Source of the DNA: Eretmocerus hayati
Lineage: Eukaryota > Arthropoda > Insecta > Hymenoptera > Aphelinidae
Assembly (NCBI GenBank): GCA_029851415.1
Contig: CM056743.1
Location: forward strand, 118,140,305-118,204,304
Length of the DNA: 64,000 nt
Direction of reading: 5' to 3'
Part shown: positions 1-64,000 of the stretch, piece after piece
Layout: every line of letters begins with the position of its first letter
How positions within the stretch are numbered: position 1 is the stretch's first letter
The notes under the pieces: model-generated
What the model saw: only the letters and a program-made list of their open reading frames with translations
What the model was told of the DNA's origin: nothing
Database searches by the model: none
Program-made: the position numbers and the translations under genes

Positions 1-1740
1 TGTTGTCGGGGATAGCCGGGCATTAATCTCATTCAGGTCAAATGCTTGATAAAATTCAACGATAGGGGCCACGATGCTCGTTTCATGGTCGAATACGTGA
101 ACAATCTTTCCTCTCTCCCGTCCAAACAGATATTTTCTATCCTCAGCGATTTTGATTTCTATCGTTGAAACTAATGATTCGTCTCAACTTCATGGCTTAC
201 TCAAATTTTCATTCATCGTGCTAATTTGTTTTCATCCTATTTGACTGTGAAATGAACGTGTTTCTCTCAACACAAACAATCAAAAAATAACTTGAATAGG
301 GTGAGAGAGAGAGAGAAAGAAATAAATTGGACCCAACTCGCCCTCCAGAGAGAGGCGTGTCCAAATTTCGGGAAAAGACGCGTGAGACGCAGAGCTATCT
401 ATATCCGGCCAAGTAAATGGGAGGCTTGTCAATAGATTTTAACTTGCCAATAAACATTTTATCAGATGTCGTAATGGTGATGACAAAAGCTGCTTTGAGC
501 CTTCCAATAAATATAAAATATTCTAAACACATAACAGGAAACTTCTTTCTGATTTTGTTCCCTTTCATTAGATATCATAATATCATCTCCAATTCCGTCT
601 TCTATGTCATTACTGCCGGGTTGTTCTATCAAAAACGAGGCAAACATAAGAAAAAGTGTATAAAAATTTGTGTGAGTGAATTTCACAATGAAGGAGGAGA
701 TCTGACTGCTGTACGATTCAATACCACGTTCAATTTGAGCAAAAAAACTTCCGTGACCTTTTTTTTCAGGAGTCTGAGTCCGTTCACATGGTTAGATATC
801 GTGTATACTTCACTGCAGTGTGGGGCTAAGCCCTTTGTACGATGACTTGCATGGGTCATCCTAACAGGCTTTCAATTTTGGGTCGGAGAAATGCATTACT
901 TTGACATAGATATTTTTTGGCGTAAGACCAACTCGAAACATTCATAGCCCTCATACATGCCAGGAGCTCATTTTCAGTCATCTCGTTTTTTTAACGATTG
1001 ATTCACTATTTGGATATTTGTGTAATGTATTGGCTCATTGATGTATTCTCTTGATATTTGAACCGCAAATGACCCTTCCAATCGATGTTTATTTACTATA
1101 GTGTTATCTGACTCCTTAAAATAATACGATGCTGTTGGTTGGCCCAGAAAAGATTTATATCGAATATTGAACTTTTCACCCATAGAATTTTTGAGAAACT
1201 GTCAGATTTCCAGCCGTAAGTCCCGACAAAACAATAATTATGATTGTCTGATACTAAAGTGAGGGTACAGTGACATGTTTGAGCTTCATGTTTTGGTCCT
1301 ACTGATAAACAGCACCAGATAGGGAACCCTTACCTTTACGTTCACTCTACTCAACCACGTATGTAAAACATACAATATAAGTTTTTTTCATTCTTTACGG
1401 ATCGTGTAATTTTGATTATTTCGTGTTACTGCGAAAATAATAGGAAACATAACGGCTTTTGAAAATGAGTTCGATCTGATGAGAGCCCCGGATAAACAAA
1501 GTTGTAAGAGATTGACGATATCCGTATTCGAGACTTTAGCTGCTAGTGTCTTCATCTTTGGAGTAATAAAGAATTGGTTGCCATGCTAAGAAGCAAAGCG
1601 TCTAGATGAGCTTTTAACATGATGAACGATTTTTCCCTTTCTTCTGTGATTGTCTCAACGTCGTATGTCATCTCCCATGAAAAAAGTTTGGACTTTGCAT
1701 ACTTCACTCATAAAACACCGTTTCAGCTATTCCAAAATGA
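1..1740. other. No gene recognised (5' end of window)
   Basis: No reading frame here has a domain, codon pattern or splice-flanked structure that I can support. A GA-rich simple stretch lies at about 302-325. The longest frame, 142 codons at 417-845, has no recognisable motif and reads as AT-rich chance translation. Confidence 0.5.
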
Positions 1741-1744
1741 GACT

Positions 1745-2035
1745 CGATTGCTTCCCCGCTCTGGTATAGTCAGAACCATCGCAGAAACTACTCGTCTTTG
1801 CGAGGCATCATACAAGGAAGGTTATGATTATCGCAGTCAAAATTATTCAAAAATTAAGCGTGTTGGTGTAGCAAAACCAGAGCCCCCTCATCAGTGCTCT
1901 TCTGGGTGCCTTGGAATGGTTTCAACTATTAACGCATGGAAGCAATGAAGCAATGGGGTCCCATTTAGAAATTTGTATGAACTACTGCTCAACAGAAACA
2001 TTGCATTTGAATTATGTTTCAGTTACTCGACAGGT
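1745..2035. repeat. Dispersed repeat, copy 1 (second copy at 53.4 kb)
   Basis: This stretch is diverged but clearly alignable, in direct orientation, with 53425-53745. Shared landmarks include GCATCATACAAGGAAGGTTA here against GCATGATACAAGGAAGGTTA there, followed in both by GAAGCAATGG and an ACTACTGCTCAA or ATTACTGCTCAA block. It is an interspersed repeat of unknown class. The 109-codon frame over it is not conserved as a protein between the two copies. Confidence 0.6.
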
Positions 2036-2679
2036 TATAGGTGTTGCTCAATTCATACATTAAAAATTCGAATGTCTGATAGCAGGATTTTTAATAAGTT
2101 TTACAATCATCCACTAATCAAATAATTCTAATAAAATCTAGCATACCCTGTAAAAAAGGACACGGATACCCTCCATAATTCGGCCGTATCTCCGACGCTG
2201 TTGAGTCTATTACATTTTCATGAAAGACATGTGAGAGATCTCACAGAACTTCTAACATTTGGGTCCTGAATAATTCAAAATTTTTCCGCATTGTGCGCAT
2301 CTGGAATCAATTTCGCCGCGTTCTAGTACCTCATGGATTAGCTGAAAATGATATGCCAATTAAATTTCAGAAATATCACTTTTTCTATGCATAAAAATCA
2401 CTCTTCGTAGTCCTCGGACCGAAGTGTGTTATGTACATCCATATAATTTTTTCATCATATAATTTTAACTCTTGCGATTTTTCTCAACTTTCTCGACATA
2501 TTTTTTTTTGAACTAAACAAATAGGTACTCTCGTCATTTTCGGCAAAAGTCGATATTTTTCGAGTTTTTAGTCAATTAATGATGGAAACTCGTGATTGTC
2601 ATCAGAGAAAATATCTGGAATCCTCTAAATCTGGAATAAAATTACACGAAAGGCTACTTTCTCAACTTGTTGAAGTGAA

Positions 2680-2830
2680 ATTTTGTCTCAAAGCTTGGAG
2701 TGATCATCAGAGCGACTCATATTAGAGTGAAAATCTGACTCATATGGAGTGAAACCACAGACATATTACATTCGCTCTAAAGCTTGAGTCAATTTTCACT
2801 CAAAGATGAGTGAAAATTGACTACTTACAT
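2680..2830. repeat. Short repeat cluster with perfect 16-bp hairpin
   Basis: The motif GAGTGAAA and its complement recur about six times. Positions 2787-2822 form a perfect inverted repeat with 16-bp arms (AGTCAATTTTCACTCA) and a 4-nt loop. This resembles the subterminal repeat cluster of a small DNA transposon, but no element ends were found. Confidence 0.5.
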
Positions 2831-3034
2831 TGAATGAAACAGATCTTTATAGGTTAGGGTATAATCCCAGAATGATTTGCGGGACTATTTATGAAGAAAG
2901 TAGAAAACTTTTCAAGTCTTGGATGCGGCTGCTTTATTACGAGCTTCCCATCGCAACACTCTTCGGGTATATTGAAAAACACTGCTATCGACCGTTCACA
3001 ATTGTACATAGGCTTTCTTAACAGTAGAGGGAAA

Positions 3035-3106
3035 AAGTCACATCTGGTATAACGGCTTAGACTCTTGGCTGGGATTCAAGAGGGTACGGGTTCATATTCC
3101 CATCAA
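3035..3106 (+). ncRNA. tRNA-like sequence (tRNA-derived SINE head or tRNA pseudogene)
   Basis: An A-box-like TGGTATAACGG is followed about 40 nt later by a B-box-like GGGTTCATATTCCC, with a plausible 4-5 bp T stem. Between them CTTGG/TCAAG can pair around a 7-nt loop CTGGGAT, which would place a GGG anticodon. The acceptor stem is not convincing. It is therefore more likely a tRNA-derived SINE or decayed tRNA than a functional tRNA gene. Confidence 0.4.
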
Positions 3107-3239
3107 GTCAAACACAATAGCCAAAATTCACATTAAATACGTTTTTCATAGAATATCAATACTTTGAGACATACTGTTGCCACTTTGGTTCATTGGTGGA
3201 CAATCTCTCACGCGAACAGTATCAGTTTCTCTACATCAT

Positions 3240-4330
3240 CAATGTCAGAAATTTGATGAATTCCAACCAAAGTTTTCAAATACAGCGGTTGAATAGTCAA
3301 CAGTGGGGTTAAATAGTCAACCAGTAGGGCTGATCTTCAACCACAAAGTTGAATCGATAATTAACCAACGTGGTTAAAATTCAATCAATGTCGTCAATCC
3401 GGATATGATATGACCACCACCGAAAGTTGCTTCACTAGCACTTTTGTCCGAAAAAGCTCTCAGCAACGCCACTGATGTTTATTCTATTTTTTTGCGACAA
3501 AACATGAAGAGTGTTGCTTTTTTGACCCAATGATGCGACTCGGGACCCATCTCCTATCAATCACATGGGTCCCGTATTATACTCATAAAAAAGAGTGGGC
3601 AAATTATCCACTTGCTGGGCAGACCCAGGCGAGCGCTCACCCATCCTGATATGAATCCCGCCTCGCTCCCGCCGAAACAGAAACGTTGCTGGACTTTTGG
3701 ACGAAAAGTTTTTTAGCAACGCCGCGTCAGACTATGTCCATTTGCCTACGAGTATGACGCGGTAAGTCTCGAGCCTCTCCTCGCCACCCGACGTTGCACC
3801 AAGTGCACCGGCAGCGTTTCCGACGGAGCTTTGCCCGTTTCCCACCAAAGCGCGATGTCACGTCGCGGACCCATCGTCGTGGACGACGGGCATCGCCGCG
3901 TCAGACCTGATGGTCAGAGCGCTCTGACGAACCTAACTATCCACACATTCTCTCTCAATCCTCAATTACCTCTCGTACATCAAAGTTACTCTTCAACCCA
4001 ATCACTCGTACTCATTCTGGAGACTCCCTTCCCACGTTTCAGGAGAAACTGTGACGACAACTGTTATCTTTATCCAATACTGTTGCGTCGCGGGACCCGT
4101 CCCCTATTAATCTCAAGAGGGCCGTATTGATAACCATATACACAAATAGTGTATAGTGTTATCGTTCGCACGCGCAACGAACGCGTAACACGTCAGTTGC
4201 TCTTTCGGACAATCAAGCACGGTGCTGAATTTCAACCACTTGATTGAAATACTAGTCCAACGACAGGTTGAAAGAGAAAGTCAATTCCAACGACAAGTTG
4301 AAATGAAAATTCATTCCATATTATTTCCTG
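3240..4330. mobile_element. Possible DNA element with subterminal GTTGAA motif clusters
   Basis: Two clusters of the motif GTTGAA/TTCAAC (about 3285-3400 and 4220-4310) bracket a GC-richer interior. The interior contains a diverged direct duplication: a CGGGACCCAT block near 3540 matches a CGGGACCCGT block near 4090, and AGCAACGCC occurs twice. The arrangement is typical of a non-autonomous DNA transposon with subterminal binding sites. I could not define exact ends or a target duplication. The 99-codon frame at 3831-4130 is within this repeat and is not credited as a gene. Confidence 0.35.
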
Positions 4331-4384
4331 TGATTGCAGGGCTGGTCCCAGAGACCGACTTTAGGGGGTCGATTTTAACTCTTT

Positions 4385-4402
4385 GGGGGGGGGGGGGGGG
4401 GG
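4385..4402 (+). repeat. Poly-G tract (18 G)
   Basis: An uninterrupted run of 18 G. Similar G/C homopolymers occur at 6035-6048, 9785-9804, 9891-9905, 17804-17814, 17901-17912, 22336-22350, 23059-23075, 27952-27962 and 47162-47173. Confidence 0.95.
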
Positions 4403-5324
4403 TGCCTCTACCACTCTCTCTTGGGGCCACGCCTGTGAGATTATGTACACCATCTGAAGGGTGAGCAAATTTAGCTTCTCTTCGGCCAGAAATTGGATTT
4501 TTGCCATAAAAAAGCGTCTCCTATAGCACCATGCTACAGCAATCAACGGCCTGCAAAAATGCAAAACTATTATGGTATGATCCGGGTATTGAGACGCCTC
4601 GGCACGGACTGAGGAAACGCGAGTATTCTTCTCCTCGCGTAAAAACGGCCTTCTCGGTCAAATTGCCTGAATTTGGGAAATGTGCATGATCTCAATATAC
4701 TTGTTTTTAATCATTCAGAGTCATGCTTTTGCTTTCTCGAAAAAGAAGTATTGTAGCAGTGTAGAAATTTTCGCTTGGAAATAATTCGAACTTTTCATTT
4801 TTGACCCCCTAGTTCAAGCCGTACCCCAATGGGAGTTAATCTATTTTATTCTGATCGCCAAGACCTATCGAACAGTACCCTATGTATTCCACTTGCGATG
4901 TACAACGCTTTTTGTGAATTATTTCAAGCTGCACCTTGTATACGTCCGTATGTCTGTATGGTGCTGTCTTTTTGTCACGCAAGAAAAGCCCCTCGACCAA
5001 TCTTCATGGAGCATTAAGGGTTTGCTCTGAATTGATTGGTGATAGACCCAGTCCATTTTCAGCTCCAAATTCACAATACTCCCTCTCCCAAATCTAATTG
5101 AATAATCCGAAATTCAACATTGTTTTCTCACTATGTTTGTCCAAACGCTCGAGCATTTGACAGCCAACACATAAAACAACCATCCATGTTTCCGTATGTT
5201 CCGGTATTATCTGCGGAAGATTGATTGATATGGCATTTTGATTAGGGTTTCCGACGAGGTTTCCATGTTTTGCAAAAATGTTTGAAGGTAAAACCTTCTT
5301 TACCGACGGTGTGGTAGGTGAAAA

Positions 5325-5625
5325 TCCAAATCCATCCATCCAAGCCCGGCTGATCCCATCCCAGCTCATCCCAGCCAAAGCCATCGCATCCCTTCCCGCC
5401 CCAGCCCAGCCCAGCTCAGCCCAGTTTAGTTCGGCCCAGCTCATCTCAGGCTAATCTAGCTCAGCCTATCCCAGCCCCAGCTCGATCTATCTCATCCCAT
5501 CCTATCCTATCCCAGCCCATGCCAGCCCACTCGATCACAGCTCGACCTATCTCATCCCATCCTATCCTATCCCAGTCCAGCACAACCCATCCCATCCCAG
5601 CCCAGCCCATGCCATCCCACTCGAT
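5325..5625. repeat. Degenerate pentanucleotide minisatellite (CCCAK/CCATC)
   Basis: About 300 bp consist of imperfect five-base units of the CCCAG, CCCAT and CCTAT types in tandem. Low-complexity reading frames rich in Gly, Trp and Asp on the minus strand come only from this periodicity and are not genes. Confidence 0.85.
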
Positions 5626-6132
5626 CAATGGACATCTCATGGAGTGATTTTCAATCCCAAAAATTGTCATTCGTAACAAGAAATATAGCTATAGCAGGAA
5701 GGTCCACGTTGGTTTCGCCTTCTTGCGCGCGTGGTCGCCACGCACATTTTTTTGTTTTATTCTTTTCTCCATCTATGTCACTCGAAATTTTGTGAGAGCT
5801 TCGACGGATTATCTCTTCGAAACCTTGAGGCGTTATTCAACCCACGATCTTATATTCCACCCTGCTCCGGCGATGGACCTAGTCCTTTTTAAGCGTTATT
5901 CGTCAATTTATTTTGGTCCTAAGAATTCGTTATTGAAATAATTAATTAGAGAGGAAGCATCTCGCAAATGTCATTTTGCAGCGTACTTCTATTAAAGAGA
6001 GATGTACCTCATTCAGGATCATCAGAGAGAATATGGGGGGGGGGGGGGCATGGCAGCTCCACACCTTGGCGTGAATAATGAATTTGAGATGAATTCCAAC
6101 CCCCCGAATATGAAATATAGACCACCGTTTAA

Positions 6133-6657
6133 TACATTCCGAGAGAAATCGTCACAAGTACCCGTTCGTTAGTTCTTCCTTTCATAAAAAATCTGACACC
6201 GTCGATAAACAGAATTATTGAAAAGTATTCTCTCACCTCTATAAATTATAATGGAATTCAGCTCAACAATATGATCAGGTTGAGCAAAGATTCTCTAGAT
6301 AGATTTGACCATCACAAAATTGTTTACAAAATAGATTGTTCAGATTGTGAAAAAACATGTATAGGTACGAGTAAGCGTAAGCTGAGAAAGAGGATTCAAG
6401 AACATGAGCGAGACGTCGGGGATAATAAAGTCACATCAGCTCTTGCTAATCATGTGTCTAATATAAACCACAAAATAAATTTCAAACAAGCTCAAATATT
6501 AGAAGTAGAGAACAGATATAGATTAAGACTTTTCTCTGAAATGTTAAAGATTTACCATTACCCTAACACTCTCAATCGTATGAAAGACACATTTCGTTTA
6601 AAATCAGTAATAGAAGATTCAATTGACCATTTCAAAGCAGTTCAACTCAATCGATAA
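6133..6657 (+). pseudogene. Penelope-like element fragment: GIY-YIG endonuclease domain
   Basis: The frame is open from about 6133 to the TAA at 6655-6657. It encodes the end of a retroelement polyprotein: a segment LPFIKNLTPSINRIIEKY typical of the region just after the reverse transcriptase, then VYKIDCSDCEKTCIGTSKRK, which matches the VYKIxCxxCxxxYIGxTxRxL signature of GIY-YIG endonucleases in Penelope-like elements. A conserved arginine, an EH pair and ALANHV follow at the expected spacing. The GIY/YIG pair itself is degraded: the second motif reads CIG instead of YIG. No reverse transcriptase lies upstream, because a stop occurs at about 6130. This is therefore a truncated, probably inactive copy. 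The family assignment rests on motif recognition. Confidence 0.75.
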
Positions 6658-6659
6658 CA

Positions 6660-7800
6660 ATACCCTGATGTTTTAGTTACTAATTGTGAACCAATAGATA
6701 TGTTGATTTTCTCGCGTTTATGCCTCTCTGATTGTCTCTCGCCCTCTCCCTCGCTCCCGTCCTCAGTCTCTCTTGAGTGTTGTCATAACATCGAAAACAG
6801 AAGAAAATACCATCTTTCAGAGATGACAAAAATTATTAAACATTACACTAAATTCATCTTTTATGTGAGTAGTGCAATTCTCTCATCAGTGACTTCATCA
6901 ATTCTAATGATTTGTTTGGATAGTTACACTTTTACTCATCTTTTCGCTAGCCTTCTGGAATTTGCACCGGTTCTAGAATCTCAGCGCTACTCCAGTCGAC
7001 GAACAGAAAGAATTCTTGACGAATTGTGCTTTACTAATGCTCTTCGGAGTCATGGGCGCAAGAAAACCTACCCGCTATTCCGCCTACCGTCAAATTGGGT
7101 AACTTTGGAACAGAGGGTGCAACTGTACACCCCTGAAAAATGCCTCTCAAAGCTGCGTTCGGCAAGGTAAATGATTATATCGCCCTGAAACCTGTTTCCC
7201 CATTTGGGGCATGTATGAACACTGTTTTGAGATACTATAAATCTCGTGTGGATGATTGTAGTGATTTATTGAAGCTTTTTCCGAGAAGGCTGATTTAGCA
7301 ACGATACGCGAGTGATCTACTTAGTGTACCTGGCCAGAAGTGTACCGGATCGAACTACGGGTAAATATTGCTAAATTTCGACTGCATATATCATCATATT
7401 GAAGAAACCATCGTTACATTGGTGTATTTGAAGCATTTGGAATTTTAATGAATGAATACATGGGAAAAAGGCCATGAAAAGAAGGAGCAAAAATACCCCA
7501 CTCGGGGTAGGAAGCATGAGGATAGGGTAACTTCAGAACACCTTCTTATGACAGCTTCTTTTCATTTCATCTTAAATCGAGTGATGGTCTCTGAGGTTTC
7601 AAAATGCTTCAAACAGCTTATAATAAGACTTCTGAACGATTAAAATAAGTTCACTTGCATTGTCATGGGTAGAATTGAAATATTTTGTAAATGTACCAAG
7701 GGTGCCCCATCGGGGTATAACTTTGGTACACTTACAAAATTGCTAACAGCTCCTGCTTATTAGGAATTATTTTGAAATTCCTGAAAATAGTTTATTTCCG
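6660..7800. other. No gene recognised; CCCCA-n-GGGG palindromes
   Basis: A 156-codon frame at 6700-7170 follows the Penelope fragment but shows no domain. Short palindromes of the CCCCATTTGGGG type recur at about 7199, 7496 and 7703. They suggest relics of a repeat with small hairpins. Confidence 0.4.
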
Positions 7801-7805
7801 TACTG

Positions 7806-7900
7806 AGCGCGGTAGCCCATTTTGGGCACTAGGACAGTTTGTCTGTCGAGCGAAGCGAGACAGACATGTCCTCCAGTGCCCAAAATGGGCTTGCAAGCGA
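7806..7900. repeat. Long hairpin (~32-bp arms)
   Basis: An arm from about 7811 (GCCCATTTTGGGCACT, then AGGACA and GTCTGTC) is mirrored by GACAGAC, TGTCCT and AGTGCCCAAAATGGGC ending at about 7890, around a GAGCGAAGCGA loop. It is an imperfect palindrome, probably the core of a small foldback element. Confidence 0.75.
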
Positions 7901-8040
7901 AGTGCGGATATATTTTTTCATTGCGAGAACCCTAAAATTCTGTTCAAACGCGGCATTTTTAGGTTAGAGTAATGAAAATTCGATTTTTTTCTCCTCCCGG
8001 CACGAAAGCACGTCCTTTCGTGCCTCGTTTCAGTCATGAA

Positions 8041-8936
8041 AGCTACGTACGTCAACCTGTACCGCGACCAAAATGTGACAATTGTTTTGGGTAGGACTCT
8101 AACTGTTCTAATTGTATAGAAAATTTCAGAATTTTCCTATTTTGCCTTTTCGAGAAAATCGACTTTTAAGTCGTCAAAATATGCCCGACTTCCTAGAGGC
8201 CACAGCTCTTCGAATATTGAGCCTAGATCAACGTACCTGGGCTCAAATTGAAGCTCTGAATTTGCCAAAATTGTTTTAGGTATTAAATCTTCAGAAAGAT
8301 TATTGCGAAGGATGATACCGTCGATTATAAGTTACACGTGGTCACAGTATACCTATATATATGGTGAGATGGCGGACGGGTGGCGCCAGAGCGCGGGAAG
8401 ACAAGTCTCGCGATAATCTCGATGCATGCATAGGTTTCTAGCACCCGCTTTACGTCTGCAAGGGGTTAGATCTGCTCTGCTGGCCTCGTAAAAGATCCCA
8501 ATATAGATATTCCCAGAGTTATCCCGTCAAACGTCGATCCGGGCGATCCCGGCCCGCAAAAGCGCTGTTGTCGTCTGCTCGAGATCAGTCGCCCCCTCCG
8601 CGCGCCGTATTGCCGTATATATAGGTATATTGTGACCACGTGTAACTTATAATCGACGTTATCATCCTTCGCGATGATCTTTCTGAAGATTTAATACCTA
8701 AAACAATTTTGGCAAATTCAGAGCTTCAATTTGAGCCCAGGTACGTTGATCTAGGCTCAATACTCAAAGAGCTGTGGCCTCTGGAAGTCGGGCATATTTT
8801 GACGACTTAAAAGTCGATTTTCTCGAAAAGGCAAAATAGGCAAATTCTGAAATTTTCTATACAATTAGAACAGTTAGAGTCCTGCCCAAAATAATTGTCA
8901 CATTTTGGTCGCGGTACAGGTTGACGTACGTATGAA
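8041..8936. mobile_element. Foldback element with ~325-bp inverted repeats
   Basis: Positions 8041-8362 are inverted at 8617-8936, with scattered mismatches. Outer ends read ACGTACGTCAACCTG and its complement; inner ends meet at TATACCTATATATA. The 254-bp loop (8363-8616) is GC-rich and carries no protein-coding frame. The element shows no transposase. Terminal duplications could not be fixed. Confidence 0.85.
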
Positions 8937-9350
8937 AGCTCGACTTTTGCTGATGGCACGAGCGCTCTGATTGGCTGTCGATTTTTGCTGTCGCTGCTGC
9001 ACACGTGCGTGCGATGCAAGGGGAATGCATTCATAACATAAGAGACATAATCCATCAAGGTTATGTTTATCAATGTGTTTATTAATGACATTTATATACT
9101 CGACAAGCGCCGCGGTACCTTTTCGCAAGTACTGCTGCTCATATGAGAAATCTGTCATCAGTTGATCACAGAGCAAGATTTCTAGTGCATGACATTAATC
9201 AAAAGTATGGATATTCGGTGACAAAAACCATGTATAGACGATAATAACCGAGCAATCGAAGGTACTTTGGACAAAGATGAATCATTTGATGGCTCAGCAT
9301 GATTTGGCATTCACACACAACACGTTTCTTAATATTATTTTTTCGTTTAC

Positions 9351-9410
9351 GTCCGCCCCGACTAGCAAAAGCTCGGCTGACGCCTCGCCTTTGCAAAAGT
9401 CGGGCGGACG
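9351..9410. repeat. GC-rich hairpin
   Basis: GTCCGCCCCGACT at 9351 is mirrored by AGTCGGGCGGAC ending at 9409, with an inner imperfect pair around GCTCGGCTGACGCCTCGCC. The same CCTCGCC/GGCTCGG hairpin style recurs near 60.06-60.31 kb. Confidence 0.6.
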
Positions 9411-9611
9411 AGCATATCACTATCAAGTCACAAGTATAAAAGGCAGGGGGTCAATTCTAGATTTCGGTCTAGACCAGTCGCGCGGGTCTATTGACCAGAA
9501 TTTGTCGAGGTTGCGCGCGACCTGCGCGTTGATTCGCGATTCCATCGTTCCTCGCTCCGCGAACCTTGGGTTAGGTTAGCACGTATAGCTGCGTTTTGCG
9601 GTTTTGTGGTA

Positions 9612-9618
9612 TACTGTA
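9612..9618. other. Putative Tc1/mariner excision footprint
   Basis: The sequence TACTGTA sits where the right arm carries the 362-bp MITE bounded by TA. The MITE ends read CTG...CAG, so TA-CTG-TA is the footprint expected when such an element excises leaving three terminal bases. Flanks agree with the filled site except for one T. Confidence 0.5.
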
Positions 9619-9628
9619 GTAGTGGAGC

Positions 9629-9772
9629 TATGGCGGTCCGGGGCCACCGGGGGTATGGCGCTCCGAGGCCAATGGCGCTCCGGGGCCACTGGCGGTCCGG
9701 GGCCACCCGAGGCATGGCGCTCCGAGGCCAATGGCGCTCCGAGGCCTAATGGAGGCATGGCGCTACTGACAC
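9629..9772. repeat. GC-rich ~17-bp minisatellite (left arm)
   Basis: About seven imperfect units of the type TGGCGCTCCGGGGCCAA alternate with TGGCGGTCCGGGGCCAC. The same block is inverted at about 17934-18075. Reading frames across it are low-complexity Gly/Pro/Arg artefacts. Confidence 0.8.
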
Positions 9773-10063
9773 TGCTGATGAATTCCCCCCCCCCCCCCCC
9801 CCCCGGTCCTTTATGGCCCACTGGTCCTTTATTACCCAATTTTAATGCTGGCCTCATTCCTATGTATGCTTGTTCTGCCTCACCGAGGAGCCCCCCCCCC
9901 CCCCCTTATGGCACTCCTGGCCCACTGGTCCTTTGTTGTGCTCAATGTTTCAAGCATACCCGGTTTTAAATATCATTGTGTACAATTACGCGAGTGTAGT
10001 GCTAAATATCACCACTATCATTATGTATAATTACGCGAGTGTAGTGCTAAATATCACCACCAG

Positions 10064-10195
10064 ATGGCGTCTCGTGGCTCAAACATCGAAGAGAAGTGTG
10101 TACGCATCGATCCAAGTCGATACAGGCAAGTTTCGTATAGAATAGTTCCGGACGCCACCGCTAGGTGGCGACTGGTTTACCTCGTATGCAAATGA
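10064..10195 (+). CDS. Small ORF or first exon, 43 codons (left-arm copy)
   Basis: An ATG at 10064 opens a 43-codon frame rich in Arg, Tyr and Val (begins MASRGSNIEEKC, contains VRIDPSRYRQVSYRIV) and ends at TGA 10193-10195. Its composition is that of a real basic protein, unlike the AT-rich chance frames elsewhere. A possible donor at 10184 (CTC/GTATGC) would allow an in-phase join to the exon at 10396, giving a 96-aa product; this join is hypothetical. The ATG lies within a CTCF-like motif CCACCAGATGGCG, so the frame may be fortuitous. An identical copy is at 17514-17645 on the minus strand. Confidence 0.35.
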   Translation: MASRGSNIEEKCVRIDPSRYRQVSYRIVPDATARWRLVYLVCK

Positions 10196-10242
10196 GTTGC
10201 AACCTTCACCTTACATACTTGGGGATGATCTTTTCATCGGCA

Positions 10243-10524
10243 TCACTCTGGAAGTCCAGAAAAAAAAGGTGAGTGATTCCGAAAGGAATGACCCTCCGGA
10301 TTTAGATTTTCAGTGGCTGTGATTCCTTTCGGAATCACAGTTTGCGATTCTGAAAAGTATGGCACCCCCAGTGTAACCTCTTCTTTTTCTTTCAGATGGA
10401 TTACGAAACCGCTGTTCAGAATGGATTCCAACACGGATATGAAGAGGGTGGGGTTTGGCATCCCTACCCTGAATGCGATTATGTTAATTGCCCCTACTGT
10501 AGATATAATTATGTGAAATCCCAT
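10243..10524 (-). CDS. Unknown 93-aa protein (left-arm copy)
   Basis: This mirror copy of 17185-17466 has an identical predicted protein. The ATG at 10524 is 41 nt downstream of a TATAAAA box (10559-10565 on the minus strand). The N-terminal half is hydrophobic (about residues 3-40); the C-terminal half is polar. It overlaps on the opposite strand an alternative spliced frame (10396-10566), and the two cannot both be under ordinary coding selection. The promoter evidence favours this strand; the splice-signal evidence favours the other. Confidence 0.4.
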   Translation of the reverse strand: MGFHIIISTVGAINIIAFRVGMPNPTLFISVLESILNSGFVIHLKEKEEVTLGVPYFSESQTVIPKGITATENLNPEGHSFRNHSPFFSGLPE

Positions 10525-10566
10525 GTCTGGAGTGCTGCCGATGAGCCTGCGGCCTCTGTTTTATAG
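10396..10566 (+). CDS. Alternative 56-aa Cys-containing frame, 3' exon of a possible spliced gene (left-arm copy)
   Basis: The frame starts MDYETAVQNGFQHGY and includes ECDYVNCPYC, a possible zinc-binding cluster, ending at TAG 10564-10566. Immediately upstream is a near-ideal intron at 10270-10395: donor AAG/GTGAGT and a polypyrimidine tract ending TTTCTTTCAG. A preceding frame ending in QKKK joins in phase across it and is open back to about 10145, but has no ATG of its own. The stop codon overlaps the TATA box of the opposite-strand 93-aa gene. The function is unknown. Confidence 0.4.
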   Translation: MDYETAVQNGFQHGYEEGGVWHPYPECDYVNCPYCRYNYVKSHVWSAADEPAASVL

Positions 10567-10751
10567 AGCCAAGGCCCGAGCCGCCGACGCCGCAGCTCGA
10601 ACCTGATTGGCCGTTGCAAGTTCTGATAACTCAGCTCCGATTGGCTACTTCAGGTTTCAACATGAAAACTCTGCGCCGTAGCTCGAATCTGATTGACCGT
10701 TGCAAGTCCTGACATAATAACTCAGCTACTTCAGGTTTCAACATGAAAGCT
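10559..10751 (-). promoter_or_regulatory. TATA plus duplicated CCAAT modules (left-arm copy)
   Basis: This is the mirror of 16958-17150. It holds TATAAAA at 10559-10565 and two ~81-86-bp repeats with CCAAT-type cores upstream. Confidence 0.6.
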
Positions 10752-10856
10752 CTGATTGGCTAATGCAAGTTTCAACGAGTGAGATTGGTGGGGGCCCCAG
10801 CCACGCCCCACACCTGTGGAGTGCATCCAATTAATCACTCCTCCATAAGTGAATGC

Positions 10857-11027
10857 TCACAATAATCTTCGTGATGTTGGTATAGCTCGTGGTCGAGTTG
10901 GAATCCTGACCCATGGCTGCCTCTCAACATCCTCCCTGTATCTGATGATGGGTTTTGGAAGTCCTCTCGGGAAGATTGGCTCAGGCGTAAACTCCACAAT
11001 GGGCATTGATGGCATGCGATGATCCAT
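10857..11027 (-). CDS. Small Pro/Arg-rich ORF, 56 aa (left-arm copy)
   Basis: This is the mirror copy of 16682-16852. It begins 31 nt after the stop of the 163-aa gene in the same orientation. The product starts MDHRMPSMPIVEF and is rich in Pro and Arg. It was found by reading the sequence between the larger genes. It has no known domain. Confidence 0.4.
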   Translation of the reverse strand: MDHRMPSMPIVEFTPEPIFPRGLPKPIIRYREDVERQPWVRIPTRPRAIPTSRRLL

Positions 11028-11058
11028 GATCCTCAACGGTCGTCTAGTTTCTAATCCA

Positions 11059-11550
11059 TCAGTGGAATACTTTCCAATCGTCTGAAAATGTTATCCAATC
11101 ATATTCTTCCACGACTCTGATGTTCATTGACTCCATACGTGGATGGTCATTCTTGCTTATTCCACACTCATTCATCTTCTCTACACAAGCTTTCAGTTTG
11201 CATAGCAGTGGCGTCTCAGGTCGATTCACTTTCATGAGATAAAGATCTACGTCTGTGATCACAAGTTTTGAATGCTCTTTATAGTAATAATTGGTGTCAA
11301 AATTGTAGAAGAAACGATTCTCCACCCACAGATTTTCATCCACTATGTTGAAATCTATCCTGGCAGATTCGATGCATTCCTTGCACAACTCTCCGTTATG
11401 ATGGAAATTTATGCTGATTCCCATTTCACCCGGCAAGAATTTCCAATATTCAGTGATGGTATCATCCCTGCTGCACGGCAGTTTCAGCTTCCTCTTTGAC
11501 TGCCCATTCTCATCGAGGAAATGTATGCAAGTGTTGTAGTAGAGGCCCAT
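11059..11550 (-). CDS. Unknown 163-aa acidic Cys-containing protein (left-arm copy)
   Basis: Predicted protein identical to that of 16159-16650. The start chosen is the ATG at 11550 (MGLYYNTCIHFL) rather than a longer upstream frame, because the upstream part contains the TATA box (11585-11592, minus strand) and would lie before the expected start of transcription. The two copies in opposite arms point inward to outward and would be transcribed divergently from the centre. No family was recognised. Confidence 0.6.
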   Translation of the reverse strand: MGLYYNTCIHFLDENGQSKRKLKLPCSRDDTITEYWKFLPGEMGISINFHHNGELCKECIESARIDFNIVDENLWVENRFFYNFDTNYYYKEHSKLVITDVDLYLMKVNRPETPLLCKLKACVEKMNECGISKNDHPRMESMNIRVVEEYDWITFSDDWKVFH

Positions 11551-11584
11551 GGTGGTGCAATGGCAAATGACACATTGGCTGGGC

Positions 11585-11592
11585 CTTTTATA
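11585..11592 (-). promoter_or_regulatory. TATA box of the left 163-aa gene
   Basis: TATAAAAG on the minus strand, 42 nt from the ATG at 11550. Mirror of 16117-16124. Confidence 0.6.
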
Positions 11593-11728
11593 TGCTTCCG
11601 CGCACCGATTTATTGCCACGCATGCTCAAAAGTGCCAGGATGGTGTATGACTGTGAATCATTCAGTTCTGGCATAACTCCTTGCATCTCGGCATCCAGAC
11701 CCTGGCAACGTAACTGAGACGCCATCAT
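11588..11728 (-). CDS. Small ORF, 46 aa (left-arm copy)
   Basis: This is the mirror of 15981-16121. Its stop codon lies inside the TATA box of the following 163-aa gene. The product begins MMASQLRCQGLDAEMQ. Confidence 0.3.
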   Translation of the reverse strand: MMASQLRCQGLDAEMQGVMPELNDSQSYTILALLSMRGNKSVRGSI

Positions 11729-11735
11729 CAGTCCA

Positions 11736-12600
11736 CGTCTATCCCGCGCGGTATTCGTGCGGTATACGTCTATCCCGCGCGGTATTCGTGCGGTATACGT
11801 CTATCCCGCGCGGTATACGTCTATCCCGCGCGGTATACGTCTATCCCGCGCGGTATTCGTGCGGTATACGTCTATCCCGCGCGGTATTCGTGCGGTATAC
11901 GTCTATCCCGCGCGGTATTCGTACGGTATACGTCTATCCCGCGCGGTATTCGTGCGGTATACGTCTATCCCGCGCGGTATTCGTACGGTATACGTCTATC
12001 CCGCGCGGTATTCGTGCGGTATACGTCTATCCCGCGCGGTATTCGTACGGTATACGTCTATCCCGCGCGGTATTCGTGCGGTATACGTCTATCCCGCGCG
12101 GTATTCGTGCGGTATACGTCTATCCCGCGCGGTATTCGTGCGGTATACGTCTATCCCGCGCGGTATTCGTGCGGTATACGTCTATCCCGCGCGGTATTCG
12201 TACGGTATACGTCTATCCCGCGCGGTATTCGTGCGGTATACGTCTATCCCGCGCGGTATACGTCTATCCCGCGCGGTATTCGTACGGTATACGTCTATCC
12301 CGCGCGGTATTCGTGCGGTATACGTCTATCCCGCGCGGTATTCGTACGGTATACGTCTATCCCGCGCGGTATTCGTACGGTATACGTCTATCCCGCGCGG
12401 TATTCGTACGGTATACGTCTATCCCGCGCGGTATTCGTGCGGTATACGTCTATCCCGCGCGGTATTCGTACGGTATACGTCTATCCCGCGCGGTATTCGT
12501 GCGGTATACGTCTATCCCGCGCGGTATTCGTGCGGTATACGTCTATCCCGCGCGGTATTCGTGCGGTATACGTCTATCCCGCGCGGTATTCGTGCGGTCT
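11736..12600. repeat. 31-bp tandem array, left (about 28 units)
   Basis: Units read GTCTATCCCGCGCGGTAT, then TCGTGCGGTATAC or TCGTACGGTATAC; a few are shortened to 20 bp. Each unit contains CGCGCG and the palindrome GTATAC. Because 31 is not a multiple of three and the unit lacks stops on the plus strand, three long overlapping frames (up to 599 codons) run through it. I regard these as artefacts of the array except for the downstream gene at 12726. Unit-variant order matches the right array; the right array has five more units (155 bp) at the inner end. Confidence 0.95.
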
Positions 12601-12665
12601 CATGTCCGGTCTTCGTGCTGTATAAAAACTCTTTTTCAGACTCTCTGCGTGGTCCGCGCTCTGGC

Positions 12666-12673
12666 TATAAAAT
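12666..12673 (+). promoter_or_regulatory. TATA box of the central DUF8207-like gene
   Basis: TATAAAAT, 60 nt upstream of the ATG at 12726 and just inside the left-arm boundary, so that it belongs to the unique centre. Confidence 0.6.
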
Positions 12674-12725
12674 GGGCACTTCTCACAGGGCATCCCAGTC
12701 CGGAACTTTGCATCAAACTGTAGAC

Positions 12726-13556
12726 ATGGAGGACTTTCTCAATCAAAGAGATACATTAGTCAAGCTCATGAGAGCTAGAAAGGCTCTGAAACGCAAGTAT
12801 GCGTTGGTAAAACGACAACAAGCTGAGTTTGAAAAGAACATGAGAGACACATTCAAACCTATCACAGATCCGCTAGAGAAAATTCTAGCCTACCAAGAGA
12901 CAACCCAAAAGAGGGAATCAGGCGAAACCGTTAGAGAATCACCTAAAATCGATGAGACCATGATGAATGACACCATTTCAGACGAGAGTCAATCGGCTAC
13001 CTCATTCGAAACAGCTGACGATGAAGTCAGCGAGCCTGAGGACTACTTGGCAAGCCTTAGAAGAGACGATATGAATCTGGATAAATTGTACGGAGTCAGA
13101 AAAAATGGTAACTTCCTGGGAATCGGTAAATCACGAGTACAACTTATGAACGACCACATCTTAGTTGATAATCAGCGATTCCCAAACACCACTGGTCTAC
13201 TAGAGTTGATCTTCAAAAGAGTTCCAAATGAGAAAGTGATAACTGAAGAAGACATTGTGAATTACCAGAAAATTTTGAACGTATCACATGTTCATCGAAA
13301 GAGATTTCTTCATGATGGTGAACTCCGCAGAAGCAAGAGTCGAAAATTCAAGAACATCATCGAACCGCTATTTGGTCCGAGAAAAATTGGTGGATCACTC
13401 GCAAGTAGGACTACGGAGATATACTGGGATAACCCTAACCAATTAGTTAGAAAACTTCAGATTCTAATGAATGATAGAGGTGCTGGGAATCAAGATCATG
13501 ATGATGAGATAAGAGCTATCTTGGAATCCTTACACATGGCTGGTTATATCTATTGA
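12726..13556 (+). CDS. Coiled-coil protein resembling DUF8207 family
   Basis: 276 aa from ATG 12726 to TGA 13554-13556. Residues about 1-60 form a charged helical or coiled-coil segment ending FKPITDPLEKIL. An acidic Ser/Thr-rich linker follows, then a globular C-terminal part beginning LDKLYGVRKNGNFLGIG and containing TTGLLELIFKRVP, TEEDIVNYQKIL and a basic RRSKSRKFKNIIEPL stretch. This order (helical segment with TFKP-I-PL, then YGV, a short IG strand, G-LELIF, basic tail) matches my memory of arthropod DUF8207 proteins, which occur in multicopy elements of unknown function. The open frame extends upstream through the 31-bp array, but the TATA box at 12666 and a clean ATG favour the shorter start. 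The function is unknown; the basic tail suggests nucleic-acid binding. Confidence 0.7.
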   Translation: MEDFLNQRDTLVKLMRARKALKRKYALVKRQQAEFEKNMRDTFKPITDPLEKILAYQETTQKRESGETVRESPKIDETMMNDTISDESQSATSFETADDEVSEPEDYLASLRRDDMNLDKLYGVRKNGNFLGIGKSRVQLMNDHILVDNQRFPNTTGLLELIFKRVPNEKVITEEDIVNYQKILNVSHVHRKRFLHDGELRRSKSRKFKNIIEPLFGPRKIGGSLASRTTEIYWDNPNQLVRKLQILMNDRGAGNQDHDDEIRAILESLHMAGYIY

Positions 13557-13582
13557 CCCTCGAGTTCGTGAAAGAGACTGAC

Positions 13583-13590
13583 TATAAATA
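13583..13590 (+). promoter_or_regulatory. TATA box of the FLYWCH gene
   Basis: TATAAATA, 27 nt after the stop of the preceding gene and 60 nt before the ATG at 13643. The spacing equals that of the neighbouring central gene. Confidence 0.6.
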
Positions 13591-13642
13591 CAGACGATAA
13601 TGATGACAGAGACACTATTCCTTGAACATCAAACCAGTCAAC

Positions 13643-14902
13643 ATGGGTGAAAATTTTGAGGAAGCCTTGGAGCGAGCTGCTATGGCAGTAAAGAAGAAAC
13701 TGGAGCTCCTGCGTGAGCAGTCTTCACACGGAGGGAACCTAGAGACAGATCAAGAGTTGCAGAGAAATCAGGACGGTTCTCGAAGAGAAAACTTGGAGGT
13801 GTACGGATCAAATACATCAGAAGAAACTGCTCCTCCTAGTTCATTGAATGGGTCGATGAAATTTATCAGAAACCGTCTTGGTAAGGAACAACTCGTTGTA
13901 GATGGCAAACATTTTATCCGAGAGAAAACCAATCGTAACGGTACAGTGCGGTGGAAGTGCGTCGATTACTATAAAACCAATCGGTGCCCGAGTACAGCAC
14001 TTACTCATGGAATGAATTTAGTCAGTATTAGTAATCCTCACAATCATCCCGTGGCTCCTTCGATGCAGCCTTGTATCAGAAGTCATCCATCCTTGGATGA
14101 AAACCATGGTGATCTGGGAGATAATGACAGAGAGCGGACAAATCATAGTGATTCAGTGAAACAGAGAGCAATTCAGGGTAACATTATTATTCCTCCAACC
14201 AGTAAGCAGAATTCTATTCCAAACAAGGAAACTAGTGGGGAACCAACATTCAGCAGTCCCCGGTTTCATGCACGGAGTGACAGTTCGAGAGCTCCAGAAG
14301 CTGATTTTGAGTCTGGATCATGTCACAGAGAGAGATCTGTTGATTCGGGATCATCTGATTCATATCACAGCAATGCATCATTTGGTTCAAATTCATACCA
14401 CAGCAGTCGATCATTCGATCCGGATATTGACTCAGGATCATGTGATAGCAATGCATCATTTGAGTCAAACTCACATCTGTCATCCTACTCAGATATCGAC
14501 TCAGAATCAAGTAACAGTAATCCGTACAATACTGTTCACAATGCTTCTACTCAGGAACTGGTAGAACAGTCTTACGATAATGGAGGACTGGACTTTGACA
14601 GATGCTCGACGAATGATTATGAAAGGGGGAGATCTGCAAGACTTGGATTGCCTCCTCCTACATTATTGGGATTCCCATTGCCTCAGGCAGATGCGTGGGA
14701 AACTTCGCACTACAATGATCGCTCGGATGAGAGAGATGAGAGGCCTAGGGAATCATGGGATGAAGTTGCCCGTCGAACATTCGGACGATTGGGACTGCCA
14801 TCGTACGAGACCTTACCCAGAACGATCAAGTATGTGCGAGGAATCAAGAAGAGGGCTTACGCCGGAAAATACTATTGGTCCAAATATGATTCTGGGAGAT
14901 GA
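13643..14902 (+). CDS. FLYWCH-type zinc-finger protein
   Basis: 419 aa from ATG 13643. Residues 1-26 are a charged helix. A FLYWCH zinc finger spans about 74-135: F74, RLGKEQLVVDGKHF, WKC with Cys106, Cys115, and the NPHNHP end with His133 and His135, which gives the expected C2H2 set. Residues about 200-300 are Ser/Asp-rich with imperfect repeats of the type GSCDSNASFESNSH. The C-terminus holds two LGLP segments and a basic, Tyr-rich tail (IKKRAYAGKYYWSKY). FLYWCH fingers bind DNA or proteins and occur in insect chromatin proteins and beside MULE transposases. No transposase domain follows here. The gene ends 46 nt before the right-arm boundary and has its own TATA box. A role in binding the element's own DNA is an inference. 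Confidence 0.8.
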   Translation: MGENFEEALERAAMAVKKKLELLREQSSHGGNLETDQELQRNQDGSRRENLEVYGSNTSEETAPPSSLNGSMKFIRNRLGKEQLVVDGKHFIREKTNRNGTVRWKCVDYYKTNRCPSTALTHGMNLVSISNPHNHPVAPSMQPCIRSHPSLDENHGDLGDNDRERTNHSDSVKQRAIQGNIIIPPTSKQNSIPNKETSGEPTFSSPRFHARSDSSRAPEADFESGSCHRERSVDSGSSDSYHSNASFGSNSYHSSRSFDPDIDSGSCDSNASFESNSHLSSYSDIDSESSNSNPYNTVHNASTQELVEQSYDNGGLDFDRCSTNDYERGRSARLGLPPPTLLGFPLPQADAWETSHYNDRSDERDERPRESWDEVARRTFGRLGLPSYETLPRTIKYVRGIKKRAYAGKYYWSKYDSGR

Positions 14903-14953
14903 TTCAGAGCCTGGATATGAGCTAAGAAGAGCCCGGTGCCGCAAGACCACATG

Positions 14954-15973
14954 AGACCGCACGAATACCGCGCGGGATAGACGTATACCGTACGAATACC
15001 GCGCGGGATAGACGTATACCGTACGAATACCGCGCGGGATAGACGTATACCGTACGAATACCGCGCGGGATAGACGTATACCGCACGAATACCGCGCGGG
15101 ATAGACGTATACCGCACGAATACCGCGCGGGATAGACGTATACCGCACGAATACCGCGCGGGATAGACGTATACCGCACGAATACCGCGCGGGATAGACG
15201 TATACCGCACGAATACCGCGCGGGATAGACGTATACCGTACGAATACCGCGCGGGATAGACGTATACCGCACGAATACCGCGCGGGATAGACGTATACCG
15301 TACGAATACCGCGCGGGATAGACGTATACCGTACGAATACCGCGCGGGATAGACGTATACCGTACGAATACCGCGCGGGATAGACGTATACCGCACGAAT
15401 ACCGCGCGGGATAGACGTATACCGTACGAATACCGCGCGGGATAGACGTATACCGCGCGGGATAGACGTATACCGCACGAATACCGCGCGGGATAGACGT
15501 ATACCGTACGAATACCGCGCGGGATAGACGTATACCGCACGAATACCGCGCGGGATAGACGTATACCGCACGAATACCGCGCGGGATAGACGTATACCGC
15601 ACGAATACCGCGCGGGATAGACGTATACCGCACGAATACCGCGCGGGATAGACGTATACCGTACGAATACCGCGCGGGATAGACGTATACCGCACGAATA
15701 CCGCGCGGGATAGACGTATACCGTACGAATACCGCGCGGGATAGACGTATACCGCACGAATACCGCGCGGGATAGACGTATACCGTACGAATACCGCGCG
15801 GGATAGACGTATACCGCACGAATACCGCGCGGGATAGACGTATACCGCACGAATACCGCGCGGGATAGACGTATACCGCGCGGGATAGACGTATACCGCG
15901 CGGGATAGACGTATACCGCACGAATACCGCGCGGGATAGACGTATACCGCACGAATACCGCGCGGGATAGACG
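14954..15973. repeat. 31-bp tandem array, right (about 33 units)
   Basis: Same unit as the left array in inverted orientation. The long minus-strand frames of 257-379 codons are array translations continuing into unrelated sequence at the inner boundary and are not credited as genes. Confidence 0.95.
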
Positions 15974-15980
15974 TGGACTG

Positions 15981-16121
15981 ATGATGGCGTCTCAGTTACG
16001 TTGCCAGGGTCTGGATGCCGAGATGCAAGGAGTTATGCCAGAACTGAATGATTCACAGTCATACACCATCCTGGCACTTTTGAGCATGCGTGGCAATAAA
16101 TCGGTGCGCGGAAGCATATAA
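15981..16121 (+). CDS. Small ORF, 46 aa (right-arm copy)
   Basis: Tandem ATGs at 15981 and 15984 open a frame starting MMASQLRCQGLDAEMQ and ending at TAA 16119-16121, inside the TATAAAAG box of the next gene. The amino-acid mix is balanced, and the frame begins only 8 nt after the 31-bp array. No TATA box precedes it; if transcribed, the array itself would be its upstream region. It may be a short protein or chance. Confidence 0.3.
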   Translation: MMASQLRCQGLDAEMQGVMPELNDSQSYTILALLSMRGNKSVRGSI

Positions 16122-16124
16122 AAG
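16117..16124 (+). promoter_or_regulatory. TATA box of the right 163-aa gene
   Basis: TATAAAAG, 42 nt before the ATG at 16159. An expected initiator region, about 30 nt on, would leave a leader of only 10-15 nt. Confidence 0.6.
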
Positions 16125-16158
16125 GCCCAGCCAATGTGTCATTTGCCATTGCACCACC

Positions 16159-16650
16159 ATGGGCCTCTACTACAACACTTGCATACATTTCCTCGATGAG
16201 AATGGGCAGTCAAAGAGGAAGCTGAAACTGCCGTGCAGCAGGGATGATACCATCACTGAATATTGGAAATTCTTGCCGGGTGAAATGGGAATCAGCATAA
16301 ATTTCCATCATAACGGAGAGTTGTGCAAGGAATGCATCGAATCTGCCAGGATAGATTTCAACATAGTGGATGAAAATCTGTGGGTGGAGAATCGTTTCTT
16401 CTACAATTTTGACACCAATTATTACTATAAAGAGCATTCAAAACTTGTGATCACAGACGTAGATCTTTATCTCATGAAAGTGAATCGACCTGAGACGCCA
16501 CTGCTATGCAAACTGAAAGCTTGTGTAGAGAAGATGAATGAGTGTGGAATAAGCAAGAATGACCATCCACGTATGGAGTCAATGAACATCAGAGTCGTGG
16601 AAGAATATGATTGGATAACATTTTCAGACGATTGGAAAGTATTCCACTGA
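16159..16650 (+). CDS. Unknown 163-aa acidic Cys-containing protein (right-arm copy)
   Basis: Starts MGLYYNTCIHFLDENGQ and ends FSDDWKVFH. The protein has scattered Cys and His (CIH, CSRDD, CKECIES, LLCKLKACVEKMNECG) that could bind metal, aromatic-rich mid and C-terminal parts, and neither a signal peptide nor a transmembrane segment. Downstream, 31 nt after the stop, a small Pro/Arg-rich frame follows in the same orientation. An identical protein is encoded in the left arm at 11059-11550. I do not recognise the family. The intact frame in both arms, its balanced codon use and its TATA box argue that it is a true gene of the element. Confidence 0.65.
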   Translation: MGLYYNTCIHFLDENGQSKRKLKLPCSRDDTITEYWKFLPGEMGISINFHHNGELCKECIESARIDFNIVDENLWVENRFFYNFDTNYYYKEHSKLVITDVDLYLMKVNRPETPLLCKLKACVEKMNECGISKNDHPRMESMNIRVVEEYDWITFSDDWKVFH

Positions 16651-16681
16651 TGGATTAGAAACTAGACGACCGTTGAGGATC

Positions 16682-16852
16682 ATGGATCATCGCATGCCAT
16701 CAATGCCCATTGTGGAGTTTACGCCTGAGCCAATCTTCCCGAGAGGACTTCCAAAACCCATCATCAGATACAGGGAGGATGTTGAGAGGCAGCCATGGGT
16801 CAGGATTCCAACTCGACCACGAGCTATACCAACATCACGAAGATTATTGTGA
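16682..16852 (+). CDS. Small Pro/Arg-rich ORF, 56 aa (right-arm copy)
   Basis: ATG 16682 to TGA 16850-16852, begins MDHRMPSMPIVEF and continues with PRGLPKPIIRYREDVE. It is basic and proline-rich. It lies 31 nt past the stop of the 163-aa gene, in another frame, so it would need re-initiation or its own transcript; no TATA box was seen between them. Confidence 0.4.
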   Translation: MDHRMPSMPIVEFTPEPIFPRGLPKPIIRYREDVERQPWVRIPTRPRAIPTSRRLL

Positions 16853-16957
16853 GCATTCACTTATGGAGGAGTGATTAATTGGATGCACTCCACAGGTGTG
16901 GGGCGTGGCTGGGGCCCCCACCAATCTCACTCGTTGAAACTTGCATTAGCCAATCAG

Positions 16958-17150
16958 AGCTTTCATGTTGAAACCTGAAGTAGCTGAGTTATTATGTCAG
17001 GACTTGCAACGGTCAATCAGATTCGAGCTACGGCGCAGAGTTTTCATGTTGAAACCTGAAGTAGCCAATCGGAGCTGAGTTATCAGAACTTGCAACGGCC
17101 AATCAGGTTCGAGCTGCGGCGTCGGCGGCTCGGGCCTTGGCTCTATAAAA
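16958..17150 (+). promoter_or_regulatory. Promoter with duplicated CCAAT modules and TATA box
   Basis: Two ~81-86-bp direct repeats each contain TTTCATGTTGAAACCTGAAG and CTTGCAACGG followed by CAATCAG. CCAAT-type cores occur as GCCAATCAGAG (16950), GGTCAATCAG (17011), GCCAATCGGAG (17064) and GGCCAATCAGG (17097). A TATAAAA box at 17144-17150 follows, and an ATG lies at 17185. This is a textbook polymerase II promoter layout, and the tandem duplication resembles compact viral promoters. Mirrored at 10559-10751. Confidence 0.65.
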
Positions 17151-17313
17151 CAGAGGCCGCAGGCTCATCGGCAGCACTCCAGACATGGGATTTCACATAA
17201 TTATATCTACAGTAGGGGCAATTAACATAATCGCATTCAGGGTAGGGATGCCAAACCCCACCCTCTTCATATCCGTGTTGGAATCCATTCTGAACAGCGG
17301 TTTCGTAATCCAT
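17143..17313 (-). CDS. Alternative 56-aa Cys-containing frame (right-arm copy)
   Basis: Mirror of 10396-10566: frame MDYETAVQNGF...CPYC, preceded on the minus strand by the same AAG/GTGAGT...TTTCAG intron signals. Overlaps the plus-strand 93-aa frame. Confidence 0.4.
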   Translation of the reverse strand: MDYETAVQNGFQHGYEEGGVWHPYPECDYVNCPYCRYNYVKSHVWSAADEPAASVL

Positions 17314-17466
17314 CTGAAAGAAAAAGAAGAGGTTACACTGGGGGTGCCATACTTTTCAGAATCGCAAACTGTGATTCCGAAAGGAATCACAGCCACTGAA
17401 AATCTAAATCCGGAGGGTCATTCCTTTCGGAATCACTCACCTTTTTTTTCTGGACTTCCAGAGTGA
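17185..17466 (+). CDS. Unknown 93-aa protein (right-arm copy)
   Basis: ATG 17185 lies 41 nt after TATAAAA and downstream of the duplicated CCAAT promoter. The product begins MGFHIIISTVGAINIIAF. The first 40 residues are hydrophobic enough for a membrane segment; the remainder is polar, with KEKEE. The frame ends at TGA 17464-17466. It is antisense to the alternative spliced frame with a CPYC motif, so one of the two is probably only a shadow. An identical protein is encoded at 10243-10524. Confidence 0.4.
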   Translation: MGFHIIISTVGAINIIAFRVGMPNPTLFISVLESILNSGFVIHLKEKEEVTLGVPYFSESQTVIPKGITATENLNPEGHSFRNHSPFFSGLPE

Positions 17467-17513
17467 TGCCGATGAAAAGATCATCCCCAAGTATGTAAGG
17501 TGAAGGTTGCAAC

Positions 17514-17645
17514 TCATTTGCATACGAGGTAAACCAGTCGCCACCTAGCGGTGGCGTCCGGAACTATTCTATACGAAACTTGCCTGTATCGACTTGGATC
17601 GATGCGTACACACTTCTCTTCGATGTTTGAGCCACGAGACGCCAT
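17514..17645 (-). CDS. Small ORF or first exon, 43 codons (right-arm copy)
   Basis: Mirror of 10064-10195; see that entry for composition and possible splicing. Confidence 0.35.
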   Translation of the reverse strand: MASRGSNIEEKCVRIDPSRYRQVSYRIVPDATARWRLVYLVCK

Positions 17646-18081
17646 CTGGTGGTGATATTTAGCACTACACTCGCGTAATTATACATAATGATAGTGGTGA
17701 TATTTAGCACTACACTCGCGTAATTGTACACAATGATATTTAAAACCGGGTATGCTTGAAACATTGAGCACAACAAAGGACCAGTGGGCCAGGAGTGCCA
17801 TAAGGGGGGGGGGGCTCCTCGGTGAGGCAGAACAAGCATACATAGGAATGAGGCCAGCATTAAAATTGGGTAATAAAGGACCAGTGGGCCATAAAGGACC
17901 GGGGGGGGGGGGAATTCATCAGCAGTGTCAGTAGCGCCATGCCTCCATTAGGCCTCGGAGCGCCATTGGCCTCGGAGCGCCATGCCTCGGGTGGCCCCGG
18001 ACCGCCAGTGGCCCCGGAGCGCCATTGGCCTCGGAGCGCCATACCCCCGGTGGCCCCGGACCGCCATAGCTCCACTACTTA

Positions 18082-18443
18082 CTGTATACGTGATTGTTAT
18101 CAAACAAACATAAATGAATGTTTATTTGACAATCATGACCATGCTGTTATCCGGTGTGAGGTTTAAAAGTGTTGATGAAATATCTCCATCAGTGAGAGTT
18201 TCATCTCTTTTTGATCAAATATGATTGACTGTCGTGATACTGTATGTGACAGTGGAGCTCGCAAAAAAATGTTTCATTTTTACAGCATCACGACAGTCAA
18301 TCATATTTGATCAAAAAGAGATGAAACTCTCACTGATGGATATATTTCATCAACACTTTTCAACCTCACGCCGGATAACAGCATGGTCATGATTGCCAAA
18401 TAAACATTCATTTATGTTTATTTGATAACAATCACGTATACAG
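18082..18443. mobile_element. Palindromic Tc1/mariner-type MITE inside the right arm
   Basis: 362 bp with near-perfect inverted arms of ~150 bp beginning CTGTATACGTGATTGTTATC, directly flanked by TA on both sides (18080-18081 and 18444-18445). It has no coding capacity. The left arm lacks it and shows TACTGTA at the matching place. Confidence 0.85.
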
Positions 18444-18614
18444 TATACCACCAAAACTGCAGAACGCAGCTATACGAGCTAACCTAACCCAAGGTTCGCG
18501 GAGCGAGGAAGGATGGAATCGCGAATCAACGCGCAGGTCGCTCGCTACCTTGACAAATCCTGGTCACTAGACCCGCGCGACTGGTCTAGACCGAAATCTA
18601 AAATCGACCCCCAG

Positions 18615-21600
18615 TAAGTTAATAAGCCGCTAGGTGGTCTGCTTATACAGCCACCCCTCCGAAATCGTAGACAGCTCTAAGAGTGAGGTTAAACGCGTAC
18701 TTTTGCATTAAATGATAGTTTTCAGACGTACTTTCGGACCGAGAGGAGAAAAAATAGTATACAGCACTCGGCAGAGAAGTGGGATACCCATGACAGTGTG
18801 ATATCAATGCCTCGGCATTATCATCACACAGGCACGGAAATCCAACTTCACTGCCTAGTACGGTAATATTCTATTTCAACTTTTTGATTGATTTCTCTCC
18901 AGTATAGAATTCGATAAAAAAAGTATTCAGGACACTTATTTCGACGGAAAATGAGCTGAATTTTACGAAAAAAATAACCTCGATGAAGTGGTTTTTCCGA
19001 AAAATGCGGGTTTCAAGCCTTAAGCCCTATTTTATCTCAAATTTGACTTCTTCATCAGATTCCTCGTCAAATTTTACGTCGCAGCCCGTTTTCCACAAAT
19101 TGGGCTGAGGATGGGTTTGGCGACCAAAATAATAACTATAGTAGCAAGGTCGTCAAAATAGCGTTAAATTGTTCGTTTTGGGAGGGACACTTATTATCTT
19201 GGACACCAAAATATTGGGTCAGAAGTAGCGCATTGGCCGAACAATAACATTTTTGTGTATTTTTCGACGTACAAACCGAATCCGAAACCAATTTTGCACC
19301 TGGACATCAGGAATCCTTTCAAATCGCGAAATACTGAGCTTCTAAAAAACTGCGTTTTCGGCGTTTTTTGCTGATTTTGTAGATACTTGATCTTGATGAA
19401 GCAACCTTGTAGCGGGCTTCGAGCGTACCCAAACTATGATTTCTCACGTATTTTGACCTGCTGAACACGATGGCAGTGGTTTAAGAGAGCTAGCATGGGT
19501 TTGAAACGAAGGACAAGCTGATTTTTCGAGTTGCTCTCAGGAGAGTTTGGACAATTTGGTGATAAATCTCAAAAAGCTCACAAAATTGATCAGAAACACT
19601 CTTTTCAATGTCACGAGAGCGCATTCTTTCCATGTTTGTACATACAATAAGGAAAAACATTTGCAATCGACTAGAAGTGGATGCATTTTAGCGTTGGGGA
19701 CTTGGGATTCCCCCTGGAGGTGCTCAAACGAGAGCAATTGTTTGGAGCAACTTTTTTTTGCTCCCAAATCATGCCATCCAAAAAGTTTGTTGAAAACTCT
19801 CTCACAGCTGATAGAGACCCCCACACCGGTGCAAAATGTTGTACACGTATGCCACTATCAAGCAAATTCCTTCTAGAACCCTTGCGCATCCCTACTTTGC
19901 TGATTTCGAGAATTAGAAACTTGTACCTCGAGTGCTCAAAGTTACCCCGTCTGTTCTAAGTAACCCCGGTCGACGGTACTGGAATACGTCGAATTCGTTG
20001 AAGATACAGTGCTATGTTTCAAGTTCGTTATTAGTCGACTTTTATAGTGATGAAAAATCCACGAGAACCCACAGCTGACCTGAGAATTGTATTAATTTTG
20101 TTCTTGCCTCTATACTCGATTTCTGGTAGAATTATACGTAGTGGCAGAATGGGATAGTCAAATAGTCGGGATGTATTCTCCGAAAGGCGCACCCAGTGGG
20201 ATGCCCGCAGCATTTAAGGGGGGTTAGCCAAGGGAATCGCGAAAAGACGCATATGAATAAGCGAGTTCTCAGTTTCCGCTAATCACTCCCAACCTACGAA
20301 TGATATTGTAACACACACGATACATGTCTCGAGAGAATGGAGCTTGAATCAAGTGGGACACAAACATTTTTCTGTTGGTAACAGTACTGGTTGGGGGTGA
20401 TTTTGACTGGTCTCTTTTTCGCTCCTCGGGAAGACGGACACGTGGTGAACGTCTACTGTTGTTCGACCACGAAATGCACGCCCTTACTTTGAGAAATCTC
20501 ACACAAGAGCGGGCTGTAGGCCCGCTTGCGTCAAGTTTAGCATGATAATTCGGAGAAGTTTTCCTATTGGCCTTCCCTTGGAGGCTGTGCACAAACCATT
20601 CGACCTTATTCTGTTTCACTCTGGGCAAATCATGCACGCGATCTGGTATGATGTAGTTTTTATCTCAACTATCCACCTAAGCACTCTCAGAAGTCGTATG
20701 GTTCGCATTCAACTGCTTTGGCTTCATTTCGCTGGAACTGAACATGTTGTATCTCAATGCAAAGGCATCTAAGCCAGCTTCAAAATGAGATTGAGAGCTT
20801 GCGTTGTGAAATAATTGAGCAAAGTCTGGACATGTTCTCCTCATATTAATCCAACAGTGAAAATTTTGGCTTTCGATCAGCTGCAGATACTTCCTGGTTC
20901 GAGTTGAAAACGAGATCTGGAAGAGTCGCGCAATGAACGAAAATACTTAGAATACCGGTCAAAAGTCTCAGCATACCTAGGGATCTAATTGATAATCTTC
21001 AGAGTTAGATATATCAGAACCTATGAGTCATACAGAGTTCTCCGTGGTCGCATTTTGTAGCTTATTCGTGGCACTCCCAAAGCTATGTTTCGTATTTCCT
21101 GTTCCGGGTATTAAATCACAGATACTCGATTCAGAAAAAATCGCTATTTTTGCATTTTTATTCCACGAGAATACCTTCAAAATTCGTTTTTGGGCGTCTC
21201 TCAAAGTGGTTCTGGTTTCGAGATTTGACTGATTTACTCGGAAGTGTTCTCCTCTTGAAAAATCTCTTGATAATCCAAAATTAATGAAAAGTAGCCCAGT
21301 TTGAGATGGATAGCCTTTATTTTCGATGACTATCTTCATGTTGAGTCAAACTATCCCAGAAATTGGGACCAGTTGCCCAAGCGTGGGATGTTTCTCATCG
21401 GTTTTGGATTATCGAGGGATTTTTTGAGAAAACCCCCTCAGTTAATCAATCCGATCTCGGAACCGTAACCACTTCGGAAGACATTCCAATACAGACTTGG
21501 AGGTTTTTCCACGGACTTGATTATCTTATTGGTCTCATAGCGGTTCGATAATCTCTCCGAAATTGGGAGGCGTTCGTACCTTTGCTGAAAAAGTGCGAAA

Positions 21601-21890
21601 AAAGTAATCTTTCTGCCTTTCGTATCTCTGGTATGATGCGCGAGACAGGAAATACGGAAAAAATCTTCGAAGGTGTTCAAATTAGGCTACAAGATACGAC
21701 TATAGGAAGCTCTCTAATACCCACTAGGTTCTGAAATGTATAACTCTGAAGATTATCGGTTTGATTTCTAGGTGTACTGAGACTTTTGATCGTTAGCATA
21801 GCTAGAGCGACGAAGTTGGTTTCCCATCGGTGGTATACTGGGAAGAATATAAGAAAACGTGAATCATATTCGCATGGGCATTCCAAAGTT
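18615..21890. other. No gene recognised
   Basis: Short frames (up to about 122 codons at 20269-20637, minus) have no domain or splice context. No strong repeat structure is visible by eye. Confidence 0.45.
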
Positions 21891-21893
21891 ATA

Positions 21894-23518
21894 CAGTCCC
21901 CGACAAAATTGAGTGGACAGCGTGCAAAAATTTGCCGATCAGCGAATGAGGCCGACTACTAAGGACTTATGTTGCTGAATCGTCCATCACCATTAGGTTC
22001 CAGAATTTCTCACCTTCACTCATGAGGAGCGATGACTGCAAAGATTCGCGTGGTGAAACTGTAGGGGGTACGTTGTGCGAGTACCTCAATTTTCGACTAG
22101 ACAAAATTGATTGGACACGCACAAAAACGCCTATAGAAACCTAAATGAACCATACGTTAATCCACCCATTAGGGCTCTCTAGTGACCGAGGCAGCCCCGG
22201 AATCACTAATATTCTAACATCAGTATTTGGATTTCGCGGGAACTCGTCATACGTGACGAAAATACCGGAAATGACATTCATCAGATTTCTCTACGATTCG
22301 ACTGCGGAAAATGAATCAACTCGCTGGATTGACATGGGGGGGGGGGGGGGTCAGGAATGAGAGAAATAATAGTGTAATAGTCTTAGGAGTCCACTCATAT
22401 CGCCGTAATGTCAAGAATTTGAGTAAAAAGTGTCCGAAATCGCCAATAAAAGAACAGAAGAGAGAAAATACTCTGAAAAGATGACTTAACGTGATAGTGA
22501 CTGGTCAAAATTGAATTCAAATCTTCAGTTGGATGTACCCATGGGGTTTTTCAACTATTGGACCCAAAAATCTCGATTTGAGATGCTGGGGAGATCGGTA
22601 CAAGCATCACTCTAGATGAAGGGTAGGATGATACATCCCAGTACCTAAGCGTACACGATCAAATGAATCCCCAAATCCTCTAGGATTGATGAAAATATAT
22701 TTCAGAGCAAATGATCATCAATCACAGAGGATTTGAGGATTCATTTGATCGTGTCCGCTTAGGTACTGGGATGTATCATCCTACCCTTCATCTAGAGTGA
22801 TGCTTGTACCGATCTCCCCAGCATCTCAAATCGAGATTTTTGGGTCCAATGGTTGAAAAATCCCCAAGGGTACATCCCAATGAAGATTTAAATTCAATTT
22901 TGACCAGTCACTATCAGGTGAAGTCATCTTTTCCGAGTACTTTCTATCCTCTGTTCTTTTATTGGCGATTTCGGACACTTTTTACTCAAATTCTTGACAT
23001 ATACCGCGATATCAGTGGACTCCCAAGACTATTACACTATTATTTCTCTCATTCCTGACCCCCCCCCCCCCCCCCATGTCAATCCAGCGAGTTGATTCAT
23101 TTTCCGCAGTCGAATCTTAGAGAAATCTGATGAATGTCATTTCCGGTCTTTTCGTCACGTATGACGAGTTCCCGCGAAATCCAAATAACCGATGTTAGAA
23201 TATTAGTGATTCCGGGACTGCCTCGGTCACTAGAGAGCCCTGATGGGTGGATTAACGGATGGTTCGTTTAAGTTTCTATAGGCGCTTTTGTGCGTGTCCA
23301 CTCAATTTTGTCTAGTCGAAAATTGAGGTACTCGTACAACGTACCCCCTACAGTTTTACCACGCGAATCTTTGCAGTCGTCGCTCCTCATGAGTGAAGGT
23401 AAGGAGTTCTGGAACCCAATGGTGATGGACGATTCAGCAGCATAAGTCCTTCGTGGTCGGCTTGATTCGCTGATCGACAAATTTTTGCATACTGTGCACT
23501 CAATTTTGTCGGGGACTG
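21894..23518. mobile_element. 1.6-kb foldback element with Tc1/mariner-type ends
   Basis: Inverted arms of ~800 bp (21894-22690 and 22729-23518) begin CAGTCCCCGACAAAATTGAG, flanked by TA at 21892-21893 and 23519-23520. An internal copy of the terminal motif (ACAAAATTGATTGGACA) recurs ~210 bp in on each side. Poly-G/poly-C tracts at 22336-22350 and 23059-23075 are mirror positions. No transposase frame. Confidence 0.85.
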
Positions 23519-23717
23519 TACATCCCCAAGTAGCACTTCCTAGCCCAACAGATAATTCCTAATTGTAGCAGGATAGAAATTTGAAGGTTCTGCATCACTT
23601 ATGGTGTACATTAAAACCTTAAACGATTCGTGCATGAGCACCGCGCACGTGAACGTACCCTAAGATCTGAATTGACGACGGAAATTTAATTCCGCTCTTC
23701 TCTCTTTCTAATTCTAG

Positions 23718-23781
23718 GTGAAGCTGGAACTTTGCCCAGTCAAGTGGCTATAATCGAGGCGTCTCCTTCGGCGGACCAGGA
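23718..23781 (+). other. 5' UTR part of LRR gene exon 1 (of those seen)
   Basis: An acceptor CTTTCTAATTCTAG ends at 23717, so the exon holding the start codon begins with ~64 nt of untranslated sequence and at least one non-coding exon should lie upstream. That exon was not found. Confidence 0.5.
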
Positions 23782-24203
23782 ATGTCGGGATTGCTGTACA
23801 CGCTACTGGGCCTGGCGGCCAGCTCGAGTCTGCACTGCGCGGTGCGTCGCGAGATAAGCCCGTGCACCTGTCGCCAGGAAGACTTTTCGACCCCGATAGT
23901 GTCTGGTCCCGCGCCCATCTCTGCTCCTGGAGATAGCGGTCCTGGGGGTGGTGGTGGGAGTTTGGGGGGTAGTGGGATCGGCGTGGGCATACCGCCCCCG
24001 CCACATGGAGAGCGCATCGAGGTCGAGTGCGAGCGCATGGAGTCGTTTCAACAGCTGGCCGAGGCTCTCAGGGGCAAGTTCACCCCCGAGCAGCAAATAA
24101 CGCTCAGGGTGTCACACTCGCAGCTCAAGGACATATCTAAGCACGGGCTCAAGGAGCTGCGCATGTCAATCACCAAGCTCGAGCTCAACTACGACAGTCT
24201 TGG
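23782..24203 (+). CDS. LRR gene, coding exon 1: signal peptide, LRRNT cap, first repeats
   Basis: ATG 23782 starts MSGLLYTLLGLAASSSLHC, a hydrophobic signal peptide. An LRRNT cysteine cap follows: Cys19, Cys28, Cys30 (PCTC) and Cys83 (VEC). Between Cys30 and Cys83 is an unusual ~50-residue Gly/Pro-rich insertion including PGGGGGS and GIPPPP. The first LRRs are LRVSHSQL and LELNYDSL. The exon ends in phase 2 at donor TTGG/GTGAGT. It is the most GC-rich coding segment of the window. The whole product is an extracellular LRR protein of adhesion or receptor type (chaoptin-, artichoke- or ALS-like in general architecture); I cannot name the orthologue. Confidence 0.85.
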
Positions 24204-24635
24204 GTGAGTCGCGCTCTCAATTTTATGTTGAGCTTGTATTTGTCGCATGATGCGAGCGAATGATGATTGCCAATATATTCTTTGGAAAAATTGTCAGATC
24301 AGTTGCATTGTGCAAAACAAGGTGTATTGCATCAAGTACAAATTGTGTTTCGGCACCCAAGTCTTGCAGGACTTGCTTCGCTGCAAACTGTCTTGGCATT
24401 TGCATTCACTTTACCGTGCTCATATCACAATGTAATGTACCATTCCACGAGTCTTACTCACACGGGACGAACGAACGGCTAATTCTGAATATATTATAAT
24501 AAATCCTTTGCCAGCGAGTTAGACTGCATCCATTTTGAAAAAAAGGAAATTCAGAGATAATAAATTTGTAAATTCGAGAAAAGCTCTAAAGATCTTCATG
24601 ATCTCGTTCACTGAGTTCTTCTATTTTACTGCATC

Positions 24636-25593
24636 AAATTGAGAGGGTGGATGGAAAAAGGGCGTAACCGTCATTATGCCCTTTTTCCGGATATCGCTTT
24701 CTTTGAGCCCCAATGCCAAGATCTACCACCCCCCGAAATCCGTTTTTCGTAAGACCCCAAAAACCGTCTGGCAGATAAAAGGGCGTAACCGCCATTACGC
24801 CCTTTCATCTGCACGATAAAGGAGCGTAAGTACAATGATAGAATGTTTAAAGGGCGGAACTGCTATGATAAGATGTTAAAAGGGCGTAACTGCTGTGTTA
24901 TCATTTCAGAAGCAGGGCTTCCTTTTTTGCTCAGCCCAACAGGAGTTGGAAAAAGGGCTTAAGTAACTGACTGAAAATATTTAAAAGGGCGTAATTACTC
25001 TATAACAGGGCGTAAGTGTGGGTGGATCAGGGAAAAGGGCTTAATTACCGAGGAAAAATTTTATAAAAATTCTCCAGAGCCTGGAAACGCTTTTCCGCCT
25101 GATAAAACGATGAAAACATGTTGTTTTACCTTCAAACGGAGTGTTTTTACCCTTCCCTAGTGAAAAAAATTTCTCGTCATTTTCACACGACTGATGGAAG
25201 CTTTTCGTGTCCATAGCACCGTGGAGCATGAATCGAACCGACCCCTAGCAATCAGATATCTTTCAAAACATGCCCAGGAACACTCAAAAAATTTGGACAC
25301 GATTGGACTTGATCGCGAGATTTAATTCCACTTTTTGTGAGGGAGAAAGGCCGAAATTTGACCCTGTATTCGGAAAAAGGGCGTAATTGCATTTTCTGAA
25401 ATTGCTGAAAAGAGCTCAAAATCAAATTTCATCCCCTGGCTCGGGTTGTGCTATTACGAGAATGTTATTTTATTCGAAATGAGTCAGGTCGACTCGTCGA
25501 ATTATGTCTGTAGCGGTTTTTATCAAGTTTTTATTGATTTCCTCAAAATGACCGTTTTGCAATTACGCCCTTTTTCCACCCACCCCCTCAATT
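24636..25593. mobile_element. DNA element with reiterated AAAAGGGCGTAA motif
   Basis: Ends are inverted: TTGAGAGGGTGGATGGAAAA at about 24639 and, as complement, TTGAGGGGGTGGGTGGAAAA ending at about 25592. Inside, AAAAGGGCGTAAY or close variants (GGGCTTAA, GGGCGGAA) occur at about 24656, 24777, 24850, 24877, 24951, 24984, 25034 and 25375, and as complements near 24690, 24796 and 25562. No protein-coding frame. The arrangement fits a non-autonomous DNA transposon with many transposase-binding sites. Confidence 0.75.
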
Positions 25594-25806
25594 GATTTCA
25601 GTAAACTGAGTAGTTGTTTTTGAGGGGATTGTTTTTTCTCTAATGTCGGGGTCTTAACAAAATCTGCCCCTTGGATCACTGTTCCCCAGTCGTCATCGAC
25701 CAAATTACTGGGTTTAAGGAGGGTCACGTCTCTTATTATCCTCAAACTTGATATGTATTATTAAAAAAATTATCAAATCAGTCTTTATCTCACCTTTAGT
25801 GTTCAC

Positions 25807-26766
25807 AAAGCACCCCGCTCAAAGTATATGGGTTTGCGTTCCCTGTCAAATACGCTAGGGATCAAACATGTTGTTCTTGATATCTCTCTGATTAAAAGTC
25901 TCAGCGGGCACAAAGTCCAAAAATGCGTAGATTTCGAGTTATCGGCCAACGAGGGCAGAAAACCCAAGCAAGTCAATGCATCGATTCGCCGCTCATTCGA
26001 ATACATTCGTATCGTTCCTTTCGACTAGTACGATGTATACAAGTGTTCGGGACAGCCCATTATTCTCAGAGAATTGTATTTCAGCGGATTCTAATGTTAT
26101 TTGACACCATATCCAGTTGACACATCAAGAATCAGCGATATCAGAATGTGTTGTGTGCATGATTTGTACCCTCTTGGACATGCTTACCTCTTAGCTACAT
26201 GTGTGGTGAGCTATAAGATCGGTAGCAAATTGTGGACGTCATTCACAACACCTGATGCTTCACGTGGGCTGAGAGTGGGGGAAGGGGGTTAGCCACACCT
26301 GAAGCATCAGGTATGGTGAATGATATCCACAATTTGCTATAGCAGTATACTGATCTTATAGTTCACCACACATGTAGCTAAGAGGTAAGCATGTCCAAGA
26401 GGGTACAAATCATGCACACAACACATTCTGATATCGCTGATTTTTGATGTGTCAACTGACTATTGTGTCAAATAATACGAGAGTCCGCTGAAATACCATT
26501 GTCTAGTGATAGTGGGCTGTCCCGAACACTTTTGTACATCGTGGTAGTCGGAAGAAACGATACGAATGTATTCGAATGAGCGGCGAATCCATGCATTGAC
26601 TTGCTTGGGTTTTCTGCCCTCGTTGGCCGATAACTCGAAATCTACGCATTTTTGGACTGTGTGCCCGCTGAGACTTTTGATCAGAATGGTATCAAGAACA
26701 ACACGTTTGATTCCCAGCACATTTGACAGGAAGCGCAAACACAAATACTTTGAGCAGGGTCCTTTG
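25807..26766. mobile_element. Foldback element, ~460-bp arms
   Basis: Arms 25807-26270 and 26290-26766 are inverted copies with about 90 percent similarity by eye; the inner turn lies around AAGCATCAGG. Mirror frames of 66-67 codons are array shadows. The outer boundary is soft. Confidence 0.8.
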
Positions 26767-27439
26767 CGACAGGCGAGAATATGACCAAAAGCTCGCAGAA
26801 TTAGAAAAAAGTAACTTTTCAAAAACCAAGCAGGGCGTTCCTGATGTAACGAGAGTAAAATCGAGGTAAACGAATATCCGCACGGTTCCAAAAGGAAGTG
26901 GTTTGAGACTTTCCACGCTCGCTCAAACAATGTCACAACGCTCGTAATAGATCGATTATATACTCCGCTCTTCTGGGGGATTGGCGACTTTTCCCGGACA
27001 GTTGCGTTAGGGGCCGCAACTTTCGGTAATCGGCGTCATTACTGTACGAAACTTGACTGTCAACCTTTTTATTTCACAATTATGATAAGCGTGGATGAAT
27101 TGTTGTAAGCTTAACCTGCAATACTGCAAATCCTGCATTTGACTATACGAAAATCATGCCTGAAATATGATGCTTCAATTGGACCGTAAAATCTGAGCTT
27201 AAGTACCGACCAAATTTTGAAATTCGATTCAGCTATGAATGGATGAAATCAGTCCTCTACCTCCTAGATGGTTTGGTTCCAAATGATTCTATGGTTTCGA
27301 GTATAATTTAATGATTTTTTTTTTGGGTAGCTTGTCAAAGTCTTCAATATTCCGTCACCTCCTGAGGATGAAATCACTTACACGGTATCAAGTGACGAAG
27401 ATTGACAGGAATACCTTTTGTATTTCGGGTGCCTGGCTT

Positions 27440-27850
27440 TCGACTTCACCCCGGCTAGCCCTCATGGGCGTACGCCCATGCCCCATGCAGGGATACGCCC
27501 TGCCAGCGCGTCGGCTTGGAGGATGGCCAGTACGAGGCCACGAGTGGCTACTCTGCAATGACTTCTCCTCCCCCCCCGACTACCGAATTTGAGCAGCACA
27601 AGACCGAGCCCACCCCTCGGTGGGGGGTTTGGGACTCTTCTAGGCTTCCTTGGATCCCTCCGGGTTGCAGGATGAGTCGTCCAGGCTTGCATTGTTATCG
27701 TCGAGGGACGATTCCAATGCGAGCCCGTAGACTCACCCAGGCCCGAGCGCCGGATGGAGATGTGCGGTCTCCCCGCTTCGGCGGGCGCTGACGGGGGCCG
27801 GGAGCTCGTCAAACTTCAGGGCTGAGACACCAAGGTGTCTCAACCTCCCC
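27440..27850. other. GC-rich insert, possible retroposon 5' segment
   Basis: A 400-bp island clearly richer in GC than its surroundings. It contains short hairpins (GGGCGTACGCCC at 27467; AGGGATACGCCCT; GTCTCCCCGCTTCGGCGGGC) and a 91-codon plus-strand frame at 27516-27791. It resembles the structured 5' region of a non-LTR retroelement or SINE, but no diagnostic motif was seen. Confidence 0.3.
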
Positions 27851-27899
27851 TTGCAAGTGCGACGAAGAGTGATACTAATGAGATAGTTACCGAGGATAA

Positions 27900-28145
27900 G
27901 CAACACGGTACTCAATAACCGTCGAATAAAGAGTACCTTTTTTCCAAGCCGCCCCCCCCCCCTCCGCGAGAAATAACACTTGATACTGACAATGACGAAA
28001 AGAACACTTGCCGTAACCCTCGACCAAGCAAAACACCTCCTGTAATCTCCGTCGAAAGGGAATACCTGCTGTGAGCCCTGACGAGGAAATACACCCTCGT
28101 GAGCTCCGACGAAGAAACACAGCTCGCGCAATATCGTTCACAAAA
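27900..28145. repeat. Degenerate ~29-32-bp minisatellite
   Basis: Units such as CCGTCGAAAGGGAATACCTG, CTGACGAGGAAATACACCCT and CCGACGAAGAAACACAGCTC follow one another at ~29 bp. Minus-strand frames with repeating Phe-Ser-Arg-Arg text are translations of it. Confidence 0.6.
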
Positions 28146-28775
28146 AGGAAGTCTGAGTATATTCCATGTAAAAAGGCGCGACAACCTACATTCACAGAAA
28201 GGAATTGTGTCTTATGTTGTGATGGGTCGAGGAAATCATCCCTTGTTCGTCGGGTCAACATTATTATCAAGCAGCTTTGCTTACGGCAAAATTTCATCTG
28301 CTCACTTTTATCAAACCTATTTCTTGTAAAAGGGCATATGCTAATACTCGTCCATCTTTACTTTTTGCCAAAGAGCGCGTCCGCGCATTGCGATGTGAAA
28401 CCCTTCTCCTCTTCCCTCTTTTCATTATCCCCTCAATTTCCCAATTTCCCAACTGGGAAGGCATTAATTTCACTATATATCTCATTCGTCAAATATCTGT
28501 AAGAGAGCCCAAAATTGGATTATTTGAAGCGTTTTTACAACTTCTCTTTTCTAAGTTACATGTCTCCAAAACGAAAGAGTCTCGTTCTGTATTACTGTTT
28601 CAAATTTGTAGATAAGACTGTAACCAACTGGTTGCCGTTTTAAACCCAACCACTGGTTTGAAATGTACCCACCGAGTATATGATTGTGAAAACTCGACCA
28701 TACGGTAGACACATCGCGGACCGTGGACTAACTACGTTATTGGGTAAAAATCCATCTCTATTTTTCGTGAACAAG

Positions 28776-29036
28776 GAGAATGAACATCGGGTGCGCCGCA
28801 CGCCCTCCCGAGCGCCGTATTTTCACTTGCAAGTGAGCCACGGTCATTTTCGTGCGTATTCTTGTATTTTTCTTCGTCGGGGGTTGCGGCAAACGTTACT
28901 TTTTGTGAGAATGAACATCGGGTGCGCCGCACGCCCTCCCGAGCGCCATATTTTCACTTGCAAGTGAGCCACGGTCATTTTCGTGCGTATTCTTGTATTT
29001 TTCTTCGTCGGGGGTTGCGGCAAACGTTACTTTTTG
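28776..29036. repeat. 131-bp tandem duplication
   Basis: Two near-identical units start at GAATGAACATCGGGTGCGCC (28779 and 28910). They differ by about one base in CGCCGTATT/CGCCATATT. Confidence 0.95.
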
Positions 29037-29830
29037 AAAAAAAATTTATGTAAATTTACCACTCTCAGAGGGGGTAATTCTTGGATACCACTCTGGGAGT
29101 TGTGATTTTACAAGCGGTTTGTAAATTATTTCACCGTCCGACGGTAAATTTCATACAGCAGCGCCACCGGTTCGTCAGCTGAAATTTACCGTCGCGGTTG
29201 TAAATTTCTGTCTGCTGATTTTATTATTATTATTTTTTTTTTTCATTGAGCACAACAGAGTAGATAGAAGCTCGGATGAGAGTGTAATGTGAATATTGTG
29301 TACAAATATTTTGAATTTATTAGATTATTTGATGACACGCATGATATAAACTTATTCTAGAATAGTTTGAGAGGAACACAGTTTTGTAAAAGATAACCTC
29401 AAAAACCAAATCCTACTCCGGACGGAACGACCGCACACAATAAAGTCACGAGACTTTACTTCAATTTTGAAATAATCAGAGCAGACCGGATTGCCCTGGA
29501 CTGCTCGGGGATGTCGTCGGAGTCACAGACTCCTTCTGCAGCGGCAACCTCGCGATACCGAAGAGAGGCGAGGGCAGTTTAGATGTTTACAGATTGAGTC
29601 TTCTGCTCGCGAGTCTAACTCAGCTTACTCGCATCACGCACGCGCAGTGCATACTTTTGTGGGATGAAATTTACCACTCTGAGAGTGGTATCCAAGAATT
29701 ACCCCCTCTGAGAGGGGTAAATTCACAAGCGCTTGTAAAATCACAAAAATTAGCTGAAATTTACAACTATCAGAGTTGGATATTTACCGATCTGTATTGT
29801 AAATTTACATTAATATTTTTTACAGTGTAC
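29037..29830. mobile_element. DNA element with reiterated GTAAATTTAC motif
   Basis: Terminal inverted pair TTATGTAAATTTAC (about 29046) and its complement near 29803-29815, ending TTTTTTACAGTG. GTAAATTT or GAAATTTAC occurs at least nine times. A longer inverted block (CTCTCAGAGGGGGTAATTCT against AGAATTACCCCCTCTGAGAG) lies near each end. No coding frame. Confidence 0.7.
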
Positions 29831-30436
29831 TACGGGTAACGTGCTATTATTTGCCGGTCGTCACGAGAGGGTATAACTATTCGTCGGGAATTACTGCCAG
29901 ACGTTCTTTTTTGTCACTGATTCAAAATACGTGTTGATCATCGTCCTGCGAAAAGATGATGTTTCTTTTTATTAAACGCTTTTATTGCTTTCTACCGAGC
30001 GCTAGTTCGTCATAGTGAACACCCAGTGGAATTTATACAGTCTGCCTATTATTAATTGAGAGTCTCGCACATGCGTTTCGTGGAATTGTCCATGAGTGCA
30101 TGTGTAAGACCTCTATATGGGTCATTCTCCATAGGCGCGTCAATTTCGTGTGATGGCTCGCGATTTTCCAGAGGAATATACTAGCCTACTGGGAAGTTTT
30201 TCATGACTTAAAACAACACATTTCCCGTCAAGCACATGTATATGCGGACCAGGATTTCTCTGGGAAAGGTATGATACGACTGGTTCCATCGTCAAAATGT
30301 AAACTCCGTGGCTGTAATTTGAAAAATCGATGATTTGGTCCCAAGTTCTCACTGCTCTGACGAGTGAATGAGCTATCCTGCGTAAGGTAGCTGATTTGTT
30401 AGGCTTTAAAGTTGTCTACAAACCGTGGGTTATACT

Positions 30437-30772
30437 CACAAGGGGGACCCACGGAGTGCGGGTCACCAAAGCTCGCCAGACTTTTTTCACAGTCTTGTAC
30501 CACCTAGAATATGAAGAATCCAGAGTAACTCCATCAAATGAGCTCCCTGTTCAGAGCTACAAGCAAAAACATTAGCATTGCCCATATAGGCCCATGTTAA
30601 AAAGTGATATATATAGATATACTGACAATGCTAACATTTTTACTTGTAGCTCTAAACAGGGAGCCCATTTGACGGGGTTACTCTGGATTCTTCATATTCT
30701 TGGTGGTACGAGACTGTGAAAAAAGTTTGGCGAGATTTTGTGACCCGCAGTTCGTGGGTCTCCCTTGTCAGT
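30437..30772. repeat. Nested inverted repeat (~155-bp arms)
   Basis: From AAGGGGGACCCACGG (about 30440) to its complement CGTGGGTCTCCCTTGT (about 30755-30770); the loop of about 20 bp contains ATATATATAG. Arms diverge by several percent. Confidence 0.75.
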
Positions 30773-31744
30773 CAATGCGGTGGCGTTCGGTGGGCCTCGA
30801 AATGGTGATGTAATCGAATTCTCACAAAATTTCGTAGTTTTCGATAAATTGCGAAGTTCAGTCGCTATTTTTACACCTTTGCGCCCCTGGCACCGTGGTA
30901 ATTGATGATAATACACACAGTTAGCGGTAAGTAGAGTTCAGGAACCGAAATATTTGCAGGATCGCTCGTTATTGAGTGTTGATCGACGAATTTTAGAGCG
31001 CACCCTTTTGCTTTGCAAACTTCGTGGTACAATTATCTTCTCCCTCCTGTAGTTTGAACGCCCCAAAACTGTTGGGATATATCAAGCACAACCGCACTAT
31101 ATACCAAATAAGTTGGTTTAGCTTTAGAGTGAGTAGAATCGTCAAGAGAGCACGGAAAGCAGAAATGGAAAATCCGTGTCTTGTAAACTCCGTGTCCCAT
31201 ACTTGCTACTACTCCAAATGCTCTTTTTGCACTGCACGGTGGCCCTAGTTTTAACACATTCGGCCATCTAGTGACACTTTTTCTGCATTCTGTTAATGGA
31301 GTAGGCTTGTACGTGTGTGCTAATGCACGAGTGACCGTGAGATTTGATGCATGTGTGCAAGTCCCGGGGGAATCGTCAGACTATCCGAATCAATTGAGTA
31401 TACTGTAAGGCAGGCCATTGTGCATGCTGTTGTGTCTGTATCCGAGGATATCATTGCATGTATGCGTATTGTTGGGAGAATATCATACTACCCGAATTTG
31501 ATATGAGTGTCCAGAAGTACACGTGCCTAGGTATGGTCATGAGTGAATCATCCTTCGCATGTGATTTGTGTGATCTAGGGACATTGAATAGGATGTATGG
31601 AGGATGAAACGATTCCAGCAAATGATCGGACGGTCTTTGTGTATACTGTCTGTTGTATCCAATGATGAGTGTGGCTCGCAACGTGGTGGCACGATATTTC
31701 AATACGAGACATCCTTAGCTTGTAAAACGTTTCTGGTTTGAGAA

Positions 31745-32190
31745 AGTAGCTCAACTCGCTACAACAGCATAATTCTTTGCTGAAGTGATGAGTGGCACAT
31801 CCAATGATCAATATTAATGAGAATTATTGTTTTAAATTTGAGGCGTGGCGAAAATAAACAATGAAACGTGCATCCTTCAACGTCCTTTTCGGTTTTTTCA
31901 TTATAGGTCTTGGAATATGGAGTTTTTTGGAAAACTTGTGGGAACAACATTCGTAGATCTCAAAAAAATCTACAAAAAGGTATGTACTCCACATATTTTC
32001 TCGAAAGATAAATATTTCCCGACTTGTAACCAAAAAACCATAAAAAGGCGAAAAATGCACGTATTTGCTATTTCTTCATATTACACTGCAATTTTTAAAC
32101 AATGACTGTCATCAATATCGATCATTGAATGTGCCACCTATCATTTGAGTCCAGAATCGTGCTGTTGTGCCGGGTTTAGCCACTAAGTGC
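31745..32190. repeat. Nested inverted repeat, family member related to 50.2-51.1 kb
   Basis: Arms about 31760-31930 and 32020-32180 pair (GTGGCACATCCAATGATC against GATCATTGAATGTGCCAC). The right arm also aligns with 50960-51085 (TGCCACCTACCACTCGAG), which indicates a dispersed foldback family. Confidence 0.6.
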
Positions 32191-32851
32191 TCGAATTTCG
32201 AGAGTCGCGCACTGATCTATATCTGCGGCTCAAACTGAACGAGATACGCGCTCCCATGATAGATACCACTTGACCCTTGAGTTTGAATAATCACATTCAG
32301 ACACCAACACTTCAAGCAAGGTAGTATATTTGTCCCCTCACTCCGTAAGAAGCGTCTTCACGTTATTTGTGTAAACTCCGTGTCAGTACTGTAAACTCCG
32401 TGGCTCACCAATACACAGAAAGTCATTTTACGTTGCTGTGCGTTCAGATTTGGTCGGCCAAAACATCATACGTTCATCTATAGCGAAAATGAAAGATATC
32501 CTGCCCACCAGGCCAGTTTTAAGTACCATTTTTTTCTTCAGAATATAGATGTCCAAAATGACGCGCTTATGGAGAATGACCCATATAGGGCTTTATAATT
32601 ATATCTCTTTTACACTGTGCCGAATCTTCTCGCAAATGTTTCAACGTTTCTTTGCGCAGTGAATACGGGCGTATGATTATATCCGGGGAGTCTTATTCTT
32701 CACTGTCAATCCAGGAAAAGGTTACTCTTCTTCGGGGGCGACGATCTGTGCTTTTCCTGAACGAATGCGTGTGAACGATTCTCAAAAATTTGTGAATGAA
32801 CTATTGAGAGGAAAGCTGTGCGTATAAAGTTGGTTGCATTTTATGTTTCAG

Positions 32852-33020
32852 AATTTTAGACGAAGACGTTTTCGTTGGTTTGGGTAGGACGCAGTACTTG
32901 AGTTTGGCCGACAATGAAGTTCCTGCTGTACCGAGACGAGTCTTATCACACCTTTCACTCCTACGGACCCTTGACCTAAGCAGAAATCACATAAACCGCA
33001 TTGATGCTGATGATTTCAAG
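32852..33020 (+). CDS. LRR gene, coding exon 2
   Basis: Starts after GTTTCAG at 32851 and ends at donor TTCAAG/GTACAA. The first base completes the split Gly codon of exon 1. It encodes GILDEDVFVGLGR, then repeats LSLADNEV and LDLSRNHINRIDADDFK. The 24-residue periodicity runs unbroken from exon 1 into this exon and on into exon 3. Ends in phase 0. Confidence 0.85.
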
Positions 33021-34984
33021 GTACAAATAATTTCCTCGTGATTTGATGTCTGTAGAAAATGAGTCTCACGTTTTGATGCTCCAATCTTGTCCCGAAATTG
33101 TATCAAAATGCATTGCAATTCATGGATTATGAAACGTAAGATCTGAATCCTGATCTTCGAAATTGGAATCTGGATTTTATGTGCGTTATGCGCGAATTGA
33201 TCAGAGATTCGATGCCAAGATACCAAGTAATCTGAGATATTTCCAATATTCTCATCAGATAGGATAGTTTCGTTTACTTGGAAAGTTTATGCATAAATTA
33301 TATTCATCTAATTAAAATTCGATTGTAATGACTGTCAGCAGTCTCAAATGAATTTTTTGTAGAATGAAATCGATCAGGTTCAATGTTTTCTACGTCGATA
33401 AAATCATTTCAACGGATGAGCAGTAAAGTATGTGAGAAATGCCGGAAAAATTTTCCTCGAGGGTCCAAGAGATCATTCTTCCAATTTTTATCTTACAAGG
33501 AGAGCCCAAGGGGTTCGGGAGCTGGATCTGGCTGAAACTCTGGGAATTGTCTCCTTTTGGCACCAAAAGATGATACCCAAAGCCGCAGAGTCTAACGCTC
33601 AAGCGTTTCCGAGCTACAGGCTACAACCCATGCATTACAGTATATCTATATACCAAGTGACAAACATAAGTTGGCGGATTTTTTTTGCTTCCGATTTTGG
33701 TTTGAGAAATGTTGGAAATCGTTTGAAATCCGTGTGGCAAGCACATTTCTAACGTGAAAATTCCTTGCAAAGCGATTGGCGTGGTCAAAATTACGACATC
33801 TCTTTTCATTGCGGAATTGTGAATGAATTTTCACAAGCATGTTTTTGCTATCTCGGCGAATATCGATCGGAGCGAAATTTCAAGCACACCATCAGAAAGA
33901 TCGCGAAATTTTGAGTCGGAAATGGTTGTTTCCGACTCTGATATTTGCATTATTTCATGTAATTTGATTAACGAAACAATTGATGTGGGTTTTGTAACGC
34001 TTTCTGTAACGCTTGTAACGCCAGTGTTGACATTTCGTGTTTCTGCGCGTCTGCTGGTTTGCTGCTAGTGTGCCACGTGGGTGCAATGTGCGAGTTCATT
34101 TTAAATGACCAGGAACGAATAGGGGCAGTGAATTCGAGTATAGTACATAAGTAATCTCTGCCGTGCGATTGATTGTTATTAAGTGATACACGGTCATTTA
34201 AAACTATAGGTAAGCCCGGAAAGGGGCTGGAGATCTTGCTCGCCCGGTCCCAATCAATTAGGATTGGGGCCCTGGTCATCTTGAGAACCAAATTTGGATG
34301 CCGTATGTGTCGAAGATTGCTCGTCGCATTTACGAATTGCAATCGAGCAAAAAAGCAGCCTGAGACGCGAGACGCGAGATGCTATGGGTACTTGATGGAG
34401 GTTATGGTTTGCGTGTATCTTCCGTTCGTGGCTGCTGAATTTTCTTATTCAATTCTGAATCGTAGATAACGTAATCTCTTCCTCGAGATGCATTTTTTGT
34501 TGGCAATCAACGCGTCACTAACTATAGGGACCCTAGCTGGCACATGTCACGACATTGGACACAGCTATTGCGGGTCTCGCGGGCTATACATGTAGCAGCA
34601 CAGTGGATCACAATGCAGCATATCCAAGCATATCCAGCTTAAATTCCAGGATATTCGGATGCTGTTGGTGTATTCCCCACTGCCACCTAAGAATTGTTGA
34701 ATGCGGGGTTTGGTGCGCAGAGAGAGAACAAGAGCACAAGCTCCGAGATAGTTTTTTTGTGATCAAGTGTCTTATTGAGTTCAGCATCTCAACAGTTTTA
34801 ATCAATTGATCAGAAAACAGTGAACCTCAAACTTTGATCTGTGATTCAATTTGATTGTGCAGTTATGCATCACATTATGACGTGAAAAACTGAATTCACC
34901 TTGCTCACATCTATAGCTCCTCTTAGTGTATCAAAAAAGGTAGCCCTCAAGTGATGGTGTAGTTAATCATTCTGCACATAATTT

Positions 34985-35948
34985 AAAGAGTCCTGTAACG
35001 GTTATCGGCGATCTGGACACTCGTCGATAACTGTTACAGGACCACATCGACACTAGCCAGGGACCGATACAGGACCAGATCGACACACGCCGATGACTGT
35101 TCCGGGACCACATCGACGCTCGCGGAGGACCGGAAGAGGACCGATACTGGACCAGATCGACACTCTCCGAGGACCGATACGGGACCAGATCGACACTCGC
35201 CGATGCTCGCCGAGCACCGATACGGGACCAAATTGACCCTCGCCGATAACTGTGACGGGACCAAATTGACACTCACCGATGACTGCTACGGGACCACATC
35301 GATATTCGCCGAGGACCGGTACAGGACCGTTACGGGACCAAATGGACACTCGCTGATAACTGTTACAGGACCACATCGACACTCGCCGAGGACCGATACA
35401 GGACCAGATCGTCACTCGCCGAGCACCGATACGGAACTAAATTGACACTCGCCGATGACCGTAACGGGACCACGTCGACACTCACTGAGGATCGATACAG
35501 GACCGATACGAGACATCGACACTCGCCGATTGCTATTATACTGGACCACATCGACACTCGCCGGGGATCGGTGCAGGACCGATACTGAACCAAATGGACA
35601 CTCGCCGATAACTGTTACGGGACCAAATCGACACTCGCCGAGGACCGGTACAGGACCGATACGGGGCCAGATCGACACCCGCCGGTCACCGATACGGGAC
35701 CAGATCGACACTCGCCGAGGACCGGTACAGGACCGATACGGGGCCAGATCGACACCCGCCGGTCACCGATACGGGACCAGATCGACACTCGCCGAGGACC
35801 GGTACAGGACCGATACGGAACTAAATGAACATTCGCCGATAACTGTTACAGGACCACATCAACACTCGCCGAGGACCGATACAGGTCCAGATCGACGACA
35901 CTCGCTGATGACCGTAACAGGACCAGATCGTCACTCGCCGAGCACCGA
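34985..35948. repeat. 33-bp minisatellite in foldback loop
   Basis: About 27 units built from GACCGATACGGGACCA and GATCGACACTCGCCGAG, with some units carrying an extra GGACCGGTACA insert. As 33 is divisible by three, frames remain open on both strands and give repeating Asp-Arg-His-Ser-Pro or Val-Ser-Ile-Trp-Ser peptides. These are not genes. Confidence 0.9.
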
Positions 35949-36452
35949 TCGATTATCTGCCAGTTACAAATAAATCTCATTGCGGTCGATATTGTTGTGA
36001 GAATATCATACTCCTCGAAATGAGCAACCTGCATTTAATTTGAATCGCATTATACTGTTTATCAGTATTAGTTGTTTCAGACTGCTATGTCGAATAGAGT
36101 TTGATTACTCGTTCAAACTCCATGTTTCGAAATAGAAGAATTTTGATTCTGAGCTTTTCACTATGAACTCCGTCTGTGATTCTTCAAGTAGAATTCCGTA
36201 CTTTGCCACTTCCCAAATACTATAGAGTGTGACCCAGGCTGGATGGGTGGATACTTCTCGATTGAAACCCTCCAATACGCACCCGTGGACTGCAATCTCA
36301 AAAATATAATCCATTACGGTCGTAGTACTCCAAATGTAACATATTTGGTGAGATCTGTCGATCTAAACCGATTATGATTCATGAACACTGGTAAATATCT
36401 TCACCAACACCGAGAAATAAAAGCTCCCGGTCGACATTTTGAGAAAAAAGCA

Positions 36453-36717
36453 TGGACTTATACTATTCTGGCCCCCAGAATTTTTCAACTTTTCAACGCA
36501 AAAAACGGTTCAAGTCCACAGTATTTCGACGTTTTTTAAAGCAAAAGGGTTCAAATCGACAATTTTTTAATATTTCACGATCTGAAAGTCGACTAGTTTC
36601 TTTACTTTCCCCGATCCAGAACGGTATAATTCCACTTCAAAAAAAATGATGGACTTATACCGTTCCGGTCCGGAAAATAAATCGAAGAAATTCGGGGACC
36701 AGAACGGTATAAGTCCA
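36453..36717. mobile_element. Small MITE with TGGACTTATAC ends
   Basis: 265 bp. Left end TGGACTTATACTATTCTGGC; the right end is its complement with a few changes. The motif recurs inverted at about 36613 and 36650. It is nested in the foldback loop. Confidence 0.7.
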
Positions 36718-37859
36718 TTCTTTATTGCAAAACACCTAATATAGAATGTAAATGGCCCGCGAGACCCACAACAGCTGTGTCCAATGTCGTGACATGTGCC
36801 AGCTAGGGTCCCTATAGTTAGTGACGCGTTAATTGACAACAAAAAATGCATCTCGAGGAAGAGATTACGTTATCCACGATTCAGAATTGAATAAGAAAAT
36901 TCAGCAGCCACGAACGGAAGATACACGCAAACCATAACCTCCATCAAGTACCCATAGCGTCTCGCGTCTCGCGTCTCAGGCTGCTTTTTTGCTCGATTGC
37001 AATTCGTAAATGCGACGAGCAATCTTCGACACATACGGCATCCAAATTTGGTTCTCAAGATGACCAGGGCCCCAATCCTAATTGATTGGGACCGGGCGAG
37101 CAAGATCTCCAGCCCCTTTCCGGGCTTACCTATAGTTTTAAATGACCGTGTATCACTTAATAACAATCAATCGCACGGCAGAGATTACTTATGTACTATA
37201 CTCGAATTCACTGCCCCTATTCGTTCCTGGTCATTTAAAATGAACTCGCACATTGCACCCACGTGGCACACTAGCAGCAAACCAGCAGACGCGCAGAAAC
37301 ACGAAATGTCAACACTGGCGTTACAAGCGTTACAGAAAGTGTTACAAAACCCACATCAATTGTTTCGTTAATCAAATTACATGAAATAATGCAAATATCA
37401 GAGTCGGAAACAACCATTTCCAACTCAAAATTTCGCGATTCTTCTGATGGTGTGCTTGGAATTTTGCTCCGATCGATATTCGCCGAGATAGCAAAAACAT
37501 GCTTGTGGAAGTTCATTCACAATTCCGCAACGAAAAGAGATGTCGTAATTTTGACCACGCCAATCGCTTCACAAGGAATTTTCACGTTAGAAATGTGCTT
37601 GCCGCGCGGATTTCGTAAGATTTCCAACATTTATCAAACCAAAATCGGAAGTCAAAAAAATCCGCCAACTTATGTTTGTCACTTGGTATAATGGTATATA
37701 TAGATATACTGTAATGCATGGGTTGTAGCCTGTAGCTCGGAAACGCTTGAGCGTTAGACTCTGCGGCTTTGGGTATCATCTTTTGGTGCCAAAAAGAGAG
37801 GATTCCCAGAGTTTCAGCCAGATCCAGCTTCCGAACCCCTTGGACTCCCCTTGTTAGAA

Positions 37860-40570
37860 AACATCTCCAAATCGTCCACGCGAGGGAAGTGTTGAACTAC
37901 CTACATGATTTTATTTGAGATTCTCATCTCTTATAGATTTAAAGATTATTGACAGGATATAAATGTACCAAAACCCATGTCCAAAAAATGTCTCTGTGAC
38001 AAGCGAATTTCCATCATTTTTCATAACAAACTTAAGCATGTTAAAATTATACCAAAAATTTAGAGAATGAACGAAGAATCTCAGAACATCATTGTGGCGT
38101 CAGTTTATCTCATAGCTAGTTAATAACAAAGCTACACTTCGATTCTTCTTTAAAAATGCTGTGCGAAATTCATGCGACCATCGTGGAAACGTCCATAACA
38201 CTCATATCATCATTATCTCCTGGGACTGCTTAAATAGGTATAGTTGGTTTCTGTAGTTCCGTACTGATGATACATTTATCCAAGCAATGATACGCTCCTC
38301 AGGACCGGAAGTTGAGGTTTCAGAAAAGAAAAATAAGCATCCTGTAGCAACAGAAGAAAGGGTAGGTTCCCATGTCTTGTCTCAGTGATATACACTTCAA
38401 GCTCGAATGCATCAATCGTAGGTGAATTCTCAAAAAGTTTTGAGTTCTGCTCCTTTGTTTGGCTGCTTGCGATTTTTCCTGAGTTGAGAAGGGACAAATA
38501 CGGATCGGGGTTCGGGAAAAGTAGAGAAACTGCTTAACGCAGCCGTGTATTTTCATTGTTCTATCGGTGCCAAATTTGTATAAAAATATGGTTAACCTTA
38601 TAGAAATAGTGGCAATCGCCATTTTTCGTCAATTTGTTAGCAGATCCACTGGAAAAACATTTTTGGATACATTCTTGATTTTCATCCCCACGCTGACGAA
38701 GGAGAAATAAAATTGGACAACCGGATCGTGTAAATTAGTGCATAGCGATTTCTCCTATTACCGCATGTGTTTTTACTCTTATTGCATACATAGCGCGAGC
38801 AACTAAGCGAGAGATGTGCAAATCACGTTCTCAACTTTTTAGGATGCTTTATCTCTTCATTAATCCAGGATTGTCTCACTATCTGACATCATACATGAAT
38901 CCACAGCTAAAATATCAACAAAAAGTTCAGAATTCCTTAGAAAAGCCAATGTTGTTCATGAACCTTTCCCCTTCGCTTCCAATGTCGATCCTAAAATTAA
39001 AATACATTTTTGACGTTTGCAGCACATCCATGATAACTCAGATTCAATTGGTAGAAGAAAAATTACTGAAAAAGTACTTAAAAATTTGAGGAATAAATTT
39101 TGATGGAGAGATTAGCCAAATATTTTCGCGAAAGCAAGAGAAAAATAATCAGTAGAGCCTGAAGTGACAAACGTCCTTAGCTTATTGTCATTTTATCACG
39201 TCAATAACACAAAAAAAACGCCACCTTATTGGTATTTTAACTGAAACGTAATGAGGAACTGAGCAGATTCAACAAGAGTCGTATGAAGTGGGACATACAT
39301 CTAGCTTGGAATTCTGAAGGTACTTGAATCAATCTCGAGTCCATAATCAGCGCAGCATTCATTTTTCAATCCTTGTATAAGATCGACCCAGTAACTCTCT
39401 CTCCTTTTACGTCAGAATTTGGAGGAGGCAGACGAGTATACAATGCAAGCTTGAGATTCGTTTCGAATCCGCTATACAACATATTTTCAAGATATCTTCT
39501 CGATTAGATACATGAATCAAGTAAGTTGGAAATCATTGTGATAAACCAGAGTTTTTTTAGCTCTGGCAAGTCAGAGGAATGGTTTAAAGAATAGGATGCT
39601 ACAAGTATTGCGCATAATTTTTCCGCTCTTATCTCATCCCAGGGGAGAGTTTAAAATACTGAGCGGAACTCGCAGCGTAATCATGATATGAATCTCGTAG
39701 CTTTTCACAGTCAGTTTCCATGTTGTCTTTCGATAGCCTTGTGACATGAAATCATGAGGAAAAATATCCAAGTTTCACATCTCTTTGCTTCCTTGCACGC
39801 ATCATCGATTTATACATTTGACATGTACTCGATATAATTCAGCTCGAAAATGAAAGTAAATTTTCGTATTCGGCGAATGTAACAAAAAACCCTGTACACT
39901 CAGAGACTAGCTGAACTATCCAAGCTCGACATCGCGCTGTCTCACTCGTACTCATTGATTGAGACAAAAAAAAAATTACAAAAAGATCGCGAAGTGAGCT
40001 TTTGATGGACAGTTCAGGTGGTTCCCCAGTGTACATCGAAAGTTTGGAATTTCTCCTCTCCACATTGTTCCATCATTATATATATCATATCTTATTCGTA
40101 TTTTCAATAGGAGAACAGGTTTTTATGAAAAGCAATCTGTTGCATTTGCATATGTTGCATCTCATCTTTCATTCAATCTACTGATTAAAAAAGTCCTCCG
40201 TGAGTATTCCCTCATGTTGGGGTACTTTTTTCTATTTGCGTCACTTTGATAGATCCGTTTTCGCTACGCAATAATTCTGATGTGGCATAGAAAATTCTTG
40301 GAAAAATGCATGAAAACAATTAGTCCGGTCAACCTACACATTTGCATCTGCATGAAATAAGTGCAGTGTTACAGTCAGTGATTCTGAAAAAGGGGCGATG
40401 ACCAGATCACAAAGGCAGAAAGTGTGACCGAAAAAAATTGAAGCAACAGTATCTTATAAGGGTTAAAAGGTCCAAAGAGAGGGTTTTTTTTTCGATCCTG
40501 GGCTCGAAAGTTGGTCGGGTCGAAATATGTTTCGGATGAAAATTGTTTGTTCTTTCGAAAAGGAATAGAA
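37860..40570. other. Intronic sequence without recognised features
   Basis: AT-rich intronic DNA. The frames seen (91 codons at 38814, 100 at 38320) lack motifs and splice context. Confidence 0.5.
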
Positions 40571-40578
40571 TAAGCTAA

Positions 40579-40764
40579 GGTACGATGATCTAAAATTATC
40601 GGATCGGACAAAAATCAAGGTAAAAATCACCGGCCGTATTTCGTGAAAGAGGAGGAAAGGATGAACAAGCGCCGCACATTCCATACTGCCGTCCACGAGA
40701 TACGGACGGTGATTTTCACATCGATTTTTATGCGTTCCGGTGATCTTAGATCATCGAACCTTAA
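40579..40764. repeat. Inverted repeat (~70-bp arms)
   Basis: AAGGTACGATGATCT near 40579 is mirrored by AGATCATCGAACCTT ending about 40764, with an ACCGGCCGTATTTCGTG core mirrored as CACGAGATACGGACGGT. Confidence 0.65.
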
Positions 40765-40810
40765 CAAATTCTAGTATTCGTTCTCGACAGCACTACAACT
40801 TCCACCTGAA

Positions 40811-41645
40811 ATAAGGTAAGTGTACCCAACTTGCCCCCATCAAGCCATTTTCTTAATAACTTTGGCCCATCTTCATATTTTCCAACGTACTCTAGCTCAT
40901 TTTAAAGCTTGTCTCAAGACCTTTGAAATGAGCTAAGATACGTCCAATTTGGATGAAGTGGAGCCGAGCTGTTTGGATTCTCCCAAAAGGTAATTTTTGA
41001 GAATTTACAAAAGTGTGTACCCAACTTGCCTCCATCATTTAAAACAATGTAAATCGGCGATGAAGTGAATAGAATCGCTTTGATCCGTTTCGATCACCGT
41101 GCAGCGACATTTGTAGCTTTTAGCTATGGCCCAAAACACTGTTTCCGACCTACTTTGACGCGATGAACACGTTCTGAGTAAAGCCGTACTGCACGCCTTT
41201 CCGAGATAACCATATGGGGGCATGTTGGGTACACTCCGATGTCGGCCTTCTTGATTCTCAAACCATCTTCGTATTTTGTACATAAAATCGCTCTAAATCA
41301 GAGTTCTGCAACCCTGAAGAGCGGATTTTGAAGGTCTTGAGACAAGGAATCGAATGCGCTAAGGTACGACAAGATTGGTCGAATAAAAATAAATTGGCTT
41401 CGGTTTTAGTGAACGCGATTTCCTCGGTGATTTCTTAGCCGTGCAAACACGAAAAATGGAAAACTCACTTTATATTTTCTGGAGAACGCAGAAATGATCC
41501 GGGGTCGATGAAAACTACGTATTTTCTCACATTTTAACATAACAAACGTAAAAAAAATTGCGGGAAGGTCAACGAGCGCCCATTCCTGAGATCGGCATAT
41601 GGGGGCAAGTTGGGTACAGAGGCAAGTTGGGTACCCTTACCTTAT
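40811..41645. mobile_element. DNA element with GTGTACCCAACTTGCC ends
   Basis: Terminal inverted repeats ATAAGGTAAGTGTACCCAAC (40811) and the complement ending at 41645. Internal copies at about 41012 (direct), 41214 and 41598 (inverted) of TACCCAACTTGCCCCCAT type. No coding frame. Confidence 0.75.
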
Positions 41646-41984
41646 ATTCCGACCCGACCAACACTCAAGCACAGAATCGTAAGAATCCATCTTTCTGGAC
41701 CTTTGAACCCTGACAAGAAACTGTTCCTTTAACTCGTTCCAGTCGCATTTTCTGCAGAATCACTGCAGTATTTTGTGGAATTGTTTCTGATGGGTTTGTC
41801 ATGAGTAGATCGGACCAAACATGGAATATGCGAATCTTGACTTCTACCGGATCATTGTGAAGCAATACACTACGATCCATTATGTCGATGTTTTTAATCA
41901 TATTGAATTAAGTTAACCATTTCTTTGATTGAGAGCAGTTACATGCGCATTTTGGACCTCGATGAGGTTATCCTATTGTCCCGT

Positions 41985-42215
41985 AAAATTGGGTAATTCG
42001 GACCGGGTGGGTCATTCGGTCCATTTTTTGTCTTTGCGATAACTTTGGACTTAAGAATCAGACAGTATGCTGTAAGAGCTTATTTTGAAGATGAGACGTG
42101 AAGCTTCAAAATGAGCACTTGCAGCATATCATGTCATTCTTGAGTCCAAAGTTATCGCAAAGACAAAAAGTGAACCGAATCACCCACCCGGTCCAAATTA
42201 TACGGTTTGACGTTA
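41985..42215. mobile_element. Small palindromic MITE
   Basis: About 230 bp, arms ~100 bp: GACCGGGTGGGTCATTCGGT against ACCGAATCACCCACCCGGTC, and TTTGCGATAACTTTGGACTT mirrored. No coding frame. Confidence 0.75.
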
Positions 42216-42670
42216 ACCAAATTGTTGGTGAAATCTAATCGATTTCAACCATTCTGTATCAAATTGAAGCAAGAAGTGTCTCTGCGTGTTCATCAGCTCT
42301 ACAAACCACGTGATTTTAGGTAAAAGATCTTTCCTTCAGAAAACGTCAGTTGAAAACAGAAAAGCTGTCAGGAGGGTCCACGCCGATCCACGCTTAGTTG
42401 ATGAGTACCTTGTTTTTGCAAGTATCGAATGAGAAAACTTGGTTTTAGAACCATGAGATTATTCTTGAGAGGCAGCGTGGCAACTCAGGAATGTGTCAGA
42501 GCTAACTCAACTGCTGCAAAAGTATCCTATGTTATTTGATATCATTTCTTTCGTGATCACTCAAAAATAGGTAATAGCCCTATTCCTCTCCTCCATCTGT
42601 CGAAAGGACCCCGCACAAAATCAATAAGTACATGACTCAAGGTGAAATTTGATGAAATTTTGCAGGCTGA

Positions 42671-44364
42671 AAGCGCCGGATCTACAGAATAGGCCTGAAG
42701 GCCTAGGCCTACAGGCCCCCACCAAAATGACTCAAAAAGGGGCCCCCACCATTTTTTAGATGTAAAAACCATTCGGAAGTTTTCCATTCTTGTTTCGTTC
42801 TATCGGGTTTTTCGGGGAGACATAAATTATTTTTACCGAAAAAAATCGGGTGTGTGATGAGCCATGCACTTGGAAGAGCTGATTCATGAGATAGTTATAT
42901 TCCATTCACTACGTGTGACGTGGGGATTTATGAAAAGTCGATACACTTGTGAAAATGTAAGCGATCGATTTTGCATGGAAACCGCAGAAATCCTTACCCG
43001 GGACCTTCTTCACAGAAGCCAAAGGTTTATTCGATTTTGCTAGTTCGGACCGCTCGGAGCGCTCCGAACTCTCGGACCTGTCTCTCTTACTCATAGCATT
43101 AAAAAGAGAGGTCCGAGAGTCGGAGCGCTCCGACCAGCATAATCGAATAAATCTCAAGTGTCCTAACCACTGGACCACAACCGCCTATTCTTCCGTCGCA
43201 CAGTGGGGGAAAAGATCGGATGTTGGCACAATTATGCGTTACTATTAGAATGGCGATATCGGAGTGTTTGATAAACAAAAATTGTAGCTTTTTCATGAGG
43301 AATCTGAATCTTTTTCCCGCGAGTATCGTCTAGAGCTCGTATGATAAGGGGATCCATGAAAACATGAAAATCGACGAAAAATCGCAGTATTAGGGATTCA
43401 ACTCTGATGTGAAACATTTGACGTCGATTTTGATGGGAACCAATTTGTTGCACTTTTCAAAATAAATTTTCTCCCACCCCATGTTCTTCAAAAAACGGCT
43501 TTTTTTAGTTTTTTGGCCCTTTGAGGGGTTTGTTGGCGGATTATGGAATTTTGACTACGCCGATCGAAAGAGCAGAGAATTGAACGATGAATAAGTGGTG
43601 CTCTTTCGATTGGCGTGGTTGAAATTCCAAAAATCTGTCAACAAAACTTTCAAAAGGCCAAAAAACTCAAAAAATTGCCGTTTTTCAAAAAACTCGGGGT
43701 AGGAAAGAATTCGTTTTGGGAAATGCAACAACTTTGTTCCTCATTAAAAATGCCGCAAATCGTCACGCCTAGGAGTTTTATGAGCTTTTTGAGTGCTCCC
43801 GTGCATTTCACGGGCTATGTCTCGGTTTCACTGCTGTAAAAATCTCTGGACCAATTTTTGAAAAATTTTTGAACCACTCATTTCGGCGTAAAATTTTTTG
43901 TTCTTTCGATTGACGTGGTCAAAATTCCAAAAATCTGACAACAAAACCCTCAAAAGGCTAAAAAAGCTCAAAAGCTGCCGTTTTTCGAAAAATTTGGGGT
44001 AGGAAAAAATTTCAAAATCGACGTAAAATGCTTCACCTCCGAGTTAAATCCCTAATACTGCGTTTTTCGTCGATTTTCACGTTTTCATGGATCCTCTTAT
44101 CATACGAGCTCTAGACGATACTCGCGGGACTATTTTATGAGTGGCTAGTGAGCCCATATACTTTTTTGAATGAGTAATTAAAGTAATGCATGAATTAAAT
44201 AAAATAATTAATTACCGAAAGAGGATAGTATTAGGTGACACTAACATCTTTAATCTATCCATGAATATTTAGTTATACTTCTTGATCATGGAAAAATCTC
44301 TCCCCTTACAAGGGCCCCCACCACACTGTGCCTACAGGCCCCCCCTATGTTTGATCCGGCGCTG
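42671..44364. mobile_element. hAT-like non-autonomous element with target duplication
   Basis: Ends AAGCGCCGGATC and, as complement, CAGCGCCGGATC, with subterminal GGCCTACAGGCCCCCACC and its inverted counterpart. The flanking 7-mer AGGCTGA is repeated exactly at 42664-42670 and 44365-44371. hAT elements duplicate 8 bp; here the 8th base differs. The interior contains further inverted blocks (43313-43440 against 44015-44130; 43487-43592 against 43600-43700). No transposase frame. Confidence 0.75.
42990..43186 (-). ncRNA. tRNA-like SINE relic interrupted by a hairpin
   Basis: On the minus strand GTGGTCCAGTGGTTAGGACA matches a tRNA A-box region, and AAGGTCCCGGGTAAGG downstream resembles the T arm. 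Between them sits a strong hairpin CTCGGACC...GGTCCGAG. Degraded; probably a SINE fragment within the hAT-like element. Confidence 0.3.
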
Positions 44365-45499
44365 AGGCTGATAGATATCGTAATGCTGATCAACTCTGTC
44401 AATGCGCAAAAAGGGTGGCTATGAACAGTTTCTGAGATATTGTCAGTTGAAATTCGGGAAATATATAGGTTACGTTGACATTTTTTATCAATTTTTCGAG
44501 AGCTTCGCTTGCTCGCTTGTTGCTTTAATATCTGGAACTCAACAGGTCCTCCTCTGGCTATCAAGTTAGGACGGGTATGCAAGAGAATCACACGCAAAAA
44601 CCCTTCACCATGAAACAACCCACCGTCGTGTTCTATTTTGCGTTCAAACTACTGATAGTGGCTGCGTATTAATTTTTGCAAGAGAGATAACCGGGAAATA
44701 CTGCTTATTTTGGAGAAATAGAGGATTGTGCCATTGCACGAGTACTCCGTGATCATGTGCATCGGGGCTTATCATGCATCTCGCACATTTTCCAATTGAT
44801 TCGTGTGTAGACTCGCGCCGCGAAAATTCGAACAACGCAAACTATCAAGTACTTGAGCAATAGCCAAGTCCATATCTTCACCTAAAATGAGTGATACCTA
44901 TATTTTCATTCGATGAAGAGATGCTGATTCACAACTAATGGCGTGAGAAGTGGCACACGATATCGGAACTCTTGCACGAATGAGGATACTTGATGTAAAA
45001 CATGAGCTGCATTGAAATTTGATTTCAGATGAAAGATTTCTGCGAGTGAAATTCTTTTGAAACTCCTCTAACTGAATAGAAATGAAGAAATCTGTCAACT
45101 TTAGCCATTGAAGCAACAAGCAAGCAAGCGAGGCTTTCAAAAAATTGATAAAAAGTGTCAACATAGTCTACGCAACCTCTGTATATTTCCCAGAATTTAA
45201 CTGAAAATATCTCAAAAACTATTCTTATCCGCTCTTTCTGCTATTGACAAGGTTGATCAGCGTTGCGTGATCTATCAACTTGCAGAATTTCATCAAATTT
45301 CACCTTGAGCCAGTACTTATTGATTTTGTGCGGGGTCCTTTGGGTGGAAAATTGCTAGCACTCGGGCTCAATATCTCAGACAGAAACTATCAAACACTTA
45401 CTATAACTTTTCTTCAAAAAATTTTGCACGATATGAGTTGTTACGAGTCTTGGTGGAAATGGCAGAATCAACAGAGATAATGTATATCCTCTTCTCCAG

Positions 45500-45633
45500 T
45501 ATAATCCAACGTTGCAATACCTTTTCATGGCGGGGAACTCCATATCAGAAATGGTGCCTGGATCGCTACCTCCACTGGTGAAACATCTTCACGTCGGAAG
45601 GAATCATCTGGTGAGCCTGAACCGCACCCTCAG
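45500..45633 (+). CDS. LRR gene, coding exon 3
   Basis: Acceptor CTTCTCCAG, donor CTCAG/GTAAAT. Encodes YNPTLQYLFMAGNSISEM, then LVKHLHVGRNHLVSLNRTL. Begins in phase 0 and ends in phase 2. Two LRRs in register with exons 2 and 4. Confidence 0.85.
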
Positions 45634-46242
45634 GTAAATCTCATTCATTAAAATACTGAATACATGTCTTAGGCAGAACAAATCAATACTCAAATGAACT
45701 TCTGATTCTCAAAACGCGTGACAAGTATCAAATTGAGGTCACAGAAATACAACTATCGGATCATCTACTTACATGTTGTCGAATTTATAACAGCAAAACC
45801 GTCGCGAATGAAGTTTAAGTTTTAGATTCATTCATTATGGGCTCTGCAAAGGACTGCGTATGCAATCCAGTTCGAATTTCATATTTGAGGTATTTTATAA
45901 TCTAATCAGTGCAGATCCTTGCGTCAATCTGATACGAGCCGTTAGATTTTGAACATTTAATTGATCTATTTTATGTTCTATAGTACTGAGATAAATTCAT
46001 CTATAGTCGCTGTTGTGAATGTAGGACTTGAAATTTCTTCAACTGTATATACTCACAAAATTTCCGACTGATTCACTTTTATAATATTTCTATCGTAGAA
46101 AATGACGAATTGATCTAAAATCAAGTAATGAGGACCCGAAGTAAATACGTCGATTAATCAAGATCAGTTCATGTTCAGACCGAGTGCTATCAGCCTCAAC
46201 TAGCTCGGCTATCTGCAAACCTAGATTTGCTCACTTTTTCAG

Positions 46243-46504
46243 AGATTTGAATCAACTTGAGTGGCTGCTGATCAATGCGAACGAGCTCACCTCTTTGGAT
46301 GGTGAGTTGCCGTCGTCGGGCCACAATCTAAAAGTTTTATACGCAGCGGACAACAAGCTGACTCATCTACCGGCTGAGTTTCGCTATCTTCACCGTCTGG
46401 ACTCGTTATATTTGCAACACAACAAAATATGCAACCTGAACGGCGCCCTCCAGAAAGCTCGAAGGCTGAAACTTTTAGAGCTTTCGTATAACAACTTGCA
46501 AGTT
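46243..46504 (+). CDS. LRR gene, coding exon 4
   Basis: Acceptor CACTTTTTCAG; the first base completes an Arg codon with exon 3. Encodes DLNQLEWLLINANELTSL, LKVLYAADNKLTHLPAEF, LDSLYLQHNKICNLNG and LKLLELSYNNLQV: four LRRs. Ends at GTT/GTGAGT in phase 0. An upstream ATG in frame (46184) is not used because it lies in the intron. Confidence 0.85.
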
Positions 46505-46979
46505 GTGAGTTCAATTTCCTATTTTGTTACAATGTGTCTTTGTAGACTATAAATTCTTAATTTGATGTTTAATCGGAATCAAATCGTCCGAAGTCTGAGG
46601 TAACCAGGGATCCGTTCCATTTCTTGAATTTTCTATTAAAATACAATAGCGTTGCGAGTTAAACAGAATTACCGCGATTCCTCGCTCGCCATTGCGCGTT
46701 AGGAATCGAACTATACATGTTCAAAAAAATCTGCAAAAACTATTTTACAAATTTTTCAATCGAACTCGTGCCATTTGCCTGATTGCGGAAAAACCTCAAT
46801 AGAGTTAATTTCCGTAATTTTTACCTGTTATTTATAATGAAGAGATCGAAAAATCGAATTTATCTGGAGATCCGCAGACAAAAGATTCTGATTTTTTGCA
46901 AATGATCCCGGAGGTACCTAGATTCACTCTCCACGGAATTTTTTTATTCCCTCAACCTTCGATCAAGATTCCCGTCTCT

Positions 46980-48905
46980 CTAACTCGCCGTGTGGGGGTG
47001 CATTCTTGCACGCACGTAAATTACCTCACAGTGCAGATGTTGCGTCAGAATTCATTACCAAATAGGAGGGTAAGGCAATCATTCATTCATTACGTTCTCT
47101 ACATTTACACCATCTCATTACACTCATACACAAGCCGATGATCGCCTACTTGGGGCCGGGAGGGGGGGGGGGGAATTCTCGCACGCATACAAGTGACTTC
47201 GCGGTGCAGGAGTTGCGCCAGAATTCGTAACCATTCAGGAGAGTGCGGCGATCATGCATTCATTGCATTCTCATCAACCACATAATTCATCTCATCATTC
47301 ATCATCTTTCATGATTCATCGAACTCTTCCATTCATTTTCATCATTCATTCATTCATTCCATTCTGTACATTCATACCATCGCATAACACTCATCATAGA
47401 CGCCAATGATTGCCTTCTTGCAGATGAATTCTTGCACGCACATAAGTTACCTCACGGTGTAAATGTTGCATCATAATTCATCTCCAACTAGGAGGCTAAG
47501 GCGATCATTCATTCATTTCATTTCCATCGACCACACGAATCATATCGATCGTTCATCATCTTCCATGATTCATTCAACTTTGTTATTCACTTTATTTATC
47601 ATGATTCACCTCATGCATCGTCATTCATTCCATCATGAACGGAAATGATCGCCTACTCCGAGACGAATCCTTGCACGGTCGTAGGTCGTCTCCGGGTGAA
47701 ACAGTTACATCCGGATTCGTCTGGAAGTAGGAGGATGAAGCAGACTTCATATTCCATTGAGCTTCCTGCCTTTCTATTCATTACTATCTTCCATTTATCC
47801 CACACATCATCATTCCTTCATCTTCTTCGTCGTCATTCATTTCACCAAAGACGCCAATGATCACCTAATTCGAGACAAATCCCTGCACGCTCGTGAGTCG
47901 CCTTCGTGTGCATCACTTGCGCCCGGATTTGTCTTGGAGTAGAAGTTTGAAGCAAAATTCATATTCTATCAACATTCATATCATTTTATTGATCATCATT
48001 CATCCATTCATTCATTCATTCATCTCAATCATCATAATTCATTTTATCATAAACGCCAATGATCATCACCTACTTCGAAATGTCTCTCTGCACGCGCGTA
48101 AGTCAGCTGCGGATGCATCAATTGCGTCCGGATTCACCTTGAAGCAGGAGGGTGAGTCATATTTCATCAACACTCCTGTCATTTCGTTCATCATCATCAT
48201 CCATTCATCTCATTCATCATCATTCATTTGATGAACGCCAATGATCGCCTATACTTTGAGACGAATCCCTGCACGCACGTAAGTTGCCTCCGAGTGCAAG
48301 AGTTGCATCCGGATTCCTCTCGAGGTGGACGCTGAGGCAATATCCATATTTTATTAACATTCTTGTTATTGTATTCACTATCATTCATCCATTCCACACG
48401 TCATTATTCATTCATTCATCCATCCCATACATCGTCATCCATTTCATCGTAAACGCCAATGATCGCTTACTCCGAGACAAATCCCTGCACGCACGTAAGT
48501 CGCCTCCGAATGCAACAGTTGAATCCGGATTCGTCTTGAAGTAGGCGAGGGTTAGTTTTATTATTTTCCTTATCATTCATTCATCCCAAACATCAACATT
48601 CATTCATTCGTCTCATTCACCATCATTTATTCCACCATGAACGCCAATGATCGCCGACTTCGGAATGTATCCCTGCACGCGCGTAAGTCGCCTCCGGGTG
48701 CATCAGTTGCATTCGCACCCGTCTCAAAGTAGAAGGTCGAGGCCAATTTCATGTTCCATCAACATTCCAGTCATTTTATTCATCATCATTCATTCATGCC
48801 ATCCATCATCACTTGTTTATACACATTATTCATCATAATTTATTTCATCATAAATGCCAATGGTCGCCTACTTGGAGACGAATCCCTGCACGCACGTAAC
48901 AAGAA
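46980..48905. repeat. Intronic ~170-250-bp satellite array (10 units)
   Basis: Ten diverged units, each with a TGCACGCACGTAAGTCGCC-type box at about 47006, 47176, 47432, 47669, 47882, 48087, 48268, 48485, 48674 and 48886. Each box precedes a GGATTCGTCTTGAAGTAGG-type box, then a T- and CATT-rich stretch ending AACGCCAATGATCGCC. Most units retain GTAAGT, a perfect 5' splice-site core. Confidence 0.85.
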
Positions 48906-48914
48906 CGCGGTAGC

Positions 48915-49690
48915 ATCACACGGACCTGACATTTTGAAGCAACACACAGACCTAACATTTCGCTACTAAAATTGATCTCATGGCCGAACGATTTGAGCCT
49001 CAGCTTTGGTGTTTCGGAAGTTTGATTTGACCATTAGATACTTTGAAAAAAATGACTAGGACCCCCGTAGTCTCACGATTAAGGGTCGCACTAGTACCAC
49101 ACGGACCTGACATAAAAATTTAGCAAAACTAAATTTTCGCCGAAGAGTACTCCCGAAAGTGTGAAAATCAATTTTTTTCGATACTTTGAGGCATGGAAAA
49201 GTTGCGCCTGGCAATTTACTTTGAGAATGTGTTGGTGCAGAAAGGCCTGAAATGAGACAAATTGACTTTTATTGAGGAAAACTGAGCAAGTAAAATTTTA
49301 GGCAAAATTGCGCAACAAAATGCACGTGCTTAGCGCACACACAAAAAGTAGTCCTTGGGTCCTTGCAGCTGTGGGATTTGATGCTCCATACCATAAAATT
49401 TGATGAAACTACTTACCCAAATCCCTAACGAGCCCCACCGCGACGCTTCACATTCACAAAGGTCGAAGAAATGAAAACCACAGCGCACGGATCTGACATT
49501 TCGACCCCTTTCTCTATGATAATTTTTTTTTGGTAGCCCAGGATCGAAAAACTAACGGTTGCGCCATGAAGAGCACAAAAATACATCGAAAATAGCGTTT
49601 AAGGTTTTTTCCTCAAGCGTTTTAAGGCTTCGTACAAGCAGGCACACATTATTTAAAAGTTTCCGCGGAACTACCGATATACGTCATAAA
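48915..49690. repeat. Dispersed repeat, copy 1 (partner at 55.1 kb)
   Basis: Direct-orientation match to 55095-55850: AAAATTGATCTCATGGCC, then CTAGTACCACACGGA, and the end ACAAGCAGGCACACATTAT. Divergence is about 15-20 percent by eye. CACACGGACCTGACATTT recurs within the unit. Confidence 0.75.
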
Positions 49691-50204
49691 AATCTGGCAC
49701 CACCGGATGCTACTGGCAGATTATATTATAAATATCGAGGTCTATCAGTGGCATCGTTACTCAACTTCACTTTGTGAGAGTTTTGAGGAACTAATTGAAA
49801 TTTTCCAAAATCTCGGCCCATGGCCGGCAACGTTTCTCTCCGAGACAGATGAGTCACATCATGTCTCGTGCTGCTGAAGAGCCGAGAAACTCGGTTACTC
49901 GAACCTCTTATGCTCAGTCTGAGGTTCATGACTGTTCTTTTCATCAAACACAATTACGACAGAAGCATCAGTAATTACCGAATAAAATAGTGCCGTCAGC
50001 ACGCGCCAACACTCTTCGTTTCATTGACTCATACTTGTTGAACTTCCTCTATTCTGCTTGAGCCACTTATCCCTCGAGTTATCTAAGTGAATTTGAGGAT
50101 CTTGAGAGGCTACGTGGCTCATGTCACAGTCATTGTTGCTCTTTATGATGTTTGGAAACTGGTCATCGATACCCTTATTTGCGGTACCTTACCCTCCAAA
50201 ACAC

Positions 50205-51085
50205 GCTCCTCGATGGAAAAAGTGGCCAACTTGGTACAATAGGACAATTTTGGGCTCAGAAGATAGACGGATCATTTACTAATCGATATCAACTGGGGTT
50301 ATTGTTTGAAAGTTTGGACGGGGTATGAATAAACATGAAAAACATACACTTTTCGCGTTTTCTCGGTTTATCCATCATAATTCGGAAACCATTGCTTTTT
50401 CGGAGGAGCTTGCGCAGAGGTGATATTGGAGAGGATTCTTCCCTGGAATATGCATCCCCTCGGAGGTATACTTGATCGAAGTTATAATCGAATTTGTTCA
50501 AATGAATTAGCTGAACCTGTTTATAATGAGTTGAAATTGCTCTCTGAGACACTTGGGTCGATTTGAAACAGAAAAGGTCTCTCGGTATTCTTCCCCAAGT
50601 TGATCAAACTTCGCCATTTTTCACTCTTCTAGAGCTTGGAAGTCGTAGAATTTGTAATCTTCATAACTTGAAAATGACCGAACAAGAAAAAAATGCCAAG
50701 AGAGCTTCTTCGTTCAAAATCGACCTAATTGTTCCAAAAATTAGTTTTAATCCATCAGTATAAACAGTTTCGGCTTATTCACTTCAACAGATTGATGGAG
50801 AACTACTGCGAAAGGGTGCATTTTTTTTTTAGAGAAAGAATTCCGATTATTCTTCCAGACCTTTTAAAGATCTGCAAATCACCTCTCCAAAAGTTTTCTA
50901 GAATAATCAATATTTTCCGACTAATGACGAAAAAAACCGAGAAAAACGTGAAAAAATGGTTGTTATTGTTTATTAATGTCAGGCCCCAAATTTTTACGAC
51001 AGTTCTTGTTTATATCGATTACTGGATTTGCCACCTACCACTCGAGCCCAAAATCGCTCTGTTGCACCGAGTCTAGTCACTTAGC
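50205..51085. mobile_element. Diverged foldback element
   Basis: Left half 50205-50540 is inverted at about 50755-51080 (TAGACGGATCATTTACTAATC region against the TCGATTACTGGATTTGCCAC region; CCGAAACTGTTTATA mirrored), with many substitutions. Its right end is related to the inverted repeat at 31.7-32.2 kb. Confidence 0.55.
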
Positions 51086-51324
51086 GATTGAACTCTGAGG
51101 GTGAGGTACCGTACTAATTTGATTTTCACCAAGTTGAGGAATAGCAGCTTTTTATTCAAAAACTGCGTTTCTTCAATTAAATTAAACCATATTGACTTCG
51201 ATTTACGAGCATTTGTGTTTGAAATTGTTTGAATGGTTCCAATTTCTCATCAGACCAAGAAAGATTAAAAAAAATTGACGACTTCCTTCATCATACATTG
51301 TTAGAGCGAATCCTACGATTACAG

Positions 51325-51606
51325 TTGAACGACGATGATTTCCTCGAAGCAGAGATGTTGGAGGATATGCAATTGGGCCACAACTTCCTCAGATCGCTAG
51401 GGGGCGACGGAAGTTTCACCGCCGAAGGCGCGTCGATTACGACCAGTGCACTCTATCCGCTGAAATCACTGAAAACCCTGAATCTTACTCACAATGAACT
51501 CGGCAATTTCTCCTTCGCTTCTATACGCGGCTTGAATGAGCTTCGTTTGCTCGATCTTTCGAACAACAGGATCAGCAGACTCAAGCGCGGCAGGCCACCA
51601 GCCGAA
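51325..51606 (+). CDS. LRR gene, coding exon 5
   Basis: Acceptor CCTACGATTACAG at 51324 is chosen because it places LELSYNNL (exon 4) and MQLGHNFL exactly 24 residues apart and keeps phase 0. Encodes LNDDDFLEAEMLEDMQLG, a short loop GGDGSFTAEGAS, LKTLNLTHNELGNF and LRLLDLSNNRISRL. Donor GAA/GTGAGT. The polypyrimidine tract is weak. Confidence 0.8.
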
Positions 51607-51881
51607 GTGAGTTACTAAAATTATTTCATAGTTACTAAAATTATTTCATAGGTATCTAGATGATATTTCGAGACGAAAAAAGAATTTGATACACTTTGTA
51701 TTTTCTGTCAAATTGGCTGCACTGATAAAAGTGCACATTCGACAAAATTTGATTCAATTCTGGCAGCCTTTATTGTTGAGTAATCTGCCATTACCGAAGA
51801 AGAAGATTTGCCGATTGCCTATTCTTTTGATTCATGATTTGAAAGCTTTGGGATGTATGAAATGACATTTTTCGATTGAAG

Positions 51882-52160
51882 CAAACGATTCTGTCGCCAA
51901 CGGTGGTGCTGCAGAACCTGGTCGAAGACGGAGGAGAGGAAACTGCCGGATCAAGTATCCAGGACATACGGTTACAACACAACAAGCTGCGTAATCTCGA
52001 GGGTTCACTTTTCGTCGGCATGAAAGAGCTGCAGAGGCTAAATCTGAGTCACAACGCACTCGGCCCGACGATTGGCCTCAGAGATCTCAGGGGTCTTGAG
52101 GGACTTCGCGTTCTCGACCTGTCGCACAATGAGCTCACTACTCTCGAAGACACGTCCGAG
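51882..52160 (+). CDS. LRR gene, coding exon 6
   Basis: Encodes IQDIRLQHNKLRNLEGSL, LQRLNLSHNALGPTIG and LRVLDLSHNELTTLEDTSE; donor GAG/GTAAGA, phase 0. The 5' border is uncertain: acceptor ATTGAAG at 51881 or TGCTGCAG at 51914, both in phase. The first leaves a 47-residue gap between LRR cores (near two repeats of 24); the second leaves 36. Confidence 0.8.
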
Positions 52161-53424
52161 GTAAGAATAGTATTCCCAATCAATACTTGATACATAGAGA
52201 GATTGTATAAGGTTGACAATGACCTGTACATATAGTATGCATTGAAAATATTAACCCAGGTGAGATATAGTTGGATTATGAGTTTTATTTTAATGAAAGC
52301 GATTGGAAATTCTCTAAATCCATTTGAGAATTTTCAACGCGAGGAACTTAGGATTGAAAAATCTGAAGTAATGATGATACTCGAGCGTCCTAATCTAGAT
52401 CAGTCCGATTAATTGAGGACTCCCATGGAAATTCTAAATGCACAGTAATCAAAGATGAGCCTAATTGGGGAATCATCGCTCATGAGCTCGCCTCATCTCA
52501 GAAGCCAATGCTACCGTAACTTTCTTCTGTTTTCGTGGCACAATTCATGGTTCACACTCACGCATGAAATACACAGTGTTTTATGGCTTGCAGCGAAGAA
52601 AATGCTTTGGAGAGGCGTTCCCACCACGCGAAAAATGTTGCCAACCTTTTTTTGGATAAATGATATAGGTACAAAAGATGACGGTGAAAACTTTTGACAA
52701 GTGGCTGTTCATCTACTTCATCTTGTGAGGGGCCATCCCAATTAGTGAACCAGGCGATGATGAGACGTATTTTTTATAGTATCAAAATGAAAACGGGAGA
52801 CTGTCGGATAAATGGTCTTAATGACTTACGAGATGAGGTTTTTGCTACGGAATTTTGCACGCGTCAACAAGGTAGATATTCTAAATATATTCGAACAGAT
52901 ATACTTTTAAAATTCGTGTGCGAGTGTGACTATTTTCAACCACTCGTGGGTATGTTATTTTATATTTGAAACGAAAATAGTATACGTTCAGTCTCCCCTG
53001 ATACTTAGATTCAATTAATTTCTAACTGAATCGAGATGATATAGTTGCATGGGATGCTCGCCATTCACACGAAGGTTTATACAGTTGATACGAATATCGA
53101 AGTTCTCGTATGTTGTGAGTACCCGAGTGAGTACCTCACGTTTGAAAGAAATATCAAGAGTTAAGAGCAAAAAATATTACCATATCGGAGTAATTTGATT
53201 TTGATACGGTCTAGAGGCAAAGATAGTCGCAATGAGACCGGAAATGGCTTGTTTCGATAATACTCTGAAGTTTTTGGTTCACGCTTCAATTGTAACGTTA
53301 AACTACAGCTCTATCTCACAACAGACTTTGGCTTTGAAATCTTCTTTAATCAGACTAGGTTTCTGATCTCTTTCAGATCCAAAGGAAAACAATTGTCGTT
53401 AAACTCATAATAATTTCAGAATGG

Positions 53425-53745
53425 GACTATCTTGCTTCTCCGCTTCGATAGTCGAATTTTTTCCAAGAACACCTCGTTTTTGCGAAGCATGATACAAGGA
53501 AGGTTACGATCACAAGATTGCAGTAAAGAATTCAAGAGTTCGCAGTTCAAAACGTTCCATTTTCACTTTCTCTTACGAGTAGAATTTAGATCGTCTACTC
53601 AGAATAAAGTCCTCGACGCGATCAGAGGCAAGCGTGTGTTCTTGGAACAGTTTTAATTAAAGTGAGGAAGCAATGGAGTCCCCTTTTCAAATAAATATGA
53701 ATTACTGCTCAATAGGAGCATAGCAGTTGAATTAAATTCACATTG
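53425..53745. repeat. Dispersed repeat, copy 2
   Basis: Direct partner of 1745-2035; lies in the intron between exons 6 and 7. Confidence 0.6.
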
Positions 53746-53987
53746 ACTCTTGGAAAGTGATAAACTATTCCAAAACTAGAGATACAATAAGCCCTATTTG
53801 TTTTATTTTACTTCAATTATTGTGTGTATTTTGAATATACATAGACTTTTCCAAGTTTTGAAATCGGGAATCTTATTTGTTAGAAAGTTAAAATATGTTG
53901 ATTGATGCACGATGAAGATTTTTTTGATGACTCAATACTTAGGTGTAAAGATCAGTGTCCCATGGAACAAACTCGGCTTGTTTTCAG

Positions 53988-54189
53988 ACTTGGCTTCCGT
54001 CCCTGGAGGAGCTGAACGCATCGCACAATCGGCTGGTGACTCTATCGGAGCGCGATTTTCGCGGTTTTCCGGGACTATGCTGGGTAGATGTCAGCGCCAA
54101 CCAGATTAGCACCCTAAAACCCGAGCTTGTGGCCAACACCCGGTGTACCGTCCACGGCGTGCCCGACGTGCTCCGCATCTACTTACAAG
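53988..54189 (+). CDS. LRR gene, coding exon 7 (last one found)
   Basis: Acceptor CTTGTTTTCAG. Encodes TWLPSLEELNASHNRLVTL, LCWVDVSANQISTLKPEL and a closing segment CTVHGVPDVLRIYLQ. That is the kind of sequence that leads into an LRRCT cap (next expected: N-P and a cysteine). Spacing from exon 6 to LNASHNRL is exactly 24. Ends in phase 1 at CAAG/GTTTGA. The rest of the protein (LRRCT, any transmembrane segment or GPI signal) is not found before 64000. Confidence 0.8.
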
Positions 54190-54439
54190 GTTTGATCTTG
54201 ATTCTTGTTCATCATGTTCCTCCTTCACGAGCAGAGTACAGACAGCATACGCGGTATACGCGGTTAATCGTACATCAGAGATGTCGCAAATGCCGAAACC
54301 GCGAATACGGGAACCTTGTGCTGATGGGAATTCGGGAGTTACGTACTCAAGTGCATCGAAAAATGTCAAGACCTACAAAACACCATTGATAAAATCTATC
54401 TTTGGATTCTTCTGCTTGTTGGTATAAGATTTTGAATAA

Positions 54440-54572
54440 TTGAATCTCCTTTCTTGATCTTTGCGAAGAACCTTTATTGGGCAATGTTTTGCCGACAGCC
54501 GAAACGTCGGCAAAACATTGTCCAATAAAGGTTGCTCGCAAAGATCAAGGAAGAAGATTTAATTATTCAAAA
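54440..54572. repeat. Long near-perfect hairpin (~60-bp arms)
   Basis: CAATGTTTTGCCGAC, AGCCGAAAC, GTCGGCAAAACATTG: the arms extend outward through CCTTTATTGG, GATCTTTGCG and TTGAATC/GATTTAA with few mismatches. Probably a small foldback MITE. Confidence 0.85.
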
Positions 54573-55094
54573 ACATTTGTAAAATGCACTCGAAAATATA
54601 CAATTCATTCAAAGGTTCTTGGAAATAGAGCGATTCCTGCAGAAATAATCAAGATAGCATAAAAGGTAGTCCAAAATTGTTCCAAATTACCCGTAAAATT
54701 GAGTGATAAATTCAATTTTGAGTACCGGAATATTCTGTGACTTTTGCCTTGAGAGCCCGACAGGCGTAATCCCTGGCTAGTTCTTGATACAAGCTCATGG
54801 CAACTTAGGAATCCGGTGAATTCAATAATTCTAATTTTTCTGATGAGAGGCTCATTCCTTGTTAGTGTCAATTCGTAGTTGATGAAACACTTTTCTGGGA
54901 CGGAGCCATGACAGTGATATGAATAGTTCCATTGAAATTTCAATATTTGAAGGCCGAAAATGTGCCAACCCCAAACCCCACTTCGGAAGGTTCTGACATG
55001 CATTTTTCGACTTTTTCAAACATGTAATGTATAATTTTACTCGCGCACGGATTTAAAAATTTCCACTCATTGGTACCATAAAGATAACACGCTC

Positions 55095-55850
55095 TGACAT
55101 TTTGAGCTGCACACAGAAACCTGACATTTGACACTAAAATTGATCTCATGGCCAAACGATTCAAGATACAGTCTTGAGATTTTGGGGTTTTCATTCGGCC
55201 ATTAGATAATTTGAAAAAAAACTGACTAGGACCTCCGTAATCTTGCGCTTAAGGGTCACACTAGTACCACACGGAACTGACCAAAAGATTGAGCAAAAGT
55301 AGATTTTTGCTGAAAGCTACTCCGCAAAGGGTGGAAAACCATTTTTTCCGATACTTGAGGACATGGAAAAGTTACACCTGACGATTCCCTTTGAGAATAA
55401 ATTGGTGCGGAAAGGCCTGGAATGGAGCAAATTCACTTTTATCGGGGAAAACTGAGCGAGTAAAATTTGAAGTAAAATTGCGCCATAAAATGTACGTACT
55501 CGTCATGCACACAACAGAGGTCTTTGGGCTTTTGTAGCAGTGGCATTTGGTTCTTGATAGCATTATATTTGATGTACCTGCTCGCCCGAATCTCAAACGA
55601 GCCTCACCGCGACTCTTCACACTCACAAAGGTCGAAAAAAATGAGAAACTACAGCATACGGAACTGACATTTTGACCCCTTTTTCAAAGATAATAATTTC
55701 CGGTAGCCTTGGACCAAAAAACTAATGATTGCACCAAAAAGAACACCAAAAAGTACATCGACAATGACCTGTACGAATTTTTCCCAAGCGTTTTAAGGGT
55801 TCGTACAAGCAGGCACACATTATCCCAGAGTTCCCACGGAACTACTCACA
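55095..55850. repeat. Dispersed repeat, copy 2
   Basis: Direct partner of 48915-49690 with the same terminal ACAAGCAGGCACACATTAT. Confidence 0.75.
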
Positions 55851-58800
55851 TCTAATTGAGCTTGAACTCCATCACTAGTGGAATAATTCCCAAAAAGAAT
55901 AATAACGGTTACGGTCTGAATATACGCTCGATTCAATATTTCAAATTGTTTTGGAATGCCCCATTCAAACGGTGATTTCATCGGAACAGAATCATTCCAA
56001 GATCTGGGGGATTCCGAGATTCCTGAGTCGAGCCGCGATTACGAGGGCTGGAACCCCGCGAATGGAGAGAAATGCCGCACTCAAAGGAACCGCGAATATC
56101 GAATCCCGCGACTATAGGGATTGCGAACACGAAGGGCTGCCTGTTACGCAAAACACGCAAGTGTTTTATATGAGAATTTTACAACTGAACAGCTATTTGT
56201 TCAAGTCAAAATTTTTTCGAGGTTTTCATGGGAGGCGAGGAGCTAAAAAGTTCCACCATGAATCATAGAAACATCGAGATTGCAATATTTGCACCTTTTC
56301 CGATCTTTTCATGAGCATCATCACAGATATAATCGGAATTCGCTCGAGCTCCTTTGCGGCCACTGGATAGTCTACTTGAAAATGTTGCAATAGCCAATAG
56401 TACCTATACCGCTAGTTTTTCGAAAATTTATGAGTGATTTTGGTCTTTTTGAATCCAAATCACATCATCATTTATGAAATAAACTTAGTGCATCTCCGCA
56501 GTCTTGGCTTTTTTCCACCAAAAATTCTAAGGAAAATGTCTTCTTGATGTCATATACGCGTATACTTGACTGAGTTATTCAGAGACGTAAGAATTTTTTT
56601 TATCCACTGCCAGATTCACGTTTTTATAAAGGAGCGGCTCGAGACCGTTCCATAAAAGTTTTTACTTCATAATCAAGAGATTTGGTCTTGTAATACTGTC
56701 AGTCACATATTTCGAAAAGTGAAACGATTGATCGCGTAAATTACGTATCTGTTTTCAAATCTTGAATGTTCTTGAGCAAGAATAATCTTCCAATGAGATT
56801 GAACATCGATAAAAGTTGAATAACAATTTAAATATGTATTGCCAAATTTGTCCTCGTCGGAATCCGTTTGGATCCACGAACGCAATTATTTGAGAAATTG
56901 ATTATTATTAGATTCCATGGAAACATTTTTGATAATTGAATGATTCTCTGAGACGATTTTTCAATTAAGTCTAGCTAGAGGAGTGAGAGACATTCTCGCG
57001 GGACAATGTCAGGAGACAATTGCTTCAGATTACATGAGATACGATGATTCAATTTACTCGTTAAATCGCTGAGAAAAAATGCCTCAATTTGTCCATTCGA
57101 GATTGATTGATAGATAACTCATTTAATTCGTTTCTGCATACCAAGTAGTATACACACGATCTTCAACGTTAAAACCGGTGGAATTGAAATCAATTGCTGA
57201 GATTTTTTTCTACTGGAGTGATTATTTTCCTTTGAAAAAATCAGTTAGGCAAAGTTCAAGAATGAGCATTAGCATCGACCTGAATTCGCTTTCATCATAA
57301 CCACCTGAAGATATGAAATCATTTGATAGCTACAGAATAAAGTCGGAATGCAAAATCGGAGTGATGTAACATGTCCCTAGCTTATTGTCTACACGGAATA
57401 ATTTCGTATACCTAGTCTTGAATCTGGTCGAACGATCTGAGGCTACCAATCAATGTAACGACATTTTGGTCAGTAAAGATGACGTCTCCAGCTTTTTTGG
57501 AAACAGATAATTTTGCTAAACTCAAGTCCTCGTGTGGGAATCGTGGGTAGAGCATTTCCTTTGACTGCCAGAGGCACTGGCATCAACGCAAGTTGTCAAT
57601 CCCAGAAATCGTCATCGCGGAAATCGCCGCAGCGACCATTGTTATCGGCCGTGCTTTTTTCACTTGACGAGTATTACTCGGTCGATTTGATTTGCCGTCG
57701 CGACGTATGACAGCGCGTGCGATTAGTGACGCAAGCTCACGCGCCATTCACAAATAAACATCCAGATTGCGCTTCATGAGAAAAGGATGGAGAGAGCTTG
57801 CAGTGTCGCGCGCGGGCGCCAGATAAAGACTTGATACTATACGCGGTCTGTAGCGATGCACGGGGCCCCTTGGCGCCTCAGACCAGCTGCAAATCGCCCC
57901 AGTCCTCGTTTTGTCAGTAGCTCTTTTTATTCGCCTTTTATTGATATCTTTTTCAATTTGCGTCGACTTCTCTCTTTCTTCACGTGCTGCGCAACTTGGC
58001 TCCTTAATATGTATAATTGGTAAATGCAAGCACGCTATATTCTTGCGTATCTTCGACAATCGACGAAGTCGACACTACTTCCTCGTCACTTCGGGGACGT
58101 CTGTACGTCTCTGAATAGATTCAGATCATGCTTGGTAATCGAAAAAGTAGATAGAGCTTTGATTCAGCATAAAATTGTCAATAGTTGAGTGGAATTTTAA
58201 TTCGGAGGTATTTGAAATAAATCTCAGACATTCATCGTCCTTTCCAGTTGGTCATCGTTTTTTGTCAAACATGAATTTTTTTTACATATGTACATATCGT
58301 ACGTACTTCATACGGGATAGCAGCTCCTTTCCATCGGTATGCGGCCATACACCTTGACGGTTAGCCAAAAATCAATACATATTTTAGAAGTTCAAAATGC
58401 CGGGGGTCGCAGAAGTTGTATTCTTCTCTGGTGGATATCTAGGGTGTGCCGGAAAATAGGAGATTTTCGAAATCGCTACACTTGGGGTTACAATTTTTGC
58501 CGTTTTGTGGATCGATATGAAAATTTGAGAAATGATATCTTATGATGGAGCAAGCGTCCTGGCGATTTCTTATATGTGAAGGAAAAAACATAATTTTATG
58601 TTGTTTTTGAAACTCATCAAGTGAGTCGCAGAATGTTCCCGTCATCTCAATCATCACGCCAACTAATACCATTTCTCATGCTTTGTAAATTGTAAGATAC
58701 CGATCGCAGCGAAACAACGAAATAGTCGTAATGAATGCGATTACAGGTAGAACTTGCAAGGAATACGGCCGACGTGTTGTCCCTTTGGGTATGCAGAGCT

Positions 58801-60019
58801 TTGATCTCTCAGTAATTCATATTGTCAAAGCTGTACATTTTTGCTACTTCTAACAAAAAAGCCTGAGATGAATTAGCTGATGTGGTTTGTCTAAATCGCG
58901 AATATCTCATTTCATTGTGAAGGTTTTGAAACAAGCTTCAAAATAAGCTAAGGTACTTTAAAAAATGTTGAGGTACGCCAGAAATATGTGCGAAATAATG
59001 AAGAAAGGGGAGGAAATGAGGCCTCTTCTCATTGGATCCTGCGTTGATTCTAAGAGTTTCTTCAATGGCTATTGCTGCATTTCAAGATCTCAAACCTTAG
59101 CGCTCAATGAGAAATTTCCATATCTACAAGTAAAACACGAATACCTCGCATGCCGATTTCCCAAAATTTTCATTCTTTGGCCAATCCCATAAATCGATCC
59201 GATGGAGAATAATCTCACTACTCCTAAAAATATACTCCAACGTGAAAATTCATGATACTATCCTCGAAAGAAGCAAGCTATATGAGTATTTCGAATTTGT
59301 TTTTTCTATTTTTCGTAATCAATTCCAACTCGATTTGTTCATATCAGTTCGTTGACAATAAGATCTTGAGCTTTGGATGTCCCATTTGTCAGCTGTGCTC
59401 GTGAGTGTTTAATCCAAATCCATCGCCTCTAGATAAACCCACATTAGCGGCTGTCGGTTTTTTTTGTCGATGTACTCCCATATCCCGCGATATCTGTTTA
59501 TCTCCGAACTATCTCGCTGCATTTTTCTTGCGTGGTAGATCTGTCCCCAAACACTCTCGGGTGCTATATTGCTAATCGACACTTTTGTGGTTACTCGAAG
59601 TTTGTATCAAAGTACTGGTGGAACGGGGTGAGAGGAATTGACATGATGTTGAATATTCGTTTGATAACTAACCCTTCGTTCATGGCGCCGCGCCGCGTCG
59701 CGCGCCGAGCTTGGCGCCTACAGCTTGTTTATTATTGTCGCCTACGGTACTTTCTCTTTTCCTTCTTATTCACTTCAGTTAAATGACACGCACGGTGTGC
59801 ATTTATGTTACATCTTCATTTCCACGTGACAGTTCTCCATCAGAATAGCTGAGCTATAAAACTTCTCTGTAGTCTACGCGTGTTTGATAGCAGGAGAAAG
59901 CAATGAATCGAATGGAAAAAATTTTGGATCTCACATTATTCTGTCCTGACTGGTCTTTTTAGCTTTTATGGGCGAAAACATGAACGTCTGGCACGGCTCA
60001 TAGATCTATGAACGAAAGA

Positions 60020-60370
60020 ATAGTATATTTCGCACCGAGTTCATGAGGTTGTAGCTCGCTTTTGAGCGATCGGTTTTCGACCCAAGCCGGAGGCGAGGGT
60101 TGAAATGATCGCTCGGAAGCGGGGAACCTCGTGTGCGAGGCGCGAAAGTTATTTTTCGATACACTATGCGTAAAAGTGCACTTTGCGCACAGTTTGTCGA
60201 CTTTTACTCACAGTTTATCGAAAAGTATAGTTAGATACACGGCCGTAAAACCTATTATTCGCATCCTCGTGATGATTCCGACCCTCGCCTACGGCTCGGG
60301 CCGGAAACCCATCACTCGGACGCGAATAAAACGTTTTACGCCCTTGTATCGAAATGTACTATTTCGCAAT
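60020..60370. mobile_element. Hairpin-rich MITE-like segment
   Basis: Two internal palindromes: TTTCGACCCAAGCC/GGCGAGGGTTGAAA (60077-60107) and TTCCGACCCTCGCC/GGCTCGGGCCGGAA (60276-60307). Outer inverted words around TATTTCGCA. The style matches the hairpin at 9351-9410. No gene. Confidence 0.5.
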
Positions 60371-63300
60371 TTTGTAGGCACTCAAACATCGAAAAATTGC
60401 GAAAAATTTTTTTTGACCCATTAATGCAAATAAAAACTATTTTTCAAGTTGTTTCGATAATTTCCATGGCTTTTCTACTCAAACTTTCGTAATTCTAAAA
60501 AGAGCGGATAATGTAACCTGACTCAGCATCAGCATATAAGCACAGCGTTCTAGAACATTACGATCATAATACATACGGAGGTACAAAGCGATTTTCGCAA
60601 AATTTTTTTCTCATTTTTGGAATGCACGGAATCCCGCTCCGCTCTCGAATGTTTCTCACTTTAGAGGAAAAAACAGAATTCTTACTCGAGTGACAGAATT
60701 AGAAAAAATGTTTTTCTAGTTTTTCACGGTGGTCATATTTTGCCCTGTGGAGGCCGAAGAAAGAATCTGGGACTTGCCTGTTCTGGGTATGTCATTTACT
60801 TACAAAATACTCGTAATTTCATTAAAATTCATCGCCCCTAACCCATACTCTTATAAGCGCTCCGCCCATTTGCACACATGATGAATTCCTTCAAGAATTT
60901 TTACAAATTACTAAAAGTAATAATGCTGATTGATCATGCTAGTGATTTGGAATTCGTTACTTTTTATTACACTACAATTCTTTTACAATTTTTTGATGCA
61001 GAGTAAAATTGGCTTTGTGACGCCCAATTTCTATGCTCCGTATTGATGGCAAACATGCGGCACCCTGCAATATTTTCTCATCAGCTCAATTACCTAAGCA
61101 AGAAAAAGTTACATTCCAAACTACGTGGTAGACTTTTGGCACACCCCGTTAAATCCACCAATTTTCAAAATTTGGCGCAGTGAGTGTCATAAAAACGTTA
61201 TTCTTTCAAAGCTCAATAACCTAAGAACTAGTCTGAGTTTTTTCCCAAAGGGCAGAAAGTTTCTCAATTTTCTTGGGATTTCCCTTAATGAAGACAATTT
61301 TAAAGGTCGGACCTATGAGTACCTTTACTATTTTTGGAAAAATTATCGTGAAAGTTGCACAATTTAATTTCAAAATGATTCTATCATAAGGAATAGATCT
61401 TGATCAACCCATCGGAGCTCCATTTGGGTGAATATATAGAAAAATGGTTATTCTCACTTTTGTCAAAGATGAATTCGGGCACTTAATTCATTTATTGTTT
61501 AGAAAGTAATAGACTCAAATATAATTGGGAGGCTCACATCTGCAAGAGAGCGTCAAAATATGTATTTACATCCAAGTCCCGAATCACTGTAAAGGAGATT
61601 CAGCATTTTAGACGCGAATGAAATTTTGAATACTCCATAAGTCTACGACGTAGATAATTAAGGATTAACATTAATTGGGTAAATGAGGATATCTCTGAAA
61701 CTTTTGACATTTGCTGTCACAGCTCAGCCAAACTGGTTGTAGGACGTTTCCTCAGGTCTAACCTGTCAAACTACCTTTGTTTGAATGTCCTGAGAGTGGT
61801 CAACAAGTTAGAGCTTGATTGGTGGATGTAAGGAGATACTAGAGCCAATCATGTGTGCGAAAACACCCAAAAAACGAGGAATTTACGTGTCACAGCGTCA
61901 GACTCTTGAAATTTGGCAGGCTCTCGTGAGTGGAGCGTTTCTGATAAAATTCTGTAACTTCTCAGACTAATTTTTAATGGTCCAAAGTTATGATTTTTCT
62001 AGTGGAGGAAGGTGTGCCTCACTTTGCTCAGCCGTGACACGTAAAGATGTGAGTGACACAGATTTTTGGGCAAAAATTCTTGACTCGCTCTAGGCGCTAC
62101 AGCTCGTGGAGCGTAATCTAGAGATACTCCGGAGGATTTTTATCATATTTTCCTTAGAAAAACGGAGAAATTGAGCTACTGTAAACCTATGTGCCTTGAC
62201 GAAGAAGCCAGGGAACCGGATAAAACGAAAAAGAGAACCTTCGTACAACATGCCGAATCGTACAGCTTTTGGGAAGACACGCGCGCGGCAGGGGGGGCAT
62301 AGATCTCTAAACACTGTGAACATATTACGAATACCCTCAAAATATCATACCAATTTCTATCCACCGAGACTTTGAACGCTCCACGAGTACCACCCGTTCG
62401 AACGAGGGCTGTGCAACCCCAATATTGTAAAAAATGTATCAAGAAACGATGAAACTATTGGTGGAGAGTTCAGTATATTCCAACTCTGACTTTCGTTACT
62501 ATATTCAAACACCTAATTGCATACAATCCTCATATTTAAACCACCGTGCTTGCTCGATGACAAGCTCTAGCCGTACATCTCGATTTCCAGGGGCTGTGAC
62601 ACTTTTTGAGGTCGAAAATCGAAAGTTTCAGAGATATTTTCAAATAGTAAGCAAAAGGTTAGGCTGTAGTTACATTACATTGCTTATTACATTGCTTCCA
62701 TATTGCTATTAGAGAAACTACCCAGTTCCCGTAGAAATTTGAAAAGTGATCAGTACTCGCGAATACGGTATGTTTTCACAATAAGTTTCAGCTCTCCAGA
62801 AAATTTTGAATTCACTCGGGAATGATAAATTACATGATGAGGCAGCATGGGCGACTGTAAAAATGACTATTAGATCGCGATAAATCGACCGAAAGCCATA
62901 ACTCTAACTGGATTTCTCCAGTTCACATTATATCAGCTATCGAAAGCCTTATCGTGGTCCAATCCGCGAGCGTTTCTAAACACGCGGAGATCCATCGATC
63001 AATTTCCGAGATAGTAAATTTCATTGAGAGCGCGTCAGATGAATCAACATGTTTTGCAGCATTTTTTGTCCCTTGTATAAAACGTGCAAGATCGCGTGCA
63101 CTCATCAGCCACATAATTCTTCTTAACGGACAGAATAATTCAGACTCAGAGACTCATAGATTGAATTGAGATTTTATCGTTCGGTTGATTTGATTATGGC
63201 AAGTTTCATTATACGGCCAATCCCGAACCAATGTTATTCCACAAGACACCCGAATTTGAGTGCAACTCGAAATGGAATTTTCGATCGTGTAGATTTAAAT

Positions 63301-63374
63301 CGAGCGCCTTGGGCTTGCGATGGTGATACTATGCGATAAGATTGATATGTATCGAGACAAGGATCTGCCGAGCC

Positions 63375-63458
63375 CTGGCTAGCACAAACGGTTGAGCATC
63401 TTCCCGCCAAGAAAAAGGTTCCTAGTTCAATCCTGAGTCCAGGTGGATCTTTTCTTCC
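63375..63458 (+). ncRNA. tRNA-like sequence (SINE head or pseudogene)
   Basis: An A-box-like CTGGCTAGCACAAACGGTTG is followed ~50 nt later by GGTTCCTAGTTCAATCCTG, a B-box-like GTTCAATCC. Stems are imperfect. Confidence 0.35.
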
Positions 63459-64000
63459 GATAATAATCCTATATCAGTTTTTCACGATTAATAATATCGA
63501 TCATCGTCAAAAACATTTACATGATCGAAATTACGATCGAAAATTCAATTTCGAGTATCACTCAATTTCAGGTGTCTTGTGGCTGGAATAACATTGGTTC
63601 GGTTTTGGCCGTATAATGGAACTTGTCATTATCAGAAATTCAGAGTTCCGTCAATTCGGGTATACCCGAATATACATATATAATTGCCTGTAGCAATAAA
63701 CAAGCCCGCAGCTGCATCGATAAGTCGGTCATTTTTGTCGATGTGGAATATTATGCCGTGGCGCTAGCCTCCTCCCACAGAGGCGAGCTAATGAATCTCC
63801 GGGGATTTATCTCCGCGTCCGGAGCTATCTCAATCCCGCTACTGACAAACTTTGTTGCCACTATAATATAAACTGACTCGATAACCCCACTGACACTGAC
63901 ATAAGCTTATCGTGTACACATGTGCGCGTATATGATACACTTCTCATTTCATTCACGACTCACTCGCTCGCGGAGATTTCTGATATACGGGACCGGTTGA

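Follow-up and report, generated by a model that had tools for sequence, protein, structure and literature searches.

Non-autonomous partners are common among cut-and-paste transposons, and the Foldback elements FB/NOF and Galileo have long inverted repeats with internal tandem repeats. Virophages and the phage satellites P4 and PICI are small, lack replication and integration enzymes and use those of a larger related element. For vertebrate Mavericks, (AGT)2//(ACT)2 ends and a 6-bp target site duplication (TSD) are described in PMC8097293. Tm1-type Mutator/Foldback elements are described with a TSD of ~9 bp and, for Tm1-A, a transposase containing a FLYWCH domain (PMC3169594). No satellite or non-autonomous partner of Mavericks/Polintons was found described in the open-licence PMC literature.

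The window analysed here is a stretch of 64,000 nucleotides from Eretmocerus hayati (contig CM056743.1), and all positions are counted from its first letter. It contains a palindrome that very probably derives from Maverick/Polinton elements as their gene-bearing, non-autonomous "satellite". The palindrome resembles these elements in its 6-bp TSD, its (AGT)2//(ACT)2 ends and its terminal inverted repeats (TIRs), and shares TIR DNA, a TIR gene and a DUF8207-like gene with a Maverick of the same genome; it differs in that no polymerase, integrase, ATPase, protease or capsid gene was recognised in it. Because it combines Maverick ends and a few genes of its own with the lack of copying and inserting enzymes, it is probably a parasite of Mavericks. 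An earlier note on this DNA had suggested an undescribed virus-like or satellite element; the kind of element was correctly named, but rather than a stand-alone unknown it is an offshoot of the Maverick/Polinton superfamily. With virophages, P4 and PICI the palindrome shares the lack of replication and integration enzymes and, probably, the exploitation of a larger relative; it would work as they do without being one of them. This likeness would be one of function, and no sign of packaging or helper interference was seen here. The limits of the element and its surroundings were assigned as follows.

9618..18079, unstranded: whole element, 8462 bp, with ends 5'-AGTAGT...ACTACT-3' that are common to 18 two-ended copies (window copy included)
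9612..9617, unstranded: left TSD, TACTGT
18080..18085, unstranded: right TSD, TACTGT
9444..9617, unstranded: left piece of a 703-bp host MITE, not part of the element
18080..18614, unstranded: right piece of the same MITE, outside the element; the 6 bp at its start form the second TSD copy

The palindrome proposed earlier is real, but its outer edges had been misplaced at 9444 and 18614, and the span taken as one element includes pieces of an unrelated MITE. This 703-bp palindromic MITE occurs in at least 39 other places in the genome (40 of 149 candidates scored), and two of its copies cross the junction uninterrupted and without the insert (97.7 % and 97.4 % identity; 1 and 2 gap positions). 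When the outer ~165 bp were compared with 20 other loci, no match was obtained (E up to 1e-8). The element jumped into a palindromic MITE, and the outermost ~170 bp of the claimed palindrome are MITE. The idea that a hairpin of the right arm had once been present in the left arm and was then excised was dropped, because hairpin and outer ~165 bp are a single MITE enclosing the element.

Of 21 A-type copies examined, 18 have both ends in hand, and in all 18 the TSD is perfect at 6/6 bases; wrong pairings of end-like sites (n=21) gave 0–3 matching bases of 6. A 6-bp TSD was also found in the one B-type copy and the one Maverick inspected. Arm DNA was located in at least 74 places of the 692-Mb, 17-contig assembly, many of them inverted pairs (40 of 262 candidates scored), and the A-type copies occupy different sites, each with its own differing 6-bp duplication. 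These observations dispose of the possibility, raised earlier, that the arms would collapse into a single copy as an assembly artefact.

The arms carry the following features.

9618..12598, + strand: left arm, long terminal inverted repeat
15111..18079, − strand: right arm, long terminal inverted repeat
9630..9764, unstranded: G+C-rich minisatellite near the left tip
17933..18067, unstranded: matching minisatellite near the right tip
10396..10566, + strand: tentative 56-aa ORF with CDYVNCPYC; possible 3' splice site before it, by eye
17143..17313, − strand: mirror copy of this ORF (coordinates via arm symmetry)
10513..11052, + strand: stretch matching the TIR of the full-length Maverick copy L040 (98.1 % identity, 540 columns)
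11059..11550, − strand: 163-aa arm gene, left copy, homologue of the Maverick TIR gene (coordinates via arm symmetry)
16159..16650, + strand: 163-aa arm gene, right copy, with a TATA-like box ~40 bp upstream
16682..16852, + strand: tentative 56-aa ORF downstream of the 163-aa gene, by eye; the same ORF is present in L016

As had been claimed, the arms are near-identical: their cores (9895–12598 and 15111–17814; 2704 nt) are 100 % complementary, and a wider alignment (9609–12598 and 15111–18089) gave 99.5 % identity over 2991 columns. Inside the element, from 9618 to ~9915 (the printed part of the alignment), the arms differ in poly-C lengths only. The same ORFs were found in both arms, in line with the identical gene set described at each end, and two further genes do lie in the centre (~2.5 kb). 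The arms make up ~70 % of the element, unlike those of Mavericks/Polintons. A minisatellite also lies near the tip of the Maverick TIR, but its sequence is another than that of the palindrome. The 163-aa arm gene had no Pfam match and no relative in a protein database search.

The earlier note had proposed looking for a larger relative with a polymerase or integrase, and one that encodes both was found in the same genome, with common ends, TIR DNA, TIR gene and DUF8207-like gene. It is 16.2 kb long, has TIRs of 1.56 kb and encodes an integrase, a packaging ATPase and pieces of a polymerase. The palindrome has Maverick TIR sequence in the outer part of its arms, and this TIR DNA is common to a same-genome Maverick that encodes integrase and polymerase, with the reservation that this copy, the only Maverick read closely, is a mosaic with a split polymerase. 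Nearly the whole Maverick TIR is borne by 7 of 21 A-type copies (~91–98 % identity): six span positions 1–1520 of 1564 and L026 spans 9–1520. In all 21, one arm or both stop matching at position 1520. The window copy covers just 757 of the 1564 positions; the single B-type copy that was read gave no DNA match to this TIR. L010, L011 and L015 bear a gene of 154 aa that is almost the same as the Maverick TIR gene, and in L010 it adjoins the 163-aa gene.

The centre and the arrays around it comprise the following.

11735..12598, + strand: left tandem array of a 31-bp unit, with 54 matches to CGGT[AC]T[AT]CG, all inward-pointing
12672..13556, + strand: DUF8207-like gene, 294 aa, with TATA-like boxes upstream; its Maverick homologue adjoins an integrase gene
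13643..14902, + strand: FLYWCH zinc-finger gene, 419 aa (PF04500, E 1.3e-13, frame read from 13622), with a TATA-like box upstream
14956..15974, − strand: mirror tandem array of a 31-bp unit, with 64 matches to CGGT[AC]T[AT]CG, all inward-pointing

A Pfam search of the element's proteins returned FLYWCH as the sole match and no transposase, integrase or polymerase, as the first inspection had indicated; neither hallmark of an autonomous Maverick, protein-primed DNA polymerase B or retroviral-type integrase, was matched. Among the four larger proteins, Pfam matched none to packaging ATPase, protease or capsid (sequence profiles only), and PHROGs gave nothing significant. The DUF8207 label derives from two distant database relatives (33 % and 28 % identity), both tagged PF26634, which we take to be DUF8207; the Pfam scans themselves called DUF8207 in no protein. 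The predicted structure of this protein has a mean pLDDT of 53, and no paper on DUF8207 was found in a literature search. The FLYWCH protein had no relative in the protein database search.

Matches to the DUF8207-like protein (n=135) split cleanly into 83 at ≥56 % identity and 52 below. In the former group, 78 of 83 have FLYWCH within 3 kb and none lies within 10 kb of an integrase; in the latter, at least 46 of 52 have an integrase within 3 kb and none adjoins FLYWCH (130 of 3991 integrase candidates scored in both cases). In L038 the gene for the DUF8207-like protein has the ATPase on one side and the integrase on the other. The genome is rich in Maverick genes for integrase and polymerase; among 73 listed polymerase places, none is found 20 kb or less from one of the 135 matches, the 83 of palindromic type included, so no Maverick was seen that combines an intact polymerase with DUF8207 and the ends described here.

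Phased 11-bp motif arrays, spaced mostly at 11 and 20–22 bp, bracket the two central genes. The motif occurs 64 times in A' and 18 and 16 times in B; it is missing from the three Maverick pieces read (0 matches), a further difference from Mavericks besides FLYWCH. The tandem arrays form the inner edges of the arms and were absent from the earlier note's description.

In the proposed mechanism, a Maverick protein-primed polymerase would copy the palindrome in trans, starting at the (AGT)2 ends, and its insertion, likewise in trans, would be the work of a Maverick integrase. The near-identity of the arms would follow, because strand-displacement replication would allow the two ends of a molecule to anneal and serve as templates for one another. 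No recognised Maverick enzyme is left in the family, which has at least two lineages, yet DUF8207 is kept; this points to a cis-acting or self-supplied role: the protein would have to act on its own element's DNA or be supplied by the element itself. The FLYWCH protein may bind the phased arrays on either side of the two genes, and these arrays would serve as iteron-like sites for control or replication; protein and array form a small candidate DNA-recognition pair. It is possible, although we consider it rather unlikely, that this is a long-lived lineage parasitising endogenous polintoviruses, one that kept the helper gene DUF8207 and gained a FLYWCH protein reading the helically phased 11-bp arrays; the two would form a module that steers helper replication or packaging towards the satellite, and the lineage would be to animals what virophages and phage satellites are elsewhere. 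Were the palindrome packaged, it would count as the satellite of an endogenous virus of animals, which bears on whether Mavericks form particles.

The copies could instead be passive deletion relics, centre-less Mavericks that occasionally spread in trans with leftover genes of no use to them. Three copies speak for this: L013 and L027 (no FLYWCH, DUF8207 gene partial) and L019 (no FLYWCH) keep both ends and perfect TSDs, so that either there is no strict need for the two genes in cis or they disappeared once the copies had inserted. Against it, frames covering ≥95 % of the window protein persist in 18 (DUF8207) and 17 (FLYWCH) of 21 A-type copies, and FLYWCH adjoins none of the 52 Maverick-type DUF8207 genes. 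Per-site synonymous change exceeds nonsynonymous change in 5/5 comparisons of the window with L014 and the B copy (arm gene versus L014, 10 synonymous and 1 nonsynonymous change; FLYWCH versus L014, dS 0.41 and dN 0.21; DUF8207 versus B-type, pS 0.71 and pN 0.19), each figure being from one sequence pair without test statistic and the B comparisons near saturation. These values are best read as purifying selection on the retained genes. The B-type copy moreover retains the centre, gene order and inverted arrays at a FLYWCH identity of 43–44 %, and the relic explanation is considered improbable.

In its long composite inverted repeats, the tandem units within them and its FLYWCH domain, the palindrome recalls Tm1 (PMC3169594), and the 31-bp arrays together with FLYWCH had prompted the idea of a Foldback/Mutator (Phantom-type) transposon in which FLYWCH is part of a MULE transposase. 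The palindrome departs from Tm1 as described there in its coding arms, its Maverick ends and a FLYWCH protein without MULE domain; the TSD of 6 bp in 18/18 copies, versus ~9 bp, and the TIR shared with Maverick led to rejection of this origin, which retains a barely perceptible probability. Slightly more credence, still very little, is given to an independent small DNA virus with long inverted terminal repeats, whose ends are convergent or whose repeats were captured by a Maverick. Compact genes with TATA-like boxes and genes within the repeats would suit a virus. The TIR match to Maverick in seven copies rules out convergence, the Maverick DUF8207 homologue adjoins an integrase, and 119 pattern matches of the DUF8207 protein in viral contigs yielded 0 confirmed relatives. 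The reading as a Maverick/Polinton derivative is accordingly preferred.

The two arms of one copy differ at 0–4 of ~930 sites in 14 of 15 pairs (between-copy median, 7); the 15th pair, in L024, has 27 differences and arms pointing the same way. Arm homogenisation within one molecule is weakly supported, since the partner arm is strictly closest for both arms in just 6 of 14 palindromic copies. In L009, L013, L019 and L020 one arm or both have a nearer match in another copy, and in L016, L017, L018 and L021 another copy is equally near. Among 21 copies compared, the 56-aa CDYVNCPYC ORF is full length only in the window copy, which holds two full copies of it. A 93-aa ORF on the opposite strand overlaps this ORF.

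The earlier note had described a palindrome at 9444..18614 with near-identical inverted arms around two central genes. The arms were recovered with 99.5 % identity over 9609-12598 / 15111-18089 and 100 % complementarity across 2704 nt (9895-12598 / 15111-17814), and both central genes were identified.

Genes of the window element
from 12672, between the arms: DUF8207-like gene, 294 aa
from 13643, between the arms: FLYWCH gene, 419 aa (PF04500, E 1.3e-13)
one in each arm: arm gene, 163 aa, no Pfam match

Smaller, tentative ORFs are also present in each arm, TATA-like boxes were seen by eye upstream of the DUF8207, FLYWCH and arm genes, and both arms end internally in tandem arrays with a 31-bp unit.

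The proposed edges proved too wide. Because the 18 copies for which both ends are available terminate in AGTAGT...ACTACT, the window copy was delimited to 9618-18079, with the target site duplication (TSD) TACTGT. The outermost ∼165 bp of the wider palindrome are only about 94 % alike (counted from the alignment) and gave no match in 20 other loci. Once joined, the flanks (9444-9617 and 18080-18614) give a palindrome of 703 bp (91 % across 710 alignment columns), a MITE with ends GGGGGTC...GACCCCC that was used as target site. This MITE gave at least 83 matches, every copy matching on both strands, at 40 places, the window's and 39 others (40 of 149 candidates scored); in two fetched copies the alignment continues across the junction, at 97.7 % with one gap position and at 97.4 % with two. 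The element jumped into the MITE, and the palindrome therefore looked longer than the element.

The element is a member of a mobile family. Arm DNA was found at no fewer than 74 places in the 692-Mb, 17-contig assembly (40 of 262 candidates scored), and the window and 20 fetched stretches of 10 kb each were taken as the copy sample. Both ends were present in 18 of the 21 copies (one end is missing from the fetched piece in L014, L020 and L024), all six TSD bases being equal in 18 of 18; in the control, 21 other pairings of end-like sites, 0-3 of six were equal. These 18 copies are 5326-9064 bp long. Frames spanning 95 % or more of the corresponding window protein were found for DUF8207 in 18 copies of 21 (in L024 it is cut by the end of the fetched locus), for FLYWCH in 17 (L012 carries a stop) and for the arm gene, in at least one arm, in all 21.

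The FLYWCH protein matched at least 103 places (100 of 127 candidates scored): 20 of the window-like A class at 95-100 %, two of the A' class at 65 % (in L014 and L024) and 24 near-full-length ones of the B class at 42-46 %; the remainder range from about 33 to 86 %, and many of them are interrupted or fragmentary. In the B copy L037, inverted arrays and arms enclose DUF8207 and FLYWCH, the arm gene differs from the A type (264 aa, no significant Pfam match), and the AGTAGT/ACTACT ends, with the TSD CCAAAC, are 10 148 bp apart by coordinates. L024 (C1:8929001-8939000) holds A and A' arms in tandem in the same orientation, its A' array being built from the 11-bp unit GCGGTCTTCGT. Two B-type cores, at C2:94412162 and C2:94414747, are separated by 2.6 kb, point the same way and may be a dimer form.

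The larger relative with polymerase or integrase, for which the earlier note had advised a search, is present in the same genome. DUF8207 matched at least 135 places (133 of 876 candidates scored), and L038, from the 40 % class, is a Maverick.

Genes of the Maverick L038
integrase: rve, E 7e-17
ATPase: A32/FtsK-type, E 5e-8
phospholipase A2-like protein: E 4e-10
polymerase: in pieces

ATPase and integrase flank the DUF8207-like gene. Putative protease and capsid genes were read from ORFs; those tested gave no significant Pfam match. The adjoining pieces L040 and L039 supply a 1564-bp terminal inverted repeat (TIR), AGTAGT/ACTACT ends and the TSD AGAGTA, for a span of 16 208 bp by coordinates. 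This copy is a mosaic, portions of the capsid-like and integrase stretches recurring in L039 (at 421-2162, a mosaic Maverick end, with 100 % identity). Maverick genes are very abundant in this genome, with 944 first-look candidates for the polymerase and 3991 for the integrase; among those scored, many have open frames.

Element and Maverick have in common their ends, TSD, TIR DNA, a DUF8207 homologue and, in some copies, the TIR gene, which is nearly unchanged in L010, L011 and L015. TIR positions 1-1520 of 1564 are covered in at least one arm of six of the 21 A-type copies (L009, L010, L012, L024, L025 and L028) and positions 9-1520 in L026, at about 91-98 % identity; the best arms of the other 14 cover 218 to 1259 positions (window, 757). 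In at least one arm of every A-type copy the match stops at position 1520. The B copy gave no DNA match to the TIR of the L038-L040 Maverick. The two DUF8207 classes are separate genome-wide, in match counts that are not copy counts, a single broken copy contributing several of the matches. Among 83 matches at 56 % identity or above, FLYWCH lies within 3 kb in 78 and an integrase within 10 kb in none and within 20 kb in one, L017, which adjoins a separate Maverick-type integrase; among 52 below 56 %, FLYWCH lies within 3 kb in none and an integrase within 3 kb in 46 (130 of 3991 integrase candidates scored).

Arm homogenisation was assessed on a 934-base reference stretch, matches below 850 bases being excluded; 36 arms and 15 pairs remained. 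Partner arms differ at 0-4 sites in 14 pairs; in the 15th, L024, both arms lie in one orientation, and the copy is not palindromic. Arms from different copies differ at a median of 7 sites (0-27). Partners were strictly closest both ways in six of the 14 palindromic copies (window, L010, L011, L012, L014 and L015), another copy was equally close in L016, L017, L018 and L021, and another was closer for at least one arm in L009, L013, L019 and L020. Many copies are simply young, and only the window (0 vs. 10) and a few others show clear homogenisation.

With ends, TIR DNA and a DUF8207 homologue in common, the element is very probably a non-autonomous, gene-bearing Maverick satellite. An independent small DNA virus, its ends convergent or its repeats taken up by a Maverick, is a highly improbable alternative. 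It gained slightly, at the expense of the satellite reading, because the homogenisation evidence was weaker on recount and because no DUF8207-bearing Maverick with intact polymerase was found, none of the 73 polymerase places among the matches listed lying within 20 kb of either DUF8207 class. A non-autonomous Polinton may already be catalogued in a subscription paper or in Repbase; searches of the open-licence literature returned no description of non-autonomous Mavericks/Polintons and no paper on DUF8207 or on Polintons paired with FLYWCH.

As a satellite, the element would be replicated in trans by a protein-primed polymerase and inserted by a Maverick integrase; the repeats in the end motif would allow jumping back, a step expected for Mavericks according to PMC8097293. 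Since a preprint (PMC11071308) locates the terminal protein of polintons within their polymerase, DUF8207 need not be that protein. That the DUF8207 gene has been kept suggests that its product acts in cis or has to be self-supplied. In L013 and L027, FLYWCH is missing and DUF8207 is not full-length, yet their TSDs are perfect; the proteins can therefore come from other copies, or the genes were lost after insertion.

Substitutions were counted by the Nei-Gojobori method on one pair per comparison, without a test statistic. Between the window and L014 the arm gene has 10 synonymous and one nonsynonymous substitutions, DUF8207 a dS of 0.06 and dN of 0.03, and FLYWCH 0.41 and 0.21. Against B, near saturation, pS and pN were 0.71 and 0.19 for DUF8207 and 0.71 and 0.42 for FLYWCH.

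An 11-bp motif around CGGT[AC]T[AT]CG is common to the A, A' and B arrays, in uniform orientation (54 + 64 in the window arrays, 64 in A' of L024, 18 + 16 in B; mean below 0.1 after mononucleotide shuffling). It matches twice in the window outside the arrays and nowhere in the three Maverick pieces. Most hits lie 11 or 20-22 bp apart, and B also has intervals of 31 bp or longer. The array unit differs among A, A' and B, as does FLYWCH (A' 65 %, B 43-44 %), in which the first 20 residues and a C-terminal RLGLPSY stretch are near-constant; in DUF8207, A and A' agree at about 95 %. We infer that the FLYWCH protein is a putative array-binding protein, and the near-helical-turn spacing would be compatible with cooperative binding on one face.

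Elsewhere in the window, a second palindrome (33488-37861) has 1.1-kb arms at 96 % and a tandem-repeat centre (33/44/77-bp units), with no clear TSD at its blast edges, and 8044-8932 holds an inverted repeat about 360 bp long, at 93 %. By eye, ORFs at 23782-24207, 46184-46552, 51229-51618 and 53955-54389 resemble exons of a leucine-rich-repeat cell-surface protein, and one at 6271-6657 resembles a retroelement GIY-YIG endonuclease domain.
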